Assembly: GCA_903848955.1 (NCBI GenBank)
Contig: CAINHS010000060.1
Location: 1-41,447 of the forward strand
Origin: an uncultured beta proteobacterium
Lineage (GTDB): Bacteria; Pseudomonadota; Gammaproteobacteria; Burkholderiales; Rhodocyclaceae
Direction of reading: 5' to 3'
Length of the DNA: 41,447 bases
Shown: piece by piece, positions 1-41,447 of the stretch
Numbering within the stretch: the stretch's first letter is position 1
Layout: each line of letters begins with the position of its first letter
Translations under genes and position numbers: made by a program
Notes under the pieces: model-generated
What the model was told of the DNA's origin: nothing
Seen by the model: only the letters and a program-made list of their open reading frames with translations
Databases searched by the model: none

Positions 1-141
1 GTAGCCGAGTGGCCCAGGACCTGGTAGCTGGCCGAGACCGGCAGTTCGACGCCGTCGCACTCCCAGGTATAGCGCAGGCTCTTGGTGTGGTTGACGGCCG
101 CCAGGGTCTGGCACCGGCAGTTCTCCTTTCCGTTCGCGAAC
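1..141. repeat. Terminal direct repeat, left copy (assembly overlap)
   Basis: Bases 1-141 are identical to 41307-41447 at the other end. An exact overlap of 141 bases is what a de Bruijn assembler leaves when it closes a circle at k=141, so this most likely reflects a circular (or circularly permuted) genome and not a biological terminal repeat. The repeat lies wholly inside a leftward coding region that continues across the junction. The non-redundant length is 41306 bp. Confidence 0.95.
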
Positions 142-491
142 TTACACGCGGAGGGCCAGGTGCTACTGCAGGCGGTGGACATCGCGACCAGGATGGACGC
201 GCCGAGAATCACCATCCCGATGATGGTCAGCACCTCGACTAGGCTCGCCCCGCGCTCGTCGCGCCGCGCAAAGGCCCCAGCGGTGTGCTTGATGCGGTCG
301 TCTTGCTTCTTGTCGCTGACGCGCAGCGCGGCGACGTATGCGCCCAGAGCCACCACAGCGGCGCTCGCCAGATAGGAAACCCAGGGCGGAAAGACGCCAG
401 CGGGCGCAGCTTGAATGCCGCCGAAAAACGCACCAACGGCAACAATGATCGCCGCAGTGCGGATGGTCCGCGATTGACTCAGAGGCTTCAC
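1..491 (-). CDS. Membrane protein with two TM segments plus a prepilin-like segment (lysis unit; continues across the circle junction)
   Basis: Reading leftward from a GTG at 491 and continuing from base 1 into 41306-41288, the full product is 169 aa. The start overlaps the stop of the preceding holin-like gene (GTGA), which suggests coupled translation. Residues about 12-34 and 35-56 are hydrophobic and resemble a two-TM holin. A charged linker (57-80) follows, then RRDERGASLVEVL with a hydrophobic run to about 107. That segment fits a type IV/Flp prepilin signal: basic residues, G81|A82, Glu at +5. The C-terminal 60 residues hold five Cys (108, 116, 125, 127, 145) and would lie outside the inner membrane. 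The only frame open through the region is this one; other frames are Arg-rich shadows. Role: holin or accessory lysis protein by position. The pilin resemblance is from pattern only. Confidence 0.75.
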   Translation of the reverse strand, partial: MKPLSQSRTIRTAAIIVAVGAFFGGIQAAPAGVFPPWVSYLASAAVVALGAYVAALRVSDKKQDDRIKHTAGAFARRDERGASLVEVLTIIGMVILGASILVAMSTACSSTWPSACKFANGKENCRCQTLAAVNHTKSLRYTWECDGVELPVSASYQVLGHSA

Positions 492-799
492 GGTTTTTCT
501 CCAATGCCAGCGAGGGCCCGGCTGCTGAGTGCGGCAGGATGCGCCGCAGATTGAGTCGGTACCACGAGCTGGGCACCGGCTTGCTTGAGCACTACCCAGG
601 CCACGGCCCCGCTAACGAGCGGCGTGCCTACGGTGATAATGGCGCCCCAGATGGCTAGGCGGGTTTTGACGCCCTCCAGCGTGATCAGAATATCCATGAT
701 CCTGGAGTCTTTCGCTTTGTTCGACTCGAAAAGCTCGTCAACATCAGAGCGCAGCGTTGCGATATGGACCGCATGCACTTCGTGGATGCCTGTCGTCAT
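488..799 (-). CDS. Holin-like / XhlA-like single-TM protein
   Basis: 103 aa. The start ATG at 799 follows an AGAGG ribosome site; a longer frame reaches 826 but lacks one. Residues 1-46 are charged and helical (a DELFESNKAKDSR region typical of cytoplasmic coiled coils). Residues 48-71 form one transmembrane helix, and a short Pro/Ala-rich tail follows. This layout matches the XhlA-type membrane proteins found beside phage endolysins. An inner-membrane spanin is an alternative. It heads a leftward unit whose next gene starts in its stop codon and lies 90 bp from the divergent endolysin. Function is inferred from topology and position. Confidence 0.7.
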   Translation of the reverse strand: MTTGIHEVHAVHIATLRSDVDELFESNKAKDSRIMDILITLEGVKTRLAIWGAIITVGTPLVSGAVAWVVLKQAGAQLVVPTQSAAHPAALSSRALAGIGEKP

Positions 800-800
800 G

Positions 801-829
801 TTGACCTCTGAAAATGGAGCCCGCAAGAT
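801..829 (+). promoter_or_regulatory. Candidate rightward promoter for the endolysin
   Basis: TTGACC at 801-806, a 17-bp spacer and CAAGAT at 824-829 lie in the 89-bp gap between the divergent holin-like and endolysin genes. The -35 is good and the -10 is weak, so this is tentative. No equally good leftward promoter is visible in the gap. Confidence 0.3.
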
Positions 830-888
830 GCGGACCGGTGCAGTCCCTACGTTACCGCACCCAGACCCACAGCAAAAGGAGCACCACC

Positions 889-1602
889 ATGATCCTGCAA
901 CGAGGCCAGACCGGGCCCCTAGTCACCGCGCTGCAACAGCGCTTGGGCGAGCGCGGATTCCCCGTCGCGCTGACTGCTATTTACGACGCGCCAACCTCGC
1001 TGGCCGTGGCGCAATTCCAGTTGAGCAAGGGGCTGGTGAAAGACGGCGTCGCCGGGCCCAAAACCTTGGGCGCTCTCGACTTGGGCGACCTGCAGCGTGT
1101 GCCCGTACCTATGGGCGATCGCGTGGCGCGTGCGCGAGGCATTCTGGCGCTCGGCCTGCAGGACGATTATGGCATGGGGCGCGGCGGCACCAACCCCGAT
1201 GCGCCTGATCCCTATGACCGCGTGGACGTGCGCCAGGCTGACGGCTCAGTGATGCGCAAGCTCGAACTCGATTGCTCGGGCTGGGCGGCGTATGTGATCG
1301 GCCTGCCGCGCAACCATGTCTACGGCGCGCACCACTGGATTGAGACGACGCAGCTCTGCGACGACGCTAACGGCGATCAGGTGCTATTCCGCCGTCTCGA
1401 CAAAGCCGTGCCCGGCTGCCTCGTGGCCTATCCCGATCACGACGGGCATCAGGGGCATGTTGGTCTAGTCACCGAAGTGGGCGACAAACTACTGCGCGGC
1501 ATCGACTGCGGACAGAGCAGCAATGGCCTGAGCGAGCGCGACTTTGCGTTCTTTCTCAAGGCCGGCGCGATCTTTGTGGAGTTAGTCGGCGACCAGGTCT
1601 GA
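889..1602 (+). CDS. Endolysin: peptidoglycan-binding domain plus NlpC/P60-type peptidase
   Basis: 237 aa. The ATG at 889 is preceded by AAAAGGAG at the right distance; the frame extends upstream to 814 without a ribosome site. Residues about 5-65 form a PG_binding_1 domain (LVTALQQRLG ... VAQFQLSKGL ... GVAGPKTLGAL). Residues about 115-225 hold a catalytic domain with DCSGW (Cys129) and HVGLV (His190), the Cys/His pair of NlpC/P60 peptidases; CHAP is the close alternative. There is no signal peptide, so it would need the holin to reach the cell wall. It is transcribed away from the holin unit, which is unusual for a lysis cassette. Confidence 0.88.
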   Translation: MILQRGQTGPLVTALQQRLGERGFPVALTAIYDAPTSLAVAQFQLSKGLVKDGVAGPKTLGALDLGDLQRVPVPMGDRVARARGILALGLQDDYGMGRGGTNPDAPDPYDRVDVRQADGSVMRKLELDCSGWAAYVIGLPRNHVYGAHHWIETTQLCDDANGDQVLFRRLDKAVPGCLVAYPDHDGHQGHVGLVTEVGDKLLRGIDCGQSSNGLSERDFAFFLKAGAIFVELVGDQV

Positions 1603-1726
1603 ACGCCTTGGGCCGGGTGCTGGCCGCTTCTGCATCCGTACCCGTGGAATCCCTACAGGGTTTGACAGCGCCGGCCAACTCGGACAATCTTGGGGTGCGC
1701 ATCTGACGCGCATCCCGAGGTTGCCC

Positions 1727-2182
1727 ATGTTCCGTTTGCTGTTGGCCCTGACCGCCTGCCTCATGGCGGTTGCCTGTGCTCCGCCTGATTCCGTCACTAC
1801 CCAGGTGCCCAGTGCACCGCAAGTCCGCACTGTCGATAGCGATCGCGCGGCTCTTGACCTCGAAGCCGTCGCCATCCAGGCGCCCGAGCAGAGCTGGCAT
1901 ACGGCCTATCTGGCCGACCACTGCGCCAACTGCCCTGAGTGCTGCGCGGTGGATGCGGATGCCACGGCCGAAGTGGCCACCGACCGCCCGAGTGCGCCGG
2001 CCGTGCTGACGCCCGCCGTAGCCCGATTTGGCTTGCCGCCCGATCCGCCGCAGCTGCGCCGCGAGGCCGATCGACTACGCCTGATCATCAGCCAGTGGCA
2101 ATCGGCTGCGGTCGCTCCTACCAGGACCGAGGTCAAACCTTGGCACATGACCCTGGTTCTATCGCCTGTTTTGCTGTGTTGA
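1727..2182 (+). CDS. Small lipoprotein downstream of the endolysin
   Basis: 151 aa. The ATG at 1727 has GAGG six bases upstream; an in-frame TTG at 1721 is less likely. The N-terminus is a lipoprotein signal: MFRLLLALTACLMAVAC, with Cys17 as the probable lipidated residue. The mature part is Ala/Pro-rich with a Cys cluster near residues 65-72 (HCANCPECC) and a short helix near residue 115. Its place after the endolysin suggests an outer-membrane spanin (Rz1-like), but it is longer than most. A surface-exclusion lipoprotein is possible. A TTGACA at 1662-1667 with a poor -10 might give it its own promoter. A hairpin terminator follows at 2220. Confidence 0.65.
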   Translation: MFRLLLALTACLMAVACAPPDSVTTQVPSAPQVRTVDSDRAALDLEAVAIQAPEQSWHTAYLADHCANCPECCAVDADATAEVATDRPSAPAVLTPAVARFGLPPDPPQLRREADRLRLIISQWQSAAVAPTRTEVKPWHMTLVLSPVLLC

Positions 2183-2219
2183 CCCGCTGAGCTAGTTCGA
2201 CGCCACGTCAGCACACAGA

Positions 2220-2265
2220 CCAACGGCCCGGCCGCAATTCAGCGAGTCCGGGCCGTTGGCGTTTT
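2220..2265 (+). terminator. Terminator after the lysis genes, between convergent genes
   Basis: A 12-bp perfect stem (2220-2231 with 2248-2259, CCAACGGCCCGG and its complement) has a 16-nt loop and is followed by GCGTTTTG. It sits between the rightward lipoprotein gene and the end of the leftward early region. The T-run favours rightward termination; reading leftward the stem is not followed by a T-run. Confidence 0.75.
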
Positions 2266-2268
2266 GGG

Positions 2269-2946
2269 CTACGGTTGCAAGGCGTCGCTGGTTGCCGGCG
2301 TCGACGCGTCCACAGCATGCGCAGACGACACCTCGCGCCAGGTGCGGCCGACGATGCCCGATCCTGGGAATAGGTCGTCGAACTGGTCACCGGGCTGCAT
2401 ACCCAGCGCCTTGAAAAGAAAATGGATGAACTTCAGCGGTTTGCGCCCGATGAGATCGCCACCGCCGCGCGCCGGCATGGCCGACAGCCAGTTGCGAAAC
2501 CCGGGCTGTACATTGCGGCCTGGCCAGATGAGCAGCGGCTCCCAGGTTTTGTGCGCGCCGCGCGTGGTGCTGGGTACGCCGATTGGCTTGACCCAGGGCA
2601 GTACGCGCGTTCCTTCTGGGCAGAGAGGCAGCACGTAGCGCAGCGCGGTTTCGTCGGTGGATAGTGCCCAGCCGTCGTACGTCTGCAGGCGCGCCACTAG
2701 GGCGACGTGGTCGACCTCGCCACCGTAGTCCGGATGGTCCTTGTACATCCAGGCAAATCCAGGATAAGGCGGGTCGGCGTAGGCCATACGCAGCGACACG
2801 TCTCGTTGCTCGAGTAGCGTCGTTTGCCGCGCGCGCCAGGCCGTCTGGCGGCAACGCTTGCTGCAGTGCTTGCTGTCGACGCGCACGCCGGCCGGGAATG
2901 ACCCACCGCACCAACTGCATGTGTCGCGCTGCTGCAGGGACGACAT
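2269..2946 (-). CDS. DNA adenine (N6/N4) methyltransferase with N-terminal zinc finger
   Basis: 225 aa. The ATG at 2946 overlaps the stop of the upstream gene (TGATG); the frame stays open to 3021 but only as the shadow of that gene. The N-terminus is a Cys4-type zinc finger (CSWCGG ... HCSKRCR, residues about 10-30). It is followed by YADPPYPG, the DPPY catalytic motif, and near the C-terminus by DLFPGSGIVG, the SAM-binding FxGxG motif. The order DPPY before FxGxG marks a beta-class amino-methyltransferase. No restriction endonuclease lies nearby, so self-methylation against host restriction is the likely role. It is the last gene of the leftward early region. Confidence 0.85.
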   Translation of the reverse strand: MSSLQQRDTCSWCGGSFPAGVRVDSKHCSKRCRQTAWRARQTTLLEQRDVSLRMAYADPPYPGFAWMYKDHPDYGGEVDHVALVARLQTYDGWALSTDETALRYVLPLCPEGTRVLPWVKPIGVPSTTRGAHKTWEPLLIWPGRNVQPGFRNWLSAMPARGGGDLIGRKPLKFIHFLFKALGMQPGDQFDDLFPGSGIVGRTWREVSSAHAVDASTPATSDALQP

Positions 2947-3368
2947 CACCTCGACCCAACGCAGGTGCCTGCCGACCGCTTGCAATAGCCGCCGTGAGCA
3001 CACCAAAACGACTCTTCGCAATCCAGGTCAGAGGCCGGGCGGCAGACGCCATCGACAGCCGCACATCGCCCGTCGAACTGGCACGGCGACATATTGCCCT
3101 GCGCTGTGCCAATGCTCGGAACATGGCACTCTTGATCGCAGGCGGCGCTTTGGGTGTACTGTTTTGGCGTCTTGCACAGCCACGTCTTGTGGTCGCAGCT
3201 GGTGCCGTGGCCGCAATCGGTGTCGCTGGCGCAGGCGGAGCACGGACCAGTCAGAACTGCGCTGCTTTCGGAGGTACAGGCGCTTGCGAGCATCCCTCCG
3301 CCAACAAACGAAAACGCTATAGCCACAGACCCGATAACGATGCAGATATTTTCCTGAAAATTCGTCAT
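2946..3368 (-). CDS. Cys-rich lipoprotein
   Basis: 140 aa. ATG 3368 overlaps the previous stop (ATGA), with GAGGGG upstream. Residues about 8-30 are hydrophobic and end in MLASAC, a plausible lipobox. About fifteen further Cys follow in a spaced pattern (PCSACASDTDCG, TSCDHKTWLCK, CQFDGRC). Such disulfide-rich modules are common in secreted lipoproteins of Myxococcota-like bacteria and rare in phages. It would be exported and anchored at the cell surface. The presence of an early-expressed surface lipoprotein suggests superinfection exclusion, but this is inference. Confidence 0.75.
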   Translation of the reverse strand: MTNFQENICIVIGSVAIAFSFVGGGMLASACTSESSAVLTGPCSACASDTDCGHGTSCDHKTWLCKTPKQYTQSAACDQECHVPSIGTAQGNMSPCQFDGRCAAVDGVCRPASDLDCEESFWCAHGGYCKRSAGTCVGSR

Positions 3369-3787
3369 TTCCCCTCCCCCGCGAGCAAGCGGGCTGCGGC
3401 GTTGGCGGCGGCGGCACCGCAGTTACATGGACCTCGCCCGTGGTCGAGTCGCGTAGCAAGGCACGGCTTCGCGAACATGCCGCTTGGCACATGTCGGTAC
3501 TCCGGCAGCGCCATCACCGCAGCCCGGAGCGCCGCGAGGTCATCTTCCGCCTTGTTCGCCCGCTCGTTGGCCACGTTCCACATGCCGTACCATTTTCCGG
3601 CAGCAGTGTGCCACTGTTCGGCAGTCCTGCCTTTGTGAGTCGTCAAGGGATCCTTGACAAGTGCCGTCAGCCGGGCGATCTCCGCGTCCTGGCGATCTAG
3701 CTCGGTGGCGCACTCGCGGGCCACAGTCGCGCCAAAGTCTCCGGCAATCAATGCGTAATCGCGCGCTCGGGTTGCTAGGTCGCTCAT
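3365..3787 (-). CDS. Hypothetical early protein, Ala-rich with helical N-terminus
   Basis: 140 aa. It has ATG starts and stops overlapping both neighbours by ATGA, and GGTGGGAA as a weak ribosome site. Residues 1-75 look like a helix with heptads (CATELDRQDAEIARLTALV). A WYGMWNVANERANKAEDDL helix follows, then a short Cys-containing tail (GPCNCG). I do not recognise the family. Similar small coiled proteins are common in phage early operons. Confidence 0.75.
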   Translation of the reverse strand: MSDLATRARDYALIAGDFGATVARECATELDRQDAEIARLTALVKDPLTTHKGRTAEQWHTAAGKWYGMWNVANERANKAEDDLAALRAAVMALPEYRHVPSGMFAKPCLATRLDHGRGPCNCGAAAANAAARLLAGEGK

Positions 3788-4089
3788 TTCCCACCTTCCA
3801 GCCGCTCGCCGCAGCCCGTGCCGTCAACGTCGACCACGACAGGGTGAGCACGGCACTGCGACTGTGTGTAGGTCTGACCCCGCTCAGCACGATACTCCGA
3901 CCGAGCAAACACACACCCCTCGCACGGCTTGAGCGGGGCGGGTACGCGGCGACGGTAGAGCACTCGCGGCACAGCGTCGCTACGGTCAACGCCAGAAATA
4001 GCGGTGCCTATAGGCTCGTAGCCTTCATCTTCCAAGCGCATAGCCTCGTTTGTGCGGGCTAGCGCTAGCATTGTTTGCCACTTTCGCAT
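3784..4089 (-). CDS. Hypothetical early protein with four Cys
   Basis: 101 aa. The ATG at 4089 has AAGGGATG upstream and the stop overlaps the next start (ATGA). The N-terminal helix is MRKWQTMLALARTNEAMRLE. The C-terminal half has CEGCVFARSEY, then QCRAHP and GCGERL, which could bind one zinc ion. Unknown function. A 34-bp gap separates it from the upstream gene. Confidence 0.72.
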   Translation of the reverse strand: MRKWQTMLALARTNEAMRLEDEGYEPIGTAISGVDRSDAVPRVLYRRRVPAPLKPCEGCVFARSEYRAERGQTYTQSQCRAHPVVVDVDGTGCGERLEGGK

Positions 4090-4123
4090 TGCTCATCCCT
4101 TCGGCGGCTGCAAAACCGCTACG

Positions 4124-4330
4124 TCACACGGCTGCACCGCCGCGCGTTTGATCGCAAAGCTGACGGCAAGCGCCCGGTCGTCGGGCATGTCGTCGGGCGT
4201 TTTCCTCGGAGCCAAAGCAGATCAGGTTGCCCATGCCGACGCCTTGCGCCACAAAGCAGCCGGACTTGCCGGCAGTCACACTCGGCACCACCCAGAAAAC
4301 GTTACCGTTTTGGGTCACTCGGATGCGCAT
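4124..4330 (-). CDS. Small hypothetical protein
   Basis: 68 aa. ATG 4330 starts six bases after the preceding stop. The first half is beta-like (MRIRVTQNGNVFWVVPSV, then CFVAQGVGMGNLICF); the C-terminus is Arg/Cys-rich. It is not a recognised family. The reading frame is supported by its snug fit between neighbours; competing forward frames are shadows. Confidence 0.6.
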   Translation of the reverse strand: MRIRVTQNGNVFWVVPSVTAGKSGCFVAQGVGMGNLICFGSEENARRHARRPGACRQLCDQTRGGAAV

Positions 4331-4336
4331 GGTGGT

Positions 4337-4612
4337 TCATCGATCCGTGTACGGCCAGCCGTCCCCCAGCGCAGCCGTCAGCGCGTCGCGTCGGGCTTCC
4401 ACCTGGGCGCGCAGCCATTGGGCGGCTTCGTCCACAGTAAACGGGCCACTGTCGCCCTCATCCTCGCCAGCGCTGCACCACACGTCACCGTCGTCATCAG
4501 GTCCAGCGGCAAAATAGATGCCGGCGATCTCCAGCTCAACATCAACGCCAGTAGCCGCGAGCACGACTGCCCCCGGCAGCGCCGCCCGAGCGGCTGCGAG
4601 TAGGTCAGACAT
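4337..4612 (-). CDS. Small acidic hypothetical protein
   Basis: 91 aa. The start at 4612 is chosen because GGAGGCGACC precedes it; the open frame runs on to 4753 inside the upstream gene. It overlaps the end of that gene by 8 bases. The middle is strongly acidic (GPDDDGDVWCSAGEDEGDSG), followed by an amphipathic helix (DEAAQWLRAQVEARRDALTA). Small acidic early phage proteins are sometimes DNA mimics that block restriction or other DNA-binding proteins; here that is only a suggestion. Confidence 0.7.
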   Translation of the reverse strand: MSDLLAAARAALPGAVVLAATGVDVELEIAGIYFAAGPDDDGDVWCSAGEDEGDSGPFTVDEAAQWLRAQVEARRDALTAALGDGWPYTDR

Positions 4613-5090
4613 GGTCGCCTCCGATCGCGTCAAAGTATTCGTCGTGAAACCGGCGAGTTTCATCCCAAGCAAATTGCATTCGCGAAGTCCACAGCAGCGG
4701 GTCATCGCACGGCTCCGGCAGTTGGGTGTCCCCGCGCAGGTCGGCCACTTCAAGCAGCTCGGTCACGCAGTCGGCCAGTTCTCGGGCCTTCGCCAAAGCC
4801 GCCTCCGCCACATCAGCCCGCCGGTTTGCGGCGTCGCGCTCGGCCTTGACCGCAGCCAGTTCGGCAGCAATGGCGGTGCGGCGCATTGGGTTGTCCTGCC
4901 CTGCCGGAGTGATTTCCAGCGTAAACGCCATCGCTGGGGAACCGGCTAGGGCGTTACCTGCTTGCCACCAGCAAACCACTTGACCGCGCCCAAGTTCGGC
5001 AGGCAAGTCCCGAATGCAAGTGATAACCGCACAAGAATTGCGGGCTACCTCATCGGCCACATGTTCTCTGTAATCGTGCAAAATACCCAT
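4605..5090 (-). CDS. Hypothetical protein with central coiled coil
   Basis: 161 aa. ATG 5090 follows GGAGGTTGAT, an excellent site; the upstream ATG at 5102 would contain the Shine-Dalgarno itself. The sequence begins MGILHDYREHVADEVARN. It has a central helix (IAAELAAVKAERDAANRRAD, residues about 80-120) and ends in an aromatic helix (RMQFAWDETRRFHDEYFDA). Unknown function. It begins 17 bp after a tRNA-like element on the same strand. Confidence 0.75.
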   Translation of the reverse strand: MGILHDYREHVADEVARNSCAVITCIRDLPAELGRGQVVCWWQAGNALAGSPAMAFTLEITPAGQDNPMRRTAIAAELAAVKAERDAANRRADVAEAALAKARELADCVTELLEVADLRGDTQLPEPCDDPLLWTSRMQFAWDETRRFHDEYFDAIGGDHV

Positions 5091-5106
5091 ATCAACCTCC
5101 ATGTTA

Positions 5107-5179
5107 GCAGAACGCCAGGAATCGAACCCAGAACGCAGCGCCCGTAGGGACTCGGTAACCACGCCAACCATTCGCTCTG
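5107..5179 (-). tRNA. tRNA-like sequence, anticodon arm irregular (possible tRNA pseudogene)
   Basis: On the minus strand, 5179-5173 (CAGAGCG) pairs with 5114-5108 (CGTTCTG) as a 7-bp acceptor stem with one G-U. A canonical T-arm follows the expected spacing (CTGGG, loop TTCGATT, CCTGG). A D-arm TGGT/ACCG with GG in the loop is present. The anticodon arm (AGTCC CTACGG GCGCT) has a C-C mismatch and only a 6-nt loop, so no anticodon can be assigned with confidence; ACG or CTA can be read. CCA is not encoded. It lies in a gap between leftward genes. Confidence 0.45.
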
Positions 5180-5270
5180 TCCAGCATCACCGGCAACACA
5201 CCGGCTCCGCAACCCACAGCGCTACGGACGACGCACGCTTGTGGGCTATCCCCCGCGCTAAACAGGGTCG

Positions 5271-5792
5271 TTACGGCAGTAAATCCCGGCCGTTGCGCGT
5301 CGCGTCCGGGGCATCGCGCTCCACAAGCTCCGGCTCCGCTTCCTCGATCGCCAAGATCACCCGCTTGTTGTTCGCGAAGAACCCAGCCAATTGCGATTGC
5401 AGCGGCTTGCTTTGCTCCACGTCGAAGGTCACGGCCCAGCGGAATTCATCGGCTTCGTCGCCTTCCTTGGTCGTCGCCTTGTGGGTCGCGCTGCGGCTGG
5501 CGTGCACCGTCGCAGCCCCGTGCAGGCGGAATTCGTCGCTGCCTTTCTCGGTCGCGAGGAACTCGTGAAGCCGGAACCGCAGCCCCTCCGGCTCTTGGGT
5601 TTTGTCGTCGGGCGCCTTCACTTCCACAATCACGACGCGGGTTTCGTCGCCGTCTTCCTTGTGCGTCCCGAAGCCGGAAGGCGCATCAAAGTCGAACCCG
5701 AGCGGCCGGGTCGTCGAACTAAACTCTTGGGTCGCTTTGTCGCCCTTGATCTTGACCGGTCCCCGCAGGGAAACCGCACCGTAAAACCACAT
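5271..5792 (-). CDS. Hypothetical early protein, beta-rich
   Basis: 173 aa. ATG 5792 follows GAGGTTCTAAT; the frame remains open upstream but overlaps the HTH gene. The sequence is rich in short strands and charged loops (MWFYGAVSLRGPVKIKGDK, VVIVEVKAPDD, FRLHGAATV) and ends in ERDAPDATRNGRDLLP. I recognise no family. Downstream is a 91-bp gap, then the tRNA-like element. Confidence 0.72.
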   Translation of the reverse strand: MWFYGAVSLRGPVKIKGDKATQEFSSTTRPLGFDFDAPSGFGTHKEDGDETRVVIVEVKAPDDKTQEPEGLRFRLHEFLATEKGSDEFRLHGAATVHASRSATHKATTKEGDEADEFRWAVTFDVEQSKPLQSQLAGFFANNKRVILAIEEAEPELVERDAPDATRNGRDLLP

Positions 5793-5823
5793 ATTAGAAC
5801 CTCGCAAGCGCCCGTAAGCGCAG

Positions 5824-6159
5824 TTATTGAGCAGGATCGCCCAAGACAAAATCGCGCACGTTGGGCCGACCTTTAGCCACCCAACGGTCAAACTCGGATC
5901 GGCTGAAAAGCAGCTCCTCCGCGTCGCTTTGCAGGTCGGACGGCTTGCAGCGCAAGGTCTTGGCCCACACCAACAGCCGGCCGGGAGTGACCCCGAGCGT
6001 CCACGCCTCGCAGCGGCAGACGTATTCGTAGCCACGCGCACTCAGACCCATGCGCTGCGCCAAGGTGCGCTGCGAGATCTTCGAGACCTCGCGCCACTTG
6101 CGGGCTTTCCACGGGTCAAACTTTTTGATCTTCGCCAGTTCGGCGTTCACGTCGCTCAC
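5824..6159 (-). CDS. Putative helix-turn-helix DNA-binding protein
   Basis: 111 aa. It starts with GTG at 6159, overlapping the upstream stop (GTGA). Residues about 20-75 read as an XRE-type helix-turn-helix (WREVSKISQRTLAQRMGLSA, then CEAWTLGVTPGRLLVWAKTL). It is the only obvious HTH protein among the early genes and so the best candidate for the regulator of the repeat-containing promoters described elsewhere. A match to those sites cannot be shown from sequence alone. Confidence 0.6.
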   Translation of the reverse strand: MSDVNAELAKIKKFDPWKARKWREVSKISQRTLAQRMGLSARGYEYVCRCEAWTLGVTPGRLLVWAKTLRCKPSDLQSDAEELLFSRSEFDRWVAKGRPNVRDFVLGDPAQ

Positions 6160-6755
6160 GTTTCCTCCTGTGCCAAAATGGCGGTTTCAACCTCGGCCGA
6201 CAGCTTAAACGGGTAGGGTTGGCCGCGGATGGGCTGGTGTTCTAGCAACAGGCGGCCACAGCGCTCGCAGACATTGTGCCCGCCACGAATACCGCGCTCG
6301 GCACCGCAACTGCCGCCAGCGCCAACTGGCTGCTGTAGCACCCGCACATCCGCCAACACCCAGCCGACTGGGCCGGTGAACCAGGGCGACTCGCGGGCGT
6401 TGATGCCGAGGATTCCCGGTGCCCAGGCTGCTGAGCCATCGGAAGCCACCCACCCCGCCAGCCGCGCCGTCGCGATGATGCGGCCGGCGCCGTGCACAAG
6501 GTCACGACGCGGCACCTGTCCGGCACGCGGGTCAATCGCCCAGTCGAGCAACGGGCGCAGATGCGCATCCTGCAAATCTAGCGAGCGAATCCCGGCGGCG
6601 TGCGCATCAATCCATGCGTCTGCCGCCTGCCCCACATGGATCGCAATGCGCTGCCCCAGCAAATGCGCTGGCGGGCGGCGCGAACGGTTTTCGACGGTCT
6701 TGCCGTGGCGCGCAATCGCCTCTGCCCACGGCTGTTTGACGGTGAGTGCGTACAT
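6156..6755 (-). CDS. ASCH-domain protein
   Basis: 199 aa. The ATG at 6755 follows GGAGTGAAA; a longer open frame to 7205 is antisense noise over the next gene. The start MYALTVKQPWAEAIARHGK with KTVENR is the classic ASCH-domain signature (RNA-binding fold related to PUA). The C-terminus has a CERCGR knuckle. ASCH proteins in phages are thought to bind RNA or modified nucleotides; the precise role here is unknown. The stop overlaps the HTH gene start. Confidence 0.75.
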   Translation of the reverse strand: MYALTVKQPWAEAIARHGKTVENRSRRPPAHLLGQRIAIHVGQAADAWIDAHAAGIRSLDLQDAHLRPLLDWAIDPRAGQVPRRDLVHGAGRIIATARLAGWVASDGSAAWAPGILGINARESPWFTGPVGWVLADVRVLQQPVGAGGSCGAERGIRGGHNVCERCGRLLLEHQPIRGQPYPFKLSAEVETAILAQEET

Positions 6756-6757
6756 TT

Positions 6758-7306
6758 TCACTCCTTCAGCAGCTTCGCGCGCACAAGCACGTCGCGCTGC
6801 ATTTGCGTTGTTCCGACCGGGTCTGCGGCGTCGCGGCCCATCCGCGCCAGCGTGTAGGCGTCGGCTAGGTTGTTGTCGTTGCCGCAGTCGAAGCCCCAGC
6901 GTTTGTAGACCTGCAGCATCACGGCGTCTTTGGGCGCGTTGCCGGCCCCGGTGGCGTACTTTTTCAGTAACTGCGGCGCCACCTCGATCGCATCGAACGC
7001 ATGCAAACCCAGCCGGACGATCCCGCCCAGCTCCGGTGCCAGAGTCGGATCGCCCGGCCCGTGCACCGCGTACCCTTCGAGCACGATCCGCACCGGCACC
7101 AGCTCGGCAACCACTTCGACGGCGGCGCGGATCTCTTTGGACACCTTGACGAAATAGGCGATTCGTTCGGCCAACGTGCGCGCGGGGTGCTTGCTTGCCG
7201 GCCACCCAATCACGCGTCGGTCAACGACGGCGCAGTCGCAATCGAGCATTACCAGCCCGGTCGCGCGCATCGAAACGTCTAGGCCGATGAAAACGCCGTC
7301 TTTCAT
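6758..7306 (-). CDS. RuvC-like Holliday junction resolvase
   Basis: 182 aa. ATG 7306 overlaps the upstream stop (ATGA). The fold's acidic residues are all visible: IGLDVS (Asp10), IVLEGY (Glu77), and DNNLADAYTLA near residues 144-152. A Lys sits in GNAPKDAV (126). The length matches bacterial and phage RuvC nucleases. It would cut branched DNA produced by replication and recombination. It lies directly after the probable annealing protein and two genes from the YqaJ exonuclease, completing a recombination module. Confidence 0.85.
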   Translation of the reverse strand: MKDGVFIGLDVSMRATGLVMLDCDCAVVDRRVIGWPASKHPARTLAERIAYFVKVSKEIRAAVEVVAELVPVRIVLEGYAVHGPGDPTLAPELGGIVRLGLHAFDAIEVAPQLLKKYATGAGNAPKDAVMLQVYKRWGFDCGNDNNLADAYTLARMGRDAADPVGTTQMQRDVLVRAKLLKE

Positions 7307-8250
7307 TTCTTGCCTTCGCAGTCCGGGCAGCCGCTGGTGAGGTCCATTTGCCCGCGCAGGTCGGGTTGGTGACGCTGGCAGACCGGGCAGACCTCGGCCG
7401 GGTTGGGCGCAGCTTTGGGCGCTGGCTTGGTGGGCTCGACAGGTGCAGCGGCGGGCGCTTTGCCCATCGTCGCGGACCTCAACCCAACCATCCCCGGAGC
7501 CACGGCGGCGGCTTCGACCTTGGGCGCGAACGTCTGATCGATGGTCGTCGTGCCCTCCATGATCGCCGTGCGGAGACCCTGCAGAATCGCCAGTTCGCCG
7601 AGCCCGCAATCCTCGATCGACGCCTTGCCAACGTGTTCCAGGACGCGATCGGCACCCGCGCCAGCCTTGGCGAACCAAGAAAACGCGCTACCCCGCCGGG
7701 CCTCCAGCGTCTTCACGTCGCCCACGGCCACCTTGCGCGCGGCTTCGTAGATCGTGTGTGTGTAAGCGCTGGGCACCACGCGGAAAATCGCATTGCGCAG
7801 GGCAATTGACATCGCGGCGTTTCCGGTCACGGCGATCATATCGTCGCTGTACCGGCTCCCACTCTTTCCCGTGACCCGGCGGCGGACCTCCGTGCGGATC
7901 ACGACGTTGCGCTCCACGTCCCAACAGGTGCCCTGCGCCACCACAAACCGGCCATCGTCGGCGACGATCCGGCCTTCCACACGCAGGTTGCCCCAGCAAC
8001 TGGCGACGATCTCCGCCAGCCGTACGCCCGGCCCTTCGATGTTCTTGCCGTCGCGCTTCAGGACGTAGAAGCACGCCTCCGCCGTGTCTTGGTCCAGCGT
8101 CGCCATGCTCAGCGCTTCGTCGCGAAACGCCTTGATGCTGCGAGGATAGCGCTTGGCCGTCGACACCTGCATGTCGATCTCGCCGCGCGTCTGGGCTTGG
8201 AGTGCCCCGCCGCCGTTGTCGAACTCCACTTCTACGATATCGTTGCTCAT
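7303..8250 (-). CDS. Probable phage recombination (single-strand annealing) protein
   Basis: 315 aa, ATG at 8250 overlapping the upstream stop. The central block (GPGVRLAEIVASCWGNLR ... RYSDDMIAVTGNAAMSIALR ... VVPSAYTHTIYEAARKV) is a conserved phage family I know as commonly unannotated. The exonuclease and RuvC neighbours argue for a RecT/Sak-like annealing role. An Ala/Pro-rich linker leads to a C-terminal zinc ribbon (CPVCQRH ... GCPDCEGKK), which could bind DNA or a partner such as SSB. Function is inferred mainly from context. Confidence 0.7.
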   Translation of the reverse strand: MSNDIVEVEFDNGGGALQAQTRGEIDMQVSTAKRYPRSIKAFRDEALSMATLDQDTAEACFYVLKRDGKNIEGPGVRLAEIVASCWGNLRVEGRIVADDGRFVVAQGTCWDVERNVVIRTEVRRRVTGKSGSRYSDDMIAVTGNAAMSIALRNAIFRVVPSAYTHTIYEAARKVAVGDVKTLEARRGSAFSWFAKAGAGADRVLEHVGKASIEDCGLGELAILQGLRTAIMEGTTTIDQTFAPKVEAAAVAPGMVGLRSATMGKAPAAAPVEPTKPAPKAAPNPAEVCPVCQRHQPDLRGQMDLTSGCPDCEGKK

Positions 8251-9203
8251 TTCTCACCCGTCAATGCGTCGACAGCTACCATCGACTGCTCAAAAAACCT
8301 GTTGAACCGGCTCATGATCTCGTCAAACGCAGCCCGGCCGGCGTCGGTCTGCATCTCGGGGCGCGGCATCGCAGCAACGGCCAGCATCCAGTCACCCAGC
8401 TTTTCGGCGTCGGGTGCGGCGGCAGCAGCTGCGGCTCGGCGTTGCTCAGTCGCCACGCGGTTACGCTCGGTCTGGTCACGGGCCTCTTGCTCGCGGCGAA
8501 GGCGGGCGGCCTCGGCGTTGGCGGAGTCGATTTTGCGCTGGGCCTCAGCACGTTCGGCGGCGGCTTTCTGCTGCTCAGCGGCCAACGCGTCGCGGGCGGC
8601 CTTGCCTTCGAGCCAGAGCCGGTTGCGCTCGGCTTTGTCGCGATCTTCAGCGGCGGCCTTGTCGCGCTCGGCTTGCTCGGCGTCCGCTTTGGCCTTGGCG
8701 GCGGCGGCTACGGATGCCTCGTGCGCAGCGCGCTGGCCGGCTAGCAGGCCCGCGAACTGCTCAGGAGGCATATCGCCTAACGCAAAGTGTCGCGGGTCGC
8801 AGAAGGGGGTCAAGAGCGCGCTGCGCTCGTTTATCAGGGCCAGCTTGCGGGCGGCCTCGCGGCGCTCTTCGGCCTCTTCGATCTCGCGCATCGCCTCTTC
8901 GGCCGGCGCGAGCAGGTGCAGCAGCAGGGCGTTAGCGCCGTCAATCGCCTTGCCCGTGCGTAAACTCCCCTCTTTCAGGGCTTTGCGGTCGTTCTCGGCA
9001 GCGCACCGGATGTTTTTCAGCACCAACCGCACCGCGCGGGCCTTGCCGGGGTCGTTGGGCCCCACGCCCATCGCAACCGCCAGCTCGGCACGCAGGGCGC
9101 GGAAATGCGTCCCAAAGGTCGCTGAAATCCGCTCGGCTTCGGCGATGCCTTCGACCACTTTGGCCAAGGGCTTCTCGAACTCAATCACTACAAGCTCAGT
9201 CAT
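8247..9203 (-). CDS. Coiled-coil protein of the recombination module
   Basis: 318 aa. The start at 9203 follows GGGAGACAGTGAC; the frame extends to 9485 as a shadow. Residues about 100-270 are a long Ala/Glu/Arg coiled coil (REIEEAEERREAARKLAL, DKAAAEDRDKAERNRLWLEG). N- and C-terminal globular ends flank it. The position between exonuclease and annealing protein suggests a structural partner, perhaps an SbcC/Gam-like accessory, but I see no catalytic motif. Confidence 0.75.
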   Translation of the reverse strand: MTELVVIEFEKPLAKVVEGIAEAERISATFGTHFRALRAELAVAMGVGPNDPGKARAVRLVLKNIRCAAENDRKALKEGSLRTGKAIDGANALLLHLLAPAEEAMREIEEAEERREAARKLALINERSALLTPFCDPRHFALGDMPPEQFAGLLAGQRAAHEASVAAAAKAKADAEQAERDKAAAEDRDKAERNRLWLEGKAARDALAAEQQKAAAERAEAQRKIDSANAEAARLRREQEARDQTERNRVATEQRRAAAAAAAPDAEKLGDWMLAVAAMPRPEMQTDAGRAAFDEIMSRFNRFFEQSMVAVDALTGEK

Positions 9204-9228
9204 GTCACTGTCTCCCGTAGCGAATTCG

Positions 9229-10182
9229 CTACTTTGCTGGCCAAAACCGCAGGTCGCGACGGTCGTCGCTTTTACGCTTGACGGCGGTCCACACGTCGGG
9301 GAAATCCCGGCGCAGGGTTTCAAGGTCGGCACGTTCGGCGCCTTTGACCGGGCGGCAGGTGATCTTGCCCTCGCCGCAGAAAATGCCCTCGCCGTCACCG
9401 CACGCGGCGCGCAGCAGGTTGGCAAGCTCGGCTTCGCGGGCTTCGAGCGCTTTGATCTCGGCTTTAACGCTGGCAAAGTTTGCAATCAGTTCGCGCTCTT
9501 CACCCATATCAGCAATCCGCATCGGCAACAGCATTGACGGGTGCCGGTGTTGCAGCCACTTGCGGCTTGCCTCGCTGCCGTCCACGTCGGGGGCGCGGCC
9601 CAACACGATGTGCTGGTAGAACCACTCGCCGATCGTCTCGACCATCCAGGTCTGAAACTCGACATCCGGCAGGATCCGGTAGGTCAGCATCTTGTCGGCG
9701 ATCGGCAGGTACGCGCCCACGATCGCGGCCGTACCAGCGGGCAGGCAAGCCAACTGAAATTGCACCTGGCAGAGGTAGTGCGGCGGGATCTCGTCCGGCC
9801 CGTCGCCCCACTCCGCGGCCATGCGGCTGGTCTTGATCTCCGCGAGATGCCAGCCGTCTTTGTTCGCCAGAGCGCCGTCAGGGTGGAACTGCATCCACGG
9901 CTCCGGCCCTGCGATGCCAGGCTCGCTGATCGGGATGCCGTCTTCGACCATGGTTGCGTCGACCTCGGCGGCCGTCCAGTGCAACAGCCCGCGCTCCAGG
10001 TAGTTACCGCGACGGGTCACTGCCGTGCTTTTGTTCGCTGTGTCGAGCCCCTGCATTTGCATCCACACACCCATTGCGGATTGCCAGGGCGATAGACCCA
10101 GGATTGCGGGCGCGGCGCTTGCTCCGATGGTCAGCCGGCGATCGGCTGATTCGGTGCGTTTCAGTGTCTCCAAGAATCCCAT
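9229..10182 (-). CDS. YqaJ/lambda-exonuclease-type recombinase nuclease
   Basis: 317 aa. ATG 10182 is chosen over the upstream 10236 start because a promoter lies at 10215-10243 and a GGGG precedes the ATG. The N-terminus RRLTIGASAAPAILGLSPW is the YqaJ family signature. RGNYLERGLL, FHPDGAL and LAEIKTS give the PD-(D/E)xK nuclease residues. It would resect double-stranded ends to produce single strands for the annealing protein downstream. It is the first gene after the repeat-containing promoter. Confidence 0.88.
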   Translation of the reverse strand: MGFLETLKRTESADRRLTIGASAAPAILGLSPWQSAMGVWMQMQGLDTANKSTAVTRRGNYLERGLLHWTAAEVDATMVEDGIPISEPGIAGPEPWMQFHPDGALANKDGWHLAEIKTSRMAAEWGDGPDEIPPHYLCQVQFQLACLPAGTAAIVGAYLPIADKMLTYRILPDVEFQTWMVETIGEWFYQHIVLGRAPDVDGSEASRKWLQHRHPSMLLPMRIADMGEERELIANFASVKAEIKALEAREAELANLLRAACGDGEGIFCGEGKITCRPVKGAERADLETLRRDFPDVWTAVKRKSDDRRDLRFWPAK

Positions 10183-10206
10183 TTGAACCCCGTTCGGCAA
10201 CCGCCG

Positions 10207-10248
10207 TGGCAATAACGATAGCAACACAACTAGCAATCGTCAAGCAAT
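10207..10248 (-). promoter_or_regulatory. Leftward promoter with 12-bp-spaced repeats (site 2)
   Basis: Minus-strand -35 TTGACG (10243-10238), 17-bp spacer, -10 TATCGT (10220-10215), preceded by TTGC, which supplies an extended TGn. Plus-strand heptads TGGCAAT (10207), TAGCAAC (10219), TAGCAAT (10231) start exactly 12 bp apart and AAGCAAT (10242) follows 11 bp later. The heptad at 10219 overlaps the -10 with the same offset as at site 1. It reads into the YqaJ exonuclease gene and overlaps the end of the upstream gene. Confidence 0.75.
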
Positions 10249-10562
10249 TTCTTTGCGGGGTTCACATATTTTCGGATCCGCACGAATCCGCAGTGAATGC
10301 AGCGGTTTCGCAGCGAGTAGGTATGCGTGCGGTGTGGCGGTGTGCAGGCGACGTACAGTTTGGCTCTCCGCTGGCGCTGGTAGTGCGTATTGCAGAGCCC
10401 GCCCGCCTTTTCGACGTTGGCGCACCCGGCGACCGAACACCGGCCCGGCGTCGGGGTCACGCGGCGAACGAAATCAGGCCCGATCCGCCATTGCTGGTAG
10501 TGTTTAGCGCAGAATCCGCGACACTCCGCGTCCCGATCGCAATCAGCGTTTGTGCATTGCAT
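10230..10562 (-). CDS. Zinc-ribbon protein with repeated C..C..C..HY motifs
   Basis: 110 aa. ATG 10562 follows GGAGGGCTGAGA; the frame stays open to 10631. Two similar units (CTNADCDRDAECRGFCAKHY and CSVAGCANVEKAGGLCNTHY) are the zinc-binding N-terminal units often seen ahead of phage HNH nucleases. A third CIHCGF pair follows, but no HNH core is present, so it is probably a stand-alone nucleic-acid-binding protein. Its last codons overlap the promoter for the exonuclease gene. Confidence 0.75.
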   Translation of the reverse strand: MQCTNADCDRDAECRGFCAKHYQQWRIGPDFVRRVTPTPGRCSVAGCANVEKAGGLCNTHYQRQRRAKLYVACTPPHRTHTYSLRNRCIHCGFVRIRKYVNPAKKLLDDC

Positions 10563-10752
10563 TCTCAGCCCTCCGAGCGCTCTGGTAGCAGGGTCGGCAC
10601 CGGGCGCGAACTTCGGGCGGGCGCTGGCCACAGGTAAAACAGGTCTGCCCGGCGATGAAAATCAGAGCGTGGCTCAGCAGTTGTGCGTGATCTTCGTCGC
10701 AGGTCTCGCGGATCGCTTGGTTTAGCCCGTGGATCAAGTCGTCGCGTGTCAC
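10543..10752 (-). CDS. Small zinc-ribbon protein
   Basis: 69 aa from GTG 10752, which overlaps the upstream stop (GTGA); the frame reaches 10887 as a shadow. An N-terminal helix (RDDLIHGLNQAIRETCDED) leads to CFTCGQRPPEVRARCRPC, a Cys4 knuckle, and a basic tail. It overlaps the next gene's start by 20 bases. Unknown function, probably nucleic-acid or protein binding. Confidence 0.68.
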   Translation of the reverse strand: MTRDDLIHGLNQAIRETCDEDHAQLLSHALIFIAGQTCFTCGQRPPEVRARCRPCYQSARRAENAMHKR

Positions 10753-11012
10753 GGCGCCACGTCGCTGCAGTCCGGGCACGGGCGGCTGCCAACGCCGTCG
10801 CAGGCTGTGCAGGGCACGTCGGTCCACTCCCAGCCAGTTCCGTCGCAGACGCAGGGCAGACGCCCGTTGTCGCAGCCAGCTGGGCACGCATCGCAGTAGC
10901 TATGATCGACGCCTGGCCCGTAGCAGCAACTGCAATCGGTGCCGCCACAGCTGCGATCGGTGCAGTAGATCCGCCGTTTGGTTCCCCGGCAGTTTTCTCC
11001 GCAGGCGCTCAT
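10749..11012 (-). CDS. DnaJ-type Cys-rich protein
   Basis: 87 aa. ATG 11012 follows GAGGGAGCC. It has about eighteen Cys. The C-terminal half (CDACPAGC, CVCDGTG, CTACDGVG, CPDC) repeats the CxxCxGxG pattern of the DnaJ zinc-finger domain without a J-domain or substrate-binding domain. The N-terminus has CTDRSCGGTDCSCC. It probably binds two or more zinc ions. Stand-alone DnaJ-like zinc proteins occur in phages but their role is not settled. Confidence 0.72.
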   Translation of the reverse strand: MSACGENCRGTKRRIYCTDRSCGGTDCSCCYGPGVDHSYCDACPAGCDNGRLPCVCDGTGWEWTDVPCTACDGVGSRPCPDCSDVAP

Positions 11013-11055
11013 GGCTCCCTCGCGTGTAGGTCGTCAAAGTCTTCGATTGGCATGG

Positions 11056-11595
11056 CTAAAACTCCACAATGCGAACCCAGTTGAACAGGTCGGACCCGAT
11101 ACCAGCCGCGACCGTTGCGCAAGCGTCGTCAGGACCGAGCAGGATCAGCGCGTGCCCACGGCCTTTGACCTCGCGCTGGCCGTCTGGCCGGATAAACGAC
11201 AGGCGGTGCTTGGTGAATCCGACCAAGGGCTTGACGGGCCAGACAATGGCGCCCCACGGTCCGTCGCCCGCGACGGCGGGGCAGAGCACGGCAACCACGA
11301 TCTGCCAGCGAAACGCCTCGTTTGCGGCTTTGATCAACCAGGCGGCCGTTTCGGAAAACGGAACGTTCGCAAAAACGATTCCGTCTGCGGGGTCAATCCG
11401 CCACGACAGTTGCAGCCCGTCTTGACCTTGTCGAAAGTCGTAGGTTTTCTTGGCCTTAACCAAGCTCGCGGGCGCCCAACACGGATCAAGCGCAATCGGC
11501 GACAGGCGGTCGAGCACCTCGGGCGGTGTGTAAAAGTCGTCGCCGTTGTTCTCGGTTGCGATCCCACACGCGGGGTCGTCGCCGAACAGGCTCAC
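11056..11595 (-). CDS. Phage Dam-type DNA N6-adenine methyltransferase (PF05869-like)
   Basis: 179 aa from GTG 11595, overlapping the stop of the upstream small gene. DFYTPPEVLDRL near residue 20 and ALDPCWAP near 35 are characteristic of this family. The catalytic position reads FANVPFSE where family members usually have NPPY/NPPF, so the first Pro is replaced by Val. Length is normal for the family. It probably methylates adenine in phage DNA for protection, unless the substitution reduces activity. Confidence 0.82.
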   Translation of the reverse strand: MSLFGDDPACGIATENNGDDFYTPPEVLDRLSPIALDPCWAPASLVKAKKTYDFRQGQDGLQLSWRIDPADGIVFANVPFSETAAWLIKAANEAFRWQIVVAVLCPAVAGDGPWGAIVWPVKPLVGFTKHRLSFIRPDGQREVKGRGHALILLGPDDACATVAAGIGSDLFNWVRIVEF

Positions 11596-11759
11596 GACAG
11601 CACCAGCCAGCCGACAAGCGCCAAGACCAGGCCGGCCCCAAGCACGCGCACGCAGCGGAACAACTCGGCAGCCTGCAAACGGCGCTCGCAGGGGTCACAG
11701 CACAGGCCGCGGTCGGTGTGCGCGCAAAGGCAGTGGGGACATTGTTTCCGATTTTGCAT
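11592..11759 (-). CDS. Tiny zinc-ribbon membrane protein
   Basis: 55 aa, below many ORF length cut-offs. ATG 11759 overlaps the helicase-loader stop (TGATG) and its own stop overlaps the next start. Residues 7-24 carry CPHC, CAH and CCDPC, a zinc-ribbon pattern. Residues about 37-54 are hydrophobic (LGAGLVLALVGWLVLS), giving a C-terminal transmembrane helix. Coding is supported by both overlaps and by this domain logic. Function unknown. Confidence 0.68.
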   Translation of the reverse strand: MQNRKQCPHCLCAHTDRGLCCDPCERRLQAAELFRCVRVLGAGLVLALVGWLVLS

Positions 11760-12676
11760 CACTTTCTCCGATGGTCGACTTGACCGAAATCCAAGGGGGC
11801 GAGCATGTGCAGCCGCGACGCCAGCCGCTTGTCAATCCCGGTGCGGCCCCACTCGCCCGGCGCTGCGTTGTCGGCGATTACCGTGGGCAGCTTTGCGTCC
11901 AACCGCCGGTCAACCAGCGTGTGCAGGGTCAGCCACAAGTCGTCTTTCTTGGGCGCGGCGGTCAGATCGTCCAACAACAACAACGGGGTGCGCTGGGCTT
12001 CGGCGATCGTCGCGTTCGTCTGCATGGACGCCTCTGCGTCGCTGTACCCGGCGCGGATCTGGCGCACCAACTCGGGAACGTCCAGATAGACCAGCCGCTG
12101 CGCGTTCCCGACCCACTCGGATTCGATCGCCCGCAGTGCCGTCGTCTTGCCCGTGCCGGTCCCGCCGTGGATATACAGGCCCGGCGCACCCTTGCCGCCC
12201 ATCGCCGCAATCAACCATTTCTTGACCGCGCCAACCTGCGTCACCAGCAACCACCTATCGACACCCGCGCTCGCCGTCGCAGCCACACCGGCAGCTGCAA
12301 ACGCATCCCGCAGCGCGCTTGGGTCGGGCGCCCAATCGTTCTTGCGCTCGGCTTCGGCCACGCGTCGGAACCCGCGCCAGACGCCGTCACGCTGCAGGGC
12401 TAGGGCACCGCTGCCGTCGACGAACCGAATCGCGATCTCCTGCGTACCGCGCAGGATGTCGTACCCGTGCCGATCCACGCTGACGGTGTAGCCTAGGGCA
12501 AGCCGGATTTTTTCGACGATCGGCGCCCCACTGCAGGTGTGGCCGTACACCGCTCGCACGCGTTCGGGTAGGACGTAGACGCTGCCGCCGATCGGGCTGA
12601 CCCAGCGGCGATCATCAGGCACGGCCTCGGGCTGGTCGTAGTGGCGCATTTGGCCGATGAATTCAGGTGTTGGCAT
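11759..12676 (-). CDS. DnaC-like helicase loader (AAA+ ATPase)
   Basis: 305 aa, ATG 12676 inside the end of the cytosine methyltransferase gene. Walker A is GGTGTGKT (171-178) and Walker B LLLLDD (232-237), in the arrangement of DnaC/IstB-type loaders. The N-terminal 150 residues are divergent and would contact the helicase or initiator. No phage replicative helicase is present, so it should recruit host DnaB, as lambda P does. It pairs with the initiator gene at 13910-14794. Confidence 0.85.
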   Translation of the reverse strand: MPTPEFIGQMRHYDQPEAVPDDRRWVSPIGGSVYVLPERVRAVYGHTCSGAPIVEKIRLALGYTVSVDRHGYDILRGTQEIAIRFVDGSGALALQRDGVWRGFRRVAEAERKNDWAPDPSALRDAFAAAGVAATASAGVDRWLLVTQVGAVKKWLIAAMGGKGAPGLYIHGGTGTGKTTALRAIESEWVGNAQRLVYLDVPELVRQIRAGYSDAEASMQTNATIAEAQRTPLLLLDDLTAAPKKDDLWLTLHTLVDRRLDAKLPTVIADNAAPGEWGRTGIDKRLASRLHMLAPLDFGQVDHRRK

Positions 12677-13901
12677 TGTCTACCTCGTGGATTTGCTCGC
12701 CGATCCACCGCATAACTGGCACCGCCATTGAGTTGCCGATCGCCCGATAGCGCGGCCCATCGCAGGCGGGTTTGCCGCGGTAGGGCACGAGCGTCCAATC
12801 GTCGGGGAATCCCTGCAACCGCTCGCACTCGCGCGGGGTTAGCCTCCGGACCGTTGACCCGACCTTGACCCCGTCCCCCGTGTCTTGGGCGCCCAGCGGG
12901 TCGGTCACCTTGCCGCACGTCGGATCCTGCCGCGCGTTGAAGGCGATCGCGCCGGGCGTGCCCGAAGCCGGCAGCGTATGGCAGGGGTCGCCTGGGCGGA
13001 CTTGACTGCGGTTCGTCTTGCTCGTCACCTGCTGCGGGCTAAAGGCGAATACCATCGGCGTGCTGCCGTCCAGGTCATTGCGCGGATGGTGGCCAGCGAG
13101 CGGGCCGACAATCAGCGTCGCCCTATCGCTTCCAGACTGCTTGCCGTGGCTTGCGGGCGTACTGCCGCCTGCCCGGAGCGTATCGGCAATCAACGGGATT
13201 CCGCGCCCCGTGCCATCCTCGCTAGCGTCAAACCCCTCGCCCCGCAGCGAGTGCGCGATCATCCGCCCGTCTGCTGCGTCGTTTTCGTCGCATCCGCCAG
13301 AGCTCGCAGTAAGTGCGCCGGCAGTGTTTTGCCGCGCCGCTCGGCTCGGCGCAGGATTCCCGCGCAGGCTGTCGCGCTCAAATAGTACCGCGGCAGCACG
13401 TTGCCAGGCGCCTCCAGCACATCCGACAACGAAGACGCGGCGGCGGCGCTGGGGAACTCCGAAGTGCTGAGCGTCCAAAACCCGGTAGGCGAACCCATAC
13501 CCGAGTTGCCCCAGCGTCCCGAGGAAGGCGCCAAAAGTCCGTCCGCCGTCGATGGACAGGACGCCGGGCACGTTTTCCCAAACGATCCACCTAGGTTGCA
13601 GTCGTCGAGCCAGCGCCAAAAACTCAAGCGTGAGGTTGCCGCGCGGATCGTCCAGCCCCGCCCGCTTTCCAGCGACGCTGAAAGACTGGCAAGGTGTGCC
13701 TCCGACCAAAAGGTCAACGGGTCCGGCATGGTGCGCCTCGATCTTGGTAAAGTCGCCCAGATTGGGCACGCTAGGGAAGCGGTGGGCCAGTACCGCGCTC
13801 GCGAACGGATCGATCTCGGCCACGGCGGCGCATTGCCAACCCAACCCATGCCACGCCGCGCTAGCCGCTTCGATTCCGCTGCAAATACTGATATATCGCA
13901 T
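12663..13901 (-). CDS. dcm: DNA (cytosine-5) methyltransferase
   Basis: 412 aa. The SAM-binding start is ISICSGIEAASAAW. Catalytic GGTPCQSFS has Cys71. WENVPGVLS (109-111 ENV) and QRRRRVF (151-157) are conserved motifs VI and VIII. A variable target-recognition stretch of about 150 residues follows, and RLTPRECERLQGFPDDW plus IGNSMAVPV close the domain. All C5-methylase motifs are present and in order. No restriction partner is nearby. It interrupts the replication module between initiator and loader. Confidence 0.93.
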   Translation of the reverse strand: MRYISICSGIEAASAAWHGLGWQCAAVAEIDPFASAVLAHRFPSVPNLGDFTKIEAHHAGPVDLLVGGTPCQSFSVAGKRAGLDDPRGNLTLEFLALARRLQPRWIVWENVPGVLSIDGGRTFGAFLGTLGQLGYGFAYRVLDAQHFGVPQRRRRVFVVGCAGGAWQRAAAVLFERDSLRGNPAPSRAARQNTAGALTASSGGCDENDAADGRMIAHSLRGEGFDASEDGTGRGIPLIADTLRAGGSTPASHGKQSGSDRATLIVGPLAGHHPRNDLDGSTPMVFAFSPQQVTSKTNRSQVRPGDPCHTLPASGTPGAIAFNARQDPTCGKVTDPLGAQDTGDGVKVGSTVRRLTPRECERLQGFPDDWTLVPYRGKPACDGPRYRAIGNSMAVPVMRWIGEQIHEVDNANT

Positions 13902-13909
13902 TGCTTTCC

Positions 13910-14794
13910 CTAAAACGGCACGTCGTCGTCAACGATCGGCGTTTGCACGGTCGGGCGTGGATTGGCCCGGTGCCTGCGCTCATCCTCAACCCGTTGCGCG
14001 AGTTGCGGATCGCGGTCCATTTGGTTGCTGAGCCACGTACGCAGCGTGCCGGGCCAACTCAGGATCGGTCCACTCTTGCGACGCCAGCCGGTTGACTCCC
14101 AGTAACCCAAAGCCGATCGCGCGATTCGGTCTGCGTCGCGGCCGTCGCAGCCGTCTGCCACCAAGATCGCGATCGTTTCGTCTAGGGTCGGCGGGCAGGT
14201 TGCTAGGTCCGGCGCTTTCGCCTTCAACGCCTTGGGCGCCTTGGTCTTGGCCCCTGTAGGGGCAGGTGCCGCAGGCGCCGGGGTAGTGTTCCTGTCCTGT
14301 TCCTGTTCCTGTTCCTGTTCCTGTTCCTGTTCCTGTTCCTGTTCCTGTTCCTGTTCCTGTTCCTGTTGGTTACCAGGAGCAATTTTGAAAATACCCTTCC
14401 GATAGGGTATCCCGTCAAGTTCGGATAACGCCGCATCCCGCGCACAAGTCTCAGGAAGTGCGGACAGTTGGCACCGCCAGCCGCTGCGATGTTTGTCGTT
14501 GGTGGCCCCGTGGCGCAATAGACTGCCGACGTGGTAGGCCATGCGCTCGACAGGTGCGAGCACGATAAGGCCGGCGCTGTGCAGCTCGTCAAGCGCGGAT
14601 TTTACCGTTGCGACTGTGAGACCGCCGCCAGCCTCATCGGCGATAAGCGCCGGGCGCACGTCGACAAGTCCCGTTTTCGTCCCTAGTTCTGCGCCGAACA
14701 GTTCAAGAAATACTGCGCGAGCCGCAAGGCTGACTCGCCGCAGCCCCTGTAGGTCGGTGTAGTCGATCGGGTGATACCAGTCAGGAGCGGGCAT
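13910..14794 (-). CDS. Replication initiator-like protein with Glu-Gln repeat linker
   Basis: 294 aa. Residues about 15-100 look like a winged-helix domain (LRRVSLAARAVFLELFGAEL ... VATVKSALDELHSAGLIVL), as in lambda-O-type initiators. Residues about 143-167 are a Glu-Gln repeat from an in-frame hexamer tract. A Lys/Ala/Pro linker and a C-terminal helical domain (LDETIAILVADGCDGRDADR ... GPILSWPGTLRTWL) end in VDDDVPF. That acidic aromatic tail resembles the partner-binding tip of SSB proteins. With the DnaC-like loader it forms the replication module. Confidence 0.75.
   Translation of the reverse strand: MPAPDWYHPIDYTDLQGLRRVSLAARAVFLELFGAELGTKTGLVDVRPALIADEAGGGLTVATVKSALDELHSAGLIVLAPVERMAYHVGSLLRHGATNDKHRSGWRCQLSALPETCARDAALSELDGIPYRKGIFKIAPGNQQEQEQEQEQEQEQEQEQEQEQEQDRNTTPAPAAPAPTGAKTKAPKALKAKAPDLATCPPTLDETIAILVADGCDGRDADRIARSALGYWESTGWRRKSGPILSWPGTLRTWLSNQMDRDPQLAQRVEDERRHRANPRPTVQTPIVDDDVPF
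14296..14367. repeat. Hexamer microsatellite, 12 perfect CCTGTT units
   Basis: Twelve exact copies of CCTGTT run from 14296 to 14367, with a partial unit before. On the coding minus strand they read CAG GAA repeatedly, giving a Gln-Glu alternation inside the initiator protein. Because the unit is 6 bp, length changes alter the linker but never the frame. Confidence 0.97.
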
Positions 14795-14806
14795 GTCGCC
14801 TCAAAC

Positions 14807-14887
14807 GGCAAGCCCCGCTCCCGACTGGTGGAACCCGTACCTGCGCGGATGGGACGCAGATCGGCCTAGTCGGAAGCGGGGCTTGCT
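14807..14887 (-). promoter_or_regulatory. Long two-tier hairpin in the leader of the replication initiator gene
   Basis: A 19-bp stem with one mismatch joins 14808-14826 and 14868-14886 (GCAAGCCCCGCT core). The 41-nt loop contains a second stem, CTGCG (14841-14845) with CGCAG (14855-14859). On the minus strand it ends about 13 nt before the initiator ATG (14794), just upstream of the GAGG ribosome site. Leader control of translation, a replication-origin structure, or a weak terminator (followed by CCGTTTG) are all possible. Confidence 0.65.
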
Positions 14888-14976
14888 GAATGAGGGGCAT
14901 TTCCATCCTTGCTGAGCATCCGGGTTCCAGCCGGGTTGCGCTCGCGGCCGAACCCTACCGCCGAAGCGGCTGGGCG

Positions 14977-15141
14977 TCAACTATTCGTCGTCGTGCCAGT
15001 CGAGCAACACGATCGCGCAGCCATGACCTCTTTCTCGCACTCCTTGCCGAGTAACTCAGCGATCGTAAACGACAGAATCAAAACCGTGTGCGGGTCGCAA
15101 CTTTCGGCGCGTAGTCGCTCAAGCTCCGCTATCAGGTCCAT
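14977..15141 (-). CDS. Small hypothetical protein
   Basis: 54 aa. ATG 15141 overlaps the end of the upstream gene and is preceded by AAGGG. The sequence starts MDLIAELERLRAESCDP and forms a plausible helix pair, ending in a Ser/Thr/Cys-rich tail that may be frame-dependent. In another frame the last 60 bases also read well (VLLDWHDDE), so the 3' end is uncertain. The 90 bp between its stop and the hairpin at 14807-14887 hold nothing I recognise. Confidence 0.5.
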   Translation of the reverse strand: MDLIAELERLRAESCDPHTVLILSFTIAELLGKECEKEVMAARSCCSTGTTTNS

Positions 15142-15391
15142 TGAGCACCCTTTGCAGTTCCTGGACCGTCGCCTCAAGCGTCGCCTGCAGGGCGTCCGTA
15201 GCACGCGCGGCAGAGTCCCATGGCCCGGTGTGGATCACGATCGGCCACTTGCCGCGCGTGGTTAAGCGACCGTACCAGCGGACCCTTCTCGACCCTGGCT
15301 CGCCCATGCCAGGGACGACCTCAAGCTCACAGTTGCCTCGCGTGCCGCGCCAGCCGCCGTTGGGCGCGGTGGTTTTGGTGTCAAAGTTCAT
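15119..15391 (-). CDS. Small hypothetical protein
   Basis: 90 aa. ATG 15391 overlaps the preceding stop (ATGA); the open frame continues to 15502 without support. The first part is beta-like and basic (NGGWRGTRGNCELEVVPG, VRWYGRLTTRGKWPIVI); the end is a helix (ARATDALQATLEATVQELQR). Unknown function, early operon. Confidence 0.65.
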   Translation of the reverse strand: MNFDTKTTAPNGGWRGTRGNCELEVVPGMGEPGSRRVRWYGRLTTRGKWPIVIHTGPWDSAARATDALQATLEATVQELQRVLNGPDSGA

Positions 15392-15552
15392 GCGAGCACC
15401 TGCGCCAACACGTTTTTGACCACCGTCACCAGGACCGGCCCGCGCGCCTCGTACAGACAACCTTTGTACTCCGCGCTGACGTACCAGTCGCAGTTGTCCC
15501 ACAGCAGGGTGACTTCATGGCACTTACTCTGCAAAATCACTATCTCGCGCAT
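15388..15552 (-). CDS. Small hypothetical protein
   Basis: 54 aa. ATG 15552 shares a base with the TAA of the upstream gene (TAATG), and its stop overlaps the next start. The sequence is compact and beta-rich with three Cys (MREIVILQSKCHEVTLLWDN, WYVSAEYKGCLYEARG). Coupling at both ends supports it as a real gene. Function unknown. Confidence 0.65.
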   Translation of the reverse strand: MREIVILQSKCHEVTLLWDNCDWYVSAEYKGCLYEARGPVLVTVVKNVLAQVLA

Positions 15553-16316
15553 TACGCACCCCGCTTGGACAGCTCGCGCCGGATCGCCCACTCGCGCATA
15601 GCCGGCGCCAAGTGCGCAAACTGCGGCCACGGGTCGGCGGGCGGCGCGGGCGGGTCTTCGGTCTCGAAGAAGTCAACGACTTTCAGACCATCCGACGTCA
15701 CTTCGCAGGTGAGCGTGACCGACTTCGATTCACCATCGCCCACGTCGACGCCTTGCAGCACGCGGTCAACCATGCCAAGCGGCGCGGGCTCAAACGTCGG
15801 CGCGTCGGCCTCGGTCTCCACGGGCAGATCGGGCTCACCGGGCGCGGGCGGCAGGTCGTCGGTGCAGGTGTCGCCGTCGTCGCAGACTTTGGGCGCGTGG
15901 GTCTCTTGCGTCGCCGGGCTCAACTGCCCCCAGCATTCCGCGTGCCAGGTGTCGCCGTCGCGCTCGATACGCGGCGCGTTCTTGGCGACGATCTTTTCGC
16001 AGTGCGGGCAGCGGGTGCGCTGCTGCTGCGGCTTGATGGTCTCGACGTGCACGCTCGCAGCCGAGTCAGCCAGCATGGCGATCGGCACCGCATGCGCGGC
16101 CAACTCGGCTTGCAGCTCGGCCACGGTCGCCCGCAACGCATCAATCTTGTCCGCTGCCGGGTCACGGGTCTCGCCGTCCGCGAGGCAGTAGGGCGCGACC
16201 TGCCGGAGCCACAGCAGGGCCTGTTCGGTCGCCTCGATTGCGGGTTTGGCTAGGCCGCTGTGCCACGCCAGGATTTGCGCGCCCAACAGAGCAACACGGT
16301 TTTCGGTCAGTTTCAC
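15552..16316 (-). CDS. Hypothetical early protein with central zinc knuckle
   Basis: 254 aa from GTG 16316, which follows GAGGAAAC; an in-frame ATG at 16328 would bury that site. An N-terminal helix (KLTENRVALLGAQILAW) and a coiled region (IDALRATVAELQAELAAH) precede CPHCEKIVAKNAPRIER ... CW, a zinc knuckle. An acidic Pro-rich linker leads to a strand-rich segment (KSVTLTCEVTSDGLKVVDFF) and a C-terminal helix. I do not recognise the family. It starts just downstream of a strong hairpin. Confidence 0.72.
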   Translation of the reverse strand: MKLTENRVALLGAQILAWHSGLAKPAIEATEQALLWLRQVAPYCLADGETRDPAADKIDALRATVAELQAELAAHAVPIAMLADSAASVHVETIKPQQQRTRCPHCEKIVAKNAPRIERDGDTWHAECWGQLSPATQETHAPKVCDDGDTCTDDLPPAPGEPDLPVETEADAPTFEPAPLGMVDRVLQGVDVGDGESKSVTLTCEVTSDGLKVVDFFETEDPPAPPADPWPQFAHLAPAMREWAIRRELSKRGA

Positions 16317-16347
16317 GTTTCCTCGCATTCCGCCGTTGTGGCGGGTG

Positions 16348-16382
16348 GCAGCAGGTAGCGGGTCTGAGCCGCTACCTGCTGT
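16348..16382. other. Strong 14-bp hairpin in an intergenic leader
   Basis: 16348-16361 pairs with 16369-16382: a 12-bp perfect stem (AGCAGGTAGCGG) extended by a C-G and a G-U pair, with a 7-nt loop (GTCTGAG). No T-run follows on either strand, so it is not a typical intrinsic terminator. It lies 33 bp upstream of the GTG start at 16316 and may be an RNA stabiliser or processing signal. Confidence 0.6.
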
Positions 16383-16385
16383 GTG

Positions 16386-16676
16386 CTAGTGCTCTTTGCC
16401 CCACGCCATATCGGCCAAACACTGGTCGAGTGCTCGCTAGCGATAGTCGTCACGCGCGCCGCCACTGTTGGCGATGTAGGCGCGAAGCTCGGTCCTGCCC
16501 GGCTTGCGGCCCGGGCTGCCAGCAAATGCTAGAATGGCCGTTCGTGGCCCTAGACGCCCAGGCGCAGTCGCGTCTCGATGCCATCAGGCAGGGTCAGCCC
16601 GATCACGATCACTTCTCCCAGCTCTTGCGCGGGGTTGTCGGGCCCTTCGCAGCATCGGCAGGCGTCATGCCTGCTC
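16386..16676 (-). pseudogene. Degenerate coding-like region without an intact ORF
   Basis: There is no gene with a start and ribosome site in these 290 bp, but the minus strand reads like broken protein. One frame gives EVIVIGLTLPDGIETRLRLG, then TAG (16552-16550). A second frame gives KPGRTELRAYIANSGGARDD..R, a TAG (16439-16437), then RALDQCLADMAWGKEH and another TAG (16388-16386). Neither has an ATG, GTG or TTG in a sensible place. A frameshifted and amber-interrupted former gene fits best; chance open frames in GC-rich DNA are the alternative. The 3' edge adjoins the hairpin at 16348-16382. Confidence 0.4.
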
Positions 16677-16925
16677 TTAGGTATGCGCGCAAGCCCAGCG
16701 CTCGACCTCGCCAGACCAAGTCTGGCGAATTTCTACTTCACAGTCTCCGCCGCAGGGACAGTCTCCCTGCGACGTTTCCGGGCACGCGTCGCAATAACCG
16801 ACGTGCGCGCCGTGAGAGACTGCGCCAAGACCCGGCGCGTCGGAGTGACGGATGCAGAGACTGATCTCGCCCGGCACGTAGGCCAGGCGGTATGTGATGA
16901 CTTGCTTTTGGTGATTCATGTTCAT
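16677..16925 (-). CDS. Small Cys-containing early protein, first gene after the strong leftward promoter
   Basis: 82 aa. ATG 16925 follows GGAGAAAAAA, a good site. The sequence starts MNMNHQKQVITYRLAYVPGE, contains CIRH, and near the C-terminus has CDACPETSQGDCPCGGDC, a likely zinc-binding loop, before ending in WACAHT. It is the first product from the promoter at 16973-17000, so it should be made early and in quantity. First-position early genes often encode host-takeover proteins; function unknown. Confidence 0.72.
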   Translation of the reverse strand: MNMNHQKQVITYRLAYVPGEISLCIRHSDAPGLGAVSHGAHVGYCDACPETSQGDCPCGGDCEVEIRQTWSGEVERWACAHT

Positions 16926-16972
16926 TTTTTTCTCCGTTTGGTTTCGGCTGCATCCTCGCTGCCGGTGTTGTC

Positions 16973-17007
16973 AGTATAGCAATACCGATAGCAACGTCAA
17001 TAGCAAT
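16973..17007 (-). promoter_or_regulatory. Strong leftward promoter with three 12-bp-spaced repeats (site 1)
   Basis: Minus strand: -35 TTGACG (17000-16995), 16-bp spacer TTGCTATCGGTATTGC, -10 TATACT (16978-16973), giving an extended TGC-TATACT. Plus-strand heptads TAGCAAT, TAGCAAC, TAGCAAT start at 16977, 16989 and 17001, exactly 12 bp apart, so the array overlaps the -10, the spacer and the upstream edge of the -35. The 116-bp gap 16926-17041 is distinctly AT-rich. Reads into the 82-aa gene at 16925. Confidence 0.88.
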
Positions 17008-17041
17008 AAACCGAAGAAAAGCGAATTGTGGAATTTATTTT

Positions 17042-17845
17042 CTAGCGGTTCGGAATTCGCGAAAGTGCGGCCCGAGCGACCACGAATTGCGCTCCGTCTG
17101 CGAACTCGACCAAAACCGTCGAGTGCATGAACGTGCCGTGCCCCTTGCCGTTGCGTACGATGCGGCAGACCTGCCCGCGCCGACTGCCACACTCGCCGGT
17201 AGACCACGAGAACCGATACGGGAAATCGGGATCTGGCATCGTGGCGCCTCCGGGCCAGTCGGTGGTTTCGTCCGCGTCCACGGGCAGGCTGTCGTCGTCT
17301 AGCGGTTCGCTGGGCCCGGTGATGGGCGTGGGCTTGGGGTCCGCGGCCTCGGCTACGGTCAGCGGAGGTAATTTGCCGGATTTCAGCAGCACATCAATCA
17401 GCAACTTGCCGCCGGGCTGGTAGGTGTGAACCCCGTTCAGTAACACAAAATCCGACGCGACCTGGGCGACGATATCGTGCGCGGTGCGCATTGCGGCTAG
17501 ACCGCGCTCCAGCTGGTCGACGCGGGCCGACTGATCCCGCAGGACCGAAATCAGAACCATCACCCGCTGGGCATCGCGCGGCCAGCCGTTGAGCGCCAGC
17601 GCGCCGAGCTTGCGCGGGTTTTCGCGTGGCCAGGACCGATGGCGCTTTTGCAGGATCAGCTCGGCCTGCTTAAACCAGTCGACCAGATCGACCTTTTTGG
17701 GTTCGGCGTCGCTGGTACCAGGTTGCGACGCGTCTTGCTGCTGCAGGGGCGACACGTCGTCAGCGCATGCCGGAGATGCGTCGCTCTCGGCCGACTGCGA
17801 CGGCTGTGCAATCTCGGCCGGGGTCGGGTTCAGATTCTCGTTCAT
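17042..17845 (-). CDS. Hypothetical early protein, first gene of the leftward region
   Basis: 267 aa. The ATG at 17845 follows GAGGACAAA; the frame could start at 17935, but that would swallow the divergent promoter region. The N-terminus (about 45 residues) is Ser/Pro/Asp-rich and probably disordered. Residues about 50-150 are helical (VDLVDWFKQAELILQKRH, MVLISVLRDQSARVDQLERG). The C-terminal 60 residues are strand-like with Cys (CGSRRGQVCRIVRNGKGHG, VLVEFADGAQFVVAR). Unknown family. Confidence 0.75.
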   Translation of the reverse strand: MNENLNPTPAEIAQPSQSAESDASPACADDVSPLQQQDASQPGTSDAEPKKVDLVDWFKQAELILQKRHRSWPRENPRKLGALALNGWPRDAQRVMVLISVLRDQSARVDQLERGLAAMRTAHDIVAQVASDFVLLNGVHTYQPGGKLLIDVLLKSGKLPPLTVAEAADPKPTPITGPSEPLDDDSLPVDADETTDWPGGATMPDPDFPYRFSWSTGECGSRRGQVCRIVRNGKGHGTFMHSTVLVEFADGAQFVVARAALSRIPNR

Positions 17846-17879
17846 TTTGTCCTCGCGCGCCGGTGTGGCGACGCGGGCA

Positions 17880-17908
17880 AGTCTACCCAGATCGGCGGTT
17901 TTCGTCAC
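17880..17908 (-). promoter_or_regulatory. Candidate leftward promoter for the first early gene
   Basis: Minus strand GTGACG (17908-17903), 17-bp spacer, TAGACT (17885-17880), about 35 bp before the ATG at 17845. Each hexamer matches four of six consensus bases. It lacks the 12-bp heptad array seen at the other promoters, so it may be the constitutive immediate-early one. Confidence 0.4.
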
Positions 17909-17911
17909 GCG

Positions 17912-17940
17912 TTGCCGGGGTCGGGGAATTGCCATATTCT
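17912..17940 (+). promoter_or_regulatory. Candidate rightward promoter for the ParB-domain gene
   Basis: TTGCCG (17912-17917), 17-bp spacer, TATTCT (17935-17940), 35 bp before the ATG at 17976. Both hexamers match four of six bases. It is back to back with the leftward candidate promoter, so this 130-bp gap is the divergent switch point of the genome. Confidence 0.4.
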
Positions 17941-17975
17941 GACCCAGCCTGCGCCGCTGCGGGTCTAGGTGCCCG

Positions 17976-18374
17976 ATGTCGAATCAAGAGCCTGCCGCCG
18001 TCTGGGTTGCCGTCGCTGACCTGAAGCCGTGGGCGCAGAACCCACGCGACAACGCAAAGGCTGTCGCCAAGGTCGCTGCGTCAATCAAGCGGTTCGGGTT
18101 CGCGACCCCACTGATCGCCCGGCCTGAGACTGGAGAGGTGATCGGCGGGCACACGCGGCTGGCAGCTGCTGAAAAGCTGGGATTAACACAGGTTCCCGTG
18201 CGTTGGATGCCAGGGCTGTCCGACGTCGAAGCGCACGCACTGGCACTGGCGGACAACCGTGTAGGCGAGGAAGCTGACTGGGACGAAAGTATGCTCGCTG
18301 ACGTGCTTAGACAGATCGACTCTGCCGGCATCGAGCTTGCCGCCGCCGGTTCGTCGCGGACAACCTGCGAGTGA
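17976..18374 (+). CDS. ParB/Srx nuclease-like domain protein, probably truncated
   Basis: 132 aa, ATG 17976. Residues about 10-110 are a ParB N-terminal domain: VAVADLKPWAQNPRDNAKAV, then GEVIGGHTRLAAAEKLG, with the GGHTR box conserved, and VEAHALALADNRVGEEADWD. Phage proteins of this type usually continue into a DNA-binding or methyltransferase part. Here the frame ends abruptly at GSSRTTCE, while another frame through the same bases reads RFVADNLRVMRAI and runs into the next gene. An internal deletion plus frameshift is likely. It is not a plasmid-partition ParB: no ParA or central HTH. Confidence 0.78.
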   Translation: MSNQEPAAVWVAVADLKPWAQNPRDNAKAVAKVAASIKRFGFATPLIARPETGEVIGGHTRLAAAEKLGLTQVPVRWMPGLSDVEAHALALADNRVGEEADWDESMLADVLRQIDSAGIELAAAGSSRTTCE

Positions 18375-18739
18375 TGCGGGCGATCGACCTGCAGGCGTTC
18401 AACGTGTTCGACCTAGACGCCTATGGCTCGCCGTGGGAACACATGATCGTGCTCGCCGCTCGGCGCAAATGGACTAAGGGCGAGCGCGGCGCGGTCATAC
18501 TCACCGATGGGACTGCGCTAAAAATGCGCTTTGGCCAACTGCCGGGAGCAATCGCGCAACTGTGCGGTGTAGCTAAAGATCGGATGCCGCCAAGCGGTGA
18601 GACTGGGACCGCCGCGCAAGAAATGGCATTGCGCGCATGGGCGGAGCGGTCTGGTGTTGCCATCGTCCGGCAGTGGCGCGCGGAGGGTAACACCAGAAAC
18701 CACATGGTCTATACCGCGATCGTCTTCGAGGGCAAATGA
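18374..18739 (+). CDS. C-terminal piece of a SAM-dependent methyltransferase-like protein
   Basis: 121 aa from ATG 18374 (TGATG with the ParB stop); GTG 18371 is possible. FNVFDLDAYGSPW resembles motif IV of class I methyltransferases such as Trm1-type enzymes (DxDPFGSP). The usual SAM-binding motif I is missing. The frame is open upstream of the ATG and reads RFVADNLRVMRAI, which fits the family, so the present start probably lies inside an older, longer gene. The last 31 bp overlap the convergent DUF5131 gene. Confidence 0.55.
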   Translation: MRAIDLQAFNVFDLDAYGSPWEHMIVLAARRKWTKGERGAVILTDGTALKMRFGQLPGAIAQLCGVAKDRMPPSGETGTAAQEMALRAWAERSGVAIVRQWRAEGNTRNHMVYTAIVFEGK

Positions 18740-19548
18740 AGCTCCCGATGCGAGTAGGCTGCCGGCATCGCCCCGGCGACACTCAAGGGCAGTTCGTCCC
18801 ACGTATGCCCGTCGAGGTTGCGCCCGGCGTAGTGCCCGACCGCGCCGCCCCACTGCTTGAACCAGAACGCCACGCCCTGCGCCAGGCACTGGTCGCGCAG
18901 CGAGCGAACCCAGTCCATACGCGATGGGCGAGCGGTCCAGCGTCCGTTGTTGCGGTCGACAAGCCCACGCGTCTCGCGGATCGCAGGGTCCATCAGGTGC
19001 GAACCAGACTCACCGCCGACAATGACCCAGTGGATCCCGGTCAAGTCGAGTTCGCCCAAGTCGCCCAGCAGCGGCTCGATCGACAGGAAGCGCACCGTTG
19101 CGTCAGTTTGTTGCAGCCACGGCATGCGCTCCAAAGCCCGCCTACGGTTCTCGACTGTCGCTCCGGCCCATACATTGGACGGAGCCCCGCCGCGCGCCTT
19201 GTAGTACCAGGCCGCCGCATCTGGCCGCTTGGTCAGCACCTGGAACCGATGCGCCGGGTTAGCCTCGATGGTCGCGAAGATGCGATCCCGGTATTCCCCT
19301 GGCACCTCGTCGAGAAAGAAGTCGCTCATGCTGTTCGCAAAAATCAGCGAGGGCTTCTTGACCCGCGCCGGTTCCAGCAGCTTGTGTGGGCGAATGGTCA
19401 GATCAAAGCCCTTCGGAAATCCGACGGTTCCGCGCTTGTTCTCGGCCAACGTTTCGGCGTAGCAGTACTTGCAGCCCTCGCTGATTTTCTTGCACCCGCT
19501 CATCGGGTTCCAGGTAAGTTCAGTCCAGTTGATTTCAGTCGCGTTCAT
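18709..19548 (-). CDS. Phage Gp37/Gp68-type DUF5131 protein
   Basis: 279 aa, ATG 19548 with GGAGTACT before it. The start EINWTELTWNPMSGCKKISE followed by GCKYCYAE is the signature of this family, whose Cys cluster suggests an iron-sulfur, radical-SAM-like site. IFANSMSDFF, FQVLTKRPD, NVWAGATVEN and WVIVGGESG are further family blocks. Length is typical. It is the only leftward gene inside the rightward half and looks like an independently acquired accessory gene. Substrate unknown. Confidence 0.85.
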   Translation of the reverse strand: MNATEINWTELTWNPMSGCKKISEGCKYCYAETLAENKRGTVGFPKGFDLTIRPHKLLEPARVKKPSLIFANSMSDFFLDEVPGEYRDRIFATIEANPAHRFQVLTKRPDAAAWYYKARGGAPSNVWAGATVENRRRALERMPWLQQTDATVRFLSIEPLLGDLGELDLTGIHWVIVGGESGSHLMDPAIRETRGLVDRNNGRWTARPSRMDWVRSLRDQCLAQGVAFWFKQWGGAVGHYAGRNLDGHTWDELPLSVAGAMPAAYSHRELHLPSKTIAV

Positions 19549-19610
19549 AGTACTCCAAGCCCCCGATCATCGGCGGGCAACTAAGTGTAACTCTTCGGCA
19601 ATCATACTAC

Positions 19611-19638
19611 AAGACGTTGCTGGCGGTGTTGCTAAAAT
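19611..19638 (+). promoter_or_regulatory. Rightward promoter of the same repeat-containing family (site 3)
   Basis: AAGACG (19611-19616), 16-bp spacer TTGCTGGCGGTGTTGC, TAAAAT (19633-19638). The spacer matches that of site 1 at 13 of 16 positions, and heptads GTTGCTG (19616) and GTTGCTA (19628) are again 12 bp apart with TTGC adjoining the -10. The -35 is weak, so activation may be needed. It points toward the terminase and late genes. Confidence 0.6.
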
Positions 19639-19648
19639 CCCTCTTGCC

Positions 19649-19789
19649 GTGAAAAACAACGACGTGCAGAATCGCCCTGAGACCGATCTTTTTTCGGTTT
19701 CCGGATATAAGGTGGTCTGGTTTTTCTGCGCCCGTTGTAGGGCTTACAGAAATATGCGAGTTTATTGGTGTTATTTGCCTGTCGTCTGA
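19649..19789 (+). CDS. Doubtful small ORF in the AT-rich island
   Basis: 46 codons from GTG 19649, only about 10 bp after the -10 of the site 3 promoter, so a transcript would be nearly leaderless; no ribosome site. The product has FFCARC ... YWCY, a possible Cys motif. Codons (AGG, AGA, TTT, TAT) differ from the phage's habits. Either a foreign fragment or non-coding. Confidence 0.25.
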   Translation: MKNNDVQNRPETDLFSVSGYKVVWFFCARCRAYRNMRVYWCYLPVV

Positions 19790-19880
19790 CGGTGTTTGAC
19801 CTGAAATAAAATACATAGTGAAATCAATGCTAATCAGGTTTAGCTTTCCGACCGAACCTGTGTAAATCACTGGAGGAGCG

Positions 19881-20492
19881 ATGCCACCCGCCAACGTGCC
19901 GCCACAGCCCCAGACCCCCGCTGACCCACCGCGCCGCCCGGTTGGGCGCCCTTCCAGGCTGACCCCAGAGCGGTCAAAGGTGCTGCTCGAAGGCGTGAAG
20001 ATGGGTCTGACCTACAAGCTAGCCTGCGCGAGATCCGGTATTACTTTCACGACGTTTCGTAAGTGGATTGAAAAGGGCGAACAGCAGGCAACTGGCGAAT
20101 ATCGTGATTTCCTTGACCTCTTGACTAAAGCTGAGGCGGATGGGGCTGCGCAGAGCATCGCGGCAATCAAGATCGCTGCGCAGAAAGACTGGCGCGCCGC
20201 AGCCTGGATGCTCGAAGCCCGACACCCCGAGGAGTATGGCCGGAAGCGTCTTGAGGTCACCGGCAAAAACGGCGGACCGGTTGAGCAGATCGTCGAGGCG
20301 ACGGTGCAGGCCCAGGTGGAGCATACTGGCGAGGTGCAGCTGCGCGGCGATGCGACTGCGATCGATCTGACGAGGTTGACCGATGCCGAGCTTGACGAAT
20401 TCGAGCGACTCATCGAGCGAGCGCGCCAGCCGGATGATGAGGATGCTGCCGGCGCTGAGCGACCTGCAGGCGGAGCGCCAGAGGCGGCGTGA
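19881..20492 (+). CDS. terS: Terminase small subunit
   Basis: 203 aa, ATG 19881 with GGAGGAGCG before it. A Pro-rich start leads to RLTPERSKVLLEGVKMGLTY and ITFTTFRKWIEKGEQQ (residues about 27-75), the helix-turn-helix that binds the packaging site. A helical middle (RAAAWMLEARHPEEYGRKR) follows, then an acidic C-terminus with DLTRLTDAELDEFERLIERA, usual for contact with the large subunit. The last 59 bp overlap the large-subunit gene. Confidence 0.88.
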   Translation: MPPANVPPQPQTPADPPRRPVGRPSRLTPERSKVLLEGVKMGLTYKLACARSGITFTTFRKWIEKGEQQATGEYRDFLDLLTKAEADGAAQSIAAIKIAAQKDWRAAAWMLEARHPEEYGRKRLEVTGKNGGPVEQIVEATVQAQVEHTGEVQLRGDATAIDLTRLTDAELDEFERLIERARQPDDEDAAGAERPAGGAPEAA

Positions 20493-21981
20493 CCAGCGGT
20501 GCCGGGAGCACCTGCTGCCGTTTGTCGAGGACACCACGCCGCGCTACGTCTCGGGCTGGGTACACGAGGAGCTTTGCGCGCACCTCGAATGGTTCTATGC
20601 CGAGGTCGCAGCCAAACGCTCGCCGCGCCTCATCGTCTGCATGCCGCCGCAAACCGGCAAATCGCAAATCATCAGCGGGCGTGCGCCGGTCTGGGCCAAC
20701 GGCCGCTGGCCGGGTCTCAACATCGGCGTGGGAACCTATGGGCAGGCACTGGCAAACCGCCACAGCCGCAACGCCCGCGAGTGCGCCCGCAGTGATGTAA
20801 CTGCCCGCATTTTCCCGAAGATCCGCCCGGCCAAGCGCGAGCGCAGCTGGTATGCAGACTACCGGCGCAACGACGTAGACACCGTGGTCGAGTGGCAGTT
20901 TGGTGGCGACGTTGACGCCAAGGGCATTGAGTTTCGCGGCACGTACAAAGCTGTGGGTGTGGGCGGCCCGTTCACCGGCTTTCCGGTTGACGCGCTCGTG
21001 GTCGACGACCCGTTCAAAGACGCCAAAGAGGCCGACAGTGCCGAGCGCAGTGAATCCGTAGAGGAATGGTTTCAGACCAGCGCCCGCACGCGTCTTTCTG
21101 CCGGCGGCGGGATCTGCGTCACCATGACGCGGTGGCACGACCGCGACACGGTTGGGCGGCTTATGGCTGCGGCGGAGGCCGGCGGCGAGCAGTGGCGTGT
21201 CGTCGTGTTCCCGGCCATCGCCGAGGCAGACGAGTATTCGCAGATCGATGGGCGCCTGCTGCGTCGGGCTGGCGAGAGCATTCACGAGGCCCGTAAGCCG
21301 CTGCGCGAATACCTCGCGATCAAGGGCTACGATAGCGTGCCCGGAACAACCGATGAATACTCTTGGGCTTCGCTCTATCAGCAGCGACCCATCCCGGCTA
21401 GCGGCGGCATCGTCAAACCCGACGACCTATCCGAGCGCTACGTCGACCTACCGACCGAATACATCCGCCGCGCGCTCTCTCTCGACACGGCCACCAGCGA
21501 CGACCCCAAGGCCGACTGGACCGTGTGTATGGACACGATCGAGGTTGGCGCCATTGTCTACGTCGTTAACGTCTGGCGAGCGCGGGTTGACCTACCAGAT
21601 TTGATTGAGTTCGCGCGCGGTTATGCGGCCAAGGTCAACCCTGATATCGTGCTAATCGAAGACAAGTCGAGCGGTCGCCAGCTCTGGCAAATGCTTGAAG
21701 ATCCGAACTGGTGTCCCGAATGGCACTGGCCAATCGAGAAAATCAGGCCCGAGGAGATCGGCAACAAGCGCCGCCGGCTGTCGCTCGAAACCCCGGCCCT
21801 GCGCGCCCACCAGGTGCGCCCGCCGATGTGGGCCCCGTGGCTGCCCGACTGGACCGCCGAGATCCTGGGCGCCCCGCGCTATGGCACCTGGGACCAAGTG
21901 GACGCCCTATCGCAGTTTCTCCGCTACCGGCGCGAGCATCCCGCAATGGGCGGTATGGCCGAGGCTCTGGCCCGGTGGTAG
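20434..21981 (+). CDS. terL: Terminase large subunit (packaging ATPase and nuclease)
   Basis: About 515 aa. The start is uncertain: ATGs at 20434, 20437 and 20443 all lie inside the small-subunit gene and none has an ideal ribosome site. The ATPase half has LIVCMPPQTGKSQI, a terminase Walker A (PPxxGKS), VDALVVDDPFKDA as Walker B, and a GICVTMTRWHDRD coupling motif. The nuclease half has ALSLDTATSDDPKADW and VLIEDKSSGRQLW. It drives DNA into proheads through the portal. Confidence 0.94.
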   Translation: MMRMLPALSDLQAERQRRRDQRCREHLLPFVEDTTPRYVSGWVHEELCAHLEWFYAEVAAKRSPRLIVCMPPQTGKSQIISGRAPVWANGRWPGLNIGVGTYGQALANRHSRNARECARSDVTARIFPKIRPAKRERSWYADYRRNDVDTVVEWQFGGDVDAKGIEFRGTYKAVGVGGPFTGFPVDALVVDDPFKDAKEADSAERSESVEEWFQTSARTRLSAGGGICVTMTRWHDRDTVGRLMAAAEAGGEQWRVVVFPAIAEADEYSQIDGRLLRRAGESIHEARKPLREYLAIKGYDSVPGTTDEYSWASLYQQRPIPASGGIVKPDDLSERYVDLPTEYIRRALSLDTATSDDPKADWTVCMDTIEVGAIVYVVNVWRARVDLPDLIEFARGYAAKVNPDIVLIEDKSSGRQLWQMLEDPNWCPEWHWPIEKIRPEEIGNKRRRLSLETPALRAHQVRPPMWAPWLPDWTAEILGAPRYGTWDQVDALSQFLRYRREHPAMGGMAEALARW

Positions 21982-22002
21982 ATAAGCGCTGGAGGTGCCC
22001 GA

Positions 22003-23427
22003 ATGTCGCTGATCGATCGTTTCGTAGGAAGTCTGGCCAAGCGCGTGGTTTTGCACGACAGTTGGACCAATCTCTTGACCGGGATGGGGCGGCAGGGCGT
22101 TGACAAGCGACAGTCGACGACGTTTCAGGCGCGCACGTACCTGTCGCAGCAGGTGCTCGAAGCCCTGTGGACGCAAGACGCGCTCGCTCGGCACATCGTC
22201 GGGCGCCGCGCTGAGGAGATGACGCGCGAGTGGATCGAGCTGCAGGTTGAGGGCGACGAAGACGCGGCCGACGAGCTGGGCGACGAGTTCGACCGACTGG
22301 GCACGCGGGCCAAAATCCAAGAGGCGATTGAGTGGGCGCGGCTCTACGGCGGGGCGATTCTGCTGATCGGCGCCGACGACGGGCAGGATTTTGCGCAGCC
22401 GCTCGACTGGCAGGCGATCCGGCGAATCCGGTACCTGCAGGTGGTCGACCGCTGGAACTGCTACCCGGATGGATTCGAGGAAAACCCAGACGACCCCGCG
22501 TTCCGAACCCCGAAATACTACAGGCTGATCGGCGGCGAATACGTGCACCACACGCGGGTCTTGGCCTTTCACGGCGCCAAAACCCCGTGGAACGTCTACC
22601 GCCAGGCGCGATGGCATCAGTCGGTTTTGGAGCCGGTCTGGAACACGCTGGCCGATTTCTCGACGGGCCTGTCAGGGATGTCGGTCGCGTTGCACGACTA
22701 CTCAGTGACCAGCGTCGGTATGAAAGGGCTGGCTAACGCGCTGGCGACGGGAAAAAACCAGGTGATCATCGACCGGGCAGCGGCGGCACAGGCGACCATG
22801 TCCATGTTCCGCATGATGATCCACGATGCCGACAACGAGAAAGTCGAGCGCATGTCGCACACGCTCACCGGGATGCCTGAGGCGATCGACCGGCTACTAG
22901 ACCTCGTTGCTGCCGCTGCAGACGAGCCCAAGGCGATCCTGTTCGGCAACGCGATCGGCAAGGTCTCGGGCGCCGACAACGACCTCAAAATGCACTACGA
23001 CCGCACCAAGGCGCAGCAGACCGCGGTGCTACTCCCGGCGCTTGACCAGTTGGCGCGGCTGATCTTCGCGGCCAAAGACGGCCCGTTTGCTGGCCAAGAG
23101 CCGGACGGCTGGCGAATCAAGCTGCGTCCGCTCTGGCAGATGTCGGACAAAGAGCGAGCCGAGGTGCGCAAGCTCAACGCCGAATCCGACCAAATCGAAG
23201 TGCAGATCGGCGCGGTGACCCCGTTTGAGGTGCGGATGTCGCGCCACGGCAACGACGACAACGATAACGGGATCTCGCTCGACCCGGAGACTACAGCGAT
23301 GATGGCGCTTGAACCGCCCACACCAACGCCACCGCCGGCACTGCCGCCACCGCCCGGCCCCGCGCCGAGAATCGTCCCGCCCGGTTCGCTCCCGGCCCTG
23401 CCGCCGCCCGAGAACGCCAATGCCTGA
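22003..23427 (+). CDS. Portal protein (DUF1073-type)
   Basis: 474 aa, ATG 22003 after GGAGGTGCCCGA. WARLYGGAILLIGADDG and the block VEPVWNTLADFSTGLSG are typical of DUF1073 portals, as are IHDADNEKVERMSHTLTGMP and AILFGNAIGKVSGADND. The last 45 residues are Pro-rich, likely disordered. Twelve copies would form the DNA channel at one capsid vertex. Its stop overlaps the MuF gene start by 8 bp. Confidence 0.9.
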   Translation: MSLIDRFVGSLAKRVVLHDSWTNLLTGMGRQGVDKRQSTTFQARTYLSQQVLEALWTQDALARHIVGRRAEEMTREWIELQVEGDEDAADELGDEFDRLGTRAKIQEAIEWARLYGGAILLIGADDGQDFAQPLDWQAIRRIRYLQVVDRWNCYPDGFEENPDDPAFRTPKYYRLIGGEYVHHTRVLAFHGAKTPWNVYRQARWHQSVLEPVWNTLADFSTGLSGMSVALHDYSVTSVGMKGLANALATGKNQVIIDRAAAAQATMSMFRMMIHDADNEKVERMSHTLTGMPEAIDRLLDLVAAAADEPKAILFGNAIGKVSGADNDLKMHYDRTKAQQTAVLLPALDQLARLIFAAKDGPFAGQEPDGWRIKLRPLWQMSDKERAEVRKLNAESDQIEVQIGAVTPFEVRMSRHGNDDNDNGISLDPETTAMMALEPPTPTPPPALPPPPGPAPRIVPPGSLPALPPPENANA

Positions 23428-24247
23428 TCTGTCCCGATCGCGAATGCCACGGCAGGTCCGCGTGCACCTGCGCGACCCACTCGCCGAGATGGCCGCCTAC
23501 AACCGGCTACTGCAGCGCGTGGTGATCGGTGCGATGCGTCGGCAGGTGGCGGCGCACCTGATCCCGGCGTTGCTGGCGGCTGGGGCTCGCGACGGGCTTT
23601 GCGATGCGCTATCTGAGTACGACATTACGCGCATTATCAACGATATGCAGATCACAATCGGCAACGTCGTGGATAGCCCCGAGCTTCGTGATCAGATTCG
23701 CGCGGCGTGGGGAAAAGTCGACCTGTTCAACCTACACGAGCAAAAGAACCTAATAGAGCAAGTGGTTGCCGCGCATCGCCTGCCAATCAGCATTCCCGCG
23801 ATCAACGTTTTTGCGCAAAATCCCTATTTGACGATCGCTCGCGAAGAATTTGTTTCGCGCAATGTCGCGCTGATCAAAAGCCTACCGGCCGACACCTTCG
23901 GGCAGATTGAGCAGACCATCAAAGCGGGCATTGACCAGGGCAAGCGGGCCAGCACCATCGCCACCGACCTGCAAGAGCGCCTCGATGTATCGGCCAGCCG
24001 CGCCCGTCTGATCGCTCGTGATCAGGTGCTCAAGCACAACGGCGAGTTGTCGTCTGTGCGGCAACAGGCTGCGGGAATTACGCATTTTACCTGGTACACC
24101 AGCCTTGACCAGCGGGTGCGGCCGAGCCACAAGGCGCTACAGGGCCAGGTCTACGCGTGGGCCGAGCCGCCCACAGTCGACGGCGAGACGGCCGTGCCGG
24201 GCCAGCCAATACAGTGTCGCTGCAACGCAATTCCTTTCTTTGGGTGA
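23420..24247 (+). CDS. Phage Mu F-like head morphogenesis protein
   Basis: 275 aa; ATG 23420 lies in the end of the portal gene, although the frame is open from 23309. The C-terminal 110 residues are the Phage_Mu_F domain: ARLIARDQVLKHNGELSSV, THFTWYTSLDQRVRPSHKAL, and GQPIQCRCNAIPFF. Members are minor head proteins that sit near the portal and help assembly, some being ejected with DNA. Position after the portal is standard. Confidence 0.9.
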   Translation: MPDLSRSRMPRQVRVHLRDPLAEMAAYNRLLQRVVIGAMRRQVAAHLIPALLAAGARDGLCDALSEYDITRIINDMQITIGNVVDSPELRDQIRAAWGKVDLFNLHEQKNLIEQVVAAHRLPISIPAINVFAQNPYLTIAREEFVSRNVALIKSLPADTFGQIEQTIKAGIDQGKRASTIATDLQERLDVSASRARLIARDQVLKHNGELSSVRQQAAGITHFTWYTSLDQRVRPSHKALQGQVYAWAEPPTVDGETAVPGQPIQCRCNAIPFFG

Positions 24248-24251
24248 AATC

Positions 24252-25487
24252 ATGCGAGACCTTCCGACTACGCAAATCGTTGACGCCGCCAACCCTGACC
24301 AGGTCTATATCGCCAACGATGCCGGCGAGCTAGTTGACGCGCCCAAAAGCCTCGGCCCAGACGGGATGCTGCGCGTCGTCGCCCGCACCGCGCGGACTGG
24401 TGTGCAGGAATACTTTGATTCAAATGGGCAAGTCGTGCGCCGATATCGTCCGCCCGAGGAAGTTTTCAAGCCCGAATCAATGGCGACATGGGCTCAAAAG
24501 CCGGTGACGATGACGCACCCGCCGGTGATGCTCGACGCCAGGAACGTGCGCCAGTACCTGCGCGGCGCGTCGGGCCAACAGGCGTGGCAAGACGGCAAGT
24601 TTTTGATGCAGCACTTGCTGATCGCTGACGCCGAGCTGGTTGACGGCGTGCTGTCGGGCGCCTACGGGCAGGTCAGCAACGGCTACCACGCGACCCTAGA
24701 CCGCACGCCCGGAACTAGTCCGGACGGCGAGCCCTACGATGAGGTGATGCGCCAGATTCGCGGCAACCACGTTGCGATGGTCCCAAAAGCGCGCGGCGGA
24801 GCGGATTTGAAGCCTAGGCTTGACGCCGCTGATCCGAACGGAGTAGCTACCAAGACGGAGGTTCTTATGGCCAAAATGAATTTGAACGGTGCAGAGCGCG
24901 ACGTTCCCGAGGTTCTGGTTGATGCGGTTCAAGCCGAACTGAGCAAGCGCCAAGGAGAAATTGCTGCGCGCGATGCGGAGTTGACTGCGGTCAAGGCTGA
25001 GCGCGACGCCATCAAGGCCAAGGTTGCCGACGCGACCAAGGGCGCCGTCTGCGATATGTGCGGCGCTCCGGTGTCGGGTGGCAAGTTTGTCGCCAAAGAC
25101 GCCGACGAATCCGCGATCATCGCCAAGCACCAGGCGCACATCGACGCCACCGCCGCCGCCACCAAGTTTGGCGTGGCCGTCGACGCCAAGGACTCGACCG
25201 ACGCCGTGCGCCGCAAGGTGCTGGCCAAGATCCAGCCCACGATCGCGCTAGACGGCAAGGACTCGGCCTTTGTCGAAGGGCTTTTCCGTGGCGCGCTGAC
25301 GATGCAGGCCCAGAACAGCCCAACCGTCGACCACGCCGCCAAAGCTGCCCGCAGCCTGCTGCCGACCACCACGCCGACCAAGGACGCTGCGGCCCCGGCT
25401 TCGCTGGCGATCGAGCACATCGACACGGCGCGCGCCCACGAAATGCGCACCTCGCACCTGCGTCCGATTGGCGCTCACCGCGGCTAG
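24252..25487 (+). CDS. DUF2213 prohead protease/scaffold protein
   Basis: 411 aa, ATG 24252. Residues about 1-200 match the DUF2213 family (VFKPESMATWAQKPVTMTHP, LSGAYGQVSNGYHATLD, IRGNHVAMVPKARGG), which acts as a prohead protease. Residues 206-411 are an Ala/Lys-rich helical, scaffold-like part with a CDMCGAPVSGGKFV insertion. A strong internal ribosome site at 24857 could produce the second half on its own. It precedes the cement and capsid genes. Confidence 0.87.
   Translation: MRDLPTTQIVDAANPDQVYIANDAGELVDAPKSLGPDGMLRVVARTARTGVQEYFDSNGQVVRRYRPPEEVFKPESMATWAQKPVTMTHPPVMLDARNVRQYLRGASGQQAWQDGKFLMQHLLIADAELVDGVLSGAYGQVSNGYHATLDRTPGTSPDGEPYDEVMRQIRGNHVAMVPKARGGADLKPRLDAADPNGVATKTEVLMAKMNLNGAERDVPEVLVDAVQAELSKRQGEIAARDAELTAVKAERDAIKAKVADATKGAVCDMCGAPVSGGKFVAKDADESAIIAKHQAHIDATAAATKFGVAVDAKDSTDAVRRKVLAKIQPTIALDGKDSAFVEGLFRGALTMQAQNSPTVDHAAKAARSLLPTTTPTKDAAAPASLAIEHIDTARAHEMRTSHLRPIGAHRG
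24867..25487 (+). CDS. Nested scaffold protein from internal in-frame start (predicted)
   Basis: Inside the DUF2213 gene, GGAGG (24857-24861) lies five bases before an in-frame ATG (24867). It would give a 206-aa protein beginning MAKMNLNGAERDVPEVL, followed by coiled-coil (RQGEIAARDAELTAVKAERD). The site is better than that of most genes here, and it falls at the domain border. Protease genes with a nested scaffold are established in lambda (C/Nu3). Confidence 0.65.
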   Translation: MAKMNLNGAERDVPEVLVDAVQAELSKRQGEIAARDAELTAVKAERDAIKAKVADATKGAVCDMCGAPVSGGKFVAKDADESAIIAKHQAHIDATAAATKFGVAVDAKDSTDAVRRKVLAKIQPTIALDGKDSAFVEGLFRGALTMQAQNSPTVDHAAKAARSLLPTTTPTKDAAAPASLAIEHIDTARAHEMRTSHLRPIGAHRG

Positions 25488-25549
25488 ACCTCCCTAGGGC
25501 TCACCGTCCAGAACGTGACCGGCCGAAAGGCCAAACCGGAGATAAAATC

Positions 25550-26788
25550 ATGTCACTTCCTCAGACCGTCATCGAAAGCAGCCCCGCCACCGGGTACGAA
25601 GGCCAGCTGAGCACCGGCGGCTACCACGACACCTACGCGCGCAAGAACGCGTCGGGCGTGGGCATTCCGTTTGGCCGGTTCCTGATCATCGATACCGGCA
25701 CCGTCGAAGCCATGAAGCTGCCCTCGTCGCTGTCCGACGTGATCAAGGGCGTGTCTCTGTACGAGCCCGCCATCGAGCAAGACGCCAATGGTCTCCGGCA
25801 GTACGAAGACAAATCGATGATGGCCGTCACCAAGCGCGGAACCGTCACGATGATCACTGAGCAGGACGTGGTCCCTGGCGATGCAGTCTACGCCCGCGTG
25901 ACCGTGGACGGCGGCGACGCGACCAAGACCCCGGGCCGGTTGCGCAAAGACTCGGCTGGCGCGATCGCGGCGATCCCCGGTACGGCGCGCAAGCAGACCT
26001 TGACCCTGTCGGGCGCGCTCGATGCTGGCCAACAGCGCGAGCAGACCCTGACCCTCAGCGCGGCGCTGGCCGCCAACGACACGGTTGATCTCAACGTCGA
26101 CGGCCAGGCGATCACCCAGGTGGTCTACGCCACCTCGGCCGACCTGTCGATGACACAGTTGCTGAACAACATCAAGGCCGCCGCCGACTTGGCCGCTGCT
26201 GGCCCGGGCGGCGTCACCTCGATTCTCGACGTGATCAAGGTCTCGACCACCGTTCTGCGGATCATCAGCCGCGATCTCGGCGACGGCAACCCGACCGCCA
26301 CGGCGATCACCGGGACTGCGTTCCACGACGACAGCGTTGGCGGCGGCGCTTCGGGCACGGTCACCATGGCCGATGTCGTGATCGGCAAGAAGCCGCATCT
26401 GCTGTCGATTCAGGTCGACGGCGCCGCGGCGATCACCCAGGCGTGGGAAGGCACCAGCGATCTGACGCTGGCGGAGTTCGCCAAGCAAGTCGCCCAGCAG
26501 GCTGGCGTGGCTTCGGCCGTGGTGACCAAAGTCACTGATGCGGCGGCTCCCGGCGACAGCGACCGCGTGATCGTCGTGACCTCGAGCGCGAACGGCCCGG
26601 CCACCACCGTGTTTACGAACCCGCTGGCTAACACCGGCAAGGTCGCCCGCACGATGGCTGTCGCCGAGACGGTAGCGGGCGTGGCGGACCAAGCGGCCGT
26701 CAACGGCAAGGCGATCGCCGTGCCGAGCGCCGAAATCATGACCGCCGCCCTGGCCGGCAAGCCCTGCTGGGTCCGCCTGAATTTCTAG
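25550..26788 (+). CDS. Capsid cement/decoration protein with inserted domains
   Basis: 412 aa, ATG 25550 after CGGAGATAAAATC. Residues 1-148 (TVIESSPATGYEGQLSTGG, VGIPFGRFLIID) and 378-412 (ADQAAVNGKAIAVPSAEI ... LNF) resemble the phage structural cement family. About 230 residues are inserted between them: a short duplication of QTLTLSxAL (149-170) and two related beta-rich units (about 165-276 and 281-374). Similar units recur in the tail sheath. The insert probably projects from the capsid surface. Confidence 0.8.
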   Translation: MSLPQTVIESSPATGYEGQLSTGGYHDTYARKNASGVGIPFGRFLIIDTGTVEAMKLPSSLSDVIKGVSLYEPAIEQDANGLRQYEDKSMMAVTKRGTVTMITEQDVVPGDAVYARVTVDGGDATKTPGRLRKDSAGAIAAIPGTARKQTLTLSGALDAGQQREQTLTLSAALAANDTVDLNVDGQAITQVVYATSADLSMTQLLNNIKAAADLAAAGPGGVTSILDVIKVSTTVLRIISRDLGDGNPTATAITGTAFHDDSVGGGASGTVTMADVVIGKKPHLLSIQVDGAAAITQAWEGTSDLTLAEFAKQVAQQAGVASAVVTKVTDAAAPGDSDRVIVVTSSANGPATTVFTNPLANTGKVARTMAVAETVAGVADQAAVNGKAIAVPSAEIMTAALAGKPCWVRLNF

Positions 26789-26790
26789 CC

Positions 26791-26812
26791 GTCGCGCCTG
26801 CAGGCGCACGAC
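26791..26812. other. Palindrome after the cement gene
   Basis: GCGCCTGCAGGCGC at 26794-26807 is a perfect 14-bp palindrome flanked by GTC and GAC, a few bases after the cement gene stop. It follows CTAGCCGTC, the same lead-in as the 36-bp repeats at 31733 and 40990. Perhaps an mRNA 3'-end stabiliser or processing hairpin. Confidence 0.55.
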
Positions 26813-26861
26813 ACCTGACCCGATCTGCCCGATGGCGACAACCGCCCGAATGGAGTCCGAA

Positions 26862-27944
26862 ATGTCCGCTCGTAATCCTCTCGACATCGCCGCGATGGAT
26901 TTCGCACAGCTCGACGCGGAGTTGGCCAACTCGCCCCACTGGGCAGCGGTCAAGGCCTACGTCGACGACAATCCGTACCTGCGGCCCGGCCAGCACGGCA
27001 AGGTGGTCTGCGACGCGGACACCGGCAACTTCTTCGCCCGCCAGCTCGCCTACATCTCGGCGACCGTGCGCAGTGAGCTGTTCGCCCCGAAGAAATGGCG
27101 CCTCGTCGTGCCGCCGAACATGGACCAGCCCGGCCCCGGCGCGAACACGTATGAGTGGTACCAGGAGTCGACCAAAGGCCAAGTCCGGGCCGGCTCCAGC
27201 TACAGCAACGACGCGCCGCGTATCGAGGTCGGCGAGTCCGGCCCGTTCGTCAGCACGATCAAGCCCTTGACCGCCATGTACGGCTACTCGCTCAACGAAA
27301 TCCGGGCGGCTCAGCAGGCTGGCAACAACCTGGCCGTGCGCAAGGCGATGGCCGCTCGCCGGATCGTCGAGTTCGGGCTGAACGACACCGTGATCTACGG
27401 CGATTCGACCCTGAAGATCGGCGGGTTCCTGACCTCGACTGCGGGCCTGACTATCGCCGAAGTGGCGGCCAACGCTGGCGACAAGACGTTCGCGGCTAAG
27501 ATTGCGGCGGCTCACCCCACCGCGGTCTACGACGACCTGATGCGCATGGGCAACAAGGTTGTCGAGCAGAGCTTCGGCAACATCATCCCGACAACCCTGC
27601 TATTGCCGCTGGCCCAGTACAACCTGATCAGCAGCACCCAAATGTCGGGCAACACCACCGACACGATCCTCAAGCGCTTTCTGGCCAACTCGCCGTACAT
27701 CAAAGAAGTCGACTGGATGCCCGAGTTCAAGGCGTCCAGCGGTTACGTCGGCATCGGCGGAACCAAGGACATCATGATGGCCTATGACCGATCTCCGACG
27801 ACGGTCAACCACATCGTGCCGATCGACTACAACGAGTTGCCGCCCGAGATGCGCGGTTTCGAGACCCTGATCAACGTCGAAGCCCGCTGCGGCGGAACCC
27901 TGTGGGAGCGCCCGCTCGGCTGCTACGTCGAATACGGCATCTAG
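26862..27944 (+). CDS. Major capsid protein (DUF2184-type)
   Basis: 360 aa. ATG 26862 is preceded by GGAGTCCGAA; an ATG-like start 30 bp upstream lacks a site. Family blocks include TGNFFARQLAYISATVRSEL, YGYSLNEIRAAQQAGNN, GLNDTVIYGDS and the C-terminal FETLINVEARCGGTLWERP, as in DUF2184 HK97-fold capsid proteins. It lacks a cleaved N-terminal scaffold, consistent with a separate scaffold. A terminator follows at once, as expected for the most abundant late product. Confidence 0.92.
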   Translation: MSARNPLDIAAMDFAQLDAELANSPHWAAVKAYVDDNPYLRPGQHGKVVCDADTGNFFARQLAYISATVRSELFAPKKWRLVVPPNMDQPGPGANTYEWYQESTKGQVRAGSSYSNDAPRIEVGESGPFVSTIKPLTAMYGYSLNEIRAAQQAGNNLAVRKAMAARRIVEFGLNDTVIYGDSTLKIGGFLTSTAGLTIAEVAANAGDKTFAAKIAAAHPTAVYDDLMRMGNKVVEQSFGNIIPTTLLLPLAQYNLISSTQMSGNTTDTILKRFLANSPYIKEVDWMPEFKASSGYVGIGGTKDIMMAYDRSPTTVNHIVPIDYNELPPEMRGFETLINVEARCGGTLWERPLGCYVEYGI

Positions 27945-27989
27945 TCGCCTGCCGGGCTGGAACCTCGCACCAGCACCACGCGGCCAGCG

Positions 27990-28031
27990 CAAGGCCCGGC
28001 GCTCGAAAGGGTTCCGGGCCTTGTCGTTTTT
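27990..28031 (+). terminator. Intrinsic terminator after the major capsid gene
   Basis: CAAGGCCCGG (27990-27999) pairs with CCGGGCCTTG (28014-28023) across a 14-nt loop, followed by TCGTTTTTGG. The same GGCCCGG core is used in the terminator at 2220. It lies before DUF4054 and probably lowers transcription of connector and tail genes relative to capsid genes. Confidence 0.85.
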
Positions 28032-28040
28032 GGAGACCAG

Positions 28041-28403
28041 ATGACAGCTAGCCTCACTACCGCCCAGGTCCGCGCCTACGCCCCGCAGTTTGCGAGCGCG
28101 GTGGCGTTCCCCGATGGTCTGATTCAGGCCGTCATCGACGAATGCCCGTTGTATCTCGAAGGATTTGGAGCAACCGATGTGGCCCAGGTCTCGGCCTGGC
28201 GCCTGTGGGTCTGCCACACCCTGACGGTGCAGACGCCTGAGCAGTCCGTTGCTGGCGGGCCGGTAATTCACCAGGCGGTTGGACGTGTCGTCGTGCAAAA
28301 TGCCCCAGGCGCGGTCGGCGCCGGGCTCTATGGACGCACGTCCTACGGCCAGCGGCTGCAGGAACTGATCAACGCCATTTTTGGCGGCCCCATCGTCGCG
28401 TAG
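28041..28403 (+). CDS. DUF4054 head-tail connector protein
   Basis: 120 aa, ATG 28041 with TTTGGAGACC before it. VRAYAPQFASAVAFPDGLIQ, CHTLTVQ and YGRTSYGQRLQELI match the DUF4054 family of small helical adaptors found after the capsid gene in myophages with DUF2184 capsids. It would sit below the portal as the first connector ring. Confidence 0.85.
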   Translation: MTASLTTAQVRAYAPQFASAVAFPDGLIQAVIDECPLYLEGFGATDVAQVSAWRLWVCHTLTVQTPEQSVAGGPVIHQAVGRVVVQNAPGAVGAGLYGRTSYGQRLQELINAIFGGPIVA

Positions 28404-28411
28404 GTGGTCCA

Positions 28412-29023
28412 ATGGCTGACGACGACGCAGTGAGCTGGCAGGACACTGATGCAGGGTGGGATAAGGCGGTTTTAGCGCTCAAGTCCCTATCTGCGCACAA
28501 GATTACCGTGGGCGTGCACGGCGGTAATGAGCCGCACGCGCCCGGCAGCCCAATCACCAAAGCCCGGCTCGCCGCAGTGCACGAGTTCGGCGCGACGATC
28601 AAGCACCCAGGCGGCACCCCGTACAAAATGGTAGACGGTAAGCCGGTTTTCCTGAAAAAGGGCACACCCGGCGCCACTGGGGTCACCAAGCCCCACACGA
28701 TCAAGATCCCGGCTCGGTCGTTTCTGCGGGCGACTGTCGACGAAAACATGGATAAAATCCAGGCGATGATCTCTGACGAAATCAACGCGTTAGTCGCAGG
28801 AACGCGCAAGGCTGAGCAGAGTGCTGATCGCATGGGGATGCTCGTGCAGGGCATGATTCAGAAGCGAATCGCAGACGGCATTGGCCCAGCGCTCAAAGCC
28901 GCGACCATCCGGCGTAAGGGCAGCGACAAGGCGCTAGTCGACACCGGCGAGCTCAAGAGCGACATTACCTGGAAAGTCACCACAGCCGGCGCAGTTCCGG
29001 TGGAAACTACAAAAGTTGCTTAA
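28412..29023 (+). CDS. Neck/tail-completion protein (HK97 gp10-like)
   Basis: 203 aa, ATG 28412. HKITVGVHGGNEPH, LAAVHEFGATI and PARSFLRATVDE, with the end DTGELKSDITWKV, are the pattern of the neck and tail-completion proteins typified by HK97 gp10. There is a 25-residue loop at about 65-90 (GGTPYKMVDGKPVFLKKG). It joins head and tail. Its stop overlaps the next start. Confidence 0.8.
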   Translation: MADDDAVSWQDTDAGWDKAVLALKSLSAHKITVGVHGGNEPHAPGSPITKARLAAVHEFGATIKHPGGTPYKMVDGKPVFLKKGTPGATGVTKPHTIKIPARSFLRATVDENMDKIQAMISDEINALVAGTRKAEQSADRMGMLVQGMIQKRIADGIGPALKAATIRRKGSDKALVDTGELKSDITWKVTTAGAVPVETTKVA

Positions 29024-29372
29024 CCTGTCGTCAGTTATAGACCGGTTCGCCGGACCGATCGAGCGCCACCGCCGCGCCGCGCCCACGTACAGCGCTGGCG
29101 GCGTGCTGACTCTCGGCGCTCAGACCGTCGACACCATCCGCGGCAATGTGCAGCCGCTCGACCCACGGCGGGCCCAGGTCCTGCGCGAGGGTATCCGCGA
29201 GAGCGCGCGATTCTCGGTCTGGACCTCTGACGAGGTGCGCACTGTGGACCAGGCCGCCGAGCTACCGCCCGATGAATTGCTGTGGGCCGGCAAGCTGTAC
29301 CGCGTGCACCAAGTCGACGAATGGGAACAACAGGGCCACTACCGCGAATTAGCAATGACCGAAGAGGCTTAG
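29016..29372 (+). CDS. Head-closure/neck protein
   Basis: 118 aa from a TTG at 29016 within the previous gene's end; no better start is in frame. DTIRGNVQPLDPRRAQVL and WAGKLYRVHQVDEWEQQGHY are typical of small neck proteins with an SH3-like fold. Position between gp10-like and tail-terminator genes supports this. The TTG start and 12-base spacing to GGTGG imply modest expression. Confidence 0.7.
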   Translation: MLNLSSVIDRFAGPIERHRRAAPTYSAGGVLTLGAQTVDTIRGNVQPLDPRRAQVLREGIRESARFSVWTSDEVRTVDQAAELPPDELLWAGKLYRVHQVDEWEQQGHYRELAMTEEA

Positions 29373-29894
29373 ATGGCGCCTACCGCGTTCAGCATGACCG
29401 CGTTCGAGGAATCGCTTGGCGCCGCTATCGCCGCGATGGCTTCCGGCATCAACGTGCAATGGGCGGAGCAAGACGAGGCGCTGCGACCACTGCCGCGCGC
29501 AGAACTGGGCTGGCTGTCGTGGCCCCGTACCGGCCTGCCCGAAGTGCGCCCGCTCGATGGCGGCGCTGACGGCGAATACATCGCCCTAGAGCAGATCGTA
29601 GCGACCCTGCAAATCGACATTTTCGCAGCCAAAAACCGCGGGAGCGATGGCGCAATGGGCCTTGCTGACGATCTGTCGGCGACGCTCACGACCGAGGCAG
29701 CGCAAGACGCGCTTGCCGCTCTCGGGTTGGCGGTGGTAGATATCAGCCCTGCGCGCAATGTCGCTGAGTTGATTGGGGCGAGATTCGAGGGGCGGGCAGT
29801 GATCGAACTGCAGCTGGGGCTGGCAAAGGGCCAGACTCAGCAACTCTCGTGGGTAGAAAGCGCCGAGACAATCGGAACATACAGCGGAGGCTAG
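29373..29894 (+). CDS. Tail terminator/neck protein (LIC_12616-like)
   Basis: 173 aa, ATG 29373 directly after the previous TAG. FEESLGAAIAAMASGINVQW, ALEQIVATLQIDIFA and AVIELQLGLA fit the family of neck proteins located just before the sheath gene in these myophages. A C-terminal WVESAETIGTYSG is typical. Role: caps the tube and joins it to the neck. Assignment rests on pattern and order. Confidence 0.7.
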   Translation: MAPTAFSMTAFEESLGAAIAAMASGINVQWAEQDEALRPLPRAELGWLSWPRTGLPEVRPLDGGADGEYIALEQIVATLQIDIFAAKNRGSDGAMGLADDLSATLTTEAAQDALAALGLAVVDISPARNVAELIGARFEGRAVIELQLGLAKGQTQQLSWVESAETIGTYSGG

Positions 29895-29898
29895 GGCC

Positions 29899-31260
29899 AT
29901 GCCTGACATCAGTACCGTCGCGGACATCTCCATCAAAGTCAAGGATCGCGGGCTCAGCCGCCAGGCGTTCGGCAACATGGCGCTGCTGTTCGAGACCGTC
30001 GCAAGCCCCGGCTGGCGCACCAAGATTGTAACCTCGCCGAGTGACGTGGTCGCTCTGGGCGCCGTGTTCGGCGAGTTCAGCCCGGTCTATATCGCCGCCC
30101 GCGATGCGTTCGCGCAGGAAACTGCGGTGCCGCAGCTGCTGCTGATCAACAAGCTGGCGGCTGAGAGCGAGAGCCAGGCGCTGACCGCAGCCGACGCCGA
30201 AAACAGTGACTGGTACTGCCTGATCTACACCTCGCGCACCGCGGCCAACGTCAAGCTAGCGGCGACCTACTGCGAGAGCCGCACCAAGCCGTGCATCTAC
30301 ATCGCGCAGACCGCCGATGCTGACACCCTGTTGGGCGGCGCCAGCGTGATCAAAGACCTGTACGACCTGTCGCGCGCGCGCACGGCGGTTATCTACCACG
30401 CGCCCGCCAAGCAGAAGCTGCGCCTGACCATCAGCGCCGCGTTCGTGGCCGGCAACTCGGCGACCATCAAGGTCAACGGCGTGGCTATCGCCGCGGTGCC
30501 GTTCAACGCGACATCCGACACGACCCTGGCGGACCTGGCGACGGCGTTGGCCGCGACCGCTGCGATCGGCACTGCAGTGGTGACCACGATCGCCGCAGCC
30601 ACCGACAACGACCGCGTGATCGAGATCGAGGCGACCGACAATCAGACCAACGTCGCTCTGACCGAGTACACCTGCGCGGGCGGCGGTACCATCAACACCG
30701 CGACGATTGAGGTCGAGTCCGGCGGCGCCGAGGATGCAGCTGCAGCGTGGGCCAGCTCGCGCGTCGCGCAAGACGTGGGCAGCATCACCTGGAAGTTTGG
30801 CGAGCTCGCCGGCATCACGGCCGACGCGCTGAACCCGACGCAGCAGGCGTTCTTGGAGCTGTACAAAGCCAACCACTATTTGACCTACGGCAGCGCCAAG
30901 TTGCCGGCTCAGGGCACGATGAGCACCGGCCGGTTTATCGACATCCAGCAGGGGATTGACTGGATCGCGGTCAACATGCAGGCGGACATTTTCGATCTTC
31001 TGCAGACGATGGCGCCCAAGAAAATCCCCTACACCGACAAAGGTATGCAGCAGCTTTCCGGCCCCGTGCGCAGCCGTCTGCGTCTGGCCGTCGCCGCGCA
31101 AATCCTCGCCGAGGATCCGGCTCCGGTGGTCACGGTGCCGCTGGTCAGTGCTCAGGCGCCCGCCGACAAGGCCTTGCGCGTGGTCAAGGGCATTACGTTC
31201 AGCGGCACGCTGGCCGGCGCCGTGCACAAGGTCACTGTCAGCGGCGAAGTGGTGCCGTAG
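29899..31260 (+). CDS. Tail sheath-like protein (DUF3383) with an inserted domain
   Basis: 453 aa, ATG 29899 after CGGAGGCTAGGGCC. The N-terminus VADISIKVKDRGLSRQAFGN and the core (GELAGITADALNPTQQAFLE, ANHYLTYGSAKLPAQGTMS, GIDWIAVNMQADIFDLLQ) match DUF3383, the sheath protein of this myovirus type. Residues about 171-274 are a separate beta-rich unit (TIKVNGVAIAAVPFNATSD ... DNDRVIEIEA) resembling the inserts of the capsid cement protein. Its presence makes the virus contractile. Confidence 0.88.
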   Translation: MPDISTVADISIKVKDRGLSRQAFGNMALLFETVASPGWRTKIVTSPSDVVALGAVFGEFSPVYIAARDAFAQETAVPQLLLINKLAAESESQALTAADAENSDWYCLIYTSRTAANVKLAATYCESRTKPCIYIAQTADADTLLGGASVIKDLYDLSRARTAVIYHAPAKQKLRLTISAAFVAGNSATIKVNGVAIAAVPFNATSDTTLADLATALAATAAIGTAVVTTIAAATDNDRVIEIEATDNQTNVALTEYTCAGGGTINTATIEVESGGAEDAAAAWASSRVAQDVGSITWKFGELAGITADALNPTQQAFLELYKANHYLTYGSAKLPAQGTMSTGRFIDIQQGIDWIAVNMQADIFDLLQTMAPKKIPYTDKGMQQLSGPVRSRLRLAVAAQILAEDPAPVVTVPLVSAQAPADKALRVVKGITFSGTLAGAVHKVTVSGEVVP

Positions 31261-31304
31261 GCTAGACCCGACACCCCAACACCTGGAATCGCCCGGAGGA
31301 ATCT

Positions 31305-31739
31305 ATGCAAACTCAAGTCTCTACCTACAGTTTTGATAACTGCGTCGCCGTCTGGGGTCCGATCCTATTCTCGGGGTTCGCCAAGGGCAGCGTGATCAAG
31401 ATCAGCAAGCCCGAGACCAAGCAGGTCACCAGCGTGCAGGGCAACGATGGCTTTGTCGCCCGAGCTGTACGCCGGCACTCGCCCCTGCGCAGCTACGAGT
31501 TCACCCTTTTGCAGACCAGCGAGACCAACGAGTTGCTGTCGGCTCAGGCCGAGATCGATCGACTGACCGGCCAAGCGGTTTACCCGCTGGTGATCAAGGA
31601 CCTGAACGGCACCACGCTCTACGAGTCGCCCCAAGCGTGGATCGCTGAGCGTCCTGAAGGCGAGTTCAGCAACGAGGTCACCAATCGGGTGTGGACGTTC
31701 GAAGGCGTGACTTTAGAGCACGAGGGCATGAACGCCTAG
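31305..31739 (+). CDS. Tail tube protein (DUF3277-type)
   Basis: 144 aa, ATG 31305 with GGAGGAATCT, one of the best ribosome sites in the genome, fitting an abundant protein. VSTYSFDNCVAVWGPILFSG, FAKGSVIKIS, GNDGFVARAV and EGVTLEHEGMN are the DUF3277 pattern. Located directly after the sheath gene. A 36-bp hairpin repeat begins at its stop codon. Confidence 0.9.
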   Translation: MQTQVSTYSFDNCVAVWGPILFSGFAKGSVIKISKPETKQVTSVQGNDGFVARAVRRHSPLRSYEFTLLQTSETNELLSAQAEIDRLTGQAVYPLVIKDLNGTTLYESPQAWIAERPEGEFSNEVTNRVWTFEGVTLEHEGMNA

Positions 31740-31768
31740 CCGTCTCGCGCATGCGCGGCCGACGCGTC
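31733..31768. repeat. 36-bp intergenic repeat, copy 1
   Basis: Identical to 40990-41025 over 36 bases, beginning at the last codons of the tube gene. It contains GCGCATGCGC, a 10-bp palindrome, and CGTC/GACG outer arms, so it can fold as a hairpin. No T-run follows. A shorter relative follows the cement gene (26791). Confidence 0.9.
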
Positions 31769-31832
31769 GCCTACTGCTCGAGCGGACGTGTCGCCCCTGC
31801 AGCACCGCGACAGCACCCGAGAGGAGACCGAC

Positions 31833-32327
31833 ATGGCCCCACAGCAACCCGTAGTGCGCACCGTCCAGGGCACCGAATACACGTTCTATCCGCTGTCGGC
31901 GATGGCGGCTTGGCCTGTGTGGCTGCGGCTGCAGAAGCTCAGCGTTGGTCCGCTTTTGCAGGCGGTGGCGTCGGCCGATCTGAACCTGGGCCCGGAAATC
32001 ATGGCGCGGGCAATGGCGGCGCTCATCAACTCCCTGGAAAACGAGGATCGGGAGCGGGTCATCCTGCCGCTACTGGGCAAGGTCACCTGCGGCGGCGTAC
32101 CCTGCGGCGGCGAAGACGACAAGGGTCGGGCCGCGTTTGCCCTGCACTTCACGGCGCGCTATGGCCTGATGTTCGAAGTTTTGGCCGTGGCAGTCGAGGT
32201 CAATTTCTTGGATTTTTACGTGGTCTTGAAAGACTTTCTGCTAGGCGCAGCGAGTCGACTGGCGGATCTGGCACCGCCCAAGACCGAAGCGAAGCCAGCC
32301 GCCGAGCCGGAGACCGTGGCGGGGTAG
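31833..32327 (+). CDS. Tail assembly chaperone, short form
   Basis: 164 aa. ATG 31833 follows GAGGAGACCGAC. Its place between tube and tape measure is that of the G-type tail chaperone. It is mostly helical (MARAMAALINSLENEDRERV, LDFYVVLKDFLLGAASRLAD), with a Pro/Glu-rich end. The gene stops at TAG 32325 after GGGG, where a -1 slip would add the next ORF. Confidence 0.82.
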   Translation: MAPQQPVVRTVQGTEYTFYPLSAMAAWPVWLRLQKLSVGPLLQAVASADLNLGPEIMARAMAALINSLENEDRERVILPLLGKVTCGGVPCGGEDDKGRAAFALHFTARYGLMFEVLAVAVEVNFLDFYVVLKDFLLGAASRLADLAPPKTEAKPAAEPETVAG

Positions 32328-32512
32328 ACTGGTTCCTGTGGCGCGTGGTGATGCCGCCTTATCGGCTGCTGACCTGGGCCGAGCTGGGCAGCGTGGCGAC
32401 CCTGCAAACCGTGCTGCAGGCGCACGAGGTGGCCGACTCGATAGACGAGCAGCGCTGCCGAGACCACGACTCACAGCAGCGATTTTGGGTGATGCTGGTC
32501 CGGGGAGGGTAG
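31833..32512 (+). CDS. Tail assembly chaperone, -1 frameshift fusion (predicted)
   Basis: At GCG GGG TAG (32319-32327) the GGGG lets a Gly tRNA re-pair on GGG one base back, giving GTA GAC TGG and 62 further codons to the TAG at 32510. The fusion would be 226 aa. The extension (DWFLWRVVMPPYRLLTWAEL) is protein-like before its first ATG (32351), which argues for fusion and against a separate gene. The arrangement mirrors lambda G/GT. The sequence is not a classical XXXYYYZ heptamer, so efficiency is unknown. Confidence 0.7.
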
Positions 32513-32516
32513 GAAA

Positions 32517-34334
32517 ATGGCCACACTCCGCGACATCGTGATCGCCCTGAGAGTCAAGGACAACACCAAGGGGCTTGACACCGCCAACGACAAGCTGCAG
32601 ACGGCCAAGGGCAGCGCCAGCGCACTCGGCAAAGAGATCAAGGGGCTCGTTGCAGGCCTTGGCGCCATGGCTGCGGCCAAGAAGGCTTGGGACGCCATCG
32701 AGAACGCCGTTGATGCCAACGCCAAGTTTGGCCAGGGCATCGCGCAGATCGCTACGCTGCTGCCGGGCCAGACCAGCCGCGTCGCCGAGTTGCAAAAAGG
32801 TATCATCGAGATGTCGGAGCGGACCGGCAAGCCGCTGGAAGACCTGACCCAGGGCGTATATCAGGTGGTCTCGGCGTTCGGCGACTCTAAAGACACGCTC
32901 AAGCTCACCGAACTGGCCGCACGCAGCGCAACCGCTGGCATGTCGAGCACAGAGGAGGCACTTGGCCTGCTCTCCGCAGTCAGCAAGGCGTATAACGACA
33001 CCACTGCTGAGGCGGCCCAGCGCACGGCAGACCTCGCGTTTGTCACCGTCCAGTTGGGCAAGACCAACTTTCCGCAGCTCGCCGCCGGTATGCAGCGCGT
33101 GGCTCCGGTTGCGGCCGCGCTGGGTGTGACCCAAGAGGAGTTGTATGCGAGCTTTTCAAGCCTGATCGGCGTGACTGGCAAAGGCGCCGAGGAGGTCAGC
33201 ACGCAGTTGGTGCAGGTGTTTGCCGGCCTCAGCAAGCGCAGCCCCGACGCAGAGAAAGCGCTGCGCAAGCTCGGCTTCACCTCGGTACAGGCCGCAGTGC
33301 AGCAGCTCGGCTACGTCGATACTCTGCGCGCAATGGTCAAGACTACGGATGGCAGCTCCGAATCGATCGGCAAGCTGTTCGGGTCGGTTGAGGCGATGGG
33401 CCCGGTACTGGCCCTAACCGGCAGCCAGCACGACGCGTTCAACGAGAAACTGCTCGCGACCACCAAAGGCGCCGACATGGCCAGCCGGGCGTTCGCCGAA
33501 GCTACATCCGGCCCCGGTCGCCTCGCCTACGAAATGGACAAAGCGAAAGCTCACGTTGAGGCGATGGAAATTGCTTTAGGTCAGAAGATGGCGCCGGCCG
33601 TGATGAAAGTCCGCGCCGGGTCGGTCGAAATCAAAGAAGCGTTTGTTGATGCGTTCCTGAACCAACTGCCGGCCATTGAGAATTTCTCCAAGATCGTGTT
33701 TGACACAGACGGCAAGATGGGCGGTCTGAAAGAGACTGCAGCCAGCGTTGCCACCGTGTTCCGCATGACCATTGGCGGGATCTCCATCGTGTTTCTTGAC
33801 CTGAAACGCGCGGTTATCAGCGTGATGGGCGGGCTGACCCAGTTGATTGCGGTCTCGCACGGCGATTTTGCTGGCGCCAACGCGATCAAGGCGCAGATGT
33901 CGACGGACATGGGCGAAGCCGACAAAGCTGTAGCCGAGGCTATGGCCGAGATGGGAAGATCGCCCGAAGAAAGCGCGCGACTCAACAAGCAACGCAGCCG
34001 CGACCGCGCCCGCAAAGAGCTGGGCTTCGAGTCTGAGTTCCAGACGCAGACCAAGCGCACACTGCCGGGCGGCATCCAAGAGAAGCAAGCGCCGGACGGC
34101 AGCAGCTACTACAGCTACGGCAGCGGCCCCTACATGGCCAACGCTCCGGGCGTCTCTGGGCAGCAAGCCCGTGCTGAGATCAAGCAGGTCGTGATCAACA
34201 TCGAAGGCGATAAGTCGGTGGCGCAGGCAAAAGACATCGTGCGCGACGGCATCGGCGAGGGAATTGCAGACGGTATGCGCGGCGCTGGCCGACTCTCTGC
34301 AGTGCGGTCGATGCGCGGGGGAGTTTTGGACTAG
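32517..34334 (+). CDS. Tail tape measure protein
   Basis: 605 aa, ATG 32517 five bases after the chaperone stop with GGAGGG upstream. The start LRDIVIALRVKDNTKGLDTA is followed by long helices. Residues about 85-350 are the TMP_core domain (RVAELQKGIIEMSERTGKPL, DLTQGVYQVVSAFGDS). Hydrophobic segments near 45-60 and 415-440 could enter the membrane. The length sets the tail length; at 605 residues the tail should be rather short for a myovirus. Confidence 0.92.
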   Translation: MATLRDIVIALRVKDNTKGLDTANDKLQTAKGSASALGKEIKGLVAGLGAMAAAKKAWDAIENAVDANAKFGQGIAQIATLLPGQTSRVAELQKGIIEMSERTGKPLEDLTQGVYQVVSAFGDSKDTLKLTELAARSATAGMSSTEEALGLLSAVSKAYNDTTAEAAQRTADLAFVTVQLGKTNFPQLAAGMQRVAPVAAALGVTQEELYASFSSLIGVTGKGAEEVSTQLVQVFAGLSKRSPDAEKALRKLGFTSVQAAVQQLGYVDTLRAMVKTTDGSSESIGKLFGSVEAMGPVLALTGSQHDAFNEKLLATTKGADMASRAFAEATSGPGRLAYEMDKAKAHVEAMEIALGQKMAPAVMKVRAGSVEIKEAFVDAFLNQLPAIENFSKIVFDTDGKMGGLKETAASVATVFRMTIGGISIVFLDLKRAVISVMGGLTQLIAVSHGDFAGANAIKAQMSTDMGEADKAVAEAMAEMGRSPEESARLNKQRSRDRARKELGFESEFQTQTKRTLPGGIQEKQAPDGSSYYSYGSGPYMANAPGVSGQQARAEIKQVVINIEGDKSVAQAKDIVRDGIGEGIADGMRGAGRLSAVRSMRGGVLD

Positions 34335-34336
34335 CC

Positions 34337-34888
34337 ATGCTAAACCGTCGATTTGTCATTGTGTTTTCAGACGGTCGCAAGCTGGAGTGCGACACGGCCG
34401 TGACGTTTTCGCACAGCCTAGACGCCAAGCCCACGAGCAACCCGGTTGAGGCCGACAGCGGCGGTGTGGTGCACATCCAAGATCATGTGGTGGTCGAGCC
34501 GCGCAGCACCAACGTCGAAGCCATCGTTTCGGACACCCCGCTTGATTTCTCGCTGCAGCCGGATTCGCCAGGCCGGGTTCTGACCGCCGTCGAAATGCTC
34601 GAAACCGCGGTGCAAGCGGGCAAACAGGTGCAGGTCAACGCCGGCCTGCGCACCTATGCGCGCGCCACGCTCGGCGGGCTGGAATACGACGAAACCCAAA
34701 TCGCTCTGGGGCAACTGCGATTCAAGATCACGGTGCACGAGCTGGTCACCGCCACATCGCGCACAGCGACCATCAAGCGTCGCGGTAAGTCGAAGGCCAA
34801 GCACAGCAAGAAAGCCCACAAGGGCATGAGGTTCGCCGACCAAGTCAAGGGCGTGATTGCCGGAACCATCAAAGATTTCACGCATTGA
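34337..34888 (+). CDS. Dit-like baseplate protein
   Basis: 183 aa, ATG 34337 directly after the tape measure stop. FSHSLDAKPTSNPVEADSGG, VHIQDHVVVEPRSTNVEAIV and LETAVQAGKQVQVNAGLRTY are typical of the Dit-like proteins that follow the tape measure gene in this phage group. The C-terminal 45 residues are very basic (IKRRGKSKAKHSKKAHKG), which is unusual and may be an added tail. Confidence 0.75.
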   Translation: MLNRRFVIVFSDGRKLECDTAVTFSHSLDAKPTSNPVEADSGGVVHIQDHVVVEPRSTNVEAIVSDTPLDFSLQPDSPGRVLTAVEMLETAVQAGKQVQVNAGLRTYARATLGGLEYDETQIALGQLRFKITVHELVTATSRTATIKRRGKSKAKHSKKAHKGMRFADQVKGVIAGTIKDFTH

Positions 34889-34895
34889 GGCATCC

Positions 34896-35222
34896 ATGGC
34901 CAACACGTTCAAACTACCGACCGACCAAGGCGATCTGGCCCCGTACGATTTTCAGGTCGAACTGGACGGCGTGGTCTACACCGTGGGCCTGCGGTTTTTG
35001 GAGCGTACGCAGCGCTGGCTATACGACCTATCGACGGCAGACGGCACGGTTCTGCTGCAGGGCCAGCCCGTGCTCAACGCCTATCCCCTGCTGCAGCGGT
35101 TCCAAGACGGCAAGCTGCCGCCGGGCGACCTGCGCGCCGTGGCCACGTCTGAGCCCGCGCGCGAGGCCAACGCCGACGAGCTAGGCACGCGCGTGCTGTT
35201 GCTTTACAACGCGGTGCAATAA
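34896..35222 (+). CDS. Baseplate plug-like protein (DUF6983-type)
   Basis: 108 aa, ATG 34896 with GAGGCATCC. YDFQVELDGVVYTVGLRFLE and WLYDLSTADGTVLLQGQPVL are the compact beta pattern of the small baseplate plug family. Located between Dit-like and hub genes, as expected. The stop shares a base with the next start (TAATG). Confidence 0.78.
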   Translation: MANTFKLPTDQGDLAPYDFQVELDGVVYTVGLRFLERTQRWLYDLSTADGTVLLQGQPVLNAYPLLQRFQDGKLPPGDLRAVATSEPAREANADELGTRVLLLYNAVQ

Positions 35223-36064
35223 TGGCGCTAATCACCGGATCGGAGCTGTTTGGGCGCGTCTGCACCATCACCGTGGGCAACCTGCAATTTGATGGCGTGC
35301 GGGCGAGTTTCAAGGTCTCGCGCAGCACGACCGGCAAGCCCAACCAAATCGAACTCGGGCTGTACAACCTGGCGCCGGAGCACCGCGAGCAAATCCAAGA
35401 GGAAGGCCTGCCGGTCCGGATCGTCGCCGGCTACGAGGGTGCTTCGGGCCTGATTGGCATGGGCGATCTATGGGATGCGCGGCCCGTGCGCCACGATGGC
35501 GATATCGTGATGGAGATCAAGGCCAACGACGGCGACCGCGCCTTCCGCCGGCAGCTTCGCAAGAGTTGGACGGGCGGCACCACCAAGCGCGACGTGGTCA
35601 AGGCGCTGGCTGACGCGATGGGGCTGGGCCTGATTCCGTCATCGCTCGACCTGGTCACCGGCGTCTACCAAAGCCCGCGCGTGATTTCTGGCCCCGCGTC
35701 GGTGGCGCTCGACCAGCTGGCGCTCGGTCTAGGTCTCGATTGGTCGATTCAGGACGGGCAACTGCTCTTGGTGCCGATGGACGGCGCGACCTCTGAGCGG
35801 GCTGTTGTTCTTGACGCCGCGTCGGGCTTGCTCGGCAGCCCTGAAATCCAAGAGCGCCGCAAGGTCACCAAGCACGGCAAGATCACGCGCGGGCTGGTCA
35901 AGGCCAAGTCGCTCCTGAATCCGCTGCTGCGGCCGGGTCGCGCCGTGCTGTTGGCGAGCCAACTTGTCTCGGGCAGGTTCCGCGCTGACGTGGTAGATCA
36001 CGAGGGCGACACGCACGACGAGTCGCGCTGGAGCTCATCAGTGACGCTCCGACCGGTGAAGTGA
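35222..36064 (+). CDS. Baseplate hub protein
   Basis: 280 aa, coupled by TAATG. ELFGRVCTITVGNLQFDGVR, FKVSRSTTGKPNQIELGLYN and ASGLIGMGDLWDARPVRHDG fit the gp27/gpD-like hub family that trimerises under the tube. The C-terminal half contains LDQLALGLGLDWSIQDGQLL, also typical, and HEGDTHDESRWSSSV near the end. It should carry the spike encoded next. Confidence 0.85.
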   Translation: MALITGSELFGRVCTITVGNLQFDGVRASFKVSRSTTGKPNQIELGLYNLAPEHREQIQEEGLPVRIVAGYEGASGLIGMGDLWDARPVRHDGDIVMEIKANDGDRAFRRQLRKSWTGGTTKRDVVKALADAMGLGLIPSSLDLVTGVYQSPRVISGPASVALDQLALGLGLDWSIQDGQLLLVPMDGATSERAVVLDAASGLLGSPEIQERRKVTKHGKITRGLVKAKSLLNPLLRPGRAVLLASQLVSGRFRADVVDHEGDTHDESRWSSSVTLRPVK

Positions 36065-36783
36065 TGGCAAGTTTTGCTGAACAGCTTTCGACGCTTATCG
36101 ACCAAGCTATAGACGCTCGGCTGTCGCAGATGTTTGGGATGCTGCCGGGCAAGATCGTCAGCTACAACGCGAACAACCAGACCGCCGACGTCCAGCCCGA
36201 GCCGAACACACTCGACGAGGACGGAGCCGAGATCGCCCACCCGGTGCTGCCGGGCGTGCTGGTGCGCTGGCCCCGCGGCCACGGAGGATGCGCGATCACC
36301 ATGCCCCTGACGGCGGGCGACCGGGTCATGTTGATCGCCGCCAGCGCCGGCCTAGACCGCTGGGCCAAAGACGGTACCACCAGTCGAGACGAGGATCGGC
36401 GCGGTGACCTGTCGGACATGGTTGCACTGCCTGGCATGTACCCCGCGAGCGAGGCGCTTGGACCCGGCGCCACAGACGCTACTGCCATGGTGCTCAGCGA
36501 GCCCACCGGCGGCCACATTCACCTAGGCAAGGGCGGCGGCCCAGGTGTTGCGCGGCAGGGTGACGCAACTGGCAGCGGATCGCTGGCTATCGGCGTCGCG
36601 ACCGTTGTTGGTCCGCCAAACGTGACCACTGTCACATTCACCTGGACGCCAGAAGGTGGCGGCGCGCCGACGATTCAAACCGTTGTTCTGACTGGAGCTT
36701 TAACCAGCGCGGGCGCGGGTGTGCCGTTTGCTCTCGCCGGCAAAATCACCAGCAGCAGCGCCACGGTGCTCGCGAAGGATTAG
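36064..36783 (+). CDS. Baseplate spike (Gp138-like OB-fold)
   Basis: 239 aa, ATG 36064 sharing a base with the hub stop (TGATG); GTG 36061 is possible. Residues about 25-110 form the OB domain (MLPGKIVSYNANNQTADVQP, GGCAITMPLTAGDRVMLIAA). HIHLGKGGGPGVARQGD suggests a His-containing needle region. The Thr/Gly/Val-rich C-terminus is beta-helical in character. It pierces the outer membrane, consistent with a Gram-negative host. Confidence 0.85.
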   Translation: MASFAEQLSTLIDQAIDARLSQMFGMLPGKIVSYNANNQTADVQPEPNTLDEDGAEIAHPVLPGVLVRWPRGHGGCAITMPLTAGDRVMLIAASAGLDRWAKDGTTSRDEDRRGDLSDMVALPGMYPASEALGPGATDATAMVLSEPTGGHIHLGKGGGPGVARQGDATGSGSLAIGVATVVGPPNVTTVTFTWTPEGGGAPTIQTVVLTGALTSAGAGVPFALAGKITSSSATVLAKD

Positions 36784-36785
36784 CG

Positions 36786-37178
36786 ATGGCAGACCAGAGC
36801 TTGCGAGACATCCGAATCGATCCGCTCACCGGCGATTGGGCCAGCGCCAGCGCCACCAAGCCGACTAGCGCGGCGGTCTCGGGCGACACGGCCATCGGCC
36901 AGCACCTGCGCATTCGCCTACGGATGATCAAGGGCGAGTGCCCATGGGATCTGGACGGCGGGGTCGACTACTTCGGCACGGTCTTTCGCAAGAGCGCCAC
37001 CGACAGCGAGATTGCCGCCGACGTGCAGCGCGTGATATTGGGGACTCCGGGCATTACCGGCTTGACCAGCTTCGCTCTGAGCCGCAACCCAGTGACCCGC
37101 TTGCTGTCTGTGGCGTTCAGTTGCACCAGCGACGCCGGCCAGTTCAGTACCACCGTGCCTTTGCTTGAGGGGGTCTAG
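36786..37178 (+). CDS. Baseplate wedge protein (Mu gp46/GpW-like)
   Basis: 130 aa, ATG 36786 right after the spike stop. IRIDPLTGDWASASATKPTS, MIKGECPWDLDGGVDYFGTV and IAADVQRVILGTPGITGLTS match the Phage GP46 family. It stands directly before the J-like wedge gene, the usual order in contractile tails. Confidence 0.86.
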   Translation: MADQSLRDIRIDPLTGDWASASATKPTSAAVSGDTAIGQHLRIRLRMIKGECPWDLDGGVDYFGTVFRKSATDSEIAADVQRVILGTPGITGLTSFALSRNPVTRLLSVAFSCTSDAGQFSTTVPLLEGV

Positions 37179-37181
37179 CCA

Positions 37182-38372
37182 ATGCCGTTCTTGCTGAGCT
37201 CTGCCGGCCTGCAGATTCAAAACCAGGCCGAGATCGTTGCCGAGCTTGACCAGTCGCTCAAGACCGCGACCCAGAGTGACGGGATTACGCTGGCATTCGG
37301 CGCAAACTGGATTACCACGCCCGACAGCCTGGATGGCCAGTTACTGAACAACTTTGCCGAACACTACGCCGAGGCGCAGGTCGCGATTGCTGAGTGCTAC
37401 GCCAGCATCGGCCCGGCGGCGCAGGGGAAAACCCTAGACAACGTGATGGTTTTAGCTGGCGTGCCGCGCAAGACCCCGACCAAAAGCACGGTTGTCGCGA
37501 CCATCTCGGCCGGCGCGCTGGGTGCCACAGTGCCAGCCGGAACCACGTTCAAGACCATCGACACGGGCGCGCAGTTCGCCGCCGTGGCCGACGTAGTTGT
37601 GCCTGCCCTGGGTACGGCGCCGGCTGACTGCGAATCGCTCGAAGCCGGGCCCATCTCGGCAACTGCCGGAACGCTGACGGTAATCGTTACGCCCGTTGCC
37701 GGTATGACCGCAGTGACCAATGCCGCAGACGCCGTGCTTGGCCAGGCCTACGAAGAGGATCCCGACTTTCGGCTGCGGCACCTGAGCAGCCTTGCGCTGC
37801 CGGGCACCCGGACGATCGACGCGATGCAGGCTAAGTTGCTGGAGCTTTCCGGCGTGCTTGAAGCTCGGGTCTTTGAGAACGTCACCTGGGTCGCAGACGG
37901 CGACGGGCTGCCGGGCAAGGCAATCTGGGCGGTGGTCGACGGTGGCGCCGAGCAAGCCATCGCAGACGAGATTTTCGTCCGCAAATGCGATGGGGTCGAG
38001 ACCTACGGCGGCATCACCAAAGCCGTGACCGACGCGCAAGGCGGCACCGACTCGGTCAAGTTTTCGCGCCCGACCACGGTGCCGATCTATATGGTCGTTG
38101 CCATGTCGCCGGCTGCCACCGCTGGCGAGATCACCACCTGCAAGGCACTGCTGATCGCTGCCATCACCGACCCGACCACGGGCCTAAAAATCTCTGAGGA
38201 TGTGTCACAGTTCCGCATGGTTCGCGCGATCTCCGACACGTTCAAATACAAGTCGAGCATCGTCCTCACCACCGGTCTGCTTGTCGGTCTGGGTGACCAG
38301 GGCGTGGCTACGCTGGCCATCGGACGGACGCAGCGCGCTACCACCGACGCCGCCAAAATCACGGTGACCTAA
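37182..38372 (+). CDS. Baseplate J-like wedge protein
   Basis: 396 aa, ATG 37182. VMVLAGVPRKTPTKSTVVAT, VPAGTTFKTIDTGAQFAAVA and QAYEEDPDFRLRHLSSLALP are the Baseplate_J pattern; the middle ENVTWVADGDGLPGKAIWAV is also characteristic. Length is standard for Mu gp47-type wedges. Stop and next start overlap (TAATG). Confidence 0.92.
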   Translation: MPFLLSSAGLQIQNQAEIVAELDQSLKTATQSDGITLAFGANWITTPDSLDGQLLNNFAEHYAEAQVAIAECYASIGPAAQGKTLDNVMVLAGVPRKTPTKSTVVATISAGALGATVPAGTTFKTIDTGAQFAAVADVVVPALGTAPADCESLEAGPISATAGTLTVIVTPVAGMTAVTNAADAVLGQAYEEDPDFRLRHLSSLALPGTRTIDAMQAKLLELSGVLEARVFENVTWVADGDGLPGKAIWAVVDGGAEQAIADEIFVRKCDGVETYGGITKAVTDAQGGTDSVKFSRPTTVPIYMVVAMSPAATAGEITTCKALLIAAITDPTTGLKISEDVSQFRMVRAISDTFKYKSSIVLTTGLLVGLGDQGVATLAIGRTQRATTDAAKITVT

Positions 38373-38956
38373 TGGCCGAACTCGTACAAATCACGAACTA
38401 TGCGTCGCGGATGGTCGAAGCGCTCTTGGTGCAGTTCCGCGGCAAGGAGCGCATTGAGGCGTACCTAAAGCACGTTCTGGCGCCGAAGATTCAGGAACTC
38501 GAAAACGTTGCGATCGCCATCAAAGGACAACTCGACCTAGACCTAGCATCCGGCGACATGCTCGACAAGCTGGGGTCGATCGTTGGCCAGCTGCGGCTGC
38601 CGGGCGAAAGCGACGCGGCTTACCGCCTCAAGGTCAAAGCGCGGATGGCCCGCAACAAGAGCAAGGGCGCGCGCGACGACATCTTGATTGTCGCCAAGCT
38701 GGTCACCCCTACCGCCAAGTGGGCAAAGACCACGGTGATTCAGGTCTATCCGCTGGGTCTGATCGTGCAGGTGCAGACCGTCAGCGACCTGACCACAGAA
38801 GAGGCCGGCATTCTCAAGGAATTCTTGGACGGCACGCGCGGCCAGACGATTTCGCTGTCGGTGGTCGTCGCGCCGATGGTTGGCGCATTCGGTTTCTTCG
38901 GTAACACCCTGGGCGCTCTGGGGTTTAACGCTGGCAAGTTCGCCAGTTTGGTGTGA
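38372..38956 (+). CDS. Baseplate/tail protein (DUF2612-like)
   Basis: 194 aa, coupled to the J-like gene by TAATG. LKHVLAPKIQELENVAIAIK, LDLASGDMLDKLGSIVGQLR and AYRLKVKARMARNKSKGARD fit the DUF2612 family, the functional counterpart of gpI, linking wedge to fibre. The C-terminus GAFGFFGNTLGALGFNAGKF is Gly/Phe-rich. Confidence 0.82.
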   Translation: MAELVQITNYASRMVEALLVQFRGKERIEAYLKHVLAPKIQELENVAIAIKGQLDLDLASGDMLDKLGSIVGQLRLPGESDAAYRLKVKARMARNKSKGARDDILIVAKLVTPTAKWAKTTVIQVYPLGLIVQVQTVSDLTTEEAGILKEFLDGTRGQTISLSVVVAPMVGAFGFFGNTLGALGFNAGKFASLV

Positions 38957-38965
38957 GGTTAGCCC

Positions 38966-40996
38966 ATGTCTATCGCCGCAATGCCCGTAAATGGCGCTGG
39001 CGTTCCCGACCTTGTACCGTGGGCGACCGGCGCGCCGGGCTTTGATATTGCTGAGCCGACCGTGGGCGAGAAGGCTGCGGGCTGGGCGAACAACCAACTG
39101 CCACCGCACGAGTACTTCAACTGGTACCAGCGCGCCTACGGCAAGTGGGCCGCCCGCATCCGCGACGCCAGCATGTTCTACGACTCGGCCACGGGCGTGG
39201 TTTACAACGCCTGGTTGAGCGATGCGGGCGCAGACGTGCACGCAACTGCCGATTTTGCGTTTGGCAGCGCCAACCTAGACACTACGACGCTGGCGGCCCA
39301 CGCCTCGCGCGTCACATTCGACAAGTCCAAAGGGGCTTTCCGGGCCGGCTACGCACTGACCGATCGCTGGGACAACGCCAACCGCGGCAGCTACAGCGCG
39401 GCGTTCGGCTCCGAATCCAAAGCCAGCGGCGACTACTCGTTTGCGGCTGGCGACAGCACCACGGCAAGCGGCTCGCACTCGACCGCGCTTTGTGGCGGGC
39501 AGGCCAGCGGCGCCTACGCCACGGCCCTGGGGCTCGCGACGGCGTCGGGCCTACGGTCTTTCGCTATTGGCGACGGAACCTGCGCCGCATCAGGAACCGA
39601 TAGCACCGCGATCGGCGAGTCGTCGGTGGCGTCGGCAATTAATGCCCTGGCGATGCAGGGCGGCAGCGCACTCGCTCAGGACGCCATTTCAATCGGCAAT
39701 GGCTCGCAGGCGCAGGTCACGCAGTCAGTAGCGATTGGTGAGGTAGCGATTGCGTCGGGTCAGAGCGGCACCGCGGTTGGCACACTGTCATCAGCTGCCG
39801 AGAGCGGCACGAGCGTAGGCCGTAGCTCTACCGCCGGGTTCTGTGCCTCCGCTTTGGGGTTTGCGTCTAGTGCCGCTGGAGACCACAGCACTTCAATCGG
39901 CGAATTGACCGACGCACCATCGGTATACGCGACGGCGCTCGGGTACGCGGCGCACGCGCAGGCGGGCAAAGCCACTGCCGTTGGCGCCGAGGCGCACGCA
40001 ACGGCCCTGGGGTCGCTCGCTGGCGGTGCGCAGGCCATCGCCAGCGGCGCCTATGCCACGGCCCTGGGTGGCGGCGACAATGCCGGTGTGCACGCGGCCG
40101 AGGCAGCTGCCGACGACAGCGTTGCGTTGGGTCGCGGAGCCACCACCATCGCTGGCGGCACGGGCGGTGCGGCTGTTGGCAAGGACAGCTCGATCGGCGC
40201 GGCGGGCGTTAAGGGCTTTGCCGCCTCGGGTGGCACGTCCAACGGCACCAACGCGACGGCGCTGGGCAATGGCGTTGCGACGGGCCAAGAAAGCGAGGCA
40301 CGCGGCACGGGCACCGCGGCAAGTGGGCGAGGCTCGCGCGCAGGTGGTCGCGGTGGGTTTGCCGGCGACATCACGGCTAGCGGTGAAGGCGCAGAGGCGT
40401 CGGGCACTACCGAGGCAAGCGGAATCGCTCCCGATGCAGTGCTTGCCAGCGGCATTGGCTCGCGCGCACACGGCAAGGGCGCCACTGCCAGCCAGCCCTA
40501 CTCTGCGGCGCGCGGGTACATGAGCTACGGACGCCTGCGCGGCCTCCATGCGCAATCGGGCGCACCGCTGGGCGGCAACACTACGATCATGACCACAGTG
40601 CAGGGCGAGGCACAGACGGGTGTGCTTGACGCCAAGGTTATTTCGCTGGACAACGCCGCGCAGATTCTCGACCCCGCGGGAACGGCGGCAGCAACCCAAA
40701 CGGTCAGCGCGCTCAACGACACCGCCGCGCGCATCGAGGGCGGGTTCATCGCCTACAGCGCCACGGGCGTGGTCGAAAGCGGCAAAATCTTGATCGTCGC
40801 CAAGCAGGGCGGCGGCGCGCTGACCCTGCCAGTCCACGTCATCACCTTCGACACGGCCAACCCCAATGCGTGGACGGTGGTCGCGACGGTGATCGGCACC
40901 AACGGCATTGCGCTGACGGTGACCGGCTCGGCGGCGGTGGCGAAGATCCACTGGGAATGCTGGTTGCGCATCACTGAAGTGCGCAAGGGCGCCTAG
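38966..40996 (+). CDS. Tail fibre with YadA-head-like repeats
   Basis: 676 aa, ATG 38966 with GAGGTTAGCCC. Residues 1-95 form the baseplate-attachment part (GEKAAGWANNQLPPHEYFNW). From about 140 to 510 it is built of 13-16-residue repeats of the type xAIGxxAxAxGxxSxALG (FAIGDGTCAASGTDSTAIG, ATALGYAAHAQAGKATAVGA), as in the left-handed beta-roll heads of YadA/Hia adhesins. The last 130 residues are a beta-rich domain (VVATVIGTNGIALTV). Likely trimeric and receptor-binding. The repeat copy number may vary between relatives. Confidence 0.88.
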   Translation: MSIAAMPVNGAGVPDLVPWATGAPGFDIAEPTVGEKAAGWANNQLPPHEYFNWYQRAYGKWAARIRDASMFYDSATGVVYNAWLSDAGADVHATADFAFGSANLDTTTLAAHASRVTFDKSKGAFRAGYALTDRWDNANRGSYSAAFGSESKASGDYSFAAGDSTTASGSHSTALCGGQASGAYATALGLATASGLRSFAIGDGTCAASGTDSTAIGESSVASAINALAMQGGSALAQDAISIGNGSQAQVTQSVAIGEVAIASGQSGTAVGTLSSAAESGTSVGRSSTAGFCASALGFASSAAGDHSTSIGELTDAPSVYATALGYAAHAQAGKATAVGAEAHATALGSLAGGAQAIASGAYATALGGGDNAGVHAAEAAADDSVALGRGATTIAGGTGGAAVGKDSSIGAAGVKGFAASGGTSNGTNATALGNGVATGQESEARGTGTAASGRGSRAGGRGGFAGDITASGEGAEASGTTEASGIAPDAVLASGIGSRAHGKGATASQPYSAARGYMSYGRLRGLHAQSGAPLGGNTTIMTTVQGEAQTGVLDAKVISLDNAAQILDPAGTAAATQTVSALNDTAARIEGGFIAYSATGVVESGKILIVAKQGGGALTLPVHVITFDTANPNAWTVVATVIGTNGIALTVTGSAAVAKIHWECWLRITEVRKGA

Positions 40997-41025
40997 CCGT
41001 CTCGCGCATGCGCGGCCGACGCGTC
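40990..41025. repeat. 36-bp intergenic repeat, copy 2
   Basis: Exact match to 31733-31768, starting in the last codons of the tail fibre gene and including its TAG. The GCGCATGCGC palindrome gives a hairpin in the rightward transcript. It lies between convergent genes (fibre rightward, 74-aa gene leftward). Confidence 0.9.
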
Positions 41026-41066
41026 TCCCGAGCACTGCGACGACGGCAATCCCTGTAGTGTGTGGG

Positions 41067-41291
41067 CTAGTCGTCGCGGTCGAGTAGGTCTAGTTCGACG
41101 GCCTGAATATCGACCCCAGGCGACTCGAAGACCTGCGCCAAGAGGATTTCAAAGCCGGGGCCAGTCAGAGCACGCGCGGCCAGCTGCGCGGCGACGGCGC
41201 CGAGCTTCGGCGTCAGGGCGGCGGCGATGATCTGCAGGGACCGTGCGCGCGCCTCTTCGTTGATTGCGATGGTCAGGGTCGGCTTGGTCAT
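41067..41291 (-). CDS. Small protein at the end of the leftward lysis unit
   Basis: 74 aa. The ATG at 41291 overlaps the stop of the membrane protein gene (ATGA); the open frame to 41420 is a shadow of that gene. The sequence MTKPTLTIAINEEARARSLQ is followed by an Ala-rich helix (AALTPKLGAVAAQLAARAL) and an acidic end (LDLLDRDD). No membrane segment. Third gene of the holin unit, perhaps an antiholin-like or regulatory partner; unknown. Confidence 0.7.
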   Translation of the reverse strand: MTKPTLTIAINEEARARSLQIIAAALTPKLGAVAAQLAARALTGPGFEILLAQVFESPGVDIQAVELDLLDRDD

Positions 41292-41447
41292 GGCGACACC
41301 GCCGGGGTAGCCGAGTGGCCCAGGACCTGGTAGCTGGCCGAGACCGGCAGTTCGACGCCGTCGCACTCCCAGGTATAGCGCAGGCTCTTGGTGTGGTTGA
41401 CGGCCGCCAGGGTCTGGCACCGGCAGTTCTCCTTTCCGTTCGCGAAC
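41288..41447 (-). CDS. 3' end of the prepilin-like membrane protein (same gene as 1-491)
   Basis: This is the right-hand part of the leftward gene that begins at 491: bases 41307-41447 repeat 1-141, and 41288-41306 supply the last codons (ATPAVSP and TGA at 41290-41288). The stop overlaps the ATG of the 74-aa gene. On the closed circle the gene is 510 bp and intact. Confidence 0.75.
   Translation of the reverse strand, partial: FANGKENCRCQTLAAVNHTKSLRYTWECDGVELPVSASYQVLGHSATPAVSP
41307..41447. repeat. Terminal direct repeat, right copy
   Basis: Identical to 1-141; removing one copy closes the circle without disturbing the coding frame that spans it. Confidence 0.95.

Follow-up and report, generated by a model that had tools for sequence, protein, structure and literature searches.

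TTGCTA direct repeats across three promoter regions of a myophage contig, a possible operator array

Three places in this phage contig carry promoter-like sequence in which the word TTGCT returns after 12 bp, and the question is whether these repeats are read by a regulator or merely reflect the way in which the promoters are built. We think that the repeats may overlie sigma-70 promoters as an operator array for a phage regulator, of which a repressor is the likeliest kind, and put the probability of this at about 0.5; that such a protein binds is what we infer from the arrangement of the repeats.

The window, by which we mean the whole stretch of DNA analysed, is an entire contig of 41,447 bases from a 3.62-Mb bin of 151 contigs. 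Its first 141 bases are identical to its last 141, which makes it likely that the sequence, at about 41,306 bp, is complete and either circular or circularly permuted. The 3.62-Mb bin has no detected 16S gene; from this, from its fragmentation and from the 141-bp overlap it looks like a metagenome assembly, so that the host of the phage is uncertain. Genes read leftward include those for a RecE/YqaJ exonuclease, a RuvC-like resolvase, a DnaC-like loader, a DnaD-like protein and DNA methyltransferases, and genes read rightward those for terminase, portal, head, contractile tail sheath, tape measure and baseplate, a set that makes the phage a myophage. It is apparently lytic. The proteins scanned, which came from part of the open reading frames, included no integrase, Xis-like protein, lysogeny genes or typical repressor pair.

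Promoter elements and the genes beside them

Promoters had been proposed by the initial annotation at 10207-10248 and 16973-17007, both leftward, and at 19611-19638, rightward, and both reading of the sequence and a script found the three sites there and on those strands (sites 1, 2 and 3 below). Each on its own strand, site 1 reads TTGACG-ATTGCTAGTTGTGTTGC-TATCGT with a 17-base spacer, site 2 TTGACG-TTGCTATCGGTATTGC-TATACT and site 3 AAGACG-TTGCTGGCGGTGTTGC-TAAAAT, the last two with spacers of 16 bases. The -35 of site 1 lies at 10238-10243 and its -10 at 10215-10220 on the minus strand, with TGC before the latter giving an extended -10; at site 2 the two hexamers lie at 16995-17000 and 16973-16978, also on the minus strand and with TGC before the -10. 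All four were found by reading the sequence and by the promoter scan. At site 3, on the plus strand, reading the sequence gives a -35-like hexamer at 19611-19616 and a -10-like hexamer at 19633-19638, the latter missed by the scan. The common plan that had been described, a GACG-type -35, a spacer starting with TTGCT and ending with TTGC, and a -10 beginning with TA, is present in all three, but the -35 of site 3 is poor and the sigma-70 scan did not call this site, though it has TGC-TAAAAT.

Within 9000-20500 the scan matched sites 1 and 2 and nothing else, 2 matches compared to 1.9 expected from shuffles; elsewhere there were none in 1-9000 and one in 20500-40499, at 24084-24111. Sites 1 and 2 are thus two of the three promoter-like matches within 1-40499, the part of the window that the scans covered, its final 948 bases lying outside. 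Such matches are no commoner than in shuffles, so that it is not their number that counts as evidence but where sites 1 and 2 lie. Both fit what is expected of host sigma-70 extended -10 promoters (hexamers 16-18 nt apart, TGn), and their hexamers match the consensus at 10 of 12 positions for site 2 and 9 of 12 for site 1, each with the extended -10 TG. Site 3 is weaker on all counts. Going by their sequence, sites 1 and 2 are probable promoters and site 3 a weaker promoter-like site.

The first gene after site 1 is that of the RecE/YqaJ-like exonuclease (9229-10182, minus strand), and the first after site 2 is an orphan gene for a protein of 82 residues (16677-16925, minus strand). With start codons assigned by eye at 10182 and 16925, the -10 of site 1 lies 33 bp and that of site 2 48 bp upstream of the start. 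Control of the exonuclease module and of the "first early gene" had been suggested, and both genes do follow their sites directly, but the latter term is a loose one, as a further leftward gene, for a 297-residue protein, lies upstream of site 2 at 17042-17935. For the suggested control of late genes by site 3 the support is positional: the first clear gene after it, about 240 bp downstream, encodes the terminase small subunit (19881-20492, plus strand). A hairpin at 19676-19728, considered as a terminator after site 3, has a z of -1.7 alone and -2.9 with its flanks and is not relied on here.

Geometry of the repeats and their departure from chance

At each site TTGCT stands just 3' of the -35, and TTGCTA follows 12 bp on, overlapping the -10. 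Site 2 (array at 16973-17008, minus strand; sequence reading and script) holds three copies of TTGCTAT, starting at 17006, 16994 and 16982 and exactly 12 bp apart, the first of which (17001-17007) is upstream of the -35 and outside the promoter core. In site 1 (array at 10203-10249, minus strand; script) TTGC starts at 10247, 10236, 10224 and 10212, with steps of 11, 12 and 12 bp. Its copy at 10212 reads TTGCC and lies downstream of the -10, again outside the core (10207-10213), and a further, imperfect copy (AAGCAAT, 10242-10248) stands 11 rather than 12 bp upstream. Site 3 (array at 19615-19638, plus strand; sequence reading and script) has two copies, TTGCTG at 19617 and TTGCTA at 19629. 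The exact 12-bp period claimed at the outset is therefore seen in the three copies of site 2, but site 1 has an additional step of 11 bp and site 3 only two copies; likewise, TAGCAAY heptads recur at 16977, 16989 and 17001 as described, but 10207-10213 reads TGGCAAT. From one copy to the next but one, the distance at sites 1 and 2 is 24 bp.

The register of the repeats relative to the -10 is identical in all three sites, just as had been noted, and the repeat at 12 bp agrees within the sites at 6/6, 6/6 and 5/6 positions. The spacer identities given by the initial annotation, 12 of 16 between sites 1 and 2 after one gap and 13 of 16 between sites 1 and 3, were reproduced by script, and sites 2 and 3 also share 13 of 16, for a range of 75-81%. 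By eye, the flanks of the three sites are unlike each other. The TTGC ahead of each -10 doubles as the TGn of an extended -10, so that this copy is not independent of the site being a promoter, and part of the likeness between the sites is ordinary extended -10 sequence. The earlier idea that the repeats lie on one helical face is not supported: a 12-bp step advances by a computed 51.6 degrees around the helix.

Two patterns were picked after the sites had been seen: GACG-N0/1-TTGCT-N7-TTGCTA matches only the three sites in the window and occurs in none of 60 shuffles, and TTGCT-N7-TTGC has 7 window matches, 5 of them inside the three sites, where 0.35 are expected. TAGCAAY matches 10 times, 6 of these in the sites, against 3.5 expected, and 10 was reached in one of 100 shuffles. 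When any 5-mer was admitted over the whole window, TTGCT at 12 bp came top by p-value with four separate places, three being the sites and the fourth, near 2858, not a site; 4 of 60 shuffles reached its p-value, and the whole-window significance is marginal. Among 6-mers in the same test TTGCTA fails the rule of three places.

The word and distance test is strong only in intergenic DNA, as mapped over 1,806 bases by hand after the sites were known, incompletely and with an overrun of some 30 bp into the 3' end of the gene next to site 1. There three regions show TTGCT repeated at a distance of 12 bp, and none of 1000 shuffles has a 5-mer that does the same. For 6-mers, TTGCTA is found in two regions with three pairs, a combination reached in 0 of 1000 shuffles, the two regions alone being reached in 5 of 1000; with 4-mers, 39 of 1000 shuffles do equally well. 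A null model of spacer likeness held the extended -10 TG fixed and drew bases at the composition of the spacers themselves; out of 200,000 random triples, 3 reached the sum that we observed and 9 reached the minimum. A weight matrix of the units, trained on the very sites that it scores, gives the five site pairs 23-30 bits and the next best match in the window, the hexamer microsatellite, 14.9 bits. The repeat pattern is real, and it is a modest feature.

Searches beyond the window and a candidate regulator

Outside the window, GACG-N0/1-TTGCT-N7-TTGCTA was found nowhere in 399 sampled genomes of the order, and its reversed control occurred once each in 4 of the 399 (table read by eye). The genome search proposed by the initial annotation, for TTGCT-N7-TTGCTA, was carried out and gave 4 matches in the 3.62-Mb bin, all of them in this contig; the reversed control also gave 4, so that the count is ordinary and only the clustering unusual. 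The confinement of the matches to this contig speaks against a host regulon. A looser pattern, TTGCTATN5TTGCTA, had single matches in 3 other genomes of 41 searched, with its reversed control present in 5 of the 41.

No relative close enough for comparison of the array was found among phage records, sampled genomes and viral contigs. Against 50,697 phage records, TerL gave 1,560 matches, all below 60% identity and at 28.7-31.8% among the 30 listed; every match to the head protein and portal in the phage records was likewise below 60%, and TerL, the exonuclease and the DUF5131 protein, as single queries in viral contigs, returned no relative. The exonuclease had matches in 2 of 60 other genomes (28-30% identity), the 297-residue protein of 17042-17935 had none in phages, and the 82-residue protein of 16677-16925 had none in 397 other genomes. 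The TerL alignment took in the best 80 of 366 genome loci and the best 80 of at least 589 viral loci, at 26-36% identity. In these 160 best loci (2.30 Mb) GACG-N0/1-TTGCT-N7-TTGC was absent, TTGCT-N7-TTGCTA matched twice (reversed control 0) and a triple TTGC-N8 five times (reversed control 1).

In viral contigs a triple 12-bp TTGCTAT pattern was found at 20 loci, by eye mostly runs of the TTGCTA hexamer or longer repeats. One of the 20 (L022) lies between an apparent tRNA end and an apparent integrase gene, so that its repeats were taken for those of an attachment site and not of a promoter. TTGACG-N0/1-TTGCT-N7-TTGCTA matched once each in 38 viral loci; judged by eye they form near-identical groups resembling coding DNA.

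The only small HTH-like protein recognised in the part of the open reading frames scanned has 111 residues and is encoded at 5824-6159 on the minus strand. It had been put forward as a possible binder, a proposal that we could not uphold: its best Pfam match, HTH_26, has E=0.09, below the cutoff, as are its other Cro/C1-type matches (E=0.09 to 0.25), and neither the phage collection nor 397 other genomes gave a match to it. A single-sequence model of it (mean pLDDT 63) is too poor to use, and its single match to a solved structure (E=0.19) was disregarded. The gene is part of the leftward run that follows site 1, which makes autoregulation possible, with the protein a weak candidate that nothing ties to the array.

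A proposed operator, its alternatives and related systems

In the operator that we propose, a regulator, probably made early, would bind the 12-bp units side by side and in the same orientation, covering the -35, the spacer and the -10 and so excluding host RNA polymerase. Sites 1 and 2 would fire unaided after entry and then be shut off. Site 2, with three perfect units, would be bound most tightly, site 1, with four units of which two are imperfect, next, and site 3, with two units and a poor -35, most weakly; the array would then be common to the early operon, the recombination module and, less surely, the late leader. Because the array covers the core of promoters that are expected to work unaided, repression seems likelier than activation. 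The in-register copies outside the core are not required by polymerase, and a DNA-binding protein tiling the site would explain them. A unit and register common to three sites, together with those outer copies at sites 1 and 2, argue for an operator, as do the intergenic 5-mer test (0 of 1000 shuffles), the place of sites 1 and 2 among the three promoter-like matches and the restriction to this contig of TTGCT-N7-TTGCTA within the bin and of the GACG form within 399 genomes; for P2 C and 186 Apl, direct-repeat operators flanking or between phage early promoters are documented. Against it are the weakness of the HTH candidate, the failure of the searches to turn up a relative close enough for comparison, the marginal significance over the whole window, promoter-like matches no commoner than in shuffles, the double role of the copy ahead of each -10, the lack of an integrase or typical repressor pair among the proteins scanned and a rotation of 51.6 degrees per unit, unlike the 10-11 bp steps known for cooperative head-to-tail binders (PMC7498355, in the part available). 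An operator array for a phage regulon, as first suggested, is the best reading of the repeats, though the placing of its units on a single face of the helix is not supported. The more ambitious idea that a head-to-tail regulator on 12-bp spacer repeats times the three promoter regions by the number and quality of their units, as a single-protein clock, appears unlikely.

The repeats might instead mark a common class of sigma-70 extended -10 promoters, with spacers alike by descent, as copied cassettes, or by polymerase preference, and with no dedicated binder. The TTGC that serves as extended -10 TGn, the 75-81% identity of the spacers and a core pattern, GACG-TTGCT-N7-TTGCTA, that spans just the -35 to the -10 all fit such a class. 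It leaves aside, however, the in-register copies outside the core at site 2 (17001-17007) and site 1 (10207-10213), as well as a repeat within each site (6/6, 6/6, 5/6) that sigma-70 contacts do not need; the flanks, unlike by eye, also speak against it, and we hold this explanation to be fairly unlikely. Chance, or drift of simple repeats in a locally repeated promoter sequence that does not function as an array, could draw on the 4 of 60 whole-window shuffles that equal the any-5-mer result and on the 20 viral loci with their hexamer runs, but sits badly with 0 of 1000 intergenic shuffles for 5-mers and with three unlinked places on two strands in the same register to the -10; it is very unlikely.

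In a further reading the repeats are activator sites that work as those of lambda CII do. CII reads TTGC-N6-TTGC, with repeats 10 bp apart. Its specific repeats straddle the -35 (PMC3335776, in the part available), and a regulator that recruits polymerase from such repeats is suggested here by the CII-like layout of sites 1 and 2, where the -35 lies between two TTGC copies. The steps, however, are 12 (once 11) bp and not 10, and site 3, which has the poorest -35, is without an upstream copy. The good hexamers of site 2 (10/12) hardly require an activator, and, unlike at CII sites, further copies occupy the spacer and the DNA past the -10, positions from which a bound protein should obstruct polymerase. 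We regard activator sites as quite improbable.

Should the operator reading hold, early, recombination and possibly late transcription would be coordinated by a single protein in a phage for which we found no close relatives, and regulation would work through direct repeats placed within the promoter spacer. The structure of that protein would be worth determining, as few readers of direct repeats are understood; the available part of PMC4752584 counts only three more in the protein databank. If it is wrong, the sites amount to a few promoters that resemble each other, of use only in the annotation of this phage.

Phage P2 C, a small HTH regulator, has two 8-bp direct repeats, 22 bp from centre to centre, flanking the -10 of Pe (PMC4752584, in the part available). 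The likeness is in having direct rather than inverted repeats, O1 and O2, at an early phage promoter, and at sites 1 and 2 direct repeats do overlap or flank the -10; the step here is 12 bp and not 22, though, and where P2 has two repeats in one promoter, three promoter regions here have 2-4 copies each, spaced by 12 bp. The scanned reading frames gave no P2 C homologue, the weak Cro/C1 HTH protein (Pfam E=0.09) being all that they offered. Apl of phage 186 binds direct repeats that lie between pR and pL at steps of 10-11 bp, and its binding represses the two promoters (PMC7498355, in the part available). The array shares with Apl and the recombination directionality factors its tandem direct repeats at early promoters, but it steps by 12 bp (once by 11, at site 1), and Apl repeats occur at att too, whereas no integrase or Xis-like match was seen among the proteins scanned here.

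In kind, then, the array is akin to the P2 C and 186 Apl operators; its geometry matches none of P2 C, Apl and CII, and we do not assign it to any of these classes. The initial annotation knew of no described system with this arrangement, a statement that is too strong as to kind. We found no description of a 12-bp TTGCTA promoter array in the direct-repeat operator literature, as covered in part by titles and abstract openings, a coverage that does not establish its absence from print. A further likeness is to the boxes of PhoP-type response regulators, which are host two-component regulators: these are hexamer direct repeats separated by 5 nt and so also stand at a fixed step.

Contig ends and genome completeness

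The first and last 141 bp of the contig, whose length of 41,447 bp was confirmed, form an exact direct terminal overlap (1–141 and 41307–41447), and the window is therefore probably a complete phage genome, either circular or permuted.

Predicted leader RNA and genes around site 3

Downstream of site 3, the promoter-like site at 19611–19638 on the forward strand, lies a predicted leader RNA (19645–19735) that contains a U run and folds with a z-score of −2.9, with 2 of 200 shuffles as good; its inner hairpin (19676–19728) is weaker when folded alone (z = −1.7). This leader is a possible attenuator preceding the late genes. A gene for a DUF5131 protein (18709–19548; Pfam E = 1.6e-81) starts beside site 3 and runs leftward, and a ParB-like gene and a 122-aa orphan, both on the forward strand within 17976–18739, are flanked by leftward genes.

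Methyltransferase-type genes and a microsatellite

One DNA methyltransferase-type gene (11056–11595) matches the PHROG DNA methyltransferase family (E = 7.9e-14), with Pfam Dam below its cutoff, and a C5-cytosine methyltransferase gene occupies 12663–13901. Within the latter, a 126-bp segment (13458–13583) matches Pseudanabaena phage Pan4 at 87.4% identity, and this was the sole match when 9000–20500, the part of the window holding sites 1–3, was compared by megablast to the phage collection; gene exchange may lie behind this segment. For a third candidate (2269–3003), in which a DPPY motif was seen by eye, the family search found no methyltransferase match. The DnaD-like gene (13910–14794) contains a TGTTCC hexamer microsatellite (14287–14367; 13.7 copies, 97% match) that encodes a Glu-Gln repeat and might be a slippage site.

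Similar repeats in an unrelated contig

Among the 20 viral-contig loci from a scan for the triple 12-bp TTGCTAT pattern, one unrelated contig (L022) carries three TTGCTATAC copies with 12-bp spacing at 1377–1406. By eye, they are flanked by the apparent end of a tRNA on one side and by an integrase-like gene on the other; they are probably attachment-site repeats.
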